Positions 1 through 58,201 of a stretch of 58,201 nt of DNA are shown piece by piece. The stretch spans positions 1 through 58,201 of the IMG/VR virus record IMGVR_UViG_3300033571_014210; one strand, 5' to 3'. The stretch is from a virus. A model generated the notes under the pieces. The model was not told the DNA's origin and ran no database searches. It saw only the letters and a program-made list of their open reading frames with translations. How positions within the stretch are numbered: position 1 is the stretch's first letter; every line of letters starts with the position of its first letter. The translations under genes were made by a program, and so were the position numbers.

Positions 1-537
1 ACTGAGTTCACATACAACCAAGCTACCGTTTCTGGTACTGCTACATTCGTTGGTGACGAACACGCTGCTCTAGCTGTTCAAATCAATCGTGTTGCAAACT
101 TGATCGCTCAGCGTACACGCCGTGGTGCAGGTAACTGGGCTGTTGTTTCCCCAACAGTTCTAACACTGCTACAGAGCGCAACAACTTCTGCTTTTGCTCG
201 TACTACAGAAGGTACTTTCGAAGCTCCAACAAACACCAAGTTCGTTGGTACACTAAACAGTGCAATGAAAGTATATGTAAACGGCTACGCAGAAAGCGAC
301 GATGTTCTAATCGGTTACAAAGGCTCTTCTGAGTCTGACGCAGCAGCATTCTACTGCCCATACATTCCATTGATGAGCAGCGGCGTTGTTCTAGATCCAA
401 CAACCTTTGAACCAGTAGTTAGCTTCATGACCAGATATGGTTATGTTGAGTTAACTAACGTTGCATCATCTCTAGGTAACGCAGCTGACTACCTAGGCAA
501 GGTTGCTGTAACATCTGCAAATCTTCGTTTCGCTTAA
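1..537 (+). CDS. 23: Major capsid protein gp23-like, C-terminal part (5' truncated by the window)
   Basis: This is the carboxyl-terminal 178 residues of a T4 gp23-type major capsid protein, the subunit of the icosahedral head lattice. The frame is open from base 1, so the true start lies outside the window. The recognisable T4-like block is VLIGYKG..., then AAFYCPYIPL, then FEPVVSFMTRYGYVE near the end, which matches the gp23 pattern GYKG / FYCPY(V/I)PL / F-x-TRYG. The amino-terminal propeptide and cleavage site cannot be seen. A perfect-stem terminator follows 27 bases after the stop codon, as expected for the end of the head gene cluster. Family assignment is confident. The minor paralogue gp24 is a less likely alternative, because the FYCPY...TRYG block fits gp23. 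Confidence 0.87.
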   Translation, partial: TEFTYNQATVSGTATFVGDEHAALAVQINRVANLIAQRTRRGAGNWAVVSPTVLTLLQSATTSAFARTTEGTFEAPTNTKFVGTLNSAMKVYVNGYAESDDVLIGYKGSSESDAAAFYCPYIPLMSSGVVLDPTTFEPVVSFMTRYGYVELTNVASSLGNAADYLGKVAVTSANLRFA

Positions 538-564
538 TCGACAGAACGATTATACAAACGATTC

Positions 565-588
565 AAAAAGCCCCGCAAGGGGCTTTTT
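565..588 (+). terminator. Rho-independent terminator after gp23
   Basis: A perfect 10-bp inverted repeat (AAAAAGCCCC / GGGGCTTTTT) closes a GCAA tetraloop, and its 3' arm supplies the T run. It lies 27 bases after the capsid stop. It should end the abundant capsid transcript. The A-rich 5' arm gives weak potential in the other direction. Confidence 0.88.
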
Positions 589-596
589 GTTTGACT

Positions 597-602
597 TAAA
601 TA
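597..602 (+). promoter_or_regulatory. Candidate late promoter (TAAATA, 5 nt before ATG)
   Basis: TAAATA at 597-602 is preceded by T and followed by exactly five bases before the ATG at 608. It matches the core of the T4 late promoter (TATAAATA, read by the gp55-type late sigma factor). It lies immediately downstream of the gp23 terminator, so it would restart transcription. The start would fall on or within a base of the ATG. Confidence 0.55.
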
Positions 603-607
603 TTTCA

Positions 608-877
608 ATGCAGATTGAAAGCGAACAGGATTTTCCAGAACTGCGCCGACAGATACAGGTCTGGCGAAAACGATTTCCTATGTTTAAACATGATGTAAAT
701 CAGATCGAACATATAATCGAAAACCATATACAAAATTATAGTATAGCGTTAGTTCATTATCGACAAACTCATGGTCGATCTTATCTAGAAAAAGCTCAAC
801 AAGAAATAGATGAAATAAACAGAGTATTATCAACAGTTGGAAAACTGGAGTTAATGGCAATGCTCAGCCAAGGCTAA
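608..877 (+). CDS. Small conserved-type hypothetical protein (89 aa)
   Basis: I do not recognise this 89-residue protein. It is charged and predicted mostly helical, with many Glu, Gln, Arg and His residues and no signal peptide or membrane segment. I chose the ATG at 608. The frame can be extended to a TTG at 587, but that codon lies inside the T run of the gp23 terminator. A late-promoter TAAATA sits exactly five bases before 608, as at several other genes in the window. No Shine-Dalgarno sequence is visible, which fits leaderless expression. Its place directly after gp23 suggests a late, perhaps head-related role, but this is only context. Confidence 0.6.
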   Translation: MQIESEQDFPELRRQIQVWRKRFPMFKHDVNQIEHIIENHIQNYSIALVHYRQTHGRSYLEKAQQEIDEINRVLSTVGKLELMAMLSQG

Positions 878-880
878 ATA
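874..880 (+). promoter_or_regulatory. Candidate late promoter CTAAATA with structured leader
   Basis: CTAAATA overlaps the stop codon of the 608-877 gene. The leader to the ATG at 950 is about 70 bases. It holds a small hairpin at 901-915 (GCAGA / TCTGC) and a good Shine-Dalgarno sequence (AAAGGAG) just before 950. This probably drives the fibre block starting at 950. Confidence 0.6.
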
Positions 881-949
881 AAGTATCTAGAATGATTTAT
901 GCAGAATCCCTCTGCGTAGGCCTAGAACGTCACTTAAAGGAGAAAACAA

Positions 950-1390
950 ATGGGGCGCCCAATTAATAAAAGAAGAATCGGCCTTGGATCAGGTCGTATA
1001 GCAGTAACATCCGCAAGATTTTCCACCGGAGCAGTTCAAAACGACAACGAAAACGGTACAAGATTATACATCTTCAGTCAAAGAAGCGATAAACAATTCT
1101 TAATTAAAAGTTCAAATGGTACATATTCTGAGCAGCTAAAACTAGTAGGTAAAGCAACACCTGCTGCCGGAGAGTTCAATATCAAAGTTACTTTGGATAA
1201 TGTAGCCGATACAGCATTAAATGACTCAACAGTTTACTGGGTAGTAAGCCTACACAACAGAACAGTTTCTTGCCAACCAGATAACGATCCATCAGGTATG
1301 ATCAAAATCCAGTATACACTAGGCAATGAAACCACTGACGAAGGATTGTTAGGCGACGGATTTACTATCGCTAACATTGATGCACAGTAA
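950..1390 (+). CDS. Putative virion structural protein, MGRPINKR family (146 aa)
   Basis: The protein has 146 residues. Its basic amino-terminal motif MGRPINKRRIG resembles a group of small structural proteins that I know from T4-like cyanophage genomes, where they are listed as virion or hypothetical proteins. The remainder is rich in Thr, Asn, Val and short beta-like segments, with no enzymatic motif, signal peptide or membrane segment. A strong AAAGGAG ribosome site precedes the ATG. It opens the fibre gene block and lies 12 bases before the next start. Function is not known; a role in the tail-fibre or adhesin assembly is inferred from position. Confidence 0.6.
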   Translation: MGRPINKRRIGLGSGRIAVTSARFSTGAVQNDNENGTRLYIFSQRSDKQFLIKSSNGTYSEQLKLVGKATPAAGEFNIKVTLDNVADTALNDSTVYWVVSLHNRTVSCQPDNDPSGMIKIQYTLGNETTDEGLLGDGFTIANIDAQ

Positions 1391-1402
1391 TTAGGATCAA
1401 GC

Positions 1403-2452
1403 ATGGGACAGTATCTACAAACCAACGGCGATTATAATATCAAAACCTCCGAAGGAGGAGAGATAAGATTAGATACCGGACCAGGTATAGGTAGAGTCGT
1501 CATCACAGGAAATGTTCTTGTTGGTGGCGACACTACTACTATCAGTGCTGAGAACTTAAACATCAAAGATAATGTCATTATTTTAAATGACGGAGAAACT
1601 GGAGTCGGAGTAACATTGCGTTACTCCGGTATCCAAATTGAAAGAGGAACAGCAGTGTCGACTTCCCTACTATGGGACGACAATGATGATTCATGGAACA
1701 TAGTAAATGGTAGCCCCGAAGAAGGTATAGATTGGGTTGATACTAAACTTCGTGTAGCATCTATTAGAACAGACTCTGATACCGATTCAGGAGATTTAAC
1801 TTTAATCGGAACAGGATCAGGTGTAGTAAAAGTAACCGGAACTACAGATTATACAAACGAGATTCTAACAAGACAAGCCATAGACGAACTTAATGCTACA
1901 GACTTTTCAGAAGACATATTGGTCAACAAAGGCTATGTTGACTATGCAATTGTTAACCAACCTCCTTTCCAGATTACCAGCGGCGATAGCCGTGTAATTT
2001 TAACAGATGCTGTAGGACCGGATGCTCCGGTAAATTTGGCCTATCTAGCTAGCATAGGATTTGCAGGAGCCACAGCTGGCGAATCAGCTGTATCAATTAT
2101 ATTAGATAATCAACTATATTGTCAGATTTATAAAACACATATTCTAGCTCCTAGATTAGAACTAGGTCTTCCAGGACAACCAGGACCTTACGAAGTTACT
2201 ACCAGTGGTACCAACGAAAATATCTATATAAGAACACAAGGTACCGGTAAACTACAAACTAACTACGGAATACAAATCGAAGAAAATCCGGTAGATCCTG
2301 GATCAGTTAGCGGCTCGACAATCATGTATGCTGCACAACCAAGGGCAGGTTCTTCAGGACTGTGGTTTGTGAACGATCAAAACGAAGCATACAGAAGAAA
2401 GGGCGAGCTGGTAAGTAAAAATAGAGCCCTCCTTTTTAGCATGATATTTTAA
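1403..2452 (+). CDS. Tail-fibre-like structural protein (349 aa)
   Basis: This 349-residue protein belongs to a fibre-type family of marine T4-like phages. It begins MGQYLQTNGDYNIKT and continues with a VVITGNVLVGGDTTTI segment and a NLNIKDNVIILNDGETG segment. These are short beta-strand repeats with Gly and Asn turns, typical of trimeric fibre shafts. The carboxyl end (FVNDQNEAYRRKGELVSKNRALLFSMIF, split here as FVNDQNEAYRRKGELV then SKNRALLFSMIF) looks like a conserved terminal module. There are no catalytic motifs. It follows the 950 gene by 12 bases and precedes a small beta protein, all in the same direction. The fibre assignment is fairly sure; its exact place on the particle is unknown. 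Confidence 0.65.
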   Translation: MGQYLQTNGDYNIKTSEGGEIRLDTGPGIGRVVITGNVLVGGDTTTISAENLNIKDNVIILNDGETGVGVTLRYSGIQIERGTAVSTSLLWDDNDDSWNIVNGSPEEGIDWVDTKLRVASIRTDSDTDSGDLTLIGTGSGVVKVTGTTDYTNEILTRQAIDELNATDFSEDILVNKGYVDYAIVNQPPFQITSGDSRVILTDAVGPDAPVNLAYLASIGFAGATAGESAVSIILDNQLYCQIYKTHILAPRLELGLPGQPGPYEVTTSGTNENIYIRTQGTGKLQTNYGIQIEENPVDPGSVSGSTIMYAAQPRAGSSGLWFVNDQNEAYRRKGELVSKNRALLFSMIF

Positions 2453-2462
2453 AGAGAAGAAT

Positions 2463-2861
2463 ATGATAACAAGTACATTGGTAAATTCATCATCGTTAGG
2501 GAGCCCAGTGAAAGTTTTTGTAAGCTCAACTACCGGTGCAGTAATTGGTTCAACATCATTGGTTCCGCTAGTACCCGAAGGACAGGTAAATGCTATCACA
2601 TCTATGATGTTATGTAATATCTATAGTCCGGCATCGTTGACCAACGAAGATACCGGAACTTGCCAGGTAAATGTTTACCTTGTGAAATCTGGTGGCGGCG
2701 CAACTACAACTAATATGATTATTAATCAATTGATTATCCCAGCAGGAGAAACCGTATTTTTAAGTGAAGAAAGAATTGTGTTAGATGCTGGAGACGAAAT
2801 TCAGGTATCAACTTCTGTAGCTAATAGAATAGCTGTAACTGTGAGCACACTACCAGTATGA
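2463..2861 (+). CDS. Small beta-rich virion protein, paralogue family A (132 aa)
   Basis: The protein has 132 residues, nearly all short beta strands. Its second half (CNIYSPAS..., VNVYLVKSG, QLIIPAGETVFLS, ERIVLDAGDEIQV) lines up by eye with the proteins at 5803-6135 and 20348-20671. All three share the pattern NVY-V, IPAG/IPPN, then a Leu-x-Leu-x-x-Gly-Asp type turn. I infer a small sandwich domain used several times in this particle. It has no signal peptide or membrane segment. Its stop overlaps the next start (ATGA at 2858), so translation is probably coupled. Precise function is unknown. Confidence 0.6.
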   Translation: MITSTLVNSSSLGSPVKVFVSSTTGAVIGSTSLVPLVPEGQVNAITSMMLCNIYSPASLTNEDTGTCQVNVYLVKSGGGATTTNMIINQLIIPAGETVFLSEERIVLDAGDEIQVSTSVANRIAVTVSTLPV

Positions 2862-3409
2862 GATTTCTTAAAAATCAAAATATCAATCGTTTTACTATTA
2901 ATGATCAGACATTGATGACACATTCAAATGCTGGTCGAGCGGTCATGGGCATAACTGGCGGGTTAAGATTGCCTCAAGGAACTTCAGCAGAAAGACCAGA
3001 CCCAGCATATGGCCGCTGGCCCGGCGAAACAGCGACTCAGTCCGGACTACAATATGCAGACGGTACTATTAGATACAATATCGATGTAGATCCAGTTACT
3101 GGAAATACTATAGGACTGGAATGTTTAATTGACGGAGTTTGGGAAGTAGTAAGAGCTCCTGGTGCAACTACAATTCATAAACAAACATTAGGGCCAGGAG
3201 ATGCGATCACTACCGACTTTGGACCATTAGATAGAGATCCGGTAGCAGACGACAATATTATAGTATTGGTAGAAAATGTCATGCAAATTTCAGTTACCAA
3301 TTATACTATAGATTATAATTACGGTGGCAGTGGAGAAGCTTGGATTATATTTGAAAGTCCACCGCCTATAGGAAAATACATCACGATTTACTTTGGATTC
3401 GTGAATTAA
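2858..3409 (+). CDS. Structural protein with GTSAERP/RYN tail-fibre motif (183 aa)
   Basis: The protein has 183 residues. Residues about 30-110 carry the motif GGLRLPQGTSAERPDP...GTIRYNID...GLECLIDGVWE. This is the widespread phage-fibre module in which a GT-x-AERP turn is followed by xxRYNxxTxxLExxxGxxW. The same module ends the two fibre proteins encoded at 3422-4606 and 4728-5798. The last 70 residues form a separate beta-rich domain ending IYFGFVN. The start overlaps the previous stop by four bases. A fibre-associated or attachment-adaptor role is likely; which fibre is unknown. Confidence 0.62.
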   Translation: MRFLKNQNINRFTINDQTLMTHSNAGRAVMGITGGLRLPQGTSAERPDPAYGRWPGETATQSGLQYADGTIRYNIDVDPVTGNTIGLECLIDGVWEVVRAPGATTIHKQTLGPGDAITTDFGPLDRDPVADDNIIVLVENVMQISVTNYTIDYNYGGSGEAWIIFESPPPIGKYITIYFGFVN

Positions 3410-3421
3410 TGGAGCGACATT

Positions 3422-4606
3422 ATGCCAGATCCAGATCCGTTTTTAGTTAAAAGTTTGGGTCGAATCAGTGGCACTATGCTCACTGATAATCTTCTAAGAC
3501 AAGGTGTAGATCTTGCCTTTGATAACGATTTATTATATCTAAAAGTAAGTCCTCAAACAGCAGGAACTAATCTCAACGATGACGGAGATCCTAATTGGCC
3601 TTCGGGATCTGCAGGGAAAGGGGTTGGAATCAATGAAGAAAATCCTTTATACGATTTAGATGTCAACGGTACCACAAGATTTCCCAACGCTATAGTAACC
3701 AACCAAGCTACTCTTGATAATGTAATATTCAATGGTAGCGGATATATCAGTTCTACCTTAGGTCCAGTAAATGTAGTACCTCAAGGTGTTGATCCTATAA
3801 TTTTTCATGATAAAGTTATAACAGCTAATTTAGAAATCAACGACAATTATATTTCTAGTTTTAGCAATTCAAATATTAATTTTAATCCTAAAAGCATAAA
3901 CCCTTTAAGTACAGGTACAAATAATCTTCTAGCAACAACCAACGTTACGGGTGATGTAAATGTAACAGGTAACATAGGAATAACTGGTAATTTGTCAAAA
4001 CAGGGAAATATTATCATCGGTAACGATATTTTTGTTGCAGATGGCATAGCTGATGACACTGTTACTATAAACACTGATTTTACTCAAAGTTTAATACCAG
4101 GTACAGATGTAACTTATGATATAGGTAGACCAGATAGACGCTGGGCAGAAATACATATCCCTGATATTAGTACCGTTAACAATGCTTTCATTGATTCTGC
4201 CGTAATTGGAACACAGCTAAGAATCGACGGAATAGCAAGGACAATTTTTGCTATTCAATCTAATGATGATACTTTTATAACACCTGATACAGGTATTACT
4301 TTTATCGAAGATTTAAAATTTCAAGACGACACTATAACGAATATGTTAAACACCCCTGTAACCTTTTCCAACACAGGAACAGGCTATTTAAAGTTTGACG
4401 GAATAGGGGGATTTGTTATACCTGTAGGAACATCAGGAGAAAGACCCACAAGTCCAGAATTGGGAGATACTCGTTGGAATACCACTAGGAGTTTAATGGA
4501 ATGTTTTGACGGTTCTGTATATCAAGTAGCAACCGGTGGTGGTGAAACAGTTGACGAAGATCTCATGGAAGATTTAGGACACATTTATACCATCATGTGG
4601 GGTTAA
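3422..4606 (+). CDS. Tail-fibre-like protein, paralogue 1 (394 aa)
   Basis: This 394-residue fibre-type protein begins with the shared module GRISGTMLTDNLLRQGVDLAFDNDLLYLKV, followed by the YDLDVNGTT turn. A central shaft of short repeats (NVTGDVNVTGNIGITGN) has the (N/D)-V/I-T-G hexapeptide pattern of a triple beta-helix shaft. The carboxyl end has the GTSGERP...DTRWNTTRSLMECFDG module. The protein at 4728-5798 has the same architecture, so the pair arose by duplication. The gene follows the 2858 gene by 12 bases and is followed by a 121-base leader with its own promoter and hairpins. No chaperone or enzymatic domain is visible. Confidence 0.68.
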   Translation: MPDPDPFLVKSLGRISGTMLTDNLLRQGVDLAFDNDLLYLKVSPQTAGTNLNDDGDPNWPSGSAGKGVGINEENPLYDLDVNGTTRFPNAIVTNQATLDNVIFNGSGYISSTLGPVNVVPQGVDPIIFHDKVITANLEINDNYISSFSNSNINFNPKSINPLSTGTNNLLATTNVTGDVNVTGNIGITGNLSKQGNIIIGNDIFVADGIADDTVTINTDFTQSLIPGTDVTYDIGRPDRRWAEIHIPDISTVNNAFIDSAVIGTQLRIDGIARTIFAIQSNDDTFITPDTGITFIEDLKFQDDTITNMLNTPVTFSNTGTGYLKFDGIGGFVIPVGTSGERPTSPELGDTRWNTTRSLMECFDGSVYQVATGGGETVDEDLMEDLGHIYTIMWG

Positions 4607-4618
4607 TTTCCATTTCGA

Positions 4619-4625
4619 CTAAATA
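4619..4625 (+). promoter_or_regulatory. Candidate late promoter CTAAATA
   Basis: CTAAATA matches the late consensus and lies 102 bases upstream of the ATG at 4728. The intervening leader is unusually long for this window and is strongly structured (see 4631-4710). Confidence 0.6.
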
Positions 4626-4630
4626 CTACT

Positions 4631-4710
4631 AATCGCAAGAGACGACCAATTTCTTGCGTGATTAAACTGTGGTAAACCCGCAATGTAAGGTGGTTAACCG
4701 TGAAACACGG
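4631..4710 (+). promoter_or_regulatory. Structured 5' leader with two hairpins
   Basis: The leader of the second fibre paralogue can fold. The segments 4631-4640 (AATCGCAAGA) and 4652-4663 (TCTTGCGTGATT) pair over 10 bp with a two-base bulge and an 11-base loop. A second hairpin, CCGTG-AAA-CACGG, lies at 4698-4710. Between them an imperfect direct repeat, GTGGTAAACCCG and GTGGTTAACCG, recurs about 20 bases apart. A TTTAGGAGA ribosome site then follows. I do not match this to a known riboswitch or phage RNA motif. It may stabilise the mRNA or set fibre translation; this is inference. Confidence 0.45.
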
Positions 4711-4727
4711 GGTATTTAGGAGAGCAC

Positions 4728-5798
4728 ATGGGCACCCTTGGTCGTATTTCGGGACCGCTCTTAAAGTCAAATCTCGTCAGAGATGGCGTTGACTTGGCCT
4801 TTGAGACGGACCTTCTTTATCTAAAAGTTTTAAAATCAGGTGATCCTACAACACCAAGGGTAGGTATTAACACAACTTCTCCTCAATACACTCTAGATGT
4901 AAACGGAACAACAAACACTACTAATTTAATAGTAGACACAACTTTAAATATCGGTAATTTTACTGTTACCGGTAACACAATTTCCAGCAATCTTAGCACT
5001 ATAACTTTTAATCCGTCAGGCGGAGATCCGACTATCTATCATTCAAAGTTAGATGTTGACGATATTAGAATTACTGGAAACACTATTTCAACAACAGTAT
5101 CTAATGCGAATATTGATATTCAGCCTAACGGTACTGGACAGATTAATTTACAATCAACCACTAATGTTACAGGTAATTTAAATGTTACCGGAAATGTCAA
5201 TGCTACAGGCAATGTAACTATAGGTGGTAATATAGTTATTGGTGATAATTTATCTGATACTATTACAATCAATGCTGCAATTAAGAGCGATATTATACCA
5301 GAGTTAAATAACGCTTACGATATAGGATCTTTTTCTTTTAGATGGAGATCTTTATATGCCAATAACTTTTATGCAGATGCTCTCAATACTTCAGCTTTAA
5401 ATATTGGCGATATAGTATTCTATGACAATGTAATTACAACTACCGCAGGTCAAGATTTATATATTGATGGAAATTCTGCAGGAGGAGTCCGCCTAGGTAA
5501 TTTTAAGATAGCGGATAACACAATCACAAATCTAGTAAGTGGCGCTGTTTCATTGTTAGTACAATCTGGAACAGGTTATTTCAAAATTGTAGGTACTAAT
5601 GGTTTTGTACCCCCCAAGGGAACAGAACTACAAAGACCTAGTGTATATGAAACAGGTATGACTAGATATAATACAGACACCAAAGCACTGGAAGTCTGGG
5701 ACGGAACTACATGGGCCAGTCCTGCAGGTACTTCTGGCGCGGTTTCTGAAATACAAGCCAATGATATTGCCGCAGCTTACGCTTTAATATTAGGATAA
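4728..5798 (+). CDS. Tail-fibre-like protein, paralogue 2 (356 aa)
   Basis: The protein has 356 residues and is a paralogue of the 3422-4606 product. It shares the amino-terminal LGRISGPLLKSNLVRDGVDLAFETDLLYLKV segment (compare GRISG..L..NL.R.GVDLAF), the YTLDVNGTT turn, and the carboxyl module GTELQRP...MTRYNTDTKALEVWDGTTW. The middle is a hexapeptide-repeat shaft encoded near 5150-5240 (NVTGNLNVTGNVNATGN), consistent with a trimeric beta-helix fibre. The ATG at 4728 follows a TAGGAGA ribosome site. It has its own late promoter and a structured leader, so it may be made at a different level from its paralogue. The tip module may differ in receptor or partner binding. Confidence 0.68.
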   Translation: MGTLGRISGPLLKSNLVRDGVDLAFETDLLYLKVLKSGDPTTPRVGINTTSPQYTLDVNGTTNTTNLIVDTTLNIGNFTVTGNTISSNLSTITFNPSGGDPTIYHSKLDVDDIRITGNTISTTVSNANIDIQPNGTGQINLQSTTNVTGNLNVTGNVNATGNVTIGGNIVIGDNLSDTITINAAIKSDIIPELNNAYDIGSFSFRWRSLYANNFYADALNTSALNIGDIVFYDNVITTTAGQDLYIDGNSAGGVRLGNFKIADNTITNLVSGAVSLLVQSGTGYFKIVGTNGFVPPKGTELQRPSVYETGMTRYNTDTKALEVWDGTTWASPAGTSGAVSEIQANDIAAAYALILG

Positions 5799-5802
5799 TA
5801 AA

Positions 5803-6135
5803 ATGCCAACCTTTTTTAGACATTCAGTAGAAACAGGAGTAGGAACAACACCGGTAGATCTAGTTTCTATCCCGGACGGTGTTCGTGCAACTGTGATAGG
5901 TTGTAATTTAGTTAATGTAACAGAAGGTGTAATCACCACCAATGTTTATGTGGTAGACGCTGCATCAACACAGGCATATTATGCCAAAGATATTATTATT
6001 CCTCCTAACACAGCGTTGAAAGTTATTACACAAGGTGAAAAATTAATTTTACCTACAGGCGCAATATTAAGATGTGAAAGCAGTGAAGATGACAGTATTG
6101 ATGCCACTGTGAGTTATGTTGAGATAACAATCTAA
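5803..6135 (+). CDS. Small beta-rich virion protein, paralogue family A (110 aa)
   Basis: The 110-residue protein consists almost wholly of beta strands: VDLVSIPDGVRATVIGCNLVN, NVYVVDAAS, KDIIIPPNTALKV, KLILPTGAILRC, ATVSYVEI. The layout matches the 2463-2861 and 20348-20671 products, which makes a three-member paralogue family within this fibre block. No signal peptide, membrane span or catalytic motif is seen. It begins four bases after the fibre paralogue 2 stop and is followed by the 6145 gene, so it probably shares one transcript with them. A role as a fibre joint, cap or decoration domain is plausible but not shown. Confidence 0.6.
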   Translation: MPTFFRHSVETGVGTTPVDLVSIPDGVRATVIGCNLVNVTEGVITTNVYVVDAASTQAYYAKDIIIPPNTALKVITQGEKLILPTGAILRCESSEDDSIDATVSYVEITI

Positions 6136-6144
6136 GGATAAAAG

Positions 6145-6507
6145 ATGAGCAATTATTATCTAGGAACATCACCAGAGCTGATACTAGGAGATACTCCTAG
6201 ATATTTCTATGCTCTAAGAAGAAATGAAAATGGTAGTTTGTATTTTGTAAAAAATGATAACATCAAAGATGGTCAAAGTATAGAAATAAACGAACCCGGC
6301 GACGAAGGCGGAAATTATACAGATTTTGAAGTCGGTGTAGATTTTTATGAAGGTGTAAATGTAAATCACCAGCAAGTGTTTGATAATTTAAAATACCCAC
6401 AGTATCGTTGGGATAATAGATCTATATTGTATTATGTTAATGCTCAAGGCGAACTAGTCGCTAGAATTAATCAAGGTTACACATATCCAACTGGAGTATC
6501 GGAGTAA
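6145..6507 (+). CDS. Conserved virion-type hypothetical protein, MSNYYLGTSPELILGDTPRYFYALRR-type (120 aa)
   Basis: The protein has 120 residues and begins MSNYYLGTSPELILGDTPRY. It is acidic and rich in Tyr, Asn and Asp. Near the end come QYRWDNRSILYYVN and a final RINQGYTYPTG. I recall closely similar small proteins in T4-like cyanophage and pelagiphage genomes, placed just ahead of very large fibre genes as here, but their function has not been established. An AAGGAT ribosome site precedes the start. The stop lies three bases before the 1814-residue giant begins, so co-translation and perhaps physical partnership with that giant are likely. Confidence 0.62.
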   Translation: MSNYYLGTSPELILGDTPRYFYALRRNENGSLYFVKNDNIKDGQSIEINEPGDEGGNYTDFEVGVDFYEGVNVNHQQVFDNLKYPQYRWDNRSILYYVNAQGELVARINQGYTYPTGVSE

Positions 6508-6510
6508 TAA

Positions 6511-9500
6511 ATGGCAGCTGAATTTAAAATTTCAAGATTAAAATATAACTGGAGAGGTGCGTGGTCGGCTGCTACAGTTTACAACCCAGACGATGTTGTA
6601 AGTTTAAGTGGTAAGGTTTATACCTGCCTAGTTAGACATACTTCAGTTGTAGATTTTTATGACGATTTAAATTTTTATAATACAGACACTCCTCCGTTAT
6701 TAGTACCAAGATGGCAACTAACTGCCGACGGTACAAAATTTGCAGGCTCCTGGGCTACTAGCACAGTTTACTATGTAGGAGATCTTGTAAGATTTGGTAA
6801 CATTCTTTATCTCTGCGTTGAAGGTCACACATCTGTACCAGCTCAAGAACAATTTAATGATGATTATGTAACTGAGGGCTATTGGGTAGTATTCTTTTCA
6901 GGATACGACTGGAGAAATAATTGGAATATATCTACATTTTATAAAGTTGGTGATCTAGTAAAGTTTTCTGGTAAGTCCTATGTCTGTATAGAATCTCATA
7001 CTTCGTCAGGAACAGCACTTCCAGGATTAATAGATGATATTACCAAATGGGAAGAATTTGTTGATGGAGCTAGATGGAGAGGCGATTGGACACCTTCTAC
7101 TAACTATAATTTAAATGATCTTGTTCGCTATGGTGGCATAGTCTATCGCTGCATGGCTCAGCACACATCATTTAATCAAGTGTCTCTAGGGCTAGAAGAA
7201 GATCAAGCGAACTGGGAAATTGAGCATTCTGGAATAGAATATAAAAATAACTGGGCCACTGGTATAACATACAAGGTCAATGATGTTGTAAAATACGGAG
7301 GATATCTATATAAGTGTATTGATCCTCATCTTGTAGGAATATCTGACAGTTTTGATACCAGTAAATTTGAAATTTATGTTCCAGGAAATCAATATCAAGC
7401 AACTTGGAATAGCGGAACAGCATATCAAGTCGGCGATGTAATTAGTCACGGCGGCTTCTTATATGTAGCGGTTGTTGATAGTTTAAACTCTGAACCAGCT
7501 TACAACGATGCAATAGAAAATGATGATTGGGCACTGTTTTTAACTGGAACCAAACTTAGAGGCGAATGGTCGGCAACTGAAGAATATAAAACCGGTGATC
7601 TAGTAAGAAGAAATGGTCAAGTTTATTATGCTAAGAGAAATTTAAGTATCAACTCCGATACTGACATAATCGGCGACGGTAGTAGCATTAATTCAGACGA
7701 TTGGGAACTATATATTCCCGGCGAAAAATGGTTTGGGTTATGGGATGACGACATTACATTTGTAATTGGCGACCTAGTCACATTTAGAGGAGCTACTTAT
7801 AAATGTATTCAAAAACATCTTTCTGATATAACGAATAGACCAGACGCTGGACTAGGTGTCTATTGGCAACAATATACCTATGGTGATCCTAACAATGTGT
7901 TAACAGACATAGGTGATCTCAAATATTTTGGCGCATCCTCTACAGCTAATCTACCAATCGGTACCAGCGGCCAATCGCTGGTAGTAGAAAATAGTGTTCC
8001 AGTATGGAAGAATTTTAATGCCAGCAATGCAGTGTATTTTGTTTCGACAGAAGGTATCGATGATCCGAATAGAGGATCTACTTTAAATTCTGCATGGAGA
8101 ACTATACGCTATGCTCTAGACAACATTGAAGGACCGGCTACATTATTAATCAAGTCAGGAACATTTGACGAGATACTTCCGTTGAGAGTTCCAGCTAATG
8201 TAGCAGTAGTCGGCGACGAGTTACGAGGAGTAACAGTACAACCAGCTAACGGTATTTTTGCATCTGCAGATATTGCAGCATTTGATTCAATTTTTAATCT
8301 TTTTATCACTCATATTGAAAAAGTAGTAACACAGGTTAACATAACAAAATATGGTAGAGTCAAGCAAGTGTATTCTATGGGATTGTTAGGTACTGTGACT
8401 GATATTTCAAATATCAATACCTATCTATCAACAGTAAGAAACATTATGAATACCGGGTCAGTTCCAGCATCAACCGGATCAAATGTTAATACTCCCAATG
8501 ATGCAGCAACTTTGTTATCATTAAATAGAAATTTTTTACAAAGCGAAGCAGTGGCATTTTTAAGATTCAACAATCCAAGCTACGAATTTAACGAATCTGT
8601 GGTAAAGAGTTCTGTAGATAAAGTTATTCAAGCTATCATTACAGATCTTAGATATTCTGGAAATTATGAAACTGTAAGAGCAGGAACTTATTTCCGTAAT
8701 GGTTATATCTATAACACAAACAAAATTCAAAACATGTTCTTGCTACGAGACGGAACTGGTCTAAGAAATATGACATTGTCCGGACTTACAGGAACATTAA
8801 GTTCATACAACACATTTTTAACCAAGAGACCTAGTGCAGGTGCATATGCAAGTTTAGATCCAGGATGGGGAACTGCTCATGAAGCTGTATGGGTAGGAAA
8901 TAGATCGCCTTATGTACAAAACGTTACAACTTTTGGTACAGCGTGTGTAGGACTCAAAGTAGACGGTTCCCTACATACAGGCGGTAATAAAACAATTGTA
9001 GCCAACGACTTTACACAAATTCTAAGCGACGGAATTGGCGTATGGGTCAATGCCGACGGCGGCTCTGAAGTTGTTTCAGTGTTTACATATTATAATCATA
9101 TTGGTTATCTCTGCACAGACGGTGGCAAAATTAGAGGAACCAACGGAAACTGCTCATACGGAGAATATGGTGCTGTAGCTGAAGGATTCAATATCGGAGA
9201 AACACCAATTACAGCTACAGTGAACAATAGATATTATGATGCTATTGTCGGAGAAACATTTACAAACAGTAATAATATTTTAAAAGTATTATACGAAAAC
9301 GCAGGGCAGGATTATACTTCAGCTTCATTTACAGTAACTGGATCGGGTATTAATGCAGCTCTAACAGGTGACGAATTTAGAGACGGTGCTGTGCATCAGT
9401 TAAGATTAGTTGACTTAGACGGATCTACTCAACCGTTTGGATCAGGCTATACTTTATCAGTTAACAATGCACAGTCTGGCGATCAATATTTTATTACACT

Positions 9501-11955
9501 AGCAGCATCATTCGACGAAGAAGAATCATATGTAAAAAATATGAGAATCTTTATTCCTAGCGGCACAGGCGCCGGTCAATATGCTAGAATTGCTTCCTAT
9601 GATAACGGCGGAAAAGTATTATTTCCTGCAGACGAGAGACTAGGTGCTTTTGCAGTAACCGCATCAACCGCAGCTACTAACGGAATCGCTTTTGCTCCAG
9701 GTACATTATACGGAGGAAATTTTTATAAAGCTAGAGCTGACGATCGAGTAGTATTCACTGGAACAGTATTTGGTGGGATTTCAGCACACACAATTTATAA
9801 ATTAGATCCTGTAACTAGCGGAACAGCTCGACTAAAAGACTTAGCCGATAATGTTATATCATTGACAGATGATACTGGCTCGATGGAAATGCACATCTTA
9901 GGTTGGAATCACTTTCAGCCAGGTACAGCAATTGAAACAGTACTGAACACCACAACATTGTACAATATTGAACCAAGAATTACTTTTTCAGTACCTACTA
10001 CTCTTTCAAGCACAGAAAATCTAAGTGTATCTTCTAGTTGGTCTTCTATAACATACGGTAACGGATTATTTGTAGCAGTATCAGACGGTGGTGGATCTGG
10101 AAGTGCATTGTTTACAAAGTCGTCAGACGGTTCAACTTGGACCAACGGACTATTACCAACTAGTGCTGTGTGGTCTTCAATCACTCACGGCAACGGAAGA
10201 TTTTTAGCAGTAACTTCTAATGGATCAGGAACTGCTACATACAGTTTAGACGGAACGGTATGGAACGCTCTATCTATGCCAGCTCTAGAGTATACCGATG
10301 TTGTATATGGCGATGGTGTCTGGATAGCCTGTGCTAGAAACGGAAATAAATTTGCTAGATCTACAAATTTACTAACCTGGACACAGATAACATTACCAGA
10401 TTTTGCAGATTATTCAAGTATTTCTTTTGGAAAAGGAATATTTGTAGCAGTAGCAGAAAGCGATTCGTCAAATACTCAAACTGCATATAGTACAGATGGC
10501 GGCGTTACCTGGACCATGGGAGCTATTTCAGGCGGTTGCAAATCAATTACTTACGGTAATAATAGATTCGTAGCCATTGAAGGTGGTTATGCAGGCGCAG
10601 CAAGAACTTATATAAGTTTTGACGGTATTACTTGGCAGCAAGGAGAATTACCACTTTCGGGGAACTGGCAAGAGATTACATACGGTCAAGGACAATTTAG
10701 AGCTATTGCGAATTTTGAAGGCGTTTTAGCAATTTCGGACGACGGTCTTACATGGGATTCCGAAACATTACCAACCGCTGACGATTACAAGACACTGGCA
10801 TTCGGTAATCCAAATAATCAGCCAATGGTAATAGTACCTATCACAGGAACTATTTCGGCTATTAAAGCAAAAGCACATTGTCGAGCACAGGCGAGAGTTG
10901 TAATTACTGAGAATAGAGTAGAAAAAATATTAATTTTAGAGCCTGGTTCTGGTTACACAACTGAGCCTACTATTGAAATTTTTGATCCTAACAATACTTC
11001 TGAGGCAACAGTGATAGTTAGAACTGCCGACGGTGTGTTAGCCAGCCCATCAATTACCAATGCCGGCGAAGGATACACAACTGTTAGTACTATTACCACA
11101 GTATCAGGAGACGGTTTTATTGATCAATATCAAACTGGTCGAGAACTAATTGTGGAAGCGGCATCTAGAGTTCCAAGCCCTGGAGATAACTTAAGAATTG
11201 CCAGCGTTGATGATTATATTTATAAGGTTATTTCTGCAACGGTGTTGAACGGAACTGTAGGAAACTACACCATAAGATTAGTTATTGCTAAACAGTTAGG
11301 AGAAAACGAATCCCCAGAACATGGCACAAATGTTGTTATACGACAAAAATACAGTCAGGTTCGATTAACTGGACACGATTTCTTGGATATCGGTTTAGGA
11401 AACTTCCAACAGACTAATTATCCAAACACACTATTCCCTAATGGAACAGTTGCATCACCGCAAAATGAAGTTAAAGAAGCAAACGGTGGTCGTGTGTTCT
11501 ACACAAGTACTGACCAAGACGGTAATTTCCGCTGCGGAGAATTGTTTGCGGTAGAACAGAGTACAGGTACTGTTACAATCAGTGCTGATTTCTTTGAATT
11601 GGACGGTCTAGAAGAATTGAGTATTGGTGGAATTTCCGTAGGCGGATCCGGTGTTGTAGTCAGAGAATTTTCAACAGATCAATTGTTCACAGCAGATAGT
11701 AATAATATTCTTCCAACACAGCGAGCTATTAAGGCTTATTTGTCAAGAAGAATTTCAGGCGGTGGATCTGATGCATTTACAGCAACATTTACCGCTGGTA
11801 TTGTTAGAGTAGGTCCGCAGGCATTGAGTACAACAACATTAGAAAGATTAGTGTTTCCGAATAAGGTATATTTTAAATCTCCTTATTCTGGAAATTTGTT
11901 AGCATCACAGTATTTTGTTTCTAACAATCCGTTAGACGACGATTTAGTAGATTAA
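6511..11955 (+). CDS. Giant tail-fibre/adhesin protein with CBM-like repeats, beta-helix and Asp-box repeats (1814 aa)
   Basis: The 1814-residue protein has four visible parts. Residues 13-455 hold eight repeats of about 55-60 residues with the pattern W-x-G-x-W-x-x-x-T-x-Y-x-x-G-D-L-V-x-x-x-G-x-x-Y-x-C-x-x-x-H-T-S, resembling carbohydrate-binding CBM5/12 modules. From about residue 510 the text YFVSTEGIDDPNRGSTLNSAWRTIRYAL opens a pectate-lyase-like right-handed beta-helix, followed by polar, Gly/Asn-rich turns. Residues about 1175-1430 hold several Asp-box turns (S-x-D-G-x-T-W), probably a propeller. The last 200 residues (GRVFYTSTDQDGNF..., then PTQRAIKAYLSRRI) are shared with the next giant. 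It most likely binds cell-surface glycans during adsorption. No enzymatic residues are evident, so hydrolase activity is not claimed. Confidence 0.72.
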   Translation: MAAEFKISRLKYNWRGAWSAATVYNPDDVVSLSGKVYTCLVRHTSVVDFYDDLNFYNTDTPPLLVPRWQLTADGTKFAGSWATSTVYYVGDLVRFGNILYLCVEGHTSVPAQEQFNDDYVTEGYWVVFFSGYDWRNNWNISTFYKVGDLVKFSGKSYVCIESHTSSGTALPGLIDDITKWEEFVDGARWRGDWTPSTNYNLNDLVRYGGIVYRCMAQHTSFNQVSLGLEEDQANWEIEHSGIEYKNNWATGITYKVNDVVKYGGYLYKCIDPHLVGISDSFDTSKFEIYVPGNQYQATWNSGTAYQVGDVISHGGFLYVAVVDSLNSEPAYNDAIENDDWALFLTGTKLRGEWSATEEYKTGDLVRRNGQVYYAKRNLSINSDTDIIGDGSSINSDDWELYIPGEKWFGLWDDDITFVIGDLVTFRGATYKCIQKHLSDITNRPDAGLGVYWQQYTYGDPNNVLTDIGDLKYFGASSTANLPIGTSGQSLVVENSVPVWKNFNASNAVYFVSTEGIDDPNRGSTLNSAWRTIRYALDNIEGPATLLIKSGTFDEILPLRVPANVAVVGDELRGVTVQPANGIFASADIAAFDSIFNLFITHIEKVVTQVNITKYGRVKQVYSMGLLGTVTDISNINTYLSTVRNIMNTGSVPASTGSNVNTPNDAATLLSLNRNFLQSEAVAFLRFNNPSYEFNESVVKSSVDKVIQAIITDLRYSGNYETVRAGTYFRNGYIYNTNKIQNMFLLRDGTGLRNMTLSGLTGTLSSYNTFLTKRPSAGAYASLDPGWGTAHEAVWVGNRSPYVQNVTTFGTACVGLKVDGSLHTGGNKTIVANDFTQILSDGIGVWVNADGGSEVVSVFTYYNHIGYLCTDGGKIRGTNGNCSYGEYGAVAEGFNIGETPITATVNNRYYDAIVGETFTNSNNILKVLYENAGQDYTSASFTVTGSGINAALTGDEFRDGAVHQLRLVDLDGSTQPFGSGYTLSVNNAQSGDQYFITLAASFDEEESYVKNMRIFIPSGTGAGQYARIASYDNGGKVLFPADERLGAFAVTASTAATNGIAFAPGTLYGGNFYKARADDRVVFTGTVFGGISAHTIYKLDPVTSGTARLKDLADNVISLTDDTGSMEMHILGWNHFQPGTAIETVLNTTTLYNIEPRITFSVPTTLSSTENLSVSSSWSSITYGNGLFVAVSDGGGSGSALFTKSSDGSTWTNGLLPTSAVWSSITHGNGRFLAVTSNGSGTATYSLDGTVWNALSMPALEYTDVVYGDGVWIACARNGNKFARSTNLLTWTQITLPDFADYSSISFGKGIFVAVAESDSSNTQTAYSTDGGVTWTMGAISGGCKSITYGNNRFVAIEGGYAGAARTYISFDGITWQQGELPLSGNWQEITYGQGQFRAIANFEGVLAISDDGLTWDSETLPTADDYKTLAFGNPNNQPMVIVPITGTISAIKAKAHCRAQARVVITENRVEKILILEPGSGYTTEPTIEIFDPNNTSEATVIVRTADGVLASPSITNAGEGYTTVSTITTVSGDGFIDQYQTGRELIVEAASRVPSPGDNLRIASVDDYIYKVISATVLNGTVGNYTIRLVIAKQLGENESPEHGTNVVIRQKYSQVRLTGHDFLDIGLGNFQQTNYPNTLFPNGTVASPQNEVKEANGGRVFYTSTDQDGNFRCGELFAVEQSTGTVTISADFFELDGLEELSIGGISVGGSGVVVREFSTDQLFTADSNNILPTQRAIKAYLSRRISGGGSDAFTATFTAGIVRVGPQALSTTTLERLVFPNKVYFKSPYSGNLLASQYFVSNNPLDDDLVD
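6547..7881 (+). repeat. Eight tandem CBM5/12-like repeats in giant protein 1
   Basis: Eight protein-level repeats, each about 160-200 bases, encode WRGAWSAATVYNPDDVV-type units. The first five keep the Cys and His of the Y-x-C-x-x-x-H ending; repeats 6 and 7 have lost them. DNA similarity between units is low, so these are old duplications. Confidence 0.7.
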
Positions 11956-11962
11956 GTTGGAA

Positions 11963-11969
11963 ATAAATA
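11963..11969 (+). promoter_or_regulatory. Candidate late promoter ATAAATA
   Basis: ATAAATA lies 20 bases upstream of the ATG at 11990, with a TTTGGAGC ribosome site between them. It would give the second giant gene its own late transcript. Confidence 0.6.
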
Positions 11970-11989
11970 ACATATATTTGGAGCATTAA

Positions 11990-14900
11990 ATGGCTGAATT
12001 TAAACTAGGTAGAATTAAATTTGTATGGAAAGGTGCATGGACAGCGACCACCACCTATTATGTAGACGATGTTGTTAGATACGGCGGTAAAACATTTATT
12101 TGTACCGTTGGTCATACCGCAGCATCAAATTTTTATACAGATCTAAACAATGTTCCTGCTAAGTGGAATCAATTTTCAGACGGACAAGACTGGAAAGGTT
12201 CTTGGGCAGCAACAACTTTATATAAAATCAATGACATAGTAAGATACGGCGGTTACACATATGTCTGTAATACCGGTCATACTTCTCAAGCGTCGCTCGA
12301 AGCAGATCAATTAAAATGGGATCTGTTCGCCAAAGGATTTGATTGGATCGGCGATTGGCTACCATCTACTACCTATAAAGTTAACGATATTATTAAGTAT
12401 GGCGGAAACATTTATCTATGTAATTCAGCTCATACATCAGCCGCTTCTTATAGCCTAGGTTTAGAATCAAATAGTTCAGACTGGGATGTATTTAATGAAG
12501 GATTTGACTGGAAAGGCGAATGGTCTATTTCTACCAGATATAAAGCCAACGATATTATCAAATACGGCGGTTACACATATGTCTGTAATACTGGCCATAC
12601 ATCAGCAGGAACTATTGGTAGTGGTTTAGAAGCTGACCAAGGCAAATGGGATTTCTTCCACAAAGGAATTGAATATAAAGGAACTTGGAGCGGAAGTTCA
12701 GTAAGATACAAAGAAAATGATTTAGTCAAATACGGTGCTAATATCTATCGTTGTAACCTAGCTCATACATCGTCAGCTTCTTTTGATTCAGTAAAATTTG
12801 AATTATTCGTTGAAGGTTTTCAATTTGAAGGCGACTGGAGCGGAGCAACAACATATCAAGTAGGCGATGTAGTAAACTACGGCGGTTATCAGTATGTTTC
12901 TAAGACTGTTAATACGAACCAAACCCCAAGCACATCGACTGCTAATTGGGATCTTTTCTCAAGAAATTATAGATTCATCGGCGATTTTAGCGCAGTAACA
13001 CAGTATCTAGTTGGTGATGTGGTTCGCCAAGGAGGTTACACATATGTTGCTGTAGCTGATACATTAGGAAATCAACCTACAAATATAACATATTGGTCAA
13101 GATTAAACAGTGGTCTCCGTTGGACAGGTACTTGGACCAATAGCACATCATATTTCCTAGGCGATATTGTTGCTTTCGGTCAATTTAGTTATATCTGTAT
13201 CCAGCCACACACATCGGACGATGATGATAGTACAATCACTCCGACTGCAAACAGTCCAGAAAAAGACACTAGTTTTGCGTATTGGAATATATTAACAACA
13301 GGCTTAGAAGAAAGTGTTCTTACAACCACAGGCGATTTAGTTTATTTTGGATCAGGTGGTGTTACTGCATTACCTATTGGAGAGGAAGGACAAGTTTTAA
13401 CTGTAGCCAACGGTCTACCAACTTGGACTACTTGGGGTAAATCAGACGAAGTATTTTATGTAGGCCCGCATGGTGTTGACGAAATTTACCCTGTACAAGG
13501 TGCAACATTAGATAAGCCTTGGAAAACTATTCGTTGGGCAACTGAGCAACTAGAAAGTGGAGTATATCGCCCTAATGCTGCTTATTTGTTGAAGCAGAAT
13601 CGAACCTTTATTCAGAAAGAAATCGTAGAATGGGTTGACTATCAAATTGGCCTAGGCACAGGCATATGGTCCGGGTTTGTACAACCTAATAAAGCCAAAT
13701 GTCAACGAGACATGGGATTGATTGTAGACGCATTAGTCTATGACATGAGTCACGGCGGTAATGTTAAAACCATTGAAGCGGCTAATTCTTATTTTAATCT
13801 TGGTGTAATTTCTTATATTGTAGGAGAAGAGGCACAAACAGTAGCAGCTATCAACTACGGTATTGGCATTATCGAAGATATTCTTAATAACGAAGCGCCT
13901 CCTCAGAATTATCAAGCTCTGAATGGTATTACAGCACCTAATAGGATTAAACAGGTTATTGATTTTGATTATGATGCTGAAACAGGAACATATGAAATTG
14001 TTTCTTCGCTTGCAGAAATTATCACAGATGTTATTACAGCAGGTAGCTTAACTAATATTCCTGCAACTAGAACACCTGGCTATACAATTTTTGTTAAGAC
14101 AGGTTTGTTTGAAGAAGTTCTTCCAATTATTCTACCAGCAAATACAGCAATTGTAGGTGACGAACTAAGAAGCACAAAAGTTAGTCCTGCTGGAAAATTA
14201 ATTGCTTCGGCTGACAAAGCTAAATCTCTAGCTACACTAGCTCATCTAAGAACAATTACTGATGATGTAATACAAAATACAGCAGTAACTCCTACTACAG
14301 GAAATACTGCAACTCAAGATAGAACTAGTCAAAAGGCAGGCGATGTTGGTAGTACAACAGCTCTTAACTCTGTACTCACTAATGCAGCAGAGATCAAAGA
14401 CATTATTACTAATAACTCACCAAATGCCTATGTATATCCTGCACCAACTAACTGGGGTACCAGTTTAGTTAACACAGCATATGCCTCCACAGGCTATCCA
14501 ACAGGGAATACTTCGGGATTTGATGACGGTAGAAGATTACTGTTGGCTAATAAAGCATTTTTACAGAGCGAAGTTAGTGCTTGGATTCTAGCACAGATCG
14601 CAGGGGCTGTTGCACCTTTCGTTGGATTTACCTACGGCGGAACAAGACAAACTAAGTGCGAAAGAGATGTCGGCTTAATTGTAGATGCTATTGTTTATGA
14701 CATGACCTACGGTGGCAATCTTGCTACACAAATTGCAGCAAGATCTTACTACAGTCTAGGAGCATTTGTTGAGCCAGCAGAAGAAAAAGCACCTGCGTTA
14801 GCTGTACAAAATAGAATCAAAGATATTATTGACAATATTTGCACAGGTAATACAGGCGGATGGACCAAAACAACTACAGCAGTTCAAGATACCAGCGGTA

Positions 14901-17900
14901 CACCTGGTTCAGCAGATGCCGGAGCTTTTGCACAAGATAGAATTCAACAAGTTTACAATACTATCAACACAGGAACAGAACCAACAACATCTGCTCCTTA
15001 CACTGCTTGGGTAGCAACAGCATTGCAAACAGCTAGAACTGCTATCAACGACACTAAGAGTGAAATTCAAGCAGATGCAGTTCAATATATCAAGAGAACA
15101 TTCCCGACATTAAATTTTGATGAAACATTATGCTCTCGAGATGTTGGCTATATTGTTGATGCTTTAGGATACGATCTGATGTTCGGATCAAACTTCCTAT
15201 CAATTCAAAACGGACTATCGTATAGAAGAGGACTAGCATCTACTCAGGTAGTTCTAACACAACAACTAGCGGCACAACAGGCCATTATTGATTTTATTAG
15301 CTTGAAAGTTTCTGAAATCGCAACCAGTGGTGCTGTGGTATTTGCTGACTTGTTATGGTCTTACATTATCGGAATTGTAACAGCAGAAGCATTACCGGTT
15401 AATACAGGAAGAAATACACCAACAACTAATCTTGATATGATTAATGGTGCTAATATTCTTCGATTAAATGCAGATTTCTTTGCAGCTGAAGCAACAGCTT
15501 ATGCTAACAACACATTCAAAGCAACAGTTTCTTCTGCAGACGGTCCTTCAGACACATTTACTTGCTCATCACAAACTTGGATGGTAGCAGGAGACACTGT
15601 AAGATTCAGTGGCACAACATTTGGCGGTGTTAATACAACTACAACTTACTATATTTTGTCAAGCGGTTTAACTGCAACTACATTTAAAGTAAGTTTAACA
15701 CCAAACGGAACCGCAGTTGACTTATCAGCTGCTTCCGGTACTATGACTGTCACATGGTATTATAACAGCGCAAGATGCGAAAACGATGTTCGTAACTACA
15801 TCAATGCTATTGCAGATGACATGACCTATACTGGAAATTATTATGTGACATTAGCAAGTCGTTACTATCTAAGAGCACTAAGAGGTTCTAAACTAGAAGA
15901 CATGTATTATGTAAGAAACGGCTGCGGTGTTCGTAATCAAACTTTACTAGGACTAGACGGTAGCTCCGACGGTAATACAACCGGAGTCACAGATCCGTTA
16001 ACACCAGCGAACGAATTTGGTACAAGAAGACCAAAAGCAGGTGCTTATGTTTCTCTAGATCCAGGATGGGGACCAAACGATCGCAGAGCCTGGGTAACAA
16101 ACAAATCTTGCTATGTTCAGAACGTTACAACATTCGGTATCGGTGCAACTGGACAAAAGATTGACGGCGTTCTACACGCAGGCGGTAACGATTCTATCGT
16201 TTCCAACGACTTTACACAGGTTATTTCAGACGGTATTGGTGCATGGGTTACTAACTTGGGTCGTGCAGAACTTGTTTCTGTGTTCTCATACTATGCACAC
16301 ATCGGTTACCTAGCAGAAAACGGTGGTAAGATTCGTGCTACCAACGGTAACAACTCATACGGCGACTTTGGTTCTGTATCAGAGGGAGTAGATCCAACAG
16401 AAACACCTATTACTGCAACTATCAATAACAGAGCTCAAGAAGCTAATGTAGGAAATGTAATCACTAACTCGTCAAATGTATTGTTGTTAGAATATGAAAA
16501 TGCAGGTATTGATTATTCTTCAGCAACTTATACAATCACAGGCGGTGGTGCTTTAACCGATATCGTAGGAAATGAAATACGAGATGGCGGCACATTCCAG
16601 GTAAGATTGACAGATCCAGGCGACAGTTCAGGACCTGGCGGTACAGGTTATGTGTCGGCTACCAACGTTGCTCAAGCAGGTAATACTACTCAAATCACTT
16701 TAGCTGCTACTGATACAGCAATTAGCTCGGCATATGTAGGAATGGGTATTTGGATCACCAACGGAACTGGTGCAGGACAATACGGATATATTCATTCTTA
16801 TAACTCAGGTAATAAGATTGCACAAATCCGTAAACCTTCAACTGGGACTTCTGGATGGGATCATGTAATTCCAGGAACAACTATTGCGTCTACTCTAGAT
16901 TTAACAACAGTCTACGAAATTGTTCCTAGACTAACATTTGCAGCACCTCCATATACCAAATCGCTTCGCTCTGGACTGGGATCTCTAGACTGGAAAGATG
17001 TAGCTTACGGTAATGGCTATGGATCATATTCCTTGTTATCAACCACCGGCGGTGCTGGTGCTAATGCACAATTTAATGTAATTAGAAAAGATGGTTCGTA
17101 TACAGTCACTATCGGTGCAGGAGGTATCAACTACGATGTTGGCGATAGCTTAACAATTGCTGGTGCAAATGTTGGAGGTACAACTCCTGCAAACAATATC
17201 ACAATTACAGTGACCGCTGTAGATCCAGACACAGGAGAAATAATTTACATAGAATCCTCAGGTACAGCAATCAGTCAACAATGGGTAGCTGTAGCATCTG
17301 GAACTAATCAGGCTTATACATCACCAGACGGAGTAACATGGACAGCAAGAACAATGCCGGCTACGCTAGATTGGGTTTCTGTAGCCTACGGTGTAGTTAA
17401 CAATATCGGTTATTATGTAGCTGTAGCAAGACAAAGTACAACCACAGCGTATTCTATAAACGGTGTTAACTGGACAGCATCATCGATGGCTGCCGGCGAA
17501 GAATGGGATTGGTGTGGCGTTGCCTACGGTAACGGAGTGTTCGTTACAGTAGCAGAAAGCGATTCGTCAACTACTAGAAGAGCAAGAAGTACAGACGGCG
17601 GCGTTACCTGGGGATTGGGAAATATTTCAACAGGTGCTGTAGCCATAACCTACGGTCAAGGAAGATTTGTGATCGTAGAAGGTAACTTCTCAAGTTCTGC
17701 TGCTTATTCTTCAGACGGTGTTACATGGTCAGTGAGATCATTACCGGCTAACAACGATTCTTCAGAATCCGATTGGAAAGATGTGGCACACGGAAACAAT
17801 AGATTTGTTGCAATTGCAGACAACGATGCACAAGTAGCTATTTCTATAGATAGAGGCTTCAGTTGGTTCTCTGCACAGCTACCAGTTAATGCACCGTGGA

Positions 17901-20335
17901 ACAAAATTGCTTACGGTAACGGAGTCTTCTTAGCATTTGCCGAAGGCAACATTGCAGCTAGTTCCGAAGATGGTATAATTTGGACTCTGAGAGATTTCCA
18001 AGCTACCGATTTAGATATTTTAAGTACTAATAAAGATAGAATAGTTCCTTGGGCGGCATCGAGCTCATTGACTTCTGACACTTGGGGAGCTATGACATTT
18101 GGCGGCGGCAAGTATGTTGCTCTAGCATTTGATGGTGGCGCAACTGCACCGGCAGCAGCTTATTCAGCTAACGGCACTACTTGGAGTAACAGTACACTAC
18201 CAGCAGGTACTAACGATGTACGAAGCATTGCTTTTGGTGACGGTTGGTATGTTGTTCCTTATGCACAAGGTAATGATGTTGCAACATCGCAAGACGGAAT
18301 TACATTTACATTCCAGAATAATGTACTTTCAAGTACTGCTGACTGGTGTGTAATAGCATATGGTGGTGGAAGATTCGTAACTGTGCCTTTCAGCAGCAAC
18401 CTATCTAGATTTGTAACCAGTGCTAGCTTGAATTCTAGTGCATCTACAGTTTGGACAGCAGGCGGTACACTAACTACTACTGCTGAATGGACTGCAATGG
18501 CTTATGGTTCTGGTAGATTCGTAGTAATTTCTGGTTCTACAAGTAACTCTAATGTAACTAACTATTCAACCAACGGTACAACTTGGACTGCGGGAACAAT
18601 GCCTAGTCCAGATCGCTGGAGCGCAATTACATATGGTAATAATAGATTTGTAGCAGTAGCAGGACAACCAGCTACAACTACTACAAAGGCAGCCTACTCT
18701 TTAGATGGAATTACATGGGTAGCTTCGACATTGCCAGGTGCAGCGGCTCGTTGGACCAATGTTACATGGAACGGAACTGTTTTCGTAGCCACTGCTTATA
18801 ACAGCAATCGTTCAGCAGTTTCCGAAAATGGCATATCATGGACTGAAATTACCATGGCCTCTACAGTAAACTGGACCGCCAGTGCCAGCGATACTTCTGT
18901 TTATAAGACCGCTGTGGTTGCAACCGGTTCGGGAACTACTAATTTACTAGAATATGAGGCTAATACCAATCTTCTAACAGTATTCAGCACAAGTCAATTA
19001 GCTGTGGGAGATTATCTAGTAATTCCTGCAGACTCTGCAGGTATTGAGCAGTTTGGCGGATTAGCCACAGAAACTAGATACTATGTTAAATCTATCTATG
19101 ACGCTACAAGATTTACAATTAGCACAACTCCAGGCGGAAGTACTGTGGCACTAACTACCGGTAGCGGATCTATGTATGCTACAGTAAACAAGGTGTGGAG
19201 TGCTATCTCCTACGGTAACGGTGGCGGTAATTCTGGATTCTTAGTTTTAGGTGTGTCCAATCCAGTGGCATTGCAAGTGTTTGTCGGAGCCACTGCTAGG
19301 GGTCGTCCAACTGTTGTAGATAATGAACTAAGCAAAATCTATATACACGAACCAGGATCTAATTATAATCCAAATAGTCCACCTGCAATGACAATTACAG
19401 ATCCTAATAACACAGGAGCTGAAGCTACATTTGATGTTAGAATTGGCGACGGTGTGTTAGGACAGCCAAATTGGATCAGCAGAGGAACTGGATTCATATC
19501 TGCCGCAGCGGCTATCGTCGGTGACGGATATGCAGATAACTATCAAGCTAGTGCGTTCGTTGAATTTGAAAATCTAACCGATATTCCAATTGCAGGCTCG
19601 AACCTACAAATTGCAGGTATTGACGATGTTTACTATAAGATCGTTAACGTCAGAAGCCTAACTATTACCGGTGCAGATTCTTATTCAGCACAGCTACAAT
19701 TAAGTCCTCCATTGGGAGCAGCCGAAGCACCAGATCACAGTAGTGTGGTAACTATACGATCAAGATACAGTCAAGTTCGTTTAACAGGCCACGATTTCCT
19801 AGATATTGGTACAGGCGATCAAACCGAAACCAACTATCCAGGAGTACCAACTCAGGATCCAATACCTGCCAACGAAACTGTTCAAGCAAACGGTGGTCGT
19901 GTGTTCTGGACATCAACTGACCAAGACGGTAACTTTAGAGTTGGCGGATTGTTTAACGTTGAACAGGCAACTGGTACTGCTACATTGAATGCTGAAGCAT
20001 TTAACCTAGCAGGACTTAACGAACTATCACTTGGTTCTGTAGCACTAGGTGGTGGCGGAGCAACAATTAGTGAATTCAGCACTGATCCGTTCTTTACTGC
20101 GGATTCTGATGCTGTAATTCCAACGCAACGAGCTATTAAAGCCTACATCAGTTCACAAATTGGTGGCGGTTCTGGTAGCTTGAATGTTAACACTATTACA
20201 GCTGGACAGATTTACATTGCTGGCAACAGTATTTCCAGTACTATAAACGGTGTGATTAACATAAATACTACAGTTAATTTTGCAGGTGGCGTCGATGGAT
20301 ATCCTGTGGCGCTAAACTTGTTCTTACAAGCATAA
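11990..20335 (+). CDS. Giant tail-fibre/adhesin protein, expanded paralogue (2781 aa)
   Basis: At 2781 residues this is the largest gene here and an expanded paralogue of the 6511-11955 product. It starts with eight W-x-G-x-W...T-x-Y...D-I-I-K-Y-G-G-x-x-Y-x-C-x-x-x-H-T-S repeats (residues 13-440). Residues about 569-1280 hold four copies of a module reading (K/L/R)C-x-R-D-x-G-x-I-V-D-A-x-x-Y-D-x-x-x-G-G-N. The beta-helix core shared with giant 1 lies around residues 1310-1520 (RRPKAGAYVSLDPGWG, GGKIRATNGNNSYGDFG). About eleven Asp-box turns lie at residues 1765-2305. The carboxyl end repeats the GRVFWTSTDQDGNF...PTQRAIKAYISSQI module. Adsorption to a cell-surface polymer is the likely role. 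No signal sequence is present. Confidence 0.72.
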   Translation: MAEFKLGRIKFVWKGAWTATTTYYVDDVVRYGGKTFICTVGHTAASNFYTDLNNVPAKWNQFSDGQDWKGSWAATTLYKINDIVRYGGYTYVCNTGHTSQASLEADQLKWDLFAKGFDWIGDWLPSTTYKVNDIIKYGGNIYLCNSAHTSAASYSLGLESNSSDWDVFNEGFDWKGEWSISTRYKANDIIKYGGYTYVCNTGHTSAGTIGSGLEADQGKWDFFHKGIEYKGTWSGSSVRYKENDLVKYGANIYRCNLAHTSSASFDSVKFELFVEGFQFEGDWSGATTYQVGDVVNYGGYQYVSKTVNTNQTPSTSTANWDLFSRNYRFIGDFSAVTQYLVGDVVRQGGYTYVAVADTLGNQPTNITYWSRLNSGLRWTGTWTNSTSYFLGDIVAFGQFSYICIQPHTSDDDDSTITPTANSPEKDTSFAYWNILTTGLEESVLTTTGDLVYFGSGGVTALPIGEEGQVLTVANGLPTWTTWGKSDEVFYVGPHGVDEIYPVQGATLDKPWKTIRWATEQLESGVYRPNAAYLLKQNRTFIQKEIVEWVDYQIGLGTGIWSGFVQPNKAKCQRDMGLIVDALVYDMSHGGNVKTIEAANSYFNLGVISYIVGEEAQTVAAINYGIGIIEDILNNEAPPQNYQALNGITAPNRIKQVIDFDYDAETGTYEIVSSLAEIITDVITAGSLTNIPATRTPGYTIFVKTGLFEEVLPIILPANTAIVGDELRSTKVSPAGKLIASADKAKSLATLAHLRTITDDVIQNTAVTPTTGNTATQDRTSQKAGDVGSTTALNSVLTNAAEIKDIITNNSPNAYVYPAPTNWGTSLVNTAYASTGYPTGNTSGFDDGRRLLLANKAFLQSEVSAWILAQIAGAVAPFVGFTYGGTRQTKCERDVGLIVDAIVYDMTYGGNLATQIAARSYYSLGAFVEPAEEKAPALAVQNRIKDIIDNICTGNTGGWTKTTTAVQDTSGTPGSADAGAFAQDRIQQVYNTINTGTEPTTSAPYTAWVATALQTARTAINDTKSEIQADAVQYIKRTFPTLNFDETLCSRDVGYIVDALGYDLMFGSNFLSIQNGLSYRRGLASTQVVLTQQLAAQQAIIDFISLKVSEIATSGAVVFADLLWSYIIGIVTAEALPVNTGRNTPTTNLDMINGANILRLNADFFAAEATAYANNTFKATVSSADGPSDTFTCSSQTWMVAGDTVRFSGTTFGGVNTTTTYYILSSGLTATTFKVSLTPNGTAVDLSAASGTMTVTWYYNSARCENDVRNYINAIADDMTYTGNYYVTLASRYYLRALRGSKLEDMYYVRNGCGVRNQTLLGLDGSSDGNTTGVTDPLTPANEFGTRRPKAGAYVSLDPGWGPNDRRAWVTNKSCYVQNVTTFGIGATGQKIDGVLHAGGNDSIVSNDFTQVISDGIGAWVTNLGRAELVSVFSYYAHIGYLAENGGKIRATNGNNSYGDFGSVSEGVDPTETPITATINNRAQEANVGNVITNSSNVLLLEYENAGIDYSSATYTITGGGALTDIVGNEIRDGGTFQVRLTDPGDSSGPGGTGYVSATNVAQAGNTTQITLAATDTAISSAYVGMGIWITNGTGAGQYGYIHSYNSGNKIAQIRKPSTGTSGWDHVIPGTTIASTLDLTTVYEIVPRLTFAAPPYTKSLRSGLGSLDWKDVAYGNGYGSYSLLSTTGGAGANAQFNVIRKDGSYTVTIGAGGINYDVGDSLTIAGANVGGTTPANNITITVTAVDPDTGEIIYIESSGTAISQQWVAVASGTNQAYTSPDGVTWTARTMPATLDWVSVAYGVVNNIGYYVAVARQSTTTAYSINGVNWTASSMAAGEEWDWCGVAYGNGVFVTVAESDSSTTRRARSTDGGVTWGLGNISTGAVAITYGQGRFVIVEGNFSSSAAYSSDGVTWSVRSLPANNDSSESDWKDVAHGNNRFVAIADNDAQVAISIDRGFSWFSAQLPVNAPWNKIAYGNGVFLAFAEGNIAASSEDGIIWTLRDFQATDLDILSTNKDRIVPWAASSSLTSDTWGAMTFGGGKYVALAFDGGATAPAAAYSANGTTWSNSTLPAGTNDVRSIAFGDGWYVVPYAQGNDVATSQDGITFTFQNNVLSSTADWCVIAYGGGRFVTVPFSSNLSRFVTSASLNSSASTVWTAGGTLTTTAEWTAMAYGSGRFVVISGSTSNSNVTNYSTNGTTWTAGTMPSPDRWSAITYGNNRFVAVAGQPATTTTKAAYSLDGITWVASTLPGAAARWTNVTWNGTVFVATAYNSNRSAVSENGISWTEITMASTVNWTASASDTSVYKTAVVATGSGTTNLLEYEANTNLLTVFSTSQLAVGDYLVIPADSAGIEQFGGLATETRYYVKSIYDATRFTISTTPGGSTVALTTGSGSMYATVNKVWSAISYGNGGGNSGFLVLGVSNPVALQVFVGATARGRPTVVDNELSKIYIHEPGSNYNPNSPPAMTITDPNNTGAEATFDVRIGDGVLGQPNWISRGTGFISAAAAIVGDGYADNYQASAFVEFENLTDIPIAGSNLQIAGIDDVYYKIVNVRSLTITGADSYSAQLQLSPPLGAAEAPDHSSVVTIRSRYSQVRLTGHDFLDIGTGDQTETNYPGVPTQDPIPANETVQANGGRVFWTSTDQDGNFRVGGLFNVEQATGTATLNAEAFNLAGLNELSLGSVALGGGGATISEFSTDPFFTADSDAVIPTQRAIKAYISSQIGGGSGSLNVNTITAGQIYIAGNSISSTINGVININTTVNFAGGVDGYPVALNLFLQA
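12026..13306 (+). repeat. Eight tandem CBM5/12-like repeats in giant protein 2
   Basis: There are eight repeats, the same number as in giant 1. Repeats 2 and 4 share the segment KYGGYTYVCNTGHTS or a near match, so some units were homogenised more recently. Repeats 6 and 7 lack the Cys/His ending, as in giant 1, so the order of units is conserved between the paralogues. Confidence 0.7.
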
Positions 20336-20347
20336 CGGAGAATAAAC

Positions 20348-20671
20348 ATGGCATCAGGAATTTTAGGAACACCAGCGGATCTAGCAGCTAACACTAACAC
20401 TACGATCTATAACGTTCCATCAGACACATTTGCAGTAGCGGCTATTTCTATTTGTAATAGAAACACTGAAGCGGTTAGAATTAGAATCGCGCTATCAGCC
20501 ACAGGTACACCAACTGCCGCAGAATGGATCGAGTTCGATCAAGCTGTTTCAGCCAACGGAGTTCTAGAAAGAACTGGCGTAGTTGTAGAGGCTGGAAAAA
20601 ATATCGTAGTTAGATCAAATTCGACTAATGTAACAGCTATGGTGTACGGCATTGAAACCTCAACAGTATAA
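20348..20671 (+). CDS. Small beta-rich virion protein, paralogue family A (107 aa)
   Basis: The 107-residue protein begins MASGILGTPADLAANTNTTIYNVPS and continues in short beta strands (AVAAISICNRN, VRIRIALS, GVVVEAGKNIVVRS, VTAMVYGIE). It matches the layout of the products at 2463-2861 and 5803-6135 and completes a three-member family, each member beside a large fibre gene. The start follows a CGGAGAA ribosome site 12 bases after the second giant gene ends. Its stop codon is embedded in a perfect TATAAATA late promoter for the next gene. A fibre joint or cap role is possible; nothing catalytic is seen. Confidence 0.62.
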   Translation: MASGILGTPADLAANTNTTIYNVPSDTFAVAAISICNRNTEAVRIRIALSATGTPTAAEWIEFDQAVSANGVLERTGVVVEAGKNIVVRSNSTNVTAMVYGIETSTV

Positions 20672-20674
20672 ATA
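20667..20674 (+). promoter_or_regulatory. Late promoter, perfect TATAAATA
   Basis: This is the only site in the set that matches the full eight-base T4 late consensus TATAAATA. It overlaps the stop codon of the 20348 gene. The ATG at 20695 follows after 20 bases with an AAAAGGAT ribosome site. Confidence 0.7.
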
Positions 20675-20694
20675 TTAGATAAAAGGATTTACAA

Positions 20695-23562
20695 ATGGGA
20701 CGAACTGTTAAAACCACAGCAACAACTAAGGCAGTTATTACAAATAGAGTACCTGCTACATTAACTACGGTATACACAAATAATACCGGACGCGGCGCAT
20801 ATCTTTCATCCGTTAACATTAACGGCACAGGTGATTCGACCAACTTTACTACCAGCACTGGCGGAAACGATTGGACCATTTTTGGTTCAAATGTCAATCC
20901 GTTGATCCAGCAGGGAGGTGCTAGTGGTTGCGGATTCGGAATTCCGTATGCGGTGCAACTCAGCGACAATAGAGTTCTTACATTCTTTCTGCCGCACTAT
21001 CAACATCGTGGAGGTAACGGTCCTGACTTTATGAACGGAAACGTAATCCATGCTCAGATACTTGAGTATCAGACCAACAAATATGTTGCTGGCCCGATTG
21101 TAAATCTTCAACTACCTGATGCTCCTTTCACTGATGCCAGTTTTAGCTTATGGAGTATTCCAAACAGCATGGCAGGCAGCTTTGGTCAATCCTGCTTTAG
21201 AGCAGTGGCATTGAGCAGTACCAAAATAGTTTTTGGTTATAGAATTCGTAACAACTTTAGACTTTGCCGTGTGACGATTACTGGTAATGCTGTAAATCAC
21301 ACCATCGAAAGTTTGAACTTAACCGGTGCAACATTCTTTAACACTACCAACAACATGGCCTGGGATTTAGACGCAGTACCAGGAAATACCAATAAGGTTG
21401 TTGTAGGAGGTTGGGCAACTAGTAACTGGAGTATCCAGGCATACAACATTCCCGATTCGGGAACGTTAAGTTCTGCTTCAGCATTGATCAGCACAGGTAT
21501 TCCTAACTCTAGCTATAGATTCTCTATAAGAAGAATGGTTAAGACTGCCACAGCCAATGTAACTCCATATCTTATTGCTGCCAGCACATCAGCAACTGCT
21601 GGCAGTGCGATTATATTCAACTATAATTCGGCAACTGATGTTTGGGCTGCAGGTTCAACTGCGGCAGCACTTCCTACAGCATCGTCTGAATGGTCAGGTA
21701 TACAGTGTGCTTCGATGTCTACAGGCACCAACGTTAATGCTGTAGTGGCTATGATGTCTACTGGTAACCCCGGTGTAATGACATTTATTCGTCAAACTAG
21801 CTCAACCACAGTTAATAACACATCAACAACAGTTACCTTACAGCATTCTAGTAACTCTAGATCAATCGCTGAAGAATACAACTGGGGCGATGAAAGAGCA
21901 GTATTCATGGGAGACGGTGGTACACTAGTAGTCTATGACAGTGCTGGTACTTCTACTAACCTATTGCCTAGCACAGAAACCACTGCAACTGATCGTTATC
22001 AACAGATGTGGTATCCGTTTAATTCTAGACCGTTGTATAATCTGTATGATCCAAGCTCTAGCTATACAGAAAGAAATCATCAATGGATAGCTCGTGTAAG
22101 CGCATCTACAGCAACCAGCGTGGGTCTATCAGAAGTAAGAGGCAATTATTTCCCATATGGTCACGATTACGGTGTTGGATATGCGTGGAACGAAAAAGCA
22201 AGTTGCTGGATCGTGGGTCAAAACGGTCGTATCTACGCTTTAGATACCACAGGTGTTATTACCAGCGAAGTAAGTTTATTTGAATTAGACGGTACTAACA
22301 TGGATTGGCAGTGGCATATGAATCAGCTAGTCTGCGGACCAAGCGGAAGAATTTACTGTCAAGCTGATTATCGTATCTGTGTATGGGGCGGCGGATCTTA
22401 TAACTGCTGGAATACATGGAACAACTTCTCAGATACCAACAGAATGTTTGTGATTGAAGCTATTTCTAGTCCAACAGATTTAAATCGTTCATTCCTAGTT
22501 GCTTCAGCCGCGAACCAGGGTATGCACTTAGGTGTACATGCTCATGTGGTTATTGAAGCTAATAGTTCTAGAACAGAAAGAGCTGTGTTCTTTAGCATGA
22601 ACAGCACAGGCGGTCCTCAAGGATACATTACAGAGTGGACAGGCACTTCTTGGAGCAACATTGGTAGCATGGGTATTTCAAACAGCGGTACCAGCGATTG
22701 GCATAGAGGCTTCAGACCAAACTTCAAATTAATTCAAGACAGTCCATGTTCTACAGCCAACCCAAGGGGTCTATGGAGAATTGTAGGTTCCTTTGCTATA
22801 AACTCCGGGGATAACTATCGAAGAGGCGGCATCAGCAACGTTTCACCTTATACTAGCCCAGGTAGCTTTAATACTGCATCAAATCAGTTTGACTCTACTA
22901 ATAGTTCTATGGGCTGGGGTATTACCTGCAGTTCGTACACTTCAGGCAACAGAGCTGGAACTGTCGGTCCTACACCACAGATTCAAGTCTGTGCTATGTA
23001 TGATGAAACCAGAGGTACAATCCGCGTATGGGCTTCTATCAATCAAAGATTACAGTTTGTTCGCGGATGGCAACCAAGCCCAGCAGCTACTACATTCCCG
23101 ATCGACAGCAATAAACGATTCCCGAAATGTACAGCAACCAAGTTCGGTTATTCTGTGATATTCGAAAATACCAATACATCAGCAGGTACAGGTATCGCTT
23201 ATGTATTTGATAACATCAGATTTGATCAGCCTAAGTTTACTCTAACTTCAGCTTCAGGCAGCGGTTGGATTCAAAGCTATCAAACTGGTAAGGTATCCTG
23301 GCAGCATTTTGGAACAGGTGTCGATACTACTTACACAGTGGGCGGTATTCCAGATATTATAAAATTCTATATTGGTTTATTTGACGGATCTAGTACAACA
23401 TTCTATCTCAATAATGGACAAGAGATTGAAATGACCAGTAGTTCCGCAGGTCTATATAGAAGTGAAGATGTCTATGTAATTCCAGCAGGTTATAGTTTAC
23501 AGGTACAATCAGATACACCAAACGCTATAACATCGCTGTTATCTATTAACGAGAATACATAA
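20695..23562 (+). CDS. Large virion protein, possible beta-propeller adhesin (955 aa)
   Basis: I do not recognise this 955-residue protein at family level. It starts MGRTVKTTATTKAVITNRVPATLTTVYTNN, a beta-rich head. A long Trp-, Ser-, Thr- and Asn-rich middle follows, with recurring hydrophobic-strand/turn units (RAVALSSTKIVFGYR, NKVVVGGWATSNW, ASCWIVGQNGRIYALD) that suggest beta-propeller blades. The last 130 residues (WQHFGTGVDTTYTVGG..., YVIPAGYSLQVQSDTPN) look like a separate sandwich domain. There is no clear Asp-box array, signal peptide or membrane segment. It has its own perfect late promoter. Its position between the giants and the glycine-rich protein argues for a tail-fibre or receptor-binding role. 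Confidence 0.6.
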   Translation: MGRTVKTTATTKAVITNRVPATLTTVYTNNTGRGAYLSSVNINGTGDSTNFTTSTGGNDWTIFGSNVNPLIQQGGASGCGFGIPYAVQLSDNRVLTFFLPHYQHRGGNGPDFMNGNVIHAQILEYQTNKYVAGPIVNLQLPDAPFTDASFSLWSIPNSMAGSFGQSCFRAVALSSTKIVFGYRIRNNFRLCRVTITGNAVNHTIESLNLTGATFFNTTNNMAWDLDAVPGNTNKVVVGGWATSNWSIQAYNIPDSGTLSSASALISTGIPNSSYRFSIRRMVKTATANVTPYLIAASTSATAGSAIIFNYNSATDVWAAGSTAAALPTASSEWSGIQCASMSTGTNVNAVVAMMSTGNPGVMTFIRQTSSTTVNNTSTTVTLQHSSNSRSIAEEYNWGDERAVFMGDGGTLVVYDSAGTSTNLLPSTETTATDRYQQMWYPFNSRPLYNLYDPSSSYTERNHQWIARVSASTATSVGLSEVRGNYFPYGHDYGVGYAWNEKASCWIVGQNGRIYALDTTGVITSEVSLFELDGTNMDWQWHMNQLVCGPSGRIYCQADYRICVWGGGSYNCWNTWNNFSDTNRMFVIEAISSPTDLNRSFLVASAANQGMHLGVHAHVVIEANSSRTERAVFFSMNSTGGPQGYITEWTGTSWSNIGSMGISNSGTSDWHRGFRPNFKLIQDSPCSTANPRGLWRIVGSFAINSGDNYRRGGISNVSPYTSPGSFNTASNQFDSTNSSMGWGITCSSYTSGNRAGTVGPTPQIQVCAMYDETRGTIRVWASINQRLQFVRGWQPSPAATTFPIDSNKRFPKCTATKFGYSVIFENTNTSAGTGIAYVFDNIRFDQPKFTLTSASGSGWIQSYQTGKVSWQHFGTGVDTTYTVGGIPDIIKFYIGLFDGSSTTFYLNNGQEIEMTSSSAGLYRSEDVYVIPAGYSLQVQSDTPNAITSLLSINENT

Positions 23563-23563
23563 A

Positions 23564-23824
23564 ATGTGGTTTACACCTCTAGGTTCAGATGTTGGAAGAG
23601 ACAATGTTGCTGACACAGCGTCAGCACCGTTGTCTGTGGAAGATCCTAATCTAAGACTTGTTACATTGATCGCTCCGTTTAATCGCAGAGTGATCTATGC
23701 TCTAAACTTTCAGCCACCTGCACCTATTATTGGAACTGGTGGATCTATATCGGTAGACGGTGGATTTAGAATTCACCAATTTACCAGTACAGGAAGTCAA
23801 ACATTGACATTTACTAGGATTTAA
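23564..23824 (+). CDS. Small virion-type protein ending in a FRIHQFTSTGSQTLTF module (86 aa)
   Basis: The 86-residue protein begins MWFTPLGSDVGRDNVADTASAPLSVEDPNLRL. It ends GGFRIHQFTSTGSQTLTFTRI. The ending resembles the opening of the next gene product (GGYRIHMFTSTGDHKLNIEA). This is the entry strand of glycine-rich fibre-tip domains, so the two adjacent genes share a module. The start lies one base after the 955-residue gene stops, with no distinct ribosome site, so translation is probably coupled. The function is unknown; a linker or partner of the glycine-rich protein is a reasonable guess. Confidence 0.55.
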   Translation: MWFTPLGSDVGRDNVADTASAPLSVEDPNLRLVTLIAPFNRRVIYALNFQPPAPIIGTGGSISVDGGFRIHQFTSTGSQTLTFTRI

Positions 23825-23835
23825 TAGGAAAGATC

Positions 23836-24744
23836 ATGCCATTTATCAGCAGCATTAGAAGAAATTATCAACAGAAAAAAGAAGGCGAATCAATCCTTGA
23901 TAAAGTTAAGATTACGGGCGGTAATTCTATTATCACTGCCGGCGGATATAGAATACATATGTTTACTTCTACCGGCGATCATAAACTTAATATTGAAGCA
24001 AAAGATCCTAGTAAATCTGCTGAAGTTGCCCAATTAATTTCGGGTGAAAGTTTAGAATATCTAGTTATTGGCGGTGGTGGTGGTAGTATTTCTCAAGGTG
24101 GCGGTGGTGGAGCCGGAGGTTATAGAACTGGCACTGATGTAACCGCAATTCTTGGAGCTATTCCCGTAACTGTGGGCCGAGGTGGCGACGGCAGCGGTTG
24201 GCAAGGTGTAGATTCATCATTTAGCAGCATAACTTCTTCAGGCGGCGGACACGGCGGTCCTTATAATAATCCAGGAACTTCTGGAGGAAGCGGTGGCGGT
24301 GCCGGTAGAGATAATCGCGGTTGGGGAAGAACCTCTGGAACTTCCGGCCAAGGCAACGGCGGTGGTACAAACTTTGCCTGCGGCTGGTCAGCAGGCGGTG
24401 GTGGTGGAGGAGCAGGCGGCGGCGGCAATGACGGAGGAGGTCAAAACTGGGGCAATAGCAACGGTGATGGCGGACGAGGCCCCGGAGGCGCTGGTGTAAA
24501 TAGCTCTATTACCGGTAGTCCGGTAACTCGTGCAGGCGGTGGCGGTGGTGCAAGTCATGCAGGTCCTTGGATTTATCAACCAGGAGGTGACGGCGGTCCA
24601 GGCGGAGGCGGTAGGGGCGAAGATTATCCTTGGGGTGATTACAGCTCAAGTGGTGCAACTAACACCGGCGGTGGTGCTGGCGGTGTAGTAAGTTATAATC
24701 GATCTGGCGGTCCTGGTATTGTTGTTGTAAGATATCTAATCTAA
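23836..24744 (+). CDS. Glycine-rich putative tail-fibre tip adhesin (302 aa)
   Basis: The 302-residue protein has an amino-terminal segment up to about residue 65 and then a GGYRIHMFTSTGDHKL...YLVIGGGGG entry typical of the phage glycine-rich domain. Residues about 76-290 are built from Gly-Gly-x runs (for example SGGGHGGPYNNPGTSGG), and the protein ends GPGIVVVRYLI. In the Salmonella phage S16 adhesin gp38, glycine-rich stretches form polyglycine-II helices carrying receptor-contact loops. A similar fold and a receptor-tip role are inferred here. Variable residues between the Gly triplets are candidate contact loops. The stop overlaps the next start (TAATG). Confidence 0.65.
   Translation: MPFISSIRRNYQQKKEGESILDKVKITGGNSIITAGGYRIHMFTSTGDHKLNIEAKDPSKSAEVAQLISGESLEYLVIGGGGGSISQGGGGGAGGYRTGTDVTAILGAIPVTVGRGGDGSGWQGVDSSFSSITSSGGGHGGPYNNPGTSGGSGGGAGRDNRGWGRTSGTSGQGNGGGTNFACGWSAGGGGGGAGGGGNDGGGQNWGNSNGDGGRGPGGAGVNSSITGSPVTRAGGGGGASHAGPWIYQPGGDGGPGGGGRGEDYPWGDYSSSGATNTGGGAGGVVSYNRSGGPGIVVVRYLI
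24062..24740 (+). repeat. Glycine-codon-rich repetitive tract (GGN repeats)
   Basis: Strings of GGN codons, mainly GGT, GGC and GGA, give a G-rich coding strand unlike the AT-rich surroundings. The tract encodes the polyglycine domain of the 23836-24744 gene. Such a repeat could recombine or slip, changing receptor loops. Confidence 0.65.
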
Positions 24745-25199
24745 TGCCGTTTTTTAAAACCACATATAACATACTAAAAAAAGTAGACGAAGACGAGGCA
24801 TTCGATCCTCGCTGGATGCAGTCTGATAAATTAATTGTCCCTCCTAAAATAGATTGGGATTACGGTAGAGAACTTAAAATTGAAGATGTAGATCTTTGGG
24901 AAGTTCTTTACGAAGGCAGTTACGGAATTGGGCTTTACGCATCCTATATGCCTTATGCAGAATTTTATCTATTAACCACATCATTTAATTACAATAACGC
25001 AGCAAGAATAATTAACAATACCTGTTATTGGGACAAACATTTTGAAACTTATTACGGTCCCGGGGCTCAAGATCAAGTGATTAAAAGATGTAAAGAAGTA
25101 GGGATTCCTTACAATTTACATCAAGTTTGGGTTGATGACGAAGATATGTGGTTATATCAAAAAGATCTCGAAAGCAATAAAAAAATAATTTTACCTTAA
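24744..25199 (+). CDS. MAVYRTT-family hypothetical protein, paralogue 1 (151 aa)
   Basis: The 151-residue protein starts MPFFKTTYNILKK. It includes WDYGRELKIEDVDLWEVLYEG, YGIGLYASYMPYAEFYLL, ETYYGPGAQDQV and a late QVWVDDEDMWLY. The protein at 32884-33273 has the same sequence of motifs (DIRLWELIFH, GGLSVYAAWDPYTEFYII, EEFYGPNAESNL, RVWINPDYSWMYDQ), so the two are paralogues. Similar proteins occur in marine T4-like phages without known function. The start overlaps the previous stop by one base. Its stop codon interlocks with the stop of the opposing halogenase gene. The two paralogues flank the halogenase operon. Confidence 0.62.
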   Translation: MPFFKTTYNILKKVDEDEAFDPRWMQSDKLIVPPKIDWDYGRELKIEDVDLWEVLYEGSYGIGLYASYMPYAEFYLLTTSFNYNNAARIINNTCYWDKHFETYYGPGAQDQVIKRCKEVGIPYNLHQVWVDDEDMWLYQKDLESNKKIILP

Positions 25200-26656
25200 A
25201 GGTAACTTCTTACAAGGCTGATAAAATCTTTATGATTAATTAGTCTTATATTTTTTTCAACTTCTATTTCTTTTCTAATTAAAAATTCTGCTTCTTTTTG
25301 TAACCATTCGGCCGAAGATAAAAATTCTTTTTTAATTGATTCTCGATCAAACAAGTTCAATCCGGCCATAATCAATATAAAATTCTGAGTTCCGAATAAG
25401 TTAAAAGTAGATAGATGACTAAAATCTTCTTCTACAGGTAATTTCGTCCGCCATTTTTCTAACCTTGAACCTAAGCTATCTGGTATAGCCATCTCTCTTA
25501 ACGATTTCCAAAATTCACTATTGGTTTTTCCTGTAAGGTAATGCAGTATTATAAAATCACGAATGTTTTCCATTATTTCGTTAAATGATCTATTATACTC
25601 GTTGATAATTCTTTGATCGTAATTACTGAGTTTTTGCATTAATAAAAAAGTCTGTTGTATAGTAGTTCCTATACTTGACGCTTCTAAAGGCTCAACAAAA
25701 CTGCCACTAAGACCCACAGCACAACAATTGTTAATCCATACTCTATCTAATGCTCCGGGGTCAAAGTTAAAAGTTTTTCCTACTTCAATTTCTCTTCCTA
25801 CTAGAGATTCTATTTCTTGTTTGGCCTGTTCGGCTGTGATAAAATCGCTGTCAAAAATATATCCGTTGCCGTATCTGCCCCATACCGGAATCCTAAATAA
25901 CCAACCCGAATCCATAGCCCTAGCCAGAGTCCAAATATTGTAATTTTCTTCATCGGGAGTTTGAAATGTAATAGCTGATTTCATTTTGAGAAATTCTCCG
26001 TAACTATTCCATTTGGCGCCTAGCTCACTGATTAACAATCTCTTAAAGCCTGTAGCATCTATATAAAAGTCATAAGCGTATAACTGCTTTTGTCCTTTTA
26101 CACTTCTAATATATCCTGTTTTTTCATCTATAAAAACTTTTTCTATTTCGTCTTCAACAATATCAATACCTAAACCGCTGGCTATTTTTTTAAGAAAATC
26201 ATTTAATTTGTGTGTATTGAAATGAAACTGATTTGCAGGAAAATTTTCTGGCTTATTCAAAAAACCAGAATCGATTTTATTTTGCCAGAACCCACTATGT
26301 TGAAATTTATTAGTCGAATCTGCGATTTGTTTAGCATAGACTATACTGTAATCTCCTAATCTTACATTAAACGGAGCTTCGACCATATGCAAATAATCAC
26401 TGTGTCCCCAATTTTGAAACATGATTCCAGCTTTATAAGTAGCATCACACTCTTTGATTAAATCATATTGATTAATACCAACAAAATTCATAAAGTCTCT
26501 AAAGTGTTCTGTACTACCTTCACCTACTCCTATAGTACCTACATTGCTTGAGTAGATAACTGTAATATCAAAATTAAATCTTTTCTTTAAGATTATAGCG
26601 GATATAAGACCAGCAGTGCCACCGCCAACAACTAATAAATTTCTAATATTATTCAT
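25196..26656 (-). CDS. Flavin-dependent (tryptophan) halogenase-like protein 1 (486 aa)
   Basis: This 486-residue member of the flavin-dependent tryptophan-halogenase family would use FADH2, oxygen and halide to form hypohalous acid and then a lysine-bound halogenating species. Visible features are the FAD-binding VVGGGTAG motif (residues 9-16), a catalytic-type lysine K75 in DATYKAGIMFQNW (compare K79 of PrnA and RebH), a second dinucleotide-site signature YIDATGF, and VEPLEASS with E325 where PrnA has E346. The family motif W-x-W-x-I-P appears as W-L-F-R-I-P (252-257), with Phe replacing the second Trp. It is the last gene of the operon, and its start overlaps the previous stop by eight bases. 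The substrate is unknown. A marine cyanophage halogenase (VirX1) has been described as an iodinating enzyme, so a similar role is possible. Confidence 0.82.
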   Translation of the reverse strand: MNNIRNLLVVGGGTAGLISAIILKKRFNFDITVIYSSNVGTIGVGEGSTEHFRDFMNFVGINQYDLIKECDATYKAGIMFQNWGHSDYLHMVEAPFNVRLGDYSIVYAKQIADSTNKFQHSGFWQNKIDSGFLNKPENFPANQFHFNTHKLNDFLKKIASGLGIDIVEDEIEKVFIDEKTGYIRSVKGQKQLYAYDFYIDATGFKRLLISELGAKWNSYGEFLKMKSAITFQTPDEENYNIWTLARAMDSGWLFRIPVWGRYGNGYIFDSDFITAEQAKQEIESLVGREIEVGKTFNFDPGALDRVWINNCCAVGLSGSFVEPLEASSIGTTIQQTFLLMQKLSNYDQRIINEYNRSFNEIMENIRDFIILHYLTGKTNSEFWKSLREMAIPDSLGSRLEKWRTKLPVEEDFSHLSTFNLFGTQNFILIMAGLNLFDRESIKKEFLSSAEWLQKEAEFLIRKEIEVEKNIRLINHKDFISLVRSYL

Positions 26657-28151
26657 AGTTATGATTCTTTATTATTTTAAAAATCTCATCATTGGATATC
26701 CAATTATATCCTTCAAATCCGTTCGCCAGCCATTGCTCTTGATCAGATGCCTTGCGTTTTCTTTCTATTATAGATAATTCTTTCTGTGCAGTATCTTTTG
26801 AATAAAGTTTTAGTCCACAGATAATCCAATTATACAATTCTGCCCCAGCATAGCCAAAGCTATAATCCATGTCTGACTTGTTCAACAGTCTAGTTTTAAC
26901 AATTTCCAATATTTCCTGTATTTTTTCGTTGCCGGCAGCCAATTGATTAGCAGAACGCCAAAACTCTGTATCATTACGACCATTGGCGTAATGTATAAGA
27001 ATAAAGTTTTTAAAATCGTCCAGCATCTTAGAAATCGATCTATTGTAGCTCTTTATACTAGCTTCGTTGATTGTTCTATCTAAGGTTTCTTTTAAATGTG
27101 TAAACAAGAATAGGTTAAGCTGAATAATGGTTCCGTGTATGCTGGTAGCTTCCAACGGCTCTAAGAAACTAGAACTCAGTCCTATGCTCAGTACATTCTT
27201 ATTCCATACAGTTTCTAATCTTCCAGGTTGATATTTGATAAACTTGATAGGTTGTATTTCATGTCCTAACAGAGTTTCAATTTCTCGCTGGGCACCTTCG
27301 TTGTCTGTAAATCTACTGTCAAAGGCATAACCGTTGCCTAGATCATCGCCTTTGGGAATTTGCCACAACCATCCATTGTTCTGTGCCCAAGATGTAGCCA
27401 CTAATCGAAGTTTATAATCTTTGGGATAGGGCAGTATAAACGGCATGGCAGAATCTAGAGTTAGTTCAGGATAGTTAATCCACTTAATACCCATAGCTTT
27501 GGGAAATATTTTAGCAAAGCCGCTGGCATCTATAATAAAATCTGCAGAAATTTTCTGTTCTGTGTCTAAGACTAATTCATTGACGAACCCGTTTTCTGAA
27601 AACTTGATATCTACGACCTTGGCATCAATCTTTTGAACGCTGCCGCCACAAATTCTTTCTAGATAACGGGCAGCTAATTTGGCATCAAAATTATAGGCAT
27701 GACGGTTAATAGTGCCTAACTGACCGTTGTCATTATAAAACGAACTCAGCGCAGCAGATTCTAAACGCCCGTTGATGCTGGCCATTTGCATAGGTATATC
27801 AGCAGCAGTATAGGCAGTGAGTAATAAATTAGTGCCAGTGTCAACTTCGTCTGTGGCAGTGTCGATAGGTGCCAAATATTCTGTGCCCTCGCCTCGCCAG
27901 TTTTTATGTAAGATAGCTAGCTTGGGCGTAGCTTTAGAAAATTTCATAAAGTCTAACTCATTACAACCGTAGTCCCAAACTTCGTTGTTGATAATACCTC
28001 TTAGAGCGCCAGTACTAGATTCGCCTGCACCTATGATACCTATGGCGCTGGATTCTATCAGTGTAATATTATGCAGGCCTTTATGTATTTTTGAAATTTG
28101 CAGAGCAGCTAACCAACCTGCTGTACCGCCTCCGACAATTACTATATTCAA
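26649..28151 (-). CDS. Flavin-dependent (tryptophan) halogenase-like protein 2 (500 aa)
   Basis: This is the second tandem halogenase-like protein, with 500 residues. It shows the FAD motif IVGGGTAGW (residues 5-13), GAGESSTG, lysine K77 in ATPKLAILHKNW, the canonical W-L-W-Q-I-P (261-266), and FLEPLEATS with E334 as the candidate catalytic glutamate. All expected halogenase residues are therefore present. It lies 13 bases after the fused halogenase-oxygenase gene and overlaps the start of halogenase 1. Its sequence differs clearly from both neighbours, so the three are old duplicates that probably differ in substrate. Flavin reductase, the usual partner, is not encoded in the window and may come from the host. 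The substrate cannot be read from sequence. Confidence 0.84.
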   Translation of the reverse strand: MNIVIVGGGTAGWLAALQISKIHKGLHNITLIESSAIGIIGAGESSTGALRGIINNEVWDYGCNELDFMKFSKATPKLAILHKNWRGEGTEYLAPIDTATDEVDTGTNLLLTAYTAADIPMQMASINGRLESAALSSFYNDNGQLGTINRHAYNFDAKLAARYLERICGGSVQKIDAKVVDIKFSENGFVNELVLDTEQKISADFIIDASGFAKIFPKAMGIKWINYPELTLDSAMPFILPYPKDYKLRLVATSWAQNNGWLWQIPKGDDLGNGYAFDSRFTDNEGAQREIETLLGHEIQPIKFIKYQPGRLETVWNKNVLSIGLSSSFLEPLEATSIHGTIIQLNLFLFTHLKETLDRTINEASIKSYNRSISKMLDDFKNFILIHYANGRNDTEFWRSANQLAAGNEKIQEILEIVKTRLLNKSDMDYSFGYAGAELYNWIICGLKLYSKDTAQKELSIIERKRKASDQEQWLANGFEGYNWISNDEIFKIIKNHNYE

Positions 28152-28164
28152 CTATGCCTCTCTT

Positions 28165-30207
28165 TTAACAGCCTTTTTCGCCTATACTGCTACGGCCATC
28201 AAATTTATATTCTGTATAAGGACCGTCGGCGTCTACATAGTGAAAGAAACCCTGTACATGCCATGCATCTTCACTAGGTGCTTTAAGTTCGTTACGACCG
28301 TGTTCCAACTCGCATCCTTTATAGATTACCATATCTCCCGGATTAAGAAATATAGCAGATTTTTCTATGAATAGAGGCCAATCATAATCACCGCCATATT
28401 CAAAATTAAAACAAAGAGTAGCTGAAATTTCACAACTTTGTCTATCGAGGTGCGGTCTCAGTCTGTGTCCGTTACGATAAACTCTAAAATAACTGTATGT
28501 CGGTAATAATTTTTTTCCCGTTCTTTCTTCTATAATAGGCTGTAGTTTAAGTAAAACACTTTCCATAGCGGGATCGGCATGTTTATGATGTGATGTTGGA
28601 ACTAATTCGCCTTCTTGCTCCGGATCAAAATTTTGCATTTCGTCAAACAATGCATACTGAGTTAGCAAGTCTCCAATATCAGTGGGCATTACATCTCTAA
28701 TAACGGTATATCCTTGTGTATTGAATTCTTCAACAGAAGTTTTTTCTTTAGGCAAACTAAGACTTTGCAAAAACAAATTGTGATCTACAGCATCTCTAAT
28801 TAAAGATTCTTTTATTTTTTTCTTATAACCGTCTGGACCGGGCTCTATATTTTCATGACCGAATATATTACTAGGTTTTTCAAATAATTCTAAACCTCGA
28901 CAGACTTGTAAGAAACTAGCCAACGGAAATGTTTTTTCAAAACAATCTTGGTGTCTAAGATCTGCAGACTTAATCTGTTCTTGTATAGCAGCCAGCTTGT
29001 CAGGTAACGGATGATTTTTTCTAAAGTTCCGCCAGAATTCGCTATCTGATCGCTTAGTCATATAATGTAGATAAATGAAATTCATAGCTTCGTCGATGAC
29101 TTCTACAAAATACTTGTTGAACGATTTAATACTGTAATCGTCTAACGAAACTAAAGAATTTAAATATTGTTTGAATATATTCAACTGTATGGTAGTAATC
29201 CATAGCGAAGTACTTTCCAACGGTTCCAAGAAACTAGAACTTAGTCCTACTGCCATGCAATTCTTCACCCAAACATTTTCAAATCTACCAGCTTCGAATG
29301 GAATGATTTTTCTTATTTCTAAATCTTGTCCGTAATATTCTTCCGCTTCTCGCAAGGCTTGCTTTTCATCAATATAATCGCTGTCAAAAATATAGCCAGA
29401 ACCTATACGATGCTGTAAAGGAATTTTCCACATCCAACCGTATTTCATAGCAATAGCTTGAGTATAAGGTCGTGTTTTTTCTTCGTTAGGTACCCAAAAC
29501 GGAATACCTTTTTTCATCGGTAACCATTTACTATAAGAAATCCATTTAGTCTTGTAATGTTCTCCGATAACCTTTCTATGAAATCCTGTGCAATCAAAAA
29601 CGAAATCGCAGGACACAATTTGATCGTTGTCTAATTTAATCGAAGTTATGTTTCCTTGAGAATCATTGTTTATATGTTTAACTCTAGAATCTATAACAGA
29701 AATTCCTCTAGAAATTCCAGCAGTCTCAAGATAGTCAGCCAGTGCTGTTGCATCAAAATGCATGGCCCATGCAGTCTTAAGATCAACTTTGAGTTCCTTA
29801 GCTAGTTTGTGTTGGTAGGCATATTCGTCGAAGGGTAAATTTTTATTGATCAATAATTTAAAATAATACTCATCGCAATCATTAGCATATATTCCCGGAA
29901 TAGATAAACTTACTAAGTTATCAGAAAATGCATGAAAATAATTATTGCCATCTCCGTTCCAATTATCGAATCGAATACCGTTTTTTATAGTACCGTTGGT
30001 TTTTAATAATATATCTTTAATATCAAAATCTAAGTATTCTAAAAACTTAGGAATATGAGGTGTAGTGGCCTCTCCGACTCCTATAATACCCAGATCCTTG
30101 CTTTCTACTAAGGTTACAGAAGCTGTTGGTAACACTTTTTTTAAGAATAAAGCAGTAAACCAACCAGCAGTACCGCCTCCTAAAACTAATAATTTAAGAT
30201 TTGTCAT
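28165..30207 (-). CDS. Fusion: flavin-dependent halogenase domain + 2OG/Fe(II) oxygenase domain (680 aa)
   Basis: The 680-residue protein joins two enzymes. Residues 1-about 445 are a complete halogenase-like domain: LVLGGGTAGW, GVGEATTP, K75 in TIKNGIRFDNW, W-M-W-K-I-P (258-263), and FLEPLESTS with E331. Residues about 492-665 form a 2-oxoglutarate/Fe(II) oxygenase-like domain beginning EEFNTQGYTVIRDVMP. It has the iron motif H586-L-D588 (LRPHLDRQ), a downstream H636 in GCELEHGRNE, and the strand HVQGFFHYVD. A linker of about 45 residues joins them. The gene sits in the middle of the operon and overlaps the upstream gene's stop. A single frame is open through the junction with no sign of a sequencing frameshift. 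Coupled halogenation and hydroxylation of one substrate is an inference. Confidence 0.82.
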   Translation of the reverse strand: MTNLKLLVLGGGTAGWFTALFLKKVLPTASVTLVESKDLGIIGVGEATTPHIPKFLEYLDFDIKDILLKTNGTIKNGIRFDNWNGDGNNYFHAFSDNLVSLSIPGIYANDCDEYYFKLLINKNLPFDEYAYQHKLAKELKVDLKTAWAMHFDATALADYLETAGISRGISVIDSRVKHINNDSQGNITSIKLDNDQIVSCDFVFDCTGFHRKVIGEHYKTKWISYSKWLPMKKGIPFWVPNEEKTRPYTQAIAMKYGWMWKIPLQHRIGSGYIFDSDYIDEKQALREAEEYYGQDLEIRKIIPFEAGRFENVWVKNCMAVGLSSSFLEPLESTSLWITTIQLNIFKQYLNSLVSLDDYSIKSFNKYFVEVIDEAMNFIYLHYMTKRSDSEFWRNFRKNHPLPDKLAAIQEQIKSADLRHQDCFEKTFPLASFLQVCRGLELFEKPSNIFGHENIEPGPDGYKKKIKESLIRDAVDHNLFLQSLSLPKEKTSVEEFNTQGYTVIRDVMPTDIGDLLTQYALFDEMQNFDPEQEGELVPTSHHKHADPAMESVLLKLQPIIEERTGKKLLPTYSYFRVYRNGHRLRPHLDRQSCEISATLCFNFEYGGDYDWPLFIEKSAIFLNPGDMVIYKGCELEHGRNELKAPSEDAWHVQGFFHYVDADGPYTEYKFDGRSSIGEKGC

Positions 30208-30964
30208 GTTTTACAGGGCATTCCATTTTGTCTATAAAATTCTTTTTTAAAGAATAAATTTTTGCATTTTCTTTGGCATCTCTTCTTAAGAAAAGATTAT
30301 CTATATTCATTAACCGCTGAAATTCTTTTTCACTAACTAGATGTCTTTTAATTTCTACTTCCTTATCTGTCATAGGATGAAGAGCTACTAAAGGAGTATT
30401 GGGTTTAATTATAGTTCTTTTTTCTGTATCTTCGTTGATTAAAAAAAAGTTAATATTGGTACTGTGTTGATACTTAAAATTCATTACTGCCGGAAGTATT
30501 ACAAAGTTTTTTAAATCCTTGCGAAGACTCCAAGTAGGTTGTGTCCAAGTCCAATTTAGGCTTTCTTTGGTTCTAATACACCACGGAGATTCTAATTTCA
30601 TATTAGTACCATCATCTAATGCATATTTTTCAAATTGACTAGCGTGGTGACTTTGTTTATCTACAGTATGCTTGTTACTCGATTCGTAAGAATAATATCT
30701 TCTTTCTGGGTCTCCTTTAGCATGAATTGTTAGATCCATCTCAAACCAAGAAGGAATAATTATAGATTTTTTATAGAATTCTATGAGACCTACACAATTT
30801 TTAATGGTTAAATTATTACCGCTCTGACAGGTGCTCGGAGTTTCTTTCCACCATTCGGGATAGAACTTTATCCCGATGTCTATAGGTGTATAATCATAAA
30901 CATAGTCAAGAACACAAAAACAATCTACTACAATTTTACTTGGTTTTTTAAAAATATTAATCAT
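30194..30964 (-). CDS. Unknown operon protein, FYPEWWKETP motif (256 aa)
   Basis: The function of this 256-residue protein is not recognised. It begins MINIFKKPSKIVVDCFCVLDYVYDYTPID and carries the block IGIKFYPEWWKETPSTCQSG, then KNCVGLIEFYKKSIIIPSWFEMDLTIHA, and later ESPWCIRTKESLNWTWTQPTW. Proteins with this P-E-W-W-K and I-P-x-W-x-(D/E) layout occur in other marine T4-like phages near oxygenase genes, so a functional link to the oxygenase chemistry is plausible. No metal or nucleotide motif, signal peptide or membrane span is visible. Its start overlaps the upstream oxygenase stop by eight bases and its end overlaps the fusion gene by 14 bases. It is an obligate-looking operon member. Confidence 0.6.
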   Translation of the reverse strand: MINIFKKPSKIVVDCFCVLDYVYDYTPIDIGIKFYPEWWKETPSTCQSGNNLTIKNCVGLIEFYKKSIIIPSWFEMDLTIHAKGDPERRYYSYESSNKHTVDKQSHHASQFEKYALDDGTNMKLESPWCIRTKESLNWTWTQPTWSLRKDLKNFVILPAVMNFKYQHSTNINFFLINEDTEKRTIIKPNTPLVALHPMTDKEVEIKRHLVSEKEFQRLMNIDNLFLRRDAKENAKIYSLKKNFIDKMECPVKHDKS

Positions 30965-31508
30965 AAGACGATAAAAGATCCAAGTTAAAGCTCATAATAG
31001 TTTTTCTTTGTGTGCTATGGTAACGCGGACATCTATGATAGAGAAATGAAGGAAACATAATCATATCTCCTTCTTCTATATCAAATTCAACTAGTTTTGT
31101 TCTGTCCCAATTCTGTATCTCTGTTTTAAAATTTTTATCAGGCAATTCTATGTAATATACATTAGTCCAATGGCAACTTGAATGAACATGCCAATCGTGT
31201 ATATCCCCGTTAATATATTGCTGAAACCAAAATTTAGTAAAAGCAATACCATTAAATTTAAAAGGTTTTAAACTTTCAGTCATTGCTTCTATAATTTTTG
31301 GTTTTATAAAGTCTAGATACGGTCTTGGATATTCTTCAGGAATATTCCAATCACTTTTTGTTATATGATCATCGCTGCTGGAGTTGCTTTTGTCGATTGA
31401 CACACGGGGCATTTTATCGATTAAATCTAATAAATGATCTTTAAAATTTTTATGGTCAGGCATTTTAGTGACTACAAAAGGCATGTCATCAAAAAATGTT
31501 CTACTCAT
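30957..31508 (-). CDS. Putative 2OG/Fe(II) oxygenase, HxH-type (183 aa)
   Basis: The 183-residue protein resembles the 'putative 2OG-Fe(II) oxygenase' group common in marine phages. Motifs are HDWHVHSSCHWTNVYYIELP (H107-x-H109 where most superfamily members have H-x-D), EEGDMIMFPSFLYHRCP (H158) and R168 ten residues later, followed by IMSFNLDL. These fit two iron ligands, the distal histidine and the arginine that holds the 2-oxoglutarate carboxylate. The H-x-H replacement makes the iron site uncertain, although it seems usual for this group. Start and stop overlap both neighbours by a few bases. The substrate is unknown; a protein or small-molecule hydroxylation partner for the halogenases is possible. 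Confidence 0.68.
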   Translation of the reverse strand: MSRTFFDDMPFVVTKMPDHKNFKDHLLDLIDKMPRVSIDKSNSSSDDHITKSDWNIPEEYPRPYLDFIKPKIIEAMTESLKPFKFNGIAFTKFWFQQYINGDIHDWHVHSSCHWTNVYYIELPDKNFKTEIQNWDRTKLVEFDIEEGDMIMFPSFLYHRCPRYHSTQRKTIMSFNLDLLSSYD

Positions 31509-32137
31509 TGTAATTTTCTATCCTTGATCCAAGTAACTAAGCAATATTTTGTACCTTTGGTAATTGGATGGGCTATATGTCTATAAGCAAAATTACTAGG
31601 AAATAATATTAACATTCCAGGCTCTGGTTTAATTTTAATCTTAAAACTAGGAAATTCAATTTCACCACCTTCATAATCAGAATTCAAGTAAACTATAGCA
31701 CTAATAACTCGCCCAGTATGACTATCACCGTCGTAGTGTTCTTTGTATTCTTCTCCGTTAGAGTATTTCAGCATAGAATAAGATTCGTGCCATAGGGTTT
31801 CTCTAATGCCGTATCTAGTAGCATAGGGGATAGTTGCGGCTAGTAGCATCATGTTCATTTGATTATGAATATTTTGCAAAGCTGGATTATTGCTTACTTC
31901 TGCTAGATAAGAGATTCCCAGCATTTTATTAGTTCTGGCCGCTTGCCAAGGACCGTGGCCCAAAGTAGTTGCTCTTTCCCAGTATGCTCCAGATTCGGGA
32001 TCAGCACACTGTTCTTCGGCCATGGCTATAGTTTCTTCTGGATTAGGCCAAGCATTTTCAAAAATTTCTATACAACCGCCCACTGTTGTATTTGGAGTTA
32101 ATTCGCCGGGAAAAAACCCGTTAACTTTAATAGTCAT
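31505..32137 (-). CDS. 2OG/Fe(II) oxygenase, prolyl-4-hydroxylase type (210 aa)
   Basis: The 210-residue protein carries a complete catalytic core: H134-Y-D136 (YKEHYDGDS), the strand SAIVYLNSDYEGGEIEF, the PEPGMLILFPS turn, H187 in YRHIAHP and K197 (TKGTKYCLVTWI), ten residues after the histidine. These are the two-His-one-Asp iron ligands and the basic residue for 2-oxoglutarate, arranged as in prolyl 4-hydroxylase-like enzymes. The family oxidises C-H bonds with oxygen and 2-oxoglutarate, releasing succinate and CO2. It is the first gene of the minus-strand operon, has a ribosome site (AAGGAT), and follows a late promoter 28 bases upstream. Its stop overlaps the next start (ATGA). The substrate is unknown. 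Confidence 0.82.
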   Translation of the reverse strand: MTIKVNGFFPGELTPNTTVGGCIEIFENAWPNPEETIAMAEEQCADPESGAYWERATTLGHGPWQAARTNKMLGISYLAEVSNNPALQNIHNQMNMMLLAATIPYATRYGIRETLWHESYSMLKYSNGEEYKEHYDGDSHTGRVISAIVYLNSDYEGGEIEFPSFKIKIKPEPGMLILFPSNFAYRHIAHPITKGTKYCLVTWIKDRKLQ

Positions 32138-32165
32138 AAAAGGATCCTTACTTAATTGCTCTCAA

Positions 32166-32172
32166 TATTTAT
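32166..32172 (-). promoter_or_regulatory. Candidate late promoter of the halogenase/oxygenase operon (ATAAATA, minus strand)
   Basis: Read on the minus strand, the site is ATAAATA, 28 bases upstream of the ATG at 32137, with a Shine-Dalgarno-like AAGGAT between. It is the only late-type promoter seen ahead of the six-gene operon. It is back-to-back with the plus-strand site at 32211. Confidence 0.62.
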
Positions 32173-32210
32173 TTTTTTATATTTTGCCCGAGAAACGATC
32201 CGAGCTGTTG

Positions 32211-32217
32211 ATAAATA
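32211..32217 (+). promoter_or_regulatory. Candidate late promoter ATAAATA
   Basis: ATAAATA is followed after 27 bases by the ATG at 32245, with a TTGAGGA ribosome site between. It diverges from the halogenase-operon promoter 45 bases away. Confidence 0.62.
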
Positions 32218-32244
32218 TTAGACAGCTATTTGAGGATTTTTTTC

Positions 32245-32883
32245 ATGAACCATGTTAAAGCGACCTATGACTTTGCATCAAAACAGTGGGATATAAACGC
32301 CGATCAGGCGCACGGCGAATTTGGCGAAATTCATATGATTTTTGCCAAATTACACGAAACCGTTAACTTACCGCCAAATTTTAAGTTTGGTTTTTCTATT
32401 TTTAAAGACAATGAGTTGTTGTTATCTAAACAGTATCCCGACGAGTTTTCAAAATTTGAAATGGCTGATTCTTATCCTTTAGCTATTGAAAGAATTTGGT
32501 TTGTTTCAGAGCACTCCTATAAATTATATGTGTGGACTAGAATAGATCAAGAAGTGCAAGAATATGAAAAAACATTCACAGTAGGTCGTCCTGCTCAACC
32601 TTATCCTTCGTGGAATTGGGTGGAGGGATTTTGGACTCCTCCTGTACCTAAACCTATTAACGGTCCTTACAGCTGGAACGAAGAACAACAAATTTGGGAG
32701 GCTATGCTACCCGCTGATGACCCTCACTATAATTCCTACTATGCAAACATGCCGCAATATGGCGACGAGCAATTCAGCCCGGAATTAGGTAGAATGGTAA
32801 AATCTCTCAATAACGAACATCATCGCCCATCTCCACTCGGAAGTCCCGGAGTTGAAATTAAACTAGATCCTACCAAAGTATAA
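32245..32883 (+). CDS. Virion-type protein with WNWVEGFWTPPVPKP motif (212 aa)
   Basis: The 212-residue protein belongs to a group found in marine T4-like phages. Its mark is the proline- and tryptophan-rich block PYPSWNWVEGFWTPPVPKPINGPYSWNEEQQIWE at about residues 122-157 (quoted here as PYPSWNWVEGFW, TPPVPKPINGPYSW, NEEQQIWE). The amino-terminal half is beta-rich and resembles a small structural domain. I chose ATG 32245. A TTG five codons upstream is in frame, but it overlaps the TTGAGGA ribosome site. It opens the second plus-strand fibre block and is directly followed by the 32884 gene. The function is unknown; a structural role is likely. Confidence 0.6.
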   Translation: MNHVKATYDFASKQWDINADQAHGEFGEIHMIFAKLHETVNLPPNFKFGFSIFKDNELLLSKQYPDEFSKFEMADSYPLAIERIWFVSEHSYKLYVWTRIDQEVQEYEKTFTVGRPAQPYPSWNWVEGFWTPPVPKPINGPYSWNEEQQIWEAMLPADDPHYNSYYANMPQYGDEQFSPELGRMVKSLNNEHHRPSPLGSPGVEIKLDPTKV

Positions 32884-33273
32884 TTGGCTGTATATAGAAC
32901 CACCGAATCTTTATTAGAAAAATGCTGGGAAGATCTCAATGATTTTCCCAGTACTAGCCTTTATCCTGCTAGAGAATACTGTAATACCTGGGAAAAATTA
33001 AAATATTCAGATATAAGACTTTGGGAATTGATTTTTCATATTCCGGGCGGTCTGTCTGTTTATGCAGCATGGGATCCCTATACAGAGTTTTATATAATTG
33101 TACACGATCTTTTTAAGAAAACTGCCGAAGGTATAGAAGAATTTTATGGACCGAACGCAGAATCGAATTTGACTGATCGATTAAAAAAGTACGGTATATC
33201 CCTGCCAAAGAATCGCGTATGGATCAACCCAGATTATTCCTGGATGTACGATCAGTTAACTCCATCTAACTAA
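32884..33273 (+). CDS. MAVYRTT-family hypothetical protein, paralogue 2, TTG start (129 aa)
   Basis: This 129-residue protein is a paralogue of the 24744-25199 product, with matching blocks DIRLWELIFHIPGGLSVYAAWDPYTEF, EEFYGPNAESNL and NRVWINPDYSWMYDQ (each under 30 residues and interrupted by changes). The start appears to be TTG at 32884, immediately after the upstream TAA. The resulting MAVYRTTESLLEKCWEDLN corresponds to MPFFKTTYNILKK in the paralogue and to the usual start of this family. There is no nearby ATG and no clear ribosome site, so translation probably depends on coupling to the preceding gene. Its end overlaps the opposing 33256-33495 gene by 18 bases. The function is unknown. 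Confidence 0.58.
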   Translation: MAVYRTTESLLEKCWEDLNDFPSTSLYPAREYCNTWEKLKYSDIRLWELIFHIPGGLSVYAAWDPYTEFYIIVHDLFKKTAEGIEEFYGPNAESNLTDRLKKYGISLPKNRVWINPDYSWMYDQLTPSN

Positions 33274-33495
33274 AAACATAGTCAAATCAGCTTCTGATTT
33301 GAAATTAATGATCTTTAACCGATCATCCAGTTCGGCATTGTATTCGCTTTTCCATAGATCTGTTAACTTTTTTAACTTGTCTTCGGCTGTTTCTAAAACA
33401 GCCAGTTGTTGCTGATGCTTTTTTAAGATCGCAAGATTAGCTCTAACGAAAGCAGGATTTATATTTGATTCTGCAAATAAGGTCAAACTATACAT
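33256..33495 (-). CDS. Small helical hypothetical protein (79 aa)
   Basis: The 79-residue minus-strand frame begins MYSLTLFAESNINPAFVRANLAILKK and continues as a charged, heptad-like helix (HQQQLAVLETAEDKLKKLTDLWKSEYNAEL), consistent with a short coiled coil. I do not recognise it. It is supported by filling an otherwise empty 290-base interval, by a TAAATA late-type site nine bases upstream of the ATG, and by tight fit between neighbours. It overlaps the end of the 32884 gene by 18 bases. No signal peptide or membrane span is seen. It could be a small scaffold or regulatory protein; nothing more can be said. Confidence 0.5.
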   Translation of the reverse strand: MYSLTLFAESNINPAFVRANLAILKKHQQQLAVLETAEDKLKKLTDLWKSEYNAELDDRLKIINFKSEADLTMFLVRWS

Positions 33496-33504
33496 ATCTG
33501 CTAA

Positions 33505-33511
33505 TATTTAA
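33505..33511 (-). promoter_or_regulatory. Candidate late promoter TTAAATA, minus strand
   Basis: TTAAATA on the minus strand ends nine bases before the ATG at 33495. It forms a back-to-back pair with the plus-strand CTAAATA at 33536. Confidence 0.45.
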
Positions 33512-33535
33512 CCCAACCCAATACTTTGTAGACGG

Positions 33536-33542
33536 CTAAATA
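33536..33542 (+). promoter_or_regulatory. Candidate late promoter CTAAATA
   Basis: CTAAATA lies 20 bases upstream of the ATG at 33563, with a GAGGAAA ribosome site between. It would drive the block that ends with the 2073-residue giant. Confidence 0.6.
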
Positions 33543-33562
33543 ATACAAGCTGAGGAAATCTG

Positions 33563-33961
33563 ATGAATTTTGCTAGTTATTTCTTGCAAGGACTTAAAAA
33601 TACCCTTCGTTTTAACAACGGAAAAAACCTTTCCTACAAAGGTCCCTGGGTGCCGGTATTGCCCGATACTGTTGTGGATGAATTCTATGTAGGCGATTTT
33701 ATGGCTGCAGAATATACCATATGTGTAGATGCAGGAAATGTAGACAAAGAAATTATTAAATGTATGGTCTGTGCAGGACCAGAACAAGCAAGTCTAACAA
33801 TATATGCAAGAACTTCGATTAATGCAGATTTAATCACATTATCGGCAGAAGTAGATACTTCAAAAGTAACTATCAAAGCCAGCCCAATTGGTGCTGAAAA
33901 CAAGAAATTAATTTTCAGCGCAAATTATTATTATACAATAAATGAGTTAACGAGCACATAA
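33563..33961 (+). CDS. Beta-rich virion-type protein (132 aa)
   Basis: The 132-residue protein begins MNFASYFLQGLKNTLRFNNGKNLSYKGPWVPVLPDTVVDEFYVGDF and continues as beta strands (AEYTICVDAGN, IKCMVCAGPEQASLTIYAR, KVTIKASPIG, KLIFSANYYYTIN). It has no enzymatic or membrane features. It has a good ribosome site and a late promoter. The next gene starts two bases after its stop. Similar small proteins precede fibre genes in marine T4-like phages, which fits a virion role, but the function is not known. Confidence 0.58.
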   Translation: MNFASYFLQGLKNTLRFNNGKNLSYKGPWVPVLPDTVVDEFYVGDFMAAEYTICVDAGNVDKEIIKCMVCAGPEQASLTIYARTSINADLITLSAEVDTSKVTIKASPIGAENKKLIFSANYYYTINELTST

Positions 33962-33963
33962 TT

Positions 33964-34671
33964 ATGTCAGCATCATTTAAACCTTTAAGATCAACACACG
34001 GCTTTCAGAGTCCCGGTTTCTTAGTTTCCCCTACTGGAAAATTAACGATTACCAGCGGAGAAACTCAAGTTTTTAATGATAGAGTTGACATTAACGATTC
34101 TTTATATGTAGAAACTCAAATTTACATAGATAATGTTCCTCTTTTAGATTTAACAGACCCGTTAGTTAACAAACTTAATTCTGCTATAACAGAAAGTTCG
34201 TTAACTAGACTAGCTACACTCCAAGAATTAAATGTCGACGGAGATGTTAATATAGAAGATGGTTCCGGCAATGTTAATATATCAATAATATCTGGACAGA
34301 TCGTAATTGACAGCGTTACAGTGGGATCTATAGATAATATAGATATCGGTCAAAACACACCCGGAGATGCAACATTTAACGAAGTTACAGTTAATAATAC
34401 TTTAGCAGTAAGTGGTATTACAACATTATCTACTTCGGTAGCATCTCCGATTGGTAATATAACAACTGTAAATTCAACTACAGGAAATATCACAACTGTA
34501 AATTCAACAACAGGCAATATCACCACTGTTAACGCTACTGATGTTAACTCGGATGAAATAACAGTAGACGATATAACTATAAACAACACACCAGTAGAAC
34601 TCTATCACGCTACTAGAAAAGATTATGTAGATAATAGAATTACTGCTTTCTCAATAGCGTTTGGAGCATAA
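33964..34671 (+). CDS. Short tail-fibre-like protein with tandem NITTVNSTTG repeats (235 aa)
   Basis: This 235-residue fibre-type protein has an amino-terminal head (PLRSTHGFQSPGFLVSPTGKLTITSGETQVFNDRVDI). A shaft follows, made of beta turns (LNVDGDVNIEDGSGNVNISII) and three tandem ten-residue repeats, NITTVNSTTG, NITTVNSTTG and NITTVNATDV. It ends PVELYHATRKDYVDNRITAFSIAFGA. The A-T-R-K-D-Y-V-D-x-R block is the common carboxyl-terminal signature of phage fibre proteins that continue into a knob or chaperone-processed end. Like other fibres, it is probably trimeric. It is followed after 10 bases by the 2073-residue giant and may be its partner. Confidence 0.65.
   Translation: MSASFKPLRSTHGFQSPGFLVSPTGKLTITSGETQVFNDRVDINDSLYVETQIYIDNVPLLDLTDPLVNKLNSAITESSLTRLATLQELNVDGDVNIEDGSGNVNISIISGQIVIDSVTVGSIDNIDIGQNTPGDATFNEVTVNNTLAVSGITTLSTSVASPIGNITTVNSTTGNITTVNSTTGNITTVNATDVNSDEITVDDITINNTPVELYHATRKDYVDNRITAFSIAFGA
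34456..34545 (+). repeat. Three tandem 30-bp repeats in a fibre gene
   Basis: Units 34456-34485 and 34486-34515 are nearly identical. Unit 34516-34545 matches in its first half and then diverges. The 30-bp unit keeps the frame, so copy number could vary without breaking the protein. Confidence 0.75.
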
Positions 34672-34681
34672 GGAAATATAA

Positions 34682-37600
34682 ATGGCAAAGAAAAGAATAG
34701 CACAATATGTATTTGAACCAGGTATCAGTAAAGATGATAACCTGTTGCCTAACGCTGTCGCATTATTAACAGCAAACAAAGAATTTTTAAAGGCAATGGT
34801 TGTTGCATTTATCAACAATCAAATAACAAACAATATTGCTCCGTATGTGGGTTATACTTATGCTCCTGAAAAATGTACCAGAGACATGGACATTGTCATT
34901 GATGCTATTATTCATGATTTAAGATATGGCGGAAATGTAAAAATTCGTCAAGTCGCCGATTATTTCCATATTGACGGCGAACCAATGATTCGCGGAGATG
35001 TCAGTCCTGAAACAACTGGACAGGCTTATTTAAGAGATACAATTAATAATTATATTTTTACAAATACGCCAGTTAATAATTTATACGGTCAGCTTGCAGT
35101 ATCGCAGGTTATTATTAATGGAGCTAATGCGGAACCATTAGCCGGAGCAAGAAATTCTGCACTCTGGGCAGTAACTATCGATGTAATCACTAATGGCCCA
35201 ACTGCAATGCCTGCTAAAGTACCAGGTGTGAGTTCTATTAGATTACTAGGAAACTATCAACATTCAGAAGTATTGTTGATTACAGATACAAATAATTCGC
35301 AGATTCTCTATAATTTTGCTGACCCGGCAAATTCAATGATTATAGAATATAAGCGAGGTAGAAGCAGCGGAAACAATGAATTACTCAGCGATCTAGATTA
35401 TCCAGCATGGTGGAGAACTACAGATACTATCACATCAATATATCTGTCTGAAGATACTAGCTCTTTAACCACAACAACTGATCTCCAGATATTTGTTGAA
35501 GAAGAATATCAAACTATTAAACCTTGGAATTTTGGCACTGACGCTATTGAGCGTATGCGTGTGGCCATGCCGCAGGCCATGCTTGACGCAGACTTTGAAT
35601 ATGGACTACAGCCAACCAAGTGGCAAGCTATTGGACAAATTCGTAGCTACCCATCACTTTATGAATTGCCTGGTACTGATCTATCAGTTAATGCAATTAC
35701 CACAGACGCTTCGGTAAACACTGGGGGCTTTGGATCCTCATTTATTACAGTAACTACCAACGGTGCTCACGGTCTAGTTATTGGACAACCTATTACAATC
35801 AAAGGACTAGCAGCATCAGTTAGTGGATTTGCTCGAGCAGAAGGATCTTTCCTAGTAAACAAAATTGATTCTGCAGTGACATTTAGCTATTATGCGTCAG
35901 CCAAAGTTGGTACAACTAACGGCCAAAGCCTATGGACTAGCTTTGTACAATTAAGACAAGCATCTTATTATACTGGATCTGCTATCGGCAGACCAACATT
36001 CAGCTTGGTTAGTAACGGTAATTCTAGCACGATTGCATCGAAATTCGCTACCCCAGAAGGCAGTTTTAGTTTTGCCTTTACCGGAACTGCACCTAGCACA
36101 GGCGAACCAGTTTCAGGTTCGGCAGTGATTCCTTCCGGCACTGTAGTTTCTGGTGTTGTAGGAACAACAGCCATTACTAAAAATGTTCTTAATACAACTA
36201 CAGCCTTAGATACCTCAATAGTGTTAACAGATGTATCAGGATTACAACAAGACATGGCCATAGACAACGGTGCAAGCCAGGCCGTTTTTATTAATTCTTT
36301 ATTGGGCCTAACATTAAATTTATCTGACGAAATTGGTCAAATATATCAAGGCTCAAACGGATCTAGTGCTGGCGTTTCGGGAACTATTATTGAAAGCATC
36401 GGAACATCAGCAATTTGGAATGTGGATGTAAATGCAGGTGTATACACCGTAACTGATCCTCAAGATAGTTCTAACAACGGTATGAATTATTTTGTTGGCG
36501 ACCAGATAAGAATTGCAGGTACAAGCCTAGGCGGTGCAAGCCCAGCTAATGATATTCTTATTTCAATAACCTCAGTAGACAGCGGCGGCGCTATTCAATC
36601 TTTTACATATAGCGGCACGGGAACAGGAACAGCAAACTTTACTAATGTATCGGGCACCAATGAGCCTATGACCGGTGCCGGTGCAGTGTTTACTATAGAA
36701 AGAGCAGCCGGTGAATATTTGGTCAACGCCATAACTAACGGTGGTTCCGGATATAGAAACGGAAATAGAATTTTAATCACCGGTGACGATTTGTCTGGAG
36801 TTACACCTTTAAATGATTGTATAGTAACAGTGACCGGGCAGAGTGTGGGAGTTATAACCACTGCCGATGCAGACGGAACAGTATATGTAGGCGACGAGAT
36901 AATCATTTATCCAGTAATAACTATCAGTGAAGCATTAACAGGCACATTGCCCGATGCTACAGCTATTACATTAGGCGCCATCGGTGAAATTCAAGTAGAC
37001 TTTGAAACCAATCACGGACTGATTCCAGGAACACCTTTATTCAACTATATTACCTCAAGCCCAAGTCCGCAGTTCCAGACTACCGGATATGCTACCGGAT
37101 TACCATCATCGGGTTCGTGGGTAGCTATTGCATTTGGAAATGGTACTTTTGTAGCGATTAGAACTAGTAGTAACCTAACGGCTCGCTCAACAAACGGCAC
37201 TACTTGGTCAGCCGGCGGAACATTGCCAGCTAGTACATCGTGGTCGGCAATGGCGTTTGGAAGAGTAGGAGGCTTTGATACTTTTGTAGCTATTGCTACT
37301 GGAGGTACACAGGCAGCTTATTCTACCAACGAAGGTCAAACATGGGTTAGTACAGCTCTGCCTTCATCCGGTACCTGGACATCTGTTTGTTTCTACGACG
37401 GAAGATTTATAGCTGTTCGCAGCGGTTCTAACGCTACTGCTATTTCCACAGATGGCGTAAACTGGATTGCCGGTGGTACATTACCATCTAGCACCAGCTG
37501 GACCGATATAGTTGGCGGAATCGTTGGAACTTCTACTTATTATGTCACAGTAGCCAGTGGCGGTACTACTGCTGCATATTCAACTGACGGTGGCTTATCT

Positions 37601-40600
37601 TGGGCATCAATGGGATCGTTACCAACATCTGTTGATTGGAGATCAGTGACCTACGGAAACTCTAGCTTCTTCACAGTAGCTAGAGGATCGTCGACCGCTG
37701 CAATAAGCACTAACGGCACAACATGGACCACTGTCACTTTGCCTCAATCTAGAGACTGGAATCATACTATCTACGGAAGAGAAAACTTTGTTATATTCTC
37801 TGATAGTTCCACTGATGTACTAGTTTCATTTACAGCATTAACCGGCACCTGGTCAGAAAGAGTAGGAGCTCTTAATGGAACTTGGGAAGAGACTGCGTTC
37901 GGATTCCTCCCAGAAGACGCCCAAGGAATGTATATTTCAGTCGGATCGGCGCAGCAAGCTCAGCAGGTGAAATTAATTTCAGCTAATCATCAATTAGCTG
38001 CCGGTCCGTTTGTGGTTAACAAAGTTCCGAGTCTGACCAGTATCAGATACTCAGCAAGAGCTCAGGGATTCATTAATGTCGATGAACCTATTGTAGGTAC
38101 CATATATACTAGACCAGATGCGTTCTTTGTACATAGACCATTCGACGGCGGAGTTCAATTAGGCACTGGTGGCCCAGCACACGGTGCGCAGGCTATTCGT
38201 CAAAGTAAAAAGTATATTCGTTACCAATCTGGTAAAGGTATGTTCTATAACACAGGTGCATTATTTGCACCAAGCTATAGTTTAGCAGGAGCTACTGCTG
38301 ACGGTACTGCTGTAAACAGTTTAATTACCTTTACCTGCGATGACAACGACCATGGATTACAAGCTGGAGCCATCGTTGAAATTCAAGGTATGGTATCATT
38401 TGAATACAACGGTGAATACACTGTTGAAGATATTATCGACGCTAGAAGTTTCACTGCTAGAACAGCAGTGGTATTAAGTTCAACAACAGCACAAATTGGT
38501 ACTGATTGTAAGGTAGTGTTAAAGCGTTGGCACGGTGCTACTGTTCGCGTTGGAACATTCGACGAACAGAACGGTGTTTTTTATCAATATGATGGTCAGC
38601 GACTGGCAGTAGTCAAGAGAAGTTCTACAAATCAGCTCACTGGCACTGTTAATATAAACACAGAAAGCAATGTTATAACTGGCGTGGGCACAAGATTTGC
38701 CGAACAATTACTTCCAGGAGATAAGATTGTTCTTAGAGGAATGAGTCACACCGTTACCAGTATTTCAAGTAATACATCTATGACAGTCAACCCCGACTGG
38801 AGAGGTGCTAATAATGTTGTTGGTGTTAAGATAGCTAAAACTGAAGATTCGATATTCTATCAAGACGAATGGAATATGGACAAACTAGACGGCACTGGGC
38901 CTAGCGGTTACAATGTATTACCATGGAAAATGCAGATGATTGCTATTCAGTATACCTGGTATGCTGTGGGCTTTATTGAATTCCATCTAAGAGGTGCTGA
39001 CGGAAAATTTGTGTTCTTCCATAGAATTCGTAACTCTAACGTTAATACAGAAGCGTATATGCGTACTGCTAACTTACCAGTGCGTTACGAAGTTGAAAAT
39101 GCCAGTGCAAGAAATAAATTGAAGGCAACTATTAATTCTACAGCAACTTCAATGACACTGTTTGACGCATTTAATTTCCCAACCAGCGGTATTGTTTATA
39201 TCGATAATGAATTAATTTCATACTCTGGCAAATCAGGAAATACTTTATCTGGTTTAACTAGAGCGGCAACAATGAGTGCATTTGCAGCAGGGCAAAATAG
39301 ATCCTTCACAGCAGGTACAGCAGCCAGCCACTCTGCAGGAGCAGGCGTTATCTTGGTCAGCAATACAGCGAGTCCGACAATTAGTCACTGGGGTTCCGCA
39401 TTGATTACAGACGGTTCGTTCGACGAAGATCGAGGATATTTGTTCAGCTATACCAGCTACGGTATTTCAGCTAGTGCAAACAAGCAGACTGCGTTTATGA
39501 TTCGACTAGCACCTAGCGTATCAAATGCTATTGTTGGTGATTTAGGAGAAAGAGAACTACTAAATCGTGCGCAGTTATTACTACAGTCTATTGCGGTATC
39601 AGTTGATGCAACAGCTTCAAACGGTGCAATTATTGTCGAAGGAGTTTTAAATCCTAGAAACTATCCAACTAATCCAGCCAACATTTTATGGAACGGATTA
39701 ACATCTCAGGGTGCTGGTGGACAGCCTAGCTTTGCGCAGATCGCACTTGGTGGTTCTATCAACTGGGGAGGAACTCCTTTAACAACAACAACAGCAACAG
39801 TATCTGGCGCTGTACAGTTGAATGTTACAGCAAGATCTTTTGGTGTTACAGATCAAACAGTTTCGGCAGAAGCCAATCCTGTGGGATATTCAAGCTATAC
39901 TAGAGCATTTGAAACTACAAGAACATTTTTTGTTATTTCAAATACACAATTTGATTCACTAACTGCTACACCGTTAAGAGTAGGCGATCAATTGTTTGCC
40001 TCATTTATTGGTCCGGGGCCGACATTCGCTACAATTACAGTATTAAATGGTCAAACAATCACAGCCATTACTAGAGGTATAGGTGGTTCTGTCTGGACTA
40101 GAATAGATTTAAGTTCAGCTCCTACCGCTAACTCTAATATTAATACTGACCTTAATGTCACAGTGAGAAGCAGTGCAGCAGTTACATTCTATAATGCGTT
40201 CAGTACTACTAGAAGTACTTTTGCTATGCTAGATTCAGAAGTTACCAGCAGTAACATGGCCATTGGTGACACTATAATACAAGCTTCTTTCTTATCAGGA
40301 AATAGAAGCGTGAGCACCATTACTAGAAATTCATTCAGAGTTGGCGGAGCTAACTATGCTACTATCACTATGAATGCAAACGCCAGTGCAACTTCTGCAT
40401 TTAATAGCAATCAAACCGTTACTTTACAAATACCTCAAACAGCTTCAGCATATGCTAACACAAACTTTTTGTTCTTTACACAAGCAACATGGAACGCTTC
40501 TACAGCGGGTGTAGGTACCAGAGTAGCAGCAGTTTATACTAGCTTCCCAGCAGGTAGTGCGGTGTCAGCAGTTACACAAAGAACATTAGGCACTACTACG

Positions 40601-40903
40601 GTAGTTAGAGTAACATTTACTCAGTCAGCAATTGCAACAATCAGTGCTGCCGGTACAGTGACTTTTGAATTTGGCGATGTTCAGTTTGCGCAGCCTGGAG
40701 AACAGGTATTTGCGTTCGTTGCGAACCCAGGAAACACAGTTGATTTAAATCTTGAAAAACTCAAAGAATTAACAACAACGGCTATTGGTGGGCGAGGAAC
40801 ATTCCCTAATGGTCCAGATGTTCTAGCAATTAATATTTTGAAGGTAGCAGGAACAGCTACTAACGCATCTGTTATCTTGCGTTGGTCAGAAGCACAGGCT
40901 TAA
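34682..40903 (+). CDS. Giant tail-fibre/adhesin protein 3 with Asp-box repeats (2073 aa)
   Basis: The third giant has 2073 residues. Its start (AKKRIAQYVFEPGISKDDNLLPNAVALL) is unrelated to the CBM-like repeats of the other two. Residues about 60-95 hold one copy of the module KCTRDMDIVIDAIIHDLRYGGN, repeated four times in giant 2. Residues about 808-1075 hold roughly five Asp-box turns (S-T-x-G-x-x-W) resembling the propeller of giants 1 and 2. The region after residue 1100 contains HRPFDGGVQLGTGGPAHGAQAIRQSKKYIRYQSGKG, a block I associate with very large structural proteins of marine T4-like phages. The last 500 residues are Thr-, Ser- and Ala-rich beta repeats. It probably forms part of the adsorption apparatus or baseplate periphery. 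Confidence 0.68.
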   Translation: MAKKRIAQYVFEPGISKDDNLLPNAVALLTANKEFLKAMVVAFINNQITNNIAPYVGYTYAPEKCTRDMDIVIDAIIHDLRYGGNVKIRQVADYFHIDGEPMIRGDVSPETTGQAYLRDTINNYIFTNTPVNNLYGQLAVSQVIINGANAEPLAGARNSALWAVTIDVITNGPTAMPAKVPGVSSIRLLGNYQHSEVLLITDTNNSQILYNFADPANSMIIEYKRGRSSGNNELLSDLDYPAWWRTTDTITSIYLSEDTSSLTTTTDLQIFVEEEYQTIKPWNFGTDAIERMRVAMPQAMLDADFEYGLQPTKWQAIGQIRSYPSLYELPGTDLSVNAITTDASVNTGGFGSSFITVTTNGAHGLVIGQPITIKGLAASVSGFARAEGSFLVNKIDSAVTFSYYASAKVGTTNGQSLWTSFVQLRQASYYTGSAIGRPTFSLVSNGNSSTIASKFATPEGSFSFAFTGTAPSTGEPVSGSAVIPSGTVVSGVVGTTAITKNVLNTTTALDTSIVLTDVSGLQQDMAIDNGASQAVFINSLLGLTLNLSDEIGQIYQGSNGSSAGVSGTIIESIGTSAIWNVDVNAGVYTVTDPQDSSNNGMNYFVGDQIRIAGTSLGGASPANDILISITSVDSGGAIQSFTYSGTGTGTANFTNVSGTNEPMTGAGAVFTIERAAGEYLVNAITNGGSGYRNGNRILITGDDLSGVTPLNDCIVTVTGQSVGVITTADADGTVYVGDEIIIYPVITISEALTGTLPDATAITLGAIGEIQVDFETNHGLIPGTPLFNYITSSPSPQFQTTGYATGLPSSGSWVAIAFGNGTFVAIRTSSNLTARSTNGTTWSAGGTLPASTSWSAMAFGRVGGFDTFVAIATGGTQAAYSTNEGQTWVSTALPSSGTWTSVCFYDGRFIAVRSGSNATAISTDGVNWIAGGTLPSSTSWTDIVGGIVGTSTYYVTVASGGTTAAYSTDGGLSWASMGSLPTSVDWRSVTYGNSSFFTVARGSSTAAISTNGTTWTTVTLPQSRDWNHTIYGRENFVIFSDSSTDVLVSFTALTGTWSERVGALNGTWEETAFGFLPEDAQGMYISVGSAQQAQQVKLISANHQLAAGPFVVNKVPSLTSIRYSARAQGFINVDEPIVGTIYTRPDAFFVHRPFDGGVQLGTGGPAHGAQAIRQSKKYIRYQSGKGMFYNTGALFAPSYSLAGATADGTAVNSLITFTCDDNDHGLQAGAIVEIQGMVSFEYNGEYTVEDIIDARSFTARTAVVLSSTTAQIGTDCKVVLKRWHGATVRVGTFDEQNGVFYQYDGQRLAVVKRSSTNQLTGTVNINTESNVITGVGTRFAEQLLPGDKIVLRGMSHTVTSISSNTSMTVNPDWRGANNVVGVKIAKTEDSIFYQDEWNMDKLDGTGPSGYNVLPWKMQMIAIQYTWYAVGFIEFHLRGADGKFVFFHRIRNSNVNTEAYMRTANLPVRYEVENASARNKLKATINSTATSMTLFDAFNFPTSGIVYIDNELISYSGKSGNTLSGLTRAATMSAFAAGQNRSFTAGTAASHSAGAGVILVSNTASPTISHWGSALITDGSFDEDRGYLFSYTSYGISASANKQTAFMIRLAPSVSNAIVGDLGERELLNRAQLLLQSIAVSVDATASNGAIIVEGVLNPRNYPTNPANILWNGLTSQGAGGQPSFAQIALGGSINWGGTPLTTTTATVSGAVQLNVTARSFGVTDQTVSAEANPVGYSSYTRAFETTRTFFVISNTQFDSLTATPLRVGDQLFASFIGPGPTFATITVLNGQTITAITRGIGGSVWTRIDLSSAPTANSNINTDLNVTVRSSAAVTFYNAFSTTRSTFAMLDSEVTSSNMAIGDTIIQASFLSGNRSVSTITRNSFRVGGANYATITMNANASATSAFNSNQTVTLQIPQTASAYANTNFLFFTQATWNASTAGVGTRVAAVYTSFPAGSAVSAVTQRTLGTTTVVRVTFTQSAIATISAAGTVTFEFGDVQFAQPGEQVFAFVANPGNTVDLNLEKLKELTTTAIGGRGTFPNGPDVLAINILKVAGTATNASVILRWSEAQA

Positions 40904-41169
40904 GATTTTTTTATAGCTGACGATAATCTAGCATCTAATTTCTTTTTAATAGATGCTAGATTACCTCTAGATTCTGAAATACCCGAAGGCATGCGTCCGT
41001 TGATCAGCAGTGTATCATGATGCATGTCTATTGCGGCCACTTCTCTGGAAAAGTCGGATAATAACTCAGTTAATTCTATTCGTAGTTTATCGTCGCTGAC
41101 TGATAAAATCTGTTGTTGGTAATTATTATAATCTTCTTTGAATTTTGGATTGTCTCTTAATTTCATCAT
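40900..41169 (-). CDS. Small helical hypothetical protein (89 aa)
   Basis: The 89-residue protein starts MMKLRDNPKFKEDYNNYQQQILSVSDDKLRIELTELLSDFSREV and ends SIKKKLDARLSSAIKKS. It is strongly charged and predicted helical, probably coiled-coil, with no membrane or signal segment. I do not recognise the family. Its start overlaps the end of the Nudix-like gene by four bases (ATGA), so it is translationally coupled and is the last gene of the gp14-gp15 operon. Its stop interlocks with the opposing stop of the 2073-residue giant within TTAA. Operon membership suggests a role in neck or tail completion, or an assembly factor for it. Confidence 0.62.
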   Translation of the reverse strand: MMKLRDNPKFKEDYNNYQQQILSVSDDKLRIELTELLSDFSREVAAIDMHHDTLLINGRMPSGISESRGNLASIKKKLDARLSSAIKKS

Positions 41170-41540
41170 AGCTCTAACTCCAGTACCGTTTCTATTTTAG
41201 CACGAATGATTGAATTATTTAATGTGGCTTTTAGACCGCTGTGTAATTGATTAGGTAAATTTTTTAAACTACACCAGGCTAGAGTTTCTACAGAATTTGT
41301 TAAAAACTCTTTGTCAACCAAACAGATATAAGTACCATATTCGAAACCTCGATCTTCGCTGAGATAAAGTTCAATTGGTAGTATTTTTCCTGGATTAAAT
41401 TTTTCTAGAAGAATTTGAGAATCTTCTAATAATGTAGATTTTCTAGCAAAAGTAGGAACTGTCCATTTTGCTTCATCTAAAATTAGTAAAATTCTTTGGG
41501 TTTCTTTTGATAAAAATAGTAATCCGGCTCTCTGTTGCAT
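41166..41540 (-). CDS. Degenerate Nudix-fold-like protein (124 aa)
   Basis: The 124-residue protein has the outline of a Nudix domain: MQQRAGLLFLSKETQRILLILDEAKWTVP (the usual A-G-x-(L/I)-x-F opening and W-x-x-P), a middle helix SQILLEKF, then YICLVDKEF and ETLAWCSLKNLPNQLHSGLK, which resembles the closing W-x-x-(L/F)-x-x-L-P...LHPGL strand and helix of phage Nudix proteins. The catalytic Nudix box (G-x5-E-x7-R-E-x-x-E-E) is absent, because the middle helix lacks the R-E-x-x-E-E acids. If the fold is right, the protein is probably non-catalytic and binds a partner. It sits 18 bases after gp15 and overlaps the 89-residue gene. The fold call is tentative. Confidence 0.45.
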   Translation of the reverse strand: MQQRAGLLFLSKETQRILLILDEAKWTVPTFARKSTLLEDSQILLEKFNPGKILPIELYLSEDRGFEYGTYICLVDKEFLTNSVETLAWCSLKNLPNQLHSGLKATLNNSIIRAKIETVLELEL

Positions 41541-41558
41541 AGTAGATACTTATGCATT

Positions 41559-43187
41559 TTATTCTTCGGTGTCAAATTTCCAATCTCCGGGTTTATATTC
41601 TCCCTCGAAAGATTTTAACCATTCAGAGCCAGTCCAGCGATATTGGATTCCTGTTTTTATATTTTGAACATAAAAAGAAATTTGTTTAAAAAATTCAGTG
41701 TTTTGAGATATAGGATCTACATTGTCATTCTTTGAAACATACTTCAGAACTTTGTAAATTTTTCCTTCGTAAGATAATAATTGATTGGGGTTATAAACTA
41801 TAGATCCATCAAACGGATCAGTAGATGGCTCCCACTGAGGTATGAGATCTACCCAAGCACTGCCGTTCCACTCGATTATCGAATTGGCTAAAATAACAGG
41901 ATCGCTGCCATTTAGATTTTTCCAAGCATCCGGGCCATCATACGGTCCTCCTGGCCAGGTAGTATTTCCTCCTACATTAGGACTAGTATTGACTTCGTCT
42001 AGCATCAAATATCTTAGACCTAAAGGAATTCCTGCCTGATTACCGTATAGTTCAAGAGGATTAAATCTATAAGGATCGATAATAGCATCGATAGTCCCTT
42101 TATGATCTAAGCCAATGACTGAACTAGGAATAAGAGTGTTTGTAGGCAAGGTATCTGGATCAAATGTTATTTTTAAAACATAAGGATCGATTGGATTTAC
42201 TACATAGGTGCCTATAATATCGTAACCGTTGGGCTGCTTGAATCTTATTAGGCTTCCAGGAATATATCCGCCTTGTGCATCTATCACAGTATTCCAATCC
42301 AGATCATCTCCGAGTTTGGTTTCTTTTTCTCCTAATGCCGAAGAAAGCACAGGATTTTTTCCGTCGATTAGGGTGGCATCGTATTGATAGTCGTTGAGAT
42401 CTGAAGTTTGAGATTTAAACAACAGCACACCGTATTTGTTTGACGATAATGTTATGCCACCTCTAGAACCATTAAACGTAAGATCTTCAATACCAACAAC
42501 ATCTCCATCTTCTGTAAAAACATTGTTGATGATATTTTGAACAATACCTAGTTTCTTGACCTTAGCAGGCGGAGTAATATATATTGGCATTTCAAACTGT
42601 AGTGAGCAGATATCTATATCGCTTTCTGCACCCACAGGTATAGTTCTAGAACTAAAGACTACAGAATTTAAATACAAAGCAGTTAAGCTAGTCCAATCTA
42701 AATAATTGTCAGTAGTCTGCAATTCAAGACTGGGATTAAACAGAATCAGTATTTGTTCTAACAGCTGAAGTTTTTGATCAGTGTTAGAAGTCCAAATATC
42801 CGCTTTCATAGTCAGCTTCATTGGAGTAGGCATCAATCTTTCTACAGTATAGGCATTGCCCTGATTACCAAAATATTCTCGATCTCCGGTTATGGGATCT
42901 GTTCCGTATTTTCTTTCTCTGATACTTACTTTGCTAACGAAAGTAGCATCGCTGAGTCTTGTTGTATCCAGTTCTAATCCAGAAATGTAACAAGCTATTC
43001 TAGGCACAGACAACATTTTATTCTCTGAATTTTCTTTGATAATAGATGCTGCCTGTCTAGACATGTCACCATACATGACCGGTATTTGACGCTGTTCACC
43101 GTCACCGGCTTGATATTTGAAACCTATGAACACACGCATAAACTGTGTTACATATCGTCTAATCTGTCCGTCGTAAAAGAAATCCAT
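41559..43187 (-). CDS. 15: Proximal tail-sheath stabiliser / tail completion protein gp15-like (542 aa)
   Basis: Residues 1-about 215 match T4 gp15, the ring that caps the tail and joins it to the head. MDFFYDGQIRRYVTQFMRVF aligns with the T4 start, RQIPVMYGDMS with its IPITY segment, and PTPMKLTMKADIWTS...LLEQILILFNPSLEL plus the late LQFEMPIYITPPAKV with the corresponding T4 blocks. T4 gp15 has 272 residues, so this protein carries about 300 extra carboxyl-terminal residues of beta-rich sequence. That extension includes a segment at about 460-500 (GSIVYNPNQLLSYEGKIYKV) like the repeats of the giant fibres. The start overlaps the gp14 stop by one base (TAATG). It acts in neck assembly. Confidence 0.75.
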   Translation of the reverse strand: MDFFYDGQIRRYVTQFMRVFIGFKYQAGDGEQRQIPVMYGDMSRQAASIIKENSENKMLSVPRIACYISGLELDTTRLSDATFVSKVSIRERKYGTDPITGDREYFGNQGNAYTVERLMPTPMKLTMKADIWTSNTDQKLQLLEQILILFNPSLELQTTDNYLDWTSLTALYLNSVVFSSRTIPVGAESDIDICSLQFEMPIYITPPAKVKKLGIVQNIINNVFTEDGDVVGIEDLTFNGSRGGITLSSNKYGVLLFKSQTSDLNDYQYDATLIDGKNPVLSSALGEKETKLGDDLDWNTVIDAQGGYIPGSLIRFKQPNGYDIIGTYVVNPIDPYVLKITFDPDTLPTNTLIPSSVIGLDHKGTIDAIIDPYRFNPLELYGNQAGIPLGLRYLMLDEVNTSPNVGGNTTWPGGPYDGPDAWKNLNGSDPVILANSIIEWNGSAWVDLIPQWEPSTDPFDGSIVYNPNQLLSYEGKIYKVLKYVSKNDNVDPISQNTEFFKQISFYVQNIKTGIQYRWTGSEWLKSFEGEYKPGDWKFDTEE

Positions 43188-44788
43188 TAGTTATCCGCCT
43201 GTGGTCTTAGAGCCTTACTTAGGCTTTGTTTTTCTGGTATAGAATCAGAATAGAGTCTATATTGTATTCTGTCAGTGGTGTTAGCATACTTGGTCATGTT
43301 TATCAATGCTTTGCCGCCTACTCCAGAGGAAACAGAAGCATTGACCTTAGCTTCGCCAATGAATACTTCGGCAAACATTCCAGAAGTGTATGCAATATTA
43401 GTTTGTATCTTATTATTTCTTTCTGTGAGATAGGTTATATCGAACAATACCTTGTCTTTACCTGTAGCATTAGGATTGTTAACGAATGTAGATTTTCTAT
43501 TTTGTCTCACTTCCTTACCTTCAAATGTTGCACCTTCTACAGTATCACTCTGTCCTAGATTATTCATAGTATGACGAATGACATTTTCAATTTTTTGCCA
43601 TCTGCTGCCGGTATATCTAAACAAACGATTAGGCAAGTAGTCAGTTCTTAGACAATATTGGCCAACTACTGGATTCAGCGGGAAGGCAATTCCAGCAGTT
43701 AGAGGAGCGCCGTTAGATGGTATTCCGTCTTCGGTAAGATATCCAGCATAGTCGTCGTGATCGGGCGACAGGAATTGTGTACTAGCAGTTGATCCTACAT
43801 ATATAGGATCTCCGTTTTGATCAAATAATGGATTACCGTCAACATCTGTGGCTTGAGTTTGAACGCTGGCATCTAAAACTGTATCGTCGACAGTTACTAT
43901 GGCTGTTCTGCCAGTAACGGCATCTTTTTGTATAGTGTAAAATTTAGTAGTATCGTAACCGCTCTTTGGTGAATCAGCATCTGCCTGATCTAGAACAGCC
44001 TGAGTAATTTGCATTTCTTTTTCGTAGGTGCTCATTATATCTCTGAGGCTGTCAGCAATTTCATAGTAGGTAGAGTTTGGTGGTTCAATACCCGTTACCT
44101 CTTGTAAAACATTATACTTAACACCATTGGGACCTATGACGATATCGCCGGGATAATAAGTAGCCGAGATATTCCAAGGCCCTACTATAGCTTCTGTATT
44201 GGCAACTTCGTCTAAGATTTGCTTAAATTCTTGACTGTCTACCAGAGGCTTACACTTTGCACGATATAAATGAGGATACCATGTTACAGAAAATCCTTCA
44301 GCTGCCCTAGTGACTTCTTCTATAACATAAAATCTCTTCAAGGCGAACTGTAAGTCGTTAAGAGCATATTCGTCTTTGAGATGCGGGAGTTCTATGACAT
44401 CTCCAGACATTAGTTTTCTACCAATTTTTTCTACAGTGTCGTTGATGTGGAAAGTAACAAAAATAGTATCGTTCTGTAAAAACAAACCAAATTGGCTAAG
44501 ATTAAAATCTGTGTCTTGCACATTATATGCGCCACGCAAAATATAGACATCGGGATCATATTTGCGATCTCTATTTTCTAAAAACAGAAGATCTTGAATT
44601 TGAAAGGGGTTTGTTCCTCCTGTATACTCTGGAGTACTAGGAGTATTTCCTTGTATACTTTCTCCCGGCCCAAGGTACTTGTGTACAAGCACATCGGTTC
44701 CGCCAACTTGGAACATTTCCCAGATGGTTTTATCTATAAATTTGTAATCATTGCCCTTTTGCGGGCGATAAAGGCTTAATCGTGGCAT
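43187..44788 (-). CDS. 14: Neck protein gp14-like, enlarged (533 aa)
   Basis: The protein is 533 residues from the chosen start, compared with 256 for T4 gp14. Recognisable parts are the amino-terminal MPRLSLYRPQKGNDYKFIDK..., a DVLVHKYLGP segment like the ECYYVPREYV region, and GDVIELPHLKDEYALNDLQFALKRFYVIEEVTRAAEGFSVTWYPHLYRAKCKPLVDSQEF (in several blocks), which parallels the T4 segment around [29 protein letters not shown]. Gene order beside gp15 and gp13 supports it. Residues 202-243 contain a fibre-type W-x-x-x-x-T-Y-Y-P-G-D-I-V module. I chose ATG 44788. A frame extension to 44848 would run through both late promoters and the gp13 start. Confidence 0.65.
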   Translation of the reverse strand: MPRLSLYRPQKGNDYKFIDKTIWEMFQVGGTDVLVHKYLGPGESIQGNTPSTPEYTGGTNPFQIQDLLFLENRDRKYDPDVYILRGAYNVQDTDFNLSQFGLFLQNDTIFVTFHINDTVEKIGRKLMSGDVIELPHLKDEYALNDLQFALKRFYVIEEVTRAAEGFSVTWYPHLYRAKCKPLVDSQEFKQILDEVANTEAIVGPWNISATYYPGDIVIGPNGVKYNVLQEVTGIEPPNSTYYEIADSLRDIMSTYEKEMQITQAVLDQADADSPKSGYDTTKFYTIQKDAVTGRTAIVTVDDTVLDASVQTQATDVDGNPLFDQNGDPIYVGSTASTQFLSPDHDDYAGYLTEDGIPSNGAPLTAGIAFPLNPVVGQYCLRTDYLPNRLFRYTGSRWQKIENVIRHTMNNLGQSDTVEGATFEGKEVRQNRKSTFVNNPNATGKDKVLFDITYLTERNNKIQTNIAYTSGMFAEVFIGEAKVNASVSSGVGGKALINMTKYANTTDRIQYRLYSDSIPEKQSLSKALRPQADN

Positions 44789-44795
44789 AGTTATA

Positions 44796-44801
44796 TATTT
44801 A
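44796..44801 (-). promoter_or_regulatory. Candidate late promoter TAAATA, minus strand (gp14 operon)
   Basis: TAAATA on the minus strand ends seven bases before the gp14 ATG at 44788. It is nine bases away from the oppositely directed site for gp13. Confidence 0.58.
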
Positions 44802-44810
44802 CCGCTACGA

Positions 44811-44816
44811 TAAATA
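44811..44816 (+). promoter_or_regulatory. Candidate late promoter TAAATA, 5 nt before gp13 ATG
   Basis: GATAAATA ends exactly five bases before the ATG at 44822. No ribosome site fits in that space, which suggests a leaderless gp13 transcript. Confidence 0.6.
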
Positions 44817-44821
44817 CTTAC

Positions 44822-45580
44822 ATGAGCCAAATTGACCAATCCAAACAAAGCGTATACAACTACTGTAAAGCCATGCTAGGCGATGGCATGATTGATATTG
44901 AGCTAGATCCTATCCATTACGAAACCGCTCTAAATCGTGCTCTAGCAGTTTTCCGTCAGCGCAGCGATAATGCTGTGGAAGAAAGCTATGCCTTTTTGAC
45001 CCTAACCGAAAGTCAAAACGAGTACATAATGCCCAAGGAAATCCAGCAGGTTCGTCAAATTTTTAGACGCAGCGTTGGATCCAGAACAGGTAACGGTACA
45101 GGAGGTACAGTATTTGAACCGTTCAACCTTGCCTATACAAATACCTATTTGTTAAGTTCTACAAATATGGGGGGATTGGCTACCTACGAATTATTTTCTC
45201 AATATCAAGAGCTAGTAGGTAAAATGTTTGGTAGCTTTATCAACTTCACTTGGCATCCACAGAGTCGTAAACTTATTATCCATCAGCGTCCTAGAGGCGA
45301 AGAACAGGTAATGTTACAGGTTTACAACACTCGTCCGGATTTTGCCATCATCGAAGATACCTACGCAGGCCAGTGGATCAAGGATTACAGCCTTGCTAAT
45401 TGTAAAATGATGCTAGGACAAGCTCGCGAAAAGTTTTCACAGATTGCCGGTCCTACCGGAGGCAGCTCACTAAACGGAGCAGCTATGAAAACTGAAGCAC
45501 AGACCGAAATGGAAAAGCTGGTAGATGATTTGATGAAACTAGTTCCAGGCGGTAGTGGCTATACTTGGATTATCGGTTGA
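44822..45580 (+). CDS. 13: Neck/head completion protein gp13-like (252 aa)
   Basis: The 252-residue protein is homologous to T4 gp13 (309 residues), the head-side neck protein that joins the portal vertex to the tail. The helical opening SVYNYCKAMLGDGMIDIELDPIHYETALNRALAVFRQRSDNAVEESY corresponds to T4's start with its [22 protein letters not shown] segment. The middle (ELFSQYQELVGKMFGSFINFTWHPQSRKLIIHQRP) matches the T4 region around DFWFNSANEQLKVMGN. WIKDYSLANCKMMLGQAREKF matches WVKDYATALAKELNGQIL. The ends PGGSGYTWIIG and DPPFGILVG also agree. It has a late promoter five bases upstream and diverges from gp14, unlike T4, where 13-14-15 run together. Confidence 0.8.
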   Translation: MSQIDQSKQSVYNYCKAMLGDGMIDIELDPIHYETALNRALAVFRQRSDNAVEESYAFLTLTESQNEYIMPKEIQQVRQIFRRSVGSRTGNGTGGTVFEPFNLAYTNTYLLSSTNMGGLATYELFSQYQELVGKMFGSFINFTWHPQSRKLIIHQRPRGEEQVMLQVYNTRPDFAIIEDTYAGQWIKDYSLANCKMMLGQAREKFSQIAGPTGGSSLNGAAMKTEAQTEMEKLVDDLMKLVPGGSGYTWIIG

Positions 45581-45605
45581 CCGGCATAAAATAACCTAGT
45601 ATAAT
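45577..45605 (+). promoter_or_regulatory. Sigma70-type promoter TTGACC-N17-TATAAT
   Basis: TTGACC (45577-45582, one mismatch to TTGACA) and a perfect TATAAT (45600-45605) are separated by exactly 17 bases. The -35 box overlaps the gp13 stop codon. The ATG at 45627 with a GAGGAG ribosome site follows at a normal distance. It is the only classical host-type promoter I found, and it precedes a nucleotide-metabolism gene, as expected for early expression. Confidence 0.72.
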
Positions 45606-45626
45606 ATTTCTAATTGAGGAGATATT

Positions 45627-46313
45627 ATGATTATAGGTATTTGCGGTTTCATTGGCAGCGGCAAAGACACAGTTGCTGACTATCTAGTTAATTTTCATGA
45701 GTTTCGGAGGGAAAGTTTCGCCTCGACTCTTAAAGATGCTGTAAGCGCAGTGTTTGGATGGGACCGGACACTTCTGGAGGGTAGAACCAAAGAAGCTCGT
45801 GAATGGCGTGAACAGGTAGATCCCTGGTGGGCAGAACGACTTGACATGCCTACACTCACTCCTCGCTGGGTTTTACAGTATTGGGGAACAGAAGTCTGTC
45901 GTAAAGCCTTTCATGATGATATCTGGATCGCTAGCTTAGAAAACAAACTCCGCAATAGTAAAGACCATGTAGTAATCAGTGATTGTCGTTTTCCTAATGA
46001 AATTTCAAGTATCAAAAATGCAGGCGGTAAAATTATCTGGGTACAAAGAGGCGAATTACCCGATTGGTATGAAGTAGCAGTTGAAGCTAACAAAGGGCAT
46101 AACTGGGCTTTTCAAGAATTGAAACTTCGAAAAATTCACGCCAGCGAAACTGCTTGGGTAGGCACGGACTTTGATCATATTGTAGAAAACAACAAAAGAA
46201 TCGATGACCTATATAGAGAAATACAGTTAATAATCAGCAATGAGATCGCCTTGTCTCCAGGTAACACCAGACTTACTCAAAATATTGGCGCAATTGTTAC
46301 AGACTGTTTTTAA
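45627..46313 (+). CDS. 1: Deoxynucleoside monophosphate kinase, T4 gp1-like (228 aa)
   Basis: The 228-residue protein phosphorylates dNMPs to dNDPs with ATP, feeding phage DNA synthesis (T4 gp1 has 241 residues). The P-loop GFIGSGKDT lies at residues 7-15 after the strand MIIGIC, followed by ADYLVNFHEFRRESFASTLKDAVSAVFGW, typical of this kinase family. RWVLQYWGTEVCRKAFHDDIWI and VVISDCRFPNE supply the substrate-lid and Asp-Cys-Arg-Phe-Pro-Asn elements. A sigma70-type promoter and a strong GAGGAG ribosome site indicate early expression, unlike the late genes around it. The last 87 bases overlap an opposing gene (46227-46562). The family call is secure; base specificity cannot be read. Confidence 0.82.
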   Translation: MIIGICGFIGSGKDTVADYLVNFHEFRRESFASTLKDAVSAVFGWDRTLLEGRTKEAREWREQVDPWWAERLDMPTLTPRWVLQYWGTEVCRKAFHDDIWIASLENKLRNSKDHVVISDCRFPNEISSIKNAGGKIIWVQRGELPDWYEVAVEANKGHNWAFQELKLRKIHASETAWVGTDFDHIVENNKRIDDLYREIQLIISNEIALSPGNTRLTQNIGAIVTDCF

Positions 46314-46562
46314 GTTACTGTGACGGCAGTTATCCAAATTGCCGTCAATATGAAACACACGAAATATTTCTAAGTGCGGAGATTTAAAGCCGCACTTTTC
46401 GCATTGATTTTTTATTTTGTATCCGGCTCGTTGCCATCTAGGTACTCCGTGATACAAACCATGAGCCATACAAATTTCACATAAACGCCTATAGTAGACT
46501 TTACCATTTTTATGGTAATTAATTGCTTTAGGTCGTTGTCCGCATTTGCATAGGGGTCTCAT
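46227..46562 (-). CDS. Zinc-finger / HNH-like protein (111 aa)
   Basis: The 111-residue protein is rich in metal-binding pairs: C-x-C at residues 5-7, C-x2-C in RLCEICMAHG, C-x2-C in NQCEKCGFKS, and C-x2-C in TVCNNCANIL. Between the last two comes FHIDGNLDNCRHSNLKTVC, the His-x-Asp-Gly-Asn...Asn pattern of HNH-type beta-beta-alpha folds. Similar small proteins starting MRPLCKCGQRP occur in T4-like cyanophages near gp18. They could be nucleases or DNA-binding regulators; which is unknown. A TAAATA site lies exactly five bases before the ATG. The 3' end overlaps the dNMP kinase gene by 87 bases on the opposite strand. Confidence 0.65.
   Translation of the reverse strand: MRPLCKCGQRPKAINYHKNGKVYYRRLCEICMAHGLYHGVPRWQRAGYKIKNQCEKCGFKSPHLEIFRVFHIDGNLDNCRHSNLKTVCNNCANILSKSGVTWRQGDLIADY
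46321..46347 (+). other. 8-bp hairpin inside the zinc-finger gene, just after the dNMP kinase stop
   Basis: TGACGGCA (46321-46328) and TGCCGTCA (46340-46347) form a perfect 8-bp stem with an 11-base loop, eight bases after the kinase stop. No T run follows, so it is not a classic terminator. It could stabilise or end the kinase mRNA while also encoding part of the opposing protein. Confidence 0.45.
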
Positions 46563-46567
46563 ACAAA

Positions 46568-46573
46568 TATTTA
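46568..46573 (-). promoter_or_regulatory. Candidate late promoter TAAATA, 5 nt before ATG, minus strand
   Basis: Minus-strand GTAAATA ends exactly five bases before the ATG at 46562. It forms a divergent pair with the gp18 promoter at 46629. Confidence 0.55.
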
Positions 46574-46628
46574 CACCTTTTTAACCCCTTTTTCAACTAG
46601 CATAACCGCCCAATTTTTCAAATAGCCG

Positions 46629-46635
46629 CTAAATA
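46629..46635 (+). promoter_or_regulatory. Candidate late promoter CTAAATA for the tail operon
   Basis: CTAAATA lies 31 bases upstream of the gp18 ATG, with an AGGAG ribosome site in the leader. It probably drives gp18 and gp19 up to the terminator at 50907. Confidence 0.65.
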
Positions 46636-46666
46636 ATATGAGCAACTATTACCAGGAGATTAGGGA

Positions 46667-49600
46667 ATGGCACTACAATCACCCGGCGTACAAGTTACGG
46701 TAATCGACGAGAGTTTTTATACACCAGCTGAACCTGGTATGACTCCTCTTATCGTAGTAGCTACAGGCCAAGATAAACAAAACGGAGCAGGTACAGGTAC
46801 TGCTACAGGAACAACTAAAGCTAATGCTGGCAAAGCATTTAAGATGACCAGCCAGCGAGATCTGACAGAATTCTTTGGCGTTCCTTTCTTCGAAAAAGCA
46901 CCAGGAAACAATCCTGTGCATGGAGGAGAAAGAAACGAGTACGGTCTTTTAGCTGCATATAGCTTCCTAGGCGTAAGCAATGCAGCATTTATCGTTCGTG
47001 CAGATGTAAACCTCGACGAACTAGAACCACAAGCAGATGCACCCGGTTCAAATCCATTGAATGGCACATGGTGGATCAACACCAGCGCAACTTCATATGG
47101 TGTCCAAGAATGGAACGGTGCTTCAGTAGCAGCTGGCGGACAAAGATTTGGTTCAAAGAGTCCAATAGTTTTAACCAACGACGATTCCGCTAAATTAAGC
47201 GGCGGCGTACCGCTAGGTTCAGTTGGTTCTATCGGTGACTATGCAATTGTTTTTGAAACAGTTGGCACAGCACCTGCATTTGAAGCATCAAAAGAACTAG
47301 CTAAATTATATTACAAATCACCAGGCAACGGAAATGCCGACGAAGGCGGACCAGATTGGCCAGGTGGCGGATTACTAGGCGTATCTCCAGGTGACTGGGT
47401 GTTAGTCGGTAGCCGTGAGTGGGCAATTAGCTGGCCAACATTTGTTGGAACAGTTACTGGTACACTAGTTGCAGGTAGTTTCGACCTCAATGGCGTTACA
47501 GTCAATGTTGGCGGCGCTGACGATATTCTTGATGTAGCAGATACAATTAATAGTTTGTTAATCACCGGTATTACTGCAAGAGCAGTAGACGGTCGTTTAT
47601 ACCTATATACTAACGGATCCAACGACTTCGGTGGAACCATTGGTGATCAATTTAAACCTGGTGACTCTTCTCTAAGTAATGCAATTGTCATTACCAACGA
47701 AGTAGGGACAGGAGTATTAAGCGCATTAGGCGGTTTACAAGCCAAGACATATCACGGACCTAAATTAGTAGCAAGTCCTCATACACAAGTACCTTTCTTC
47801 AAGAGAGGCGATCCAGACGACGAAATCGATGCTGTTATGGAATTTGGTCGCCCAACCGGATCAGTATGGATTAAAGCAACTGAACCAGGAGCAGGTGCTC
47901 GTTGGAGAGTAAGTCGTTGGAGCGGTGGTTTAAACACTTGGGTATCATATGATGCACCATTGTATCCAACACCACATGATGCAATTTATTATCTAGATCG
48001 TGCAGGCGGTGGTGCTAATATTAGTCCTGATGCATTGTTTGTTCAATTCAATGCACAAGAGCACAGCTTGTATGATAATACACCACCTGTGGCAACATTC
48101 AGAGTATGGAAGAGATCGGCTGCCGGTCCAACTATTGTAACATCAGCCAAGATAACTTCTTCAACTTTTGCTAGCGGAACAAACACTTTTGCAATGGCAG
48201 AATCATTAAAGAATTCTGCAGGTTTATCAGCACCGATTACTGTGTCTGTTAACTTAGCAGGTGTTGGCGCAGATTCAAATACACTAGCAGGAGCAATTAA
48301 CGCCGCTGGATTTACAAATATTGCAGCCAGTGTAACTTCTGATAACAGAATTCAAATCACTCACAAAGCAGGAGGTGAAATTAGAATTAATGACGGAACA
48401 AACACACCTATCGTAAGTGCTTTCTCAGCATTCAATATTGATGCCAATACTGGAACTGCGAATTTTTATAATCTCACAACCAGCGGTTCGGGAGGAACAT
48501 CACCATTAGCCCCTGGTGCAGATTATGATTATCTAATTTCTAACTGGAAACCATTAGCAACTGATGACTTCTATGCATCAGGTAATGCACCACTTAACGA
48601 ACCAAATGACGGTCAGTTATGGTACAATCCTAGCTATGCAGAAGTGGACATTATGGTACACAATGGTAGAACCTGGGTAGGTTATAGATTCGACGGAGCA
48701 GGTGCAGGAACTTATCCTTCACCATATGCAGAAGATCCAACAAATAGTTCTAGAACAGGTTATACTCCATTAGTAACAGCTTCAAACCCATATATTGATG
48801 GCGTAACAACAACAGGCGACTTATGGATCAGTACAGCTGATTTAGAAAATTTCCCAACCATCTACAGATACAATGGTGACTTGACAGATATCGCCGATCC
48901 AGCTAATCGTTGGGTACTAGTAGATAAAACTGATCAGATTTCAGAAGAAGGAATTCTTTTTGCTGATGCTCGTTGGGATCTAAATGGAACCAGCATGGAG
49001 CCAGCAGCAATTGAAGATCTAGCACAAAGCAATTATCTAGATCCAGACGCTCCGGACCCAGCACTATATCCAAGAGGTATGTTGTTATGGAACCTACGCA
49101 GAAGCGGTGGTAATGTCAAGAAGTACATGAACAACTACATTGATACAACAGCTGACAATCCAAGATACGACAACAGCTCAGATGGTTCTGATGCTGGTAA
49201 TTTCTGGGTAGCTGGTCAGAGCATGGCAGGATATGCAACAGATCGTTGGATGTCTGCTGCTGCTAACAATGAAGACGGTTCAGGATGCTTTGGTCGCAAG
49301 GCACAACGCAGAGTTGTTGTTCAGGCGCTTAAGAGTGTAGTTGACACTAGCCAAGAAATTCGTGACGAAGAGCGTAGAAATTTCAACATTATCGCTGCTC
49401 CAGGATATCCTGAGTTGATGAGTAATCTTGTTAATCTAAACATTGACAGAGGTATTACTGCATTTGTTATCGGTGACACTCCATTGAGATTGCCTTCCGA
49501 TGCTACATCAATTCTAAACTGGGCTACTAATGCTAATCTAGTAACCGACAACGGCGACGATGGCATTGTAACCTACGATGAGTACATGGCAGTTTACTAT

Positions 49601-50227
49601 CCAAATGGATTTACCACAGATTTAGGTGGTAGCAATGCTGTAGTTCCAGCTAGCCACATGATGCTAAAGACAATCGCTCTAAGCGACCAAGTTAGCTATC
49701 CATGGTTTGCACCAGCTGGAACAAGAAGAGGTGGTATTACCAACGCTACAGCAGTTGGTTATATCGACAGTCTAAGCGGAGAATTCCAAACTGTTGCTCT
49801 AAATGAAGGTCAACGCGATACACTATATGATCAAAAGATTAACCCGATTGCATTCTTTGTCGGAGTCGGTCATGTAGCCTACGGTCAAAAAACTCGCGGA
49901 CGAAATGCTTCTGCATTAGATAGAATCAATGTAGCAAGATTAGTAGTATATCTACGCAGTCAGTTGAATAAACTAGCTCGTCCGTATATTTTTGAACCTA
50001 ATGACAGTATCACTAGAGATGAAATTAAGCAAGCCTGCGAAAGCCTATTGCTAGAGTTAGTTGGATTAAGAGCTCTGTATGACTTCGTAGTTGTTTGTGA
50101 CGAGTCTAATAACACCCCAGCGAGAATTGATCGTAACGAACTTTATGTAGACATTGCTATTGAGCCTGTAAAAGCTGTTGAATTCATTTACATTCCATTG
50201 CGTGTCAGAAACACAGGAGAGATTTAA
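46667..50227 (+). CDS. 18: Tail sheath protein gp18-like, enlarged (1186 aa)
   Basis: The protein forms the contractile tail sheath. It has 1186 residues against 659 in T4 gp18. The amino end (LQSPGVQVTVIDESFYTP) and residues 1-130 match the sheath amino domain. The last 330 residues carry the core sheath domain: RRNFNIIAAPGYPELMSNLV, MMLKTIALSDQVSYPWFAPAGTRRG, RDTLYDQKINPIAFF, and a terminal VEFIYIPLRVRNTGEI. About 500 residues between them are extra, with fibre-like beta and Gly/Asn turns, and should form surface domains outside the sheath, as in other marine T4-like phages. It has a late promoter and ribosome site. gp19 follows after two bases. Confidence 0.92.
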   Translation: MALQSPGVQVTVIDESFYTPAEPGMTPLIVVATGQDKQNGAGTGTATGTTKANAGKAFKMTSQRDLTEFFGVPFFEKAPGNNPVHGGERNEYGLLAAYSFLGVSNAAFIVRADVNLDELEPQADAPGSNPLNGTWWINTSATSYGVQEWNGASVAAGGQRFGSKSPIVLTNDDSAKLSGGVPLGSVGSIGDYAIVFETVGTAPAFEASKELAKLYYKSPGNGNADEGGPDWPGGGLLGVSPGDWVLVGSREWAISWPTFVGTVTGTLVAGSFDLNGVTVNVGGADDILDVADTINSLLITGITARAVDGRLYLYTNGSNDFGGTIGDQFKPGDSSLSNAIVITNEVGTGVLSALGGLQAKTYHGPKLVASPHTQVPFFKRGDPDDEIDAVMEFGRPTGSVWIKATEPGAGARWRVSRWSGGLNTWVSYDAPLYPTPHDAIYYLDRAGGGANISPDALFVQFNAQEHSLYDNTPPVATFRVWKRSAAGPTIVTSAKITSSTFASGTNTFAMAESLKNSAGLSAPITVSVNLAGVGADSNTLAGAINAAGFTNIAASVTSDNRIQITHKAGGEIRINDGTNTPIVSAFSAFNIDANTGTANFYNLTTSGSGGTSPLAPGADYDYLISNWKPLATDDFYASGNAPLNEPNDGQLWYNPSYAEVDIMVHNGRTWVGYRFDGAGAGTYPSPYAEDPTNSSRTGYTPLVTASNPYIDGVTTTGDLWISTADLENFPTIYRYNGDLTDIADPANRWVLVDKTDQISEEGILFADARWDLNGTSMEPAAIEDLAQSNYLDPDAPDPALYPRGMLLWNLRRSGGNVKKYMNNYIDTTADNPRYDNSSDGSDAGNFWVAGQSMAGYATDRWMSAAANNEDGSGCFGRKAQRRVVVQALKSVVDTSQEIRDEERRNFNIIAAPGYPELMSNLVNLNIDRGITAFVIGDTPLRLPSDATSILNWATNANLVTDNGDDGIVTYDEYMAVYYPNGFTTDLGGSNAVVPASHMMLKTIALSDQVSYPWFAPAGTRRGGITNATAVGYIDSLSGEFQTVALNEGQRDTLYDQKINPIAFFVGVGHVAYGQKTRGRNASALDRINVARLVVYLRSQLNKLARPYIFEPNDSITRDEIKQACESLLLELVGLRALYDFVVVCDESNNTPARIDRNELYVDIAIEPVKAVEFIYIPLRVRNTGEI

Positions 50228-50229
50228 AA

Positions 50230-50889
50230 ATGGCAATTACATCATTAAATAAAATCGGTGTACCGACCACCGGCGCAGCAAATAGTACGCAAGTACTATT
50301 AATGCCTAAGTTAAAATATCGATTTAGAGTAACCTTGCTTGGTTTTGGTGTGACTGCCGCTACTGAACTAACAAAACAAGTTCAAGATGTTACTAGACCA
50401 AAAGTTGCTTTTGAAGAAATGACATTAGATGTTTATAACAGCAAGGTAAAACTAGCTGGAAAATACACACTAGAAAACATTACTTTAACATTGAGAGACG
50501 ATGCTAGTGGTCAAGTACAGAAATTAGTAGGTCAACAAATCCAGAAACAATTCGACTTCATGGAACAAGCATCTGCTCGTTCTGGTATCGATTATAAGTT
50601 TACTACTCGAATTGAAGTGTTAGATGGCGGTAACGGTGCAGGACCAAACTTCACATTAGAAACATTTGAACTATATGGATGCTTTGTTGTAAATGCTGAC
50701 TACGGTGATGCAAACTACGGTACTAACGAACATATGACTGTTGCATTGTCAATTTCATATGATAACCTAGTACAATTTGCAGCAGGTTCAGCAGCAGTAA
50801 GCCCAATCGGTGGTATTGGAGCCGCAGTTGGAAGAGCAGTAGCTACTCCAGGCAACGGTGGTATCACAACAGGTGCTGCTGGCGCTTAA
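50230..50889 (+). CDS. 19: Tail tube protein gp19-like (219 aa)
   Basis: This is the tail tube subunit that stacks inside the sheath and carries DNA through on injection. It has 219 residues against 163 in T4 gp19. The tube-fold segments LKYRFRVTLLGFG, DVTRPKVAFEEMTLDVYNSKVKLAGKYTLENITLTLRDDASG and ELYGCFVVNADYGD...MTVALSISYDNLVQF match the T4 pattern. The final 35 residues (Gly- and Ala-rich, ending GGITTGAAGA) are an extension not found in T4. It lies two bases after gp18, with an AGGAGAG ribosome site before the gp18 stop, and it is followed by a strong terminator. The tube must be made in stoichiometric amount with the sheath, and the shared transcript fits this. Confidence 0.9.
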   Translation: MAITSLNKIGVPTTGAANSTQVLLMPKLKYRFRVTLLGFGVTAATELTKQVQDVTRPKVAFEEMTLDVYNSKVKLAGKYTLENITLTLRDDASGQVQKLVGQQIQKQFDFMEQASARSGIDYKFTTRIEVLDGGNGAGPNFTLETFELYGCFVVNADYGDANYGTNEHMTVALSISYDNLVQFAAGSAAVSPIGGIGAAVGRAVATPGNGGITTGAAGA

Positions 50890-50906
50890 TATCAGTTAAG
50901 CTAATT

Positions 50907-50937
50907 AAAAAGCCCGACATAAAGTTGGGCTTTTTTT
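50907..50937 (+). terminator. Rho-independent terminator after gp19
   Basis: AGCCCGAC and GTTGGGCT pair over 8 bp (one G-T) around a five-base loop, followed by seven T residues. It ends the sheath-tube transcript. Confidence 0.85.
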
Positions 50938-50942
50938 ATGGC

Positions 50943-50949
50943 ATAAATA
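50943..50949 (+). promoter_or_regulatory. Candidate late promoter ATAAATA, 5 nt before ATG
   Basis: ATAAATA directly follows the gp19 terminator and ends exactly five bases before the ATG at 50955. Confidence 0.6.
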
Positions 50950-50954
50950 ATTAT

Positions 50955-52064
50955 ATGGCCAATAAATTCACAAAATATCTTACAGATCTCGGCTCTGGAT
51001 TTGTCGATGGACTGACTCAGCCCAAAGGTAAACTTGCCAATTATAGGCATGCTACCCGTTTATTCGTAGACGATACTTTAAGATTAGCTCCTAAGTCTAA
51101 ATTTTTATTTTATCTCAGTGTAGAAGTAGACGAAAATGTTCTAAGATCCTCGGCATTTAGGCAAAGAGAGCACGGACAAGAATTCGGTATGCTTTGCAAG
51201 TCAGCAGATCTACCAAAATTTACTTTTGATACTGTAACCAAAAATCAATATAACAGAAAAAAGGTAATTTACAAAGGCATAAGTTATGATCCTGTAAACT
51301 TAACATTTCACGACGATAGTGCTAATGTTGTAAACTCTTTATGGGCTTTATACTACGGATATTATATTGCAGATAGAAATAATGCCGACGCTGCTTATTC
51401 TATGAACAGCAGTTATAGAGCAGAAGCCACTCCTATCGATAATTTTAGATACGGTTTAGATAATCAGGTAACCTTTCCTTTTTTAAAATCTGTAAGTATC
51501 TATACAATGAGTCGTAGAAGATTTATGGGATATACTTTAGTGAATCCTAAAATTAAATCATGGGCACATGGAAATGTAGATTACTCCGCAGGAGAAACTA
51601 TCGAAAGTACAATGGTATTAGAATATGAAGCTGTGAAATATTCTGCAGGTAATGTAGGATTTAACAGTCCTAAAGGTTTCGCTACATTACATTATGATAC
51701 ACTGCCTAGCCCACTAAGCATTGCTGGTGGTGGTGTAGCAAACATATTCGGAGGTGGAGGTGTTCTAGACGGTCTATCTTCTGTATTCGGTGCTGTTGGT
51801 TCAGGCGCAGCCTTCAAAAGTCCCGGAGGATTCTTATCTACCGTGATTGCCGGTATCAACACAGCAAGAAACATAGGAACCATAAGACAAGAAGGCGTTA
51901 CCAATGTATTAGGTAGAGAAGCTATTAATATTTTAAGTAGTCCTGGAGCAATTAATGCCGGTGCATCGTTGGTCTCCGGTGCTCTAGGTGCGGTATTTCC
52001 TAAAAGCAACAGAACGCCAAGAGCCGAAACTACTGCGACTCCAAAGAATGTAACAAGAAGATAA
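50955..52064 (+). CDS. Tail-tube-fold protein, possible baseplate tube initiator (gp48/gp54-type) (369 aa)
   Basis: The 369-residue protein has a tube-like core at residues about 45-250: LAPKSKFLFYLSVEVDEN, EFGMLCKSADLPKFTFDTVTKNQYNRKKVIYKGISYDPVNLTFHDDS and ESTMVLEYEAVKYSAG. The order of these strands parallels gp19 (compare RPKVAFEEMTLDVYNSKV...YTLENITLTLRDD). The last 110 residues are Gly/Ala/Ser-rich and probably flexible. T4 gp48 (364) and gp54 (320) are tube-fold proteins that start the tube on the baseplate, and length and fold fit such a role, but I cannot say which. I chose ATG 50955, because the TTG at 50925 lies inside the gp19 terminator. There is no ribosome site; TAAATA lies five bases before the ATG. 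Confidence 0.62.
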   Translation: MANKFTKYLTDLGSGFVDGLTQPKGKLANYRHATRLFVDDTLRLAPKSKFLFYLSVEVDENVLRSSAFRQREHGQEFGMLCKSADLPKFTFDTVTKNQYNRKKVIYKGISYDPVNLTFHDDSANVVNSLWALYYGYYIADRNNADAAYSMNSSYRAEATPIDNFRYGLDNQVTFPFLKSVSIYTMSRRRFMGYTLVNPKIKSWAHGNVDYSAGETIESTMVLEYEAVKYSAGNVGFNSPKGFATLHYDTLPSPLSIAGGGVANIFGGGGVLDGLSSVFGAVGSGAAFKSPGGFLSTVIAGINTARNIGTIRQEGVTNVLGREAINILSSPGAINAGASLVSGALGAVFPKSNRTPRAETTATPKNVTRR

Positions 52065-52070
52065 AATCAC

Positions 52071-52439
52071 ATGTCTAAAACTAATTTGCCTGAAAGAACA
52101 TTAGACGACAGTGCTGCAGGAACTAGATTATTTTTTGATAGCTATGGTCGTGATCCTATAGAATTTAGTGCAGTCGATGTTAATTCTTGCCAAATCTTTT
52201 TTGAAGAAAAAGGTTTTGAGAAGGATACTGCCTTGACAATTTCTGCTGCCTTGTTAAAGCAAGCAAAAATTGACGGTACCCCGATTTTTCAAATATTAGA
52301 TTCTTTAAAAACTTTTGATAAAATACAACTCAATGTCCTAGTCGGCGAAATTCTAAACAATAATAGAGTTCCAACTTCTTCACTAGGCTTCAAAACCACT
52401 CCAGTGTTCACTGACCAAACTAGAAAAATTTCTGCCTAA
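52071..52439 (+). CDS. Virion-cluster hypothetical protein (122 aa)
   Basis: The 122-residue protein begins MSKTNLPERTLDDSAAGTRLFFDSYGRDPIEFSAVDVNSC and continues with helices (ALTISAALLKQAKIDGTPIFQILDSL, IQLNVLVGEILNNNRVPTSSLG). The family is seen in other marine T4-like phages near gp19 and gp4 and has no assigned function. It lacks signal, membrane or catalytic motifs. It is six bases after the tube-like gene, and its stop overlaps the gp4 start (TAATG), so it is likely part of the same late transcript. It could be a baseplate or head-completion helper. The conserved NRVPTSSLG ending is its best landmark for a database search. Confidence 0.58.
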   Translation: MSKTNLPERTLDDSAAGTRLFFDSYGRDPIEFSAVDVNSCQIFFEEKGFEKDTALTISAALLKQAKIDGTPIFQILDSLKTFDKIQLNVLVGEILNNNRVPTSSLGFKTTPVFTDQTRKISA

Positions 52440-52879
52440 TGCCTAAATTTGCTCAAGGTCGTTTTGAAATGAAAAACCCTTCGAAGTATGTAGGGAAAAG
52501 GACACCTTTAGCTAGAAGTAGTTGGGAATTTGTTTTTATGCGGATGCTTGATGAACATCCCGGTGTTGAAAAATGGGCATCTGAAAGTATACAAATCCCT
52601 TATAGAGATCCGTTGACTGGTCGACAAACAATTTATGTACCAGATTTTTTTATCATGTATGTTGATAAAAATAAAAAGAAACATGCCGAAGTTGTAGAAG
52701 TTAAACCAGCTAGTCAAACCCTAAGAGAAAATATCGGTAAAAGTCTATACAATCAGGAACAGTATGTTAAAAATCTAGCCAAATGGGAAGCTGCTAATGC
52801 TTGGTGTAAACAGCAAGGTATTAAATTTAGAGTAATTAATGAAGATGATATTTTCCACCAAGGCAAAAAACGCAGATAA
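52439..52879 (+). CDS. 4: Head completion protein gp4-like (146 aa)
   Basis: The 146-residue protein matches T4 gp4 (150 residues), needed to make packaged heads competent for tail joining. MPKFAQGRFEMKNPSKYVGKR and RSSWEFVFMRMLDEHPGVEKWASESIQIPYRDPLTGRQTIYVPDFFIMY follow the T4 pattern of a basic start, RSSWE, HP-x-V-x-K-W, IPY and PDF. The set E...PDF...VEVKP (D at PDF, E and K at VEVK) is a PD-(D/E)xK-type nuclease core, which fits the view that gp4 resembles endonucleases and may trim DNA ends. The frame overlaps the previous stop by one base and precedes gp16 by seven bases, a sensible packaging cluster. Confidence 0.82.
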   Translation: MPKFAQGRFEMKNPSKYVGKRTPLARSSWEFVFMRMLDEHPGVEKWASESIQIPYRDPLTGRQTIYVPDFFIMYVDKNKKKHAEVVEVKPASQTLRENIGKSLYNQEQYVKNLAKWEAANAWCKQQGIKFRVINEDDIFHQGKKRR

Positions 52880-52886
52880 GTAAAGT

Positions 52887-53366
52887 ATGACTAAAAAATT
52901 AGAAGAACTGCTGAATTTAGATACTCCTCAAGTCGAAGAAGCGCCACCAGTTGAAAGACCAAAGCACGAAGAAGTTGATAGCATAGAAAAAAGCTATCAA
53001 GAAGTGTCTAAAATTACCAGCACTTTACCACAAATTACTGAATTAAATGATCTTGACGAAACAGAACTAGATCATTTAGCTAAAAAAGCAGAAGAAGCCT
53101 ACGACGATCTTATGGATTTGGGCATGAATGTTGAAGTGCGTTACGCCAGTCGTATTTTTGAAGTAGCAGGAAGCATGATGAAAAATGCTATAGATGCTAA
53201 ATCTGCTAAGATTGATAAGAAGTTAAAATCTATCGATCTACAACTTAAAAAATATAAAATCGACAGGGATGCTGGTGACGAGGGCGACAACGGCGTGATA
53301 AACGGACAAGGTTACATAATTTCCGATCGCAACGAGCTTCTCAAGAAATTGGGTCAAAAGGAATAA
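52887..53366 (+). CDS. 16: Small terminase subunit gp16-like (159 aa)
   Basis: The 159-residue protein (T4 gp16 has 164) is the small terminase, a ring that recognises concatemeric DNA and regulates gp17. The amino end KLEELLNLD resembles T4's INKLLDISD. An acidic linker leads to a long helix pair (YDDLMDLGMNVEVRYASRIFEVAGSMMKNAIDAKSAKIDKKLKSIDLQLKKYK) like the T4 coiled core MDAAKIFLETAK...[20 protein letters not shown]. The end (GQGYIISDRNELLKKLG) parallels ATVFMGSPTELMDEIG. It follows gp4 by seven bases. Its stop codon TAA is the first three bases of a TAAATA promoter for the next gene. Confidence 0.75.
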   Translation: MTKKLEELLNLDTPQVEEAPPVERPKHEEVDSIEKSYQEVSKITSTLPQITELNDLDETELDHLAKKAEEAYDDLMDLGMNVEVRYASRIFEVAGSMMKNAIDAKSAKIDKKLKSIDLQLKKYKIDRDAGDEGDNGVINGQGYIISDRNELLKKLGQKE

Positions 53367-53369
53367 ATA
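53364..53369 (+). promoter_or_regulatory. Candidate late promoter TAAATA, 5 nt before ATG
   Basis: AATAAATA overlaps the gp16 stop codon and ends exactly five bases before the ATG at 53375. Confidence 0.58.
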
Positions 53370-53374
53370 CTACT

Positions 53375-53926
53375 ATGAAAACCTTTAAAGAATATCTTAC
53401 GGAAAGTAAAAAAACATATCCTTTCAGAATCAAAGTAGCAGGTGATCTACCCGAAGGATTTGCAAAAAAAGTCAAAGAATATCTAGGATATTGCAAACCG
53501 GCATTGGTTGAAAAATCTAAGACTCCTATCCAGTCACAGCCTTTAGATTTTCCCGATCTAAGCAATATTGAAGTGCATGTATTCGAAGTAGTTTGCGAGT
53601 ATCCAACTACTACTCCACAGATTGTAGAAAGACTAAAATGCCTAGTCCCGGAAACACACCTACGAGTAAGGAATGGCGGGGATCCTGCAGAAGCAGAACA
53701 TGCAAGTTTTGAATTAGAAGGTTCTGGTGAGTCTATTTTAGAAGAACCCGAGTACAATGACAAAATCAAAGCTAAAGAGTATTTCGGCGACGACTTTAAT
53801 AAAACCTTTCTAAAAGATTTAAGTAAAGCAGCCAAAGAAAGAGCTAAGGAAGATGGAAAAGGCGAGTACAAACTTCCTAAAGCAAAAGAAGATAAATCCG
53901 GCGTAAAAAGCGCCATGGGGAGTTAA
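53375..53926 (+). CDS. Probable virion protein with T4 capsid-targeting-like N-terminus (183 aa)
   Basis: The 183-residue protein begins MKTFKEYLTES, which closely resembles the capsid-targeting peptide MKTYQEFIAEA at the start of T4 internal proteins. That peptide directs proteins into the prohead and is cut by the gp21 protease after a Glu. The body has a globular part (TYPFRIKVAGDLPEGFAKKVKEYLG, NIEVHVFEVVCEYPTTTPQIVERLKCLVP) and an acidic, then lysine-rich tail (KAAKERAKEDGKGEYKLPKAKEDKSG) expected to be disordered. I do not recognise a function for the body. The gene lies between gp16 and gp17. An internal head protein injected with DNA is the inference; the motif could also be a chance or general phage start. 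Confidence 0.6.
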   Translation: MKTFKEYLTESKKTYPFRIKVAGDLPEGFAKKVKEYLGYCKPALVEKSKTPIQSQPLDFPDLSNIEVHVFEVVCEYPTTTPQIVERLKCLVPETHLRVRNGGDPAEAEHASFELEGSGESILEEPEYNDKIKAKEYFGDDFNKTFLKDLSKAAKERAKEDGKGEYKLPKAKEDKSGVKSAMGS

Positions 53927-53927
53927 A

Positions 53928-54608
53928 ATGGATTTCCATCAATTATTAGCAAAGATGCAGCAAATTGATCAGCCTGCTACCGAGAACATAACACCGGAAG
54001 CCTGCGGAGATATGCCACCATCTATGGGCATGCCTAGTATGCCTCCAAAATCAAATGAGCCTGCACCTAGCATGAGCGTTAATTTAAATGCACAAGGTTT
54101 AGACAATATTGAAGAATTAATGAAATTAATTATGAAGGTTAATCCAGAAATGGATAAGCCTGATATGCCTCCTATGCCTTCTATGAGCATGGAGCCTAGC
54201 ATTGCTAGTATTAAACCTAGCCTACCGCCATTAAAAATGTTACCTGACTTTGATGCAGATAACGATGATATGCCAGGTGGAGAAAAAGACAAGGGAGATC
54301 AACCCGGAGGTCTTGGTGCTAGTTTAGATAGAGATAAAGACGGTGATCACGACATGGACGATCACGATCTTGAAAAGAAAAAAGGCAAAGAAGAAGAATA
54401 TGCTAACGAGCCTGATGAAAAATACAGTGATATTGATTACATGAATAATCAGTTAGCAGGCGGTATGAATCGTCCTAAGGGAACATTCCCTAAAGTTGCA
54501 GACGGTGATAATCCTATGCAGAAAAAACAATTTGAAGGCACTGATTTGAGAGCACAGATCCGTGCAGAACTTCTACAAAGATTAGCAGAAGCTAAAGGAG
54601 CAAAATAA
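53928..54608 (+). CDS. Met/Pro-rich acidic protein with EF-hand-like loop (226 aa)
   Basis: The 226-residue protein opens with a helix (MDFHQLLAKMQQIDQPATEN), then a long Met-, Pro- and Ser-rich disordered stretch (PPSMGMPSMPPKS, MPPMPSMSMEPS). At about residues 130-145 lies DRDKDGDHDMDDHDLE, whose D-x-D-x-D-G spacing resembles a calcium-binding EF-hand or dockerin loop. A conserved-looking end follows: EPDEKYSDIDYMNNQLAGGMNRPKGTFP, DNPMQKK and a final amphipathic helix LRAQIRAELLQRLAEAKG. The order helix-disorder-helix recalls scaffold or core proteins. Neighbours are the capsid-targeting-like gene and gp17. The function is not known; homologues occur in marine T4-like phages. Confidence 0.6.
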   Translation: MDFHQLLAKMQQIDQPATENITPEACGDMPPSMGMPSMPPKSNEPAPSMSVNLNAQGLDNIEELMKLIMKVNPEMDKPDMPPMPSMSMEPSIASIKPSLPPLKMLPDFDADNDDMPGGEKDKGDQPGGLGASLDRDKDGDHDMDDHDLEKKKGKEEEYANEPDEKYSDIDYMNNQLAGGMNRPKGTFPKVADGDNPMQKKQFEGTDLRAQIRAELLQRLAEAKGAK

Positions 54609-55057
54609 TGGGCAACTTATATGGAGTAGCTATAGGCGGAGGCCTAACAGGTAATATTGATGATAATGCAAGACGCATTTTAGGAGACGGCACATCAGGT
54701 GCAGGTCCATTTACTAGATTTGGCAGTAGAGAACTACAGGCAATTAAGGTTGTTTCTGCTACAATTAATTTTGCAACTTCATACACAGCAGCAGGCAGCA
54801 ATTTCTATAAAGCAATTAATGCCATTCAAGAAAGAGCCGAAATTTATTATGTCGGAATTCCACAAAATACAGCTAATGGATTTGTTGCACTAATCAGCAA
54901 AGTCAACAGTGACTCTGGCGACAATTATGGTGCTACATCAACTGCTGATGGATCTTATGATAATCTAGAACAAGTAATAGATACAGCAGTAAATGGCAGC
55001 GACACTGGTGATATTACAATCACTAATGTTACACTTACTGGTTTAACATTTGCATAA
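54608..55057 (+). CDS. Virion-type hypothetical protein (149 aa)
   Basis: The 149-residue protein begins MGNLYGVAIGGGLTGNIDDNARRILGDGTSGAGPFTRFGSRELQAIKV and ends DTGDITITNVTLTGLTFA. It contains beta-type Thr/Gly-rich sequence and one helix (NFYKAINAIQERAEIYYVG). The style resembles small structural proteins of marine T4-like phages, but I do not recognise a family function. The start overlaps the previous stop by one base (TAATG). A strong terminator 14 bases after its stop closes the gp16-side operon. There is no signal peptide or membrane span. Confidence 0.58.
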   Translation: MGNLYGVAIGGGLTGNIDDNARRILGDGTSGAGPFTRFGSRELQAIKVVSATINFATSYTAAGSNFYKAINAIQERAEIYYVGIPQNTANGFVALISKVNSDSGDNYGATSTADGSYDNLEQVIDTAVNGSDTGDITITNVTLTGLTFA

Positions 55058-55071
55058 TACACTTTAATATC

Positions 55072-55099
55072 AAATAGGGCCGTAAGGCCCTATTTTTTT
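55072..55099 (+). terminator. Rho-independent terminator before gp17
   Basis: A 10-bp perfect stem (AAATAGGGCC / GGCCCTATTT) closes a GTAA tetraloop, with the T run continuing to 55099. It separates the upstream operon from gp17, whose promoter begins four bases later. Confidence 0.88.
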
Positions 55100-55102
55100 C
55101 AG

Positions 55103-55108
55103 TAAATA
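55103..55108 (+). promoter_or_regulatory. Candidate late promoter TAAATA, 4 nt before gp17 ATG
   Basis: GTAAATA ends four bases before the ATG at 55113, directly after the terminator. The spacing is one base shorter than the five seen at the other leaderless-type sites. Confidence 0.52.
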
Positions 55109-55112
55109 CTGT

Positions 55113-56699
55113 ATGGCTAAATCATTAGACGGTGTATTAATTAAAAAGGCTCATGCTGTCCAGAAATATACTCTGGAGGAAGTCAAGCACCTCGAAGCTT
55201 GCATGGATCCTGTTACAGGACCCTTGTATTTTTGTAGAAACTTCCTAAAGATTCAGCACCCAGTCCGAGGTGCTATTGCTTTTGAACCATATGAGTATCA
55301 GGAAAGACTGATACAAGCCTATCACGATAACAAGCAGTGTATTGCTATGTTGCCTCGTCAGATGGGTAAGACAACCTGTGCCACAGGTTATCTATTATGG
55401 TACACAATGTTCGTACCAGAAGCACAGGTTCTTATCGCTGCCCACAAATATGAAGGCGCCCAAGATATCATGAACCGTTATCGTTATGGTTATGAAAACT
55501 TGCCAGACTTTATCCGGGCTGGTGTGTACAGTTACAATAGAAATACTATCGAATACGACAACGGTAGTCGTATACAGGCAACTACCACAACAGAAAATAC
55601 AGGTCGTGGTAAGTCGCTATCCTTAATTTACTGTGACGAGTTTGCGTTTGTGCAACCACCAGAAAAAGCCAAAGAGTTCTGGACTGCGTTATCTCCAACA
55701 CTGTCAACAGGCGGTAAGTGTATTATTACATCAACACCAAACTCAGACGAAGATCAGTTTGCTATGATTTGGACCGAAGCCAACAAGAAATTTGATGATC
55801 ACGGTAACGAAACTAAAGTCGGAGTAAACGGGTTTTACAGCTATTTTGCGCATTGGAATGAACACCCAGATCGTGACGAAGAGTGGGCTAGAGTAGAACG
55901 AGCAAAGATTGGCGATGAGCGGTTCCGCAGAGAATTCGACTGCGAATTCTTAATCTTTGACGAAACCCTAATTAACTCAGTAAAATTAGCAGAGCTTCAA
56001 GGTGTTGAACCTTCAATGACCATGGGACAAACACGCTGGTATAAAGATATCGAACCCAAAGCTACCTATCTAATTGCCTTAGATCCTAGCTTAGGTACCG
56101 GTGGTGATTATGGAGCAATACAAGTATTTGAAATGCCTAGTATGATACAAGTTGCTGAATGGCGCCATAATCTAACTCCTGTACAGCAACAAGTAAAGCA
56201 TATGCGAGAAATACTGCGATACATTAACGATCGAGGACAGGAACGAGGCAGCGCACCTCAAATTTATTATAGTGTAGAAAATAACAGTTTAGGTGAAGCA
56301 GCATTAATTGTTATCAACGATATAGGAGAGGAAAACTTTCCAGGATTATTCTTGTCAGAGCCTATACGCAAAGGTCATGTTCGTAAATTCCGCAAGGGTT
56401 TTAACACTACACATAGAACAAAAATATCAGCTTGCAGCCAATTAAAAAATATGATCGAAACTCATAAAATGGTATTAAAGTCTAAACCGTTAATATCGGA
56501 ACTTAAAACCTTTGTTTCGACTGGGCTCGGATTTAAAGCTAAAAGCGGGGAACATGACGATCTAGTGTCCGCAACACTGTTAATAGTTCGTATGGCAAAT
56601 GTACTAGCGGACTGGGATCCTCATATCTACGATAAAATCACTGAAAAAATCACAGAAGAGCACATGCCTATGCCGATCTTTGTCAGCACAGGCTTTTGA
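55113..56699 (+). CDS. 17: Large terminase subunit gp17-like (528 aa)
   Basis: The 528-residue protein is the packaging motor ATPase and nuclease that translocates DNA into the prohead and cuts concatemers. The ATPase domain shows Walker A PRQMGKTT (81-88), Walker B LIYCDEF with D175-E176, and the coupling motif TSTPN (207-210 region). The nuclease domain is RNase-H-like: ALDPSLGTGGDYGA with D324, ENN with E389, and GEHDDLV with D482-D483, matching the three acidic residues of T4 gp17 (D401, E458, D542). The length is somewhat below T4's 610, mainly at the amino and carboxyl ends. A terminator and its own late promoter set it apart from the upstream operon; no ribosome site is seen. Confidence 0.93.
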   Translation: MAKSLDGVLIKKAHAVQKYTLEEVKHLEACMDPVTGPLYFCRNFLKIQHPVRGAIAFEPYEYQERLIQAYHDNKQCIAMLPRQMGKTTCATGYLLWYTMFVPEAQVLIAAHKYEGAQDIMNRYRYGYENLPDFIRAGVYSYNRNTIEYDNGSRIQATTTTENTGRGKSLSLIYCDEFAFVQPPEKAKEFWTALSPTLSTGGKCIITSTPNSDEDQFAMIWTEANKKFDDHGNETKVGVNGFYSYFAHWNEHPDRDEEWARVERAKIGDERFRREFDCEFLIFDETLINSVKLAELQGVEPSMTMGQTRWYKDIEPKATYLIALDPSLGTGGDYGAIQVFEMPSMIQVAEWRHNLTPVQQQVKHMREILRYINDRGQERGSAPQIYYSVENNSLGEAALIVINDIGEENFPGLFLSEPIRKGHVRKFRKGFNTTHRTKISACSQLKNMIETHKMVLKSKPLISELKTFVSTGLGFKAKSGEHDDLVSATLLIVRMANVLADWDPHIYDKITEKITEEHMPMPIFVSTGF

Positions 56700-56705
56700 T
56701 AAATA
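56700..56705 (+). promoter_or_regulatory. Candidate late promoter TAAATA, 5 nt before ATG
   Basis: TAAATA starts right after the gp17 TGA stop and ends exactly five bases before the ATG at 56711. Confidence 0.55.
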
Positions 56706-56710
56706 TAACT

Positions 56711-58201
56711 ATGGATGCACGAAATAACATTGCACAGGATTTATTCTATAAAATTCGCAGCCGTTTTTCTGGCCTAAAATTAGGTGCAGAAACCGGACAG
56801 ATTACTATCAATCCTGTAGAAGCTAGATTTTTTGATTTTGACTATATGGAAGGTGAAACTCCAATAGGTCATGTCAGTATTAGTCTTGCCGAACCCAATT
56901 CTATGAAAGTTTATTTTAGTCATGGAATTACAGAAGGCATGGACAGTAATCAAAAAGAAAATTGGTACGGTTTTTTAAAAGAATTAAGACAATTTGCCAA
57001 GCGTAGACTTCTAAGTTTTGATACCAGAGACATCGCCAAAGATAATTTAGATCAGAGAGATTATGAATTTCTCAGTCAAAATGCACAGCCAAAACCAGAA
57101 GCACCTAACACAATACAAAAGCCCGTTGGAGAATCAATTATGAGTGAAAGCACAATGTATGGTAGCAGAACGATGAGCTATCAAAAGTTGATGGACACCA
57201 GACTTATTATCAAGCACAGCCAAGCAGTGATGGACGACACACAGCCAGGTGCTAGAACAAGGAACATTTCTGCATTGTTCGTAGAAAATCAAGACGGTGA
57301 AAGATTCAAGTATCCTTTCATCCATTTAGCAGGTGCCCGTGCTATGCAGCGACATGTGGCCAACGGCGGTTTGCCTTACGATGACATTGGTAAGAGTATT
57401 ATTTCTATGAGTGAAGAAATTGCACAGCTAAAGAGCTTTGGCAATTATGTAGTTCGTAATGATTTAATGAATTCGATGAACAACGACATTGTTGAAAGAA
57501 GTACTGGATACTTAAATCAATTAAGAGAACAAATTAAGGCACTATCAAAGCAGAGTCATTATGAGGCTTATAAAGAATCATTCCAGGCTCGTGAACAACT
57601 AGAAGTACCAGAAGAAGTAGTAGAAGATTTTGTAGAACAATTTACAGTTAAAAATTTCAAAGAAGACATTAAGTCAGTATTTCCTGTGTTATACCGTTTA
57701 ATGCAAGAGGGTAACACCATAGGCTATGACGACATAGTCGCTATGACATCACAAGAACAGGTAGCAGAAGAAGAACAACAAGAAATAGAGAAAAATGATC
57801 CTTTTTCAACTTTTGAAAATTGGATTATGGCATTAGGTGAAGATAGTGCCATAGTCAGTAAAGATCCAGAAGAACAACAACAAGCTATAAAAGAATTACA
57901 AGAGCTAGTGGGCGAACATTTTTCTGCAGGCGTAGACGGCTCAAATGCTATTGAGAGTCTCAAAGGCATCATCGAAGATCCGGAATTATACAAGGCAATC
58001 AAAGAACAGAGCAAAGAAGATCCAGATAGCTGTGTTAGGGGTCTAGTCAAAGATTGGTTAGATCAAAATGCCCCAGAAGTCGTAGATCAATTAGACTTCG
58101 GTGATTATGTTGAGGAACCTGCAAGAGATGTGGCGGAAGGCTCCTTCGGCAGTGGATATGGTAGTGTCTTTACATTATATGTAAACACTGGTGAAAAACC
58201 T
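56711..58201 (+). CDS. Large conserved-type hypothetical protein, 3' truncated by the window (at least 497 aa)
   Basis: A single open frame runs from ATG 56711 to the window end without a stop, for 497 codons. The product begins MDARNNIAQDLFYKIRSRFSGLKLG. It has a globular first domain (GHVSISLAEPNSMKVYFSHGI, NWYGFLKELRQFAKRRLLSFDTRD), a linker, and a second domain with STMYGSRTMSYQKL, IIKHSQAV, ARTRNISALFVENQDGERFKYPF and HLAGARAMQRHVANGGLPYDDIGK. A long Glu/Gln-rich helical region follows. I recall this layout from other marine T4-like phage genomes as an unassigned protein. It has no P-loop, signal or membrane segment so far. The position after gp17 and a late promoter suggest a virion or assembly role. 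Confidence 0.7.
   Translation, partial: MDARNNIAQDLFYKIRSRFSGLKLGAETGQITINPVEARFFDFDYMEGETPIGHVSISLAEPNSMKVYFSHGITEGMDSNQKENWYGFLKELRQFAKRRLLSFDTRDIAKDNLDQRDYEFLSQNAQPKPEAPNTIQKPVGESIMSESTMYGSRTMSYQKLMDTRLIIKHSQAVMDDTQPGARTRNISALFVENQDGERFKYPFIHLAGARAMQRHVANGGLPYDDIGKSIISMSEEIAQLKSFGNYVVRNDLMNSMNNDIVERSTGYLNQLREQIKALSKQSHYEAYKESFQAREQLEVPEEVVEDFVEQFTVKNFKEDIKSVFPVLYRLMQEGNTIGYDDIVAMTSQEQVAEEEQQEIEKNDPFSTFENWIMALGEDSAIVSKDPEEQQQAIKELQELVGEHFSAGVDGSNAIESLKGIIEDPELYKAIKEQSKEDPDSCVRGLVKDWLDQNAPEVVDQLDFGDYVEEPARDVAEGSFGSGYGSVFTLYVNTGEKP

Follow-up and report, generated by a model that had tools for sequence, protein, structure and literature searches.

What might 3 flavin-dependent halogenases and 3 2OG-Fe(II) oxygenase domains be doing in 1 operon amid the host-binding fiber genes of a marine virus? 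The window, that is, the whole stretch of 58,201 nucleotides analyzed here (IMG/VR record IMGVR_UViG_3300033571_014210), is a genome fragment of a marine T4-like virus of bacteria, and an earlier note on its sequence had singled out this operon as an apparent dedicated modification pathway that might act on virion proteins or on host-surface molecules. We compared its proteins and neighborhood with those of related and distant phages and propose, as the reading we favor, that the operon is 1 allele of a modular, fiber-linked cassette for oxidative tailoring in marine T4-like phages.

Gene content and promoter of the operon

The operon comprises 6 open reading frames, all on the minus strand and spanning 25196-32137, which encode the 3 halogenases, the 3 oxygenase domains, and 1 dUTPase-fold protein. 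The features of the region are as follows:

23836..24744, plus strand: glycine-rich adhesin-type protein (PF21722 Gly_rich_2, 2e-7, over the cut-off), candidate substrate
24744..25199, plus strand: 151-aa fiber-locus protein, by homology a paralog of 32884-33273
25196..26656, minus strand: HalC, 486-aa flavin-dependent halogenase (PF04820, 1.5e-91; tree; motif)
26649..28151, minus strand: HalB, 500-aa flavin-dependent halogenase with a TTG start (PF04820, 6e-85; tree; relative in locus L004 39% identical)
28165..30207, minus strand: HalA-OxC, 680-aa fusion of a flavin-dependent halogenase (about residues 1-480) and a 2OG oxygenase domain (PF04820, 2e-108)
28165-28737, minus strand: OxC domain, about residues 491-680 of HalA-OxC (predicted structure and fold search)
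30194..30964, minus strand: 256-aa dUTPase-fold (beta-clip) protein, distantly DUF6065-like (AF2 model; profile comparison)
30957..31508, minus strand: OxB, 183-aa HxH-type 2OG-Fe(II) oxygenase (2OG-FeII_Oxy_5; PF13759, 5e-10; phrog_81, 7e-27)
31505..32137, minus strand: OxA, 210-aa prolyl-4-hydroxylase-type 2OG-Fe(II) oxygenase, the first gene of the operon (PF13640, 2e-15)
32166..32172, minus strand: ATAAATA late-promoter-like site, 29 bases 5' of OxA; similarly placed site in relative L087
32211..32217, plus strand: second ATAAATA site, back-to-back with the first and upstream of the divergent gene at 32245; same pair in L087
32245..32883, plus strand: 212-aa protein flanking the operon at its opposite end (homologs in fiber loci of L087, Syn10, and S-H38)
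32884..33273, plus strand: 129-aa protein, by homology a 28% identical paralog of 24744-25199

The genes are joined by overlaps of 4, 8, 14, and 8 bases and by a single 13-base gap. ATAAATA is depleted in the window (10 occurrences vs. 24 expected), and 6 of the 10 sites precede a same-strand start by no more than 60 bases, a location that covers 2% of positions (p ~2e-8); none of the permutations of its letters was comparably concentrated at gene starts, and sites found by a sigma-70 promoter scan of the region were no more common than chance. A single transcription unit with a late-type promoter is supported, and its expression would probably be late; among the papers searched, we found no published infection time course covering these genes.

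HalA, HalB, and HalC match the full Trp_halogenase domain (PF04820) with scores of 286-363 bits against a cut-off of 21, share only 32-34% identity with one another, and each carry the GxGxxG flavin-binding motif as GGGTAG. In alignment with VirX1, the catalytic Lys (GTIK/ATPK/ATYK) and active-site Glu (EPLES/EPLEA) are retained in all 3, and the WxWxIP motif is fitted by HalA (WMWKIP) and HalB (WLWQIP), with WLFRIP in HalC. The family, catalytic Lys and Glu, and flavin-binding motif are those of PrnA, RebH, PyrH, and their relatives, from which the window proteins differ by their distant sequences and by a context in which no biosynthetic pathway genes were seen. In the tree, the 3 proteins fall into separate old phage clades, with HalC clustering with halogenases of P-SSM2, S-H38, and S-SCSM2R, and as each sides with a different clade, a tandem duplication as their origin was rejected. 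HalB as a query retrieved no locus and HalC only 3 distant ones, which indicates that their close copies are rare. No flavin reductase was recognized among the scanned window proteins.

The pattern HYD...H...K, with HYD...H as metal ligands, is visible in the translation of OxA, and the ligand pattern HVH...H in that of OxB. For the last 190 residues of the fusion, no Pfam match was obtained; the model of OxC (pLDDT 93) has a prolyl-hydroxylase-like 2OG oxygenase fold with P4H and PHD2 as top PDB matches; the fold search likened it to a P4H crystallized with EF-Tu, to PHD2, and to a viral collagen prolyl hydroxylase. The metal triad of OxC (H96, D98, H146) is invariant across 12 sequences. OxC thus shares a predicted fold and metal-ligand motif, and OxA the PF13640 domain, with prolyl-4-hydroxylase/PHD-type oxygenases, although both belong to phage-specific families. 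In other phages, OxC relatives form a stand-alone gene, so that the fusion unites 2 genes found near one another elsewhere; PHROGs and deposited records label these relatives "ferrochelatase", and judged by the predicted structure this phage family is one of 2OG oxygenases.

For the 256-aa product, described in the earlier note as 1 unknown protein, a dUTPase (beta-clip) fold was recognized. Its AF2 model has a moderate pLDDT of 70, the 50 best PDB matches are all dUTPases or dCTP deaminase-dUTPases, and profile comparison with dUTPases gave 88-92% probability (shuffled controls at most 0.6%). The dUTPase catalytic motifs are lost, with GLIDSDY aligning with AVMNFKY and the PRSG region with TQPTW, and because the Arg-Ser of motif 2 and the Asp of motif 3 are not conserved, we do not class the protein as a dUTPase; it is probably a binding or scaffold component. 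DUF6065 (PF19541), for which our literature search returned no paper, was matched by only 3 of 14 relatives (best E 0.0025) and not by the window protein itself, and 2 close-relative queries found no bacterial relatives in 84,980 species genomes.

The structural observations of that note stood: the gene coordinates with their 4-14 base overlaps and 13-base gap, the late-type start site, the 3 non-identical halogenases, the H-x-H and prolyl-hydroxylase-type oxygenases, the oxygenase half of the fusion, and the position between fiber genes. The neighbors of the operon are fiber genes or are homologous and similarly positioned to fiber-locus genes of relatives, with the glycine-rich adhesin gene 2 genes from the operon's 3' end. 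Homologs of the 151-aa protein flank the cluster in L087/L088 and adjoin it in L084/L086. A pattern scan of viral contigs found no close relatives of the 212-aa protein, and its homologs were recognized by profile search of the related loci.

Recurrence of the cassette beside fiber genes

The same families form a block beside fiber genes in many marine phages. A cassette of halogenase, dUTPase-fold protein, 2OG oxygenases, and OxC beside fiber or Gly_rich_2 genes was identified in the window, Syn10, S-RIM44, P-TIM40, and Sf-CH3, and Syn10, S-RIM44, and P-TIM40 have in common the gene order halogenase, halogenase, dUTPase-fold, oxygenases despite representing 3 genera with dUTPase-fold proteins only 38-40% identical. 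When isolates were searched with the dUTPase-fold protein, blind to halogenases, a halogenase lay directly upstream in 14 of 15 records. Across 14 isolates, 22 oxygenases occurred within 5 kb of halogenases, compared with 8.9 expected (p 0.001).

In cyanophage Syn10, the gene of the characterized iodinase VirX1 (PDB 6QGM) sits between another halogenase gene and the dUTPase-fold gene. Like the window, the Syn10/Syn9 block combines halogenases and the dUTPase-fold protein with several 2OG oxygenases and the OxC family, the genes overlapping one another and following immediately on glycine-rich fiber-tip genes; in contrast to the window, with its 3 halogenases and fusion, it has 2 halogenases of clades other than those of HalA, HalB, and HalC, no HalA-OxC fusion, and the same strand as the fiber genes. 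The operon is therefore not unique, since comparable blocks lie in long-published cyanophage genomes, one of them encoding VirX1. The components were already known; we found no published description of the cassette as a unit.

Neither are 3 halogenases its core. The IMG/VR relatives L087/L088 and L084/L086 share with the window the flanking fiber genes, with the cassette on the opposite strand to them, and the order OxA, dUTPase-fold, OxC, with OxA 65-68% identical (68% in L087 and 65% in L086), but these islands lack a halogenase, have OxC as a free gene, and carry an extra oxygenase after it. The small flanking genes and fiber genes are conserved in L087 and L086. In 2 further loci (L004 and L044), different enzyme sets adjoin the same fiber gene.

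We identified that 2 isolates of S-RIM44 swap the enzyme block together with fiber and glycine-rich adhesin genes, the exchanged block including whole fiber genes, its flanks being 98.7-99.6% identical, and the halogenase-free version having an unrelated protein in the adhesin position; Np_42_0711 carries the cassette and W2_10_0709 lacks it. A count over whole isolate genomes placed 8 of 11 glycine-rich adhesin loci no more than 10 kb from a halogenase (1.7 expected). Such an adhesin is found within 10 kb of 18 of 31 islands and of 1 of 40 single halogenases, a comparison that is not phylogenetically independent because one clade dominates the singles; no glycine-rich gene was found near the other 13 islands, some of them on short contigs. 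As a clue to the substrate, how much Trp and Tyr the glycine-rich proteins contain showed no clear difference between islands with and without halogenases among the few cases. These two results, and the absence of a recognized flavin reductase, speak against modification of adhesins. The earlier note would have counted genes occurring singly at unrelated loci in related phages against its reading, and part of this was observed: S-PM2, S-MbCM6, S-B64, and others have a single halogenase in a photosynthesis or replication region. The dedicated, fiber-linked enzyme set proposed in that note is supported, and its linkage recurs in related and distant phages.

Proposed function and alternatives

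We consider it slightly more likely than not that the cassette is a modular, late, fiber-linked system with which the phage hydroxylates and halogenates adhesin or fiber proteins of its own. A virion-protein target, also preferred over early metabolism in the earlier note, is the best-supported reading because the fiber linkage recurs and the S-RIM44 block moves with fiber and adhesin genes; nothing in the analysis supports the host-surface target. Expressed late from the ATAAATA promoter, the 2OG-Fe(II) oxygenases would hydroxylate, and the reduced-flavin-dependent halogenases would halogenate, side chains of freshly synthesized fiber proteins, with the glycine-rich tip adhesins whose genes adjoin the operon as the likeliest target; the dUTPase-fold protein may serve as a non-catalytic partner holding or positioning the substrate, and FADH2, 2-oxoglutarate, iron, and halide would come from the host. 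As enzyme sets are swapped with adhesin genes, adhesin chemistry (receptor fit, cross-linking) would be varied besides adhesin sequence. A protein substrate is hinted at by the likeness of OxC to protein hydroxylases and by the large, open active site of VirX1, an enzyme without a known pathway (PMC8407142). The gp38-type glycine-rich tip adhesins of T4-like phages (e.g., PP01) are receptor-binding tips that adjoin long fibers (PMC12892980), and the candidate substrate, with its PF21722 glycine-rich domain, is comparable to them. Our literature search found no paper on hydroxylation of phage tail fibers. To our knowledge, no such enzymes lie beside enteric gp38 genes.

A more far-reaching version, which we advance only tentatively, is that an unrecognized virion-protein modification system exists in these phages: halogenases and 2OG hydroxylases, in sets that can be exchanged, would halogenate and hydroxylate the glycine-rich receptor-binding tips, with the substrate presented by the repurposed dUTPase-fold protein, and would in this way diversify host recognition by chemical means, this being the native role of VirX1 too.

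A small-molecule target seems unlikely to us; in this scenario a metabolite of host or phage, such as free tryptophan, indole, or a peptide, is hydroxylated and halogenated, for example into an antimicrobial protecting the infected cell. PrnA and RebH, the founding members of the halogenase family, use free tryptophan. Antibiotic protection is the published guess for cyanophage prnA (PMC2984593; PMC9964418), and many small aromatics serve as substrates of VirX1 in vitro (PMC8407142). However, the scanned proteins of the window, itself a genome fragment, revealed no gene for core biosynthesis, a peptide synthetase, or export; the location and exchange of the cassette follow fiber and adhesin genes, the late-type promoter leaves little time, and the variation of enzyme sets at the same site among close relatives fits a variable protein target better than a single product.

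The fiber locus is variable, and co-location and co-exchange could therefore be hitchhiking: a recombination hot spot may gather enzyme genes that are unrelated and act on different substrates, the operon then consisting of auxiliary metabolic genes brought together by chance. The lone halogenases and the many 2OG oxygenases elsewhere in the same genomes fit such a history, as do the whole fiber genes within the S-RIM44 block, yet we regard it as improbable, given that the dUTPase-fold protein of isolates is almost never without an adjacent halogenase, that gene order is conserved over 3 genera, that OxA, the dUTPase-fold gene, and OxC hold their order even without halogenases, and that HalA and OxC are fused. 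Modification of bases or nucleotides, suggested by the dUTPase fold and by the DNA repair role proposed for phage 2OG oxygenases (PMC3037559; PMC9146016), is very improbable in view of the lost catalytic positions, the nearness of OxC to protein prolyl hydroxylases, the late-type promoter, and neighbors that are fiber rather than replication genes. A PADLOC search for a known anti-phage defense system matched no specific model, only a generic 2OG accessory profile, and a defense identity was rejected.

The cassette places VirX1, the first characterized viral halogenase, in a recurring gene unit with defined partners and a candidate substrate, making its native role directly testable in cultured phages. 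If the virion-protein reading is true, phages would have in the halogenation and hydroxylation of adhesins a new means of varying host recognition; this would help explain the many 2OG oxygenases of cyanophages, until now attributed to DNA repair or to 2-oxoglutarate levels, and would offer a source of protein-acting halogenases. Whatever the function, 2 annotations are corrected, from "ferrochelatase" to predicted 2OG oxygenase and from a family of unknown function to the dUTPase fold.

Operon layout and phage background

The IMG/VR record, classed as linear, comprises 58,201 bases, all contained in the window, and encodes a Gp23-type capsid end along with neck, sheath, tube, sheath-stabiliser, terminase, and giant fibre genes; it is therefore part of a T4-like phage genome, a fragment only. 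The operon and the genes around it are as follows.

6511-11955: giant fibre gene
11990-20335: giant fibre gene, with 5-6 repeats of carbohydrate-binding module family 5/12 (PF02839) in this and the preceding gene
23836-24744, plus strand: glycine-rich adhesin-type gene
24744-25199: small protein on one side of the operon
25196-32137, minus strand: operon of OxA, OxB, a dUTPase-fold protein, the HalA-OxC fusion, HalB, and HalC (Ox, 2OG-Fe(II) oxygenase; Hal, halogenase)
32884-33273: small protein bracketing the operon on its other side, a paralogue of the first (28% identical)

The carbohydrate-binding repeats in both giant fibre genes suggest glycan-binding fibres. Homologues of the small paralogues flank the cluster on both sides in L087 and L088, and sit in tandem to one side in L084 and L086, all four being syntenic IMG/VR relatives lacking a halogenase.

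Re-checking the sequence confirmed all six genes, with the coordinates and junctions given in an earlier note. That note also placed the operon start at an ATAAATA site, a claim now stronger than could be known at first reading: the window contains 10 copies of the motif where 24 would be expected, a depletion, yet 6 of the 10 lie at most 60 bases upstream of a same-strand start (p ~2e-8), and other permutations of its letters are commoner (11-46 copies) and not concentrated at starts. The divergent gene at 32245 is separated from OxA by a back-to-back pair of copies, a layout also present in L087. The motif resembles the T4 late-promoter core, and late timing of the operon is inferred.

Elsewhere in the window, a TnsA-like endonuclease N-terminal domain (PF08722, 1e-22) was identified at 52439-52879, close to the terminase, and a deoxynucleotide monophosphate kinase-like gene (PF21448) at 45627-46313, with neck genes on one side and sheath genes on the other. 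A short minus-strand gene (41166-41540) is related to an L087 protein (3550-4008) with a Nudix-like box, and the window copy had zero matches in the Pfam scan.

Enzymes of the operon

HalA, HalB, and HalC are full-length PF04820 proteins, 32-34% identical in pairs. Aligned with the characterised viral iodinase VirX1, all three keep the flavin motif and the catalytic Lys and Glu, with HalC deviating at the WxWxIP motif. In a tree of 75 halogenases they occupied three separate positions, HalA grouping with locus L004 (HTVC008M further out), HalB with L004 and L033, adjoining S-PM2 and a second-locus S-RIM44 enzyme, and HalC with P-SSM2, S-H38, and S-SCSM2R. These positions rule out duplication in place and, together with the low identity, indicate that the three were collected. 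Lone halogenases were also found near photosynthesis or replication genes (S-PM2, S-MbCM6, and S-B64), and the family is thus not confined to the cassette.

OxA and OxB both belong to recognised 2OG-Fe(II) oxygenase families. The OxC domain, a stand-alone gene in other phages, had zero matches in the Pfam scan and matched a PHROG labelled "ferrochelatase". HxDR and HxR were invariant in its alignment of 12 sequences, and its model (pLDDT 93) matched the folds of PHD2, a prolyl-4-hydroxylase from Pseudomonas, and a collagen prolyl hydroxylase of viral origin. OxC is accordingly a 2OG oxygenase, and the "ferrochelatase"-labelled family of oxygenase blocks has, by this model, a prolyl-hydroxylase-like 2OG oxygenase fold. 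The names "ferrochelatase" or "DNA endonuclease V" appear on oxygenase-block genes in PHROGs and deposited records (L089, L090, PHROG 2954; L091, L100).

Relatives of the dUTPase-fold protein were compared in alignments of 14-16 sequences. Its model reached a moderate pLDDT of 70, with the best 50 solved-structure matches all dUTPases or dCTP deaminase-dUTPases. A PDB-sequence profile search ranked dUTPase first, weakly (E 0.058), and in profile-profile comparison eight dUTPases scored 88-92% probability, whereas 40 column-shuffled controls reached no more than 0.6% and OxC 0.1%. The window protein has not kept the catalytic positions of dUTPases and is therefore dUTPase-folded yet not filed as a dUTPase; the S-CREM1 homologue is annotated "triphosphate nucleotidohydrolase". 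Separately, a dUTPase in a Campylobacter phage record (MG065691.1) matches the E. coli K-12 enzyme at 100% identity and probably reflects sequence contamination.

Recurrence and exchange of the cassette

The same families recur adjacent to one another in viral contigs, with automatic gene calls wherever a contig lacked annotation. After the fibre genes of Syn10 stand two halogenases, the second being VirX1 (full-length match to 6QGM, E 0), a dUTPase-fold protein, and then about 7 2OG oxygenases and OxC. A halogenase-blind search, with the Syn10 dUTPase-fold protein as sole query, found 15 phage records, several of them from identical or near-identical phages. Judged from positions, a halogenase lay directly upstream in 14 of these (Syn10, two Syn9, S-CREM1, five S-RIM44, Sf-FR1, two P-TIM40, Sf-FP1, and Sf-CH3); the 15th, S-RIM4, was a weak match and was left out of this count. 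Across 14 whole isolate genomes, 22 oxygenases lay within 5 kb of halogenases against 8.9 expected (p 0.001), although in this and the other statistics on related phages the loci and genomes are not independent.

L087 and L086 have the fibre genes and small flanking paralogues in common with the window, and L087 also the N-terminal part of the glycine-rich gene, with the cluster on the strand opposite to the fibre and flanking genes. At exactly the place of the window operon, L087 has a halogenase-free cluster of OxA, a second gene, the dUTPase-fold protein, OxC, and then another oxygenase; OxA is 65-68% identical to its counterparts in the syntenic relatives. L004 and L044 adjoin the same fibre gene (C-terminus 64% identical) but hold other enzyme sets, L004 with relatives of HalA (51%) and HalB (39%), one dUTPase-fold gene, and several oxygenases, and L044 with three halogenases and three dUTPase-fold genes. 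From this differing content at one site, the core therefore comprises the oxygenases and the dUTPase-fold protein, and the halogenases are add-ons that can be swapped.

Association with adhesins and proposed role

Two S-RIM44 isolates of the same species form a natural experiment, being near-identical in the flanks (fibre 1 upstream, 98.7%; gp13/gp14 downstream, 99.6%). Between these, one isolate has two halogenases downstream of three glycine-rich adhesin-type genes, and then a dUTPase-fold gene, oxygenases, and OxC. In the other, which lacks the cassette and has no Gly_rich_2 (PF21722) loci, the interval holds one oxygenase and an unrelated protein of 294 aa. The enzyme set was therefore exchanged along with the adhesins; the large fibre genes also differ (39-58% identity). 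A glycine-rich gene lay within 10 kb of 18/31 islands versus 1/40 single halogenases (Fisher p 1e-7, optimistic because the loci are related). Ten adhesin-position proteins were tested, and the 8 glycine-rich ones from islands, including the window's own, scored above the Gly_rich_2 cut-off, with no such match in the S-SRM01 adhesin or the S-RIM44 replacement protein. Of the 11 Gly_rich_2 loci in the 14 whole genomes, 8 had a halogenase within 10 kb, where 1.7 would be expected (0/20,000 rotations). In enteric T4-like phages, gp38 tips are receptor-binding proteins (PMC12892980).

The evidence is most simply read as a modular cassette that would act late to tailor fibre or adhesin proteins, its catalysis, substrate, and timing being predicted. 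Alternatively, the enzymes could form a small-molecule pathway. Hitchhiking within a variable locus would fit the exchange-prone region in which adhesins and cassettes both live, but the fusion of HalA to OxC, the conserved gene order, and the tight association between halogenases and the dUTPase-fold protein argue against it. Nucleotide chemistry is a further alternative.

Publications treat the parts of this putative tailoring cassette separately, with prnA linked to antibiotic protection (PMC2984593, PMC9964418), 2OG oxygenases to DNA repair or to control of 2-oxoglutarate (PMC3037559, PMC9146016), and halogenation to metabolite tuning (PMC10452541). A description of the cassette as a unit, or of a virion target, was not found in the largely open-access literature searched, so this negative is weak evidence of novelty.

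Halogenases were also identified beside other gene sets. In S-SSM7 (3133-15323), a halogenase and 2OG oxygenases share the stretch from minor coat protein genes to gp13 with genes for a carbamoyltransferase, a heptose kinase, a phosphoheptose isomerase, and a sugar epimerase, as would suit glycan decoration of the virion. Actinomycetia phage DSL-LC01 (5103-11645) has one halogenase, located one gene past two genes annotated as collagen-like and directly preceding a glycosyltransferase gene.
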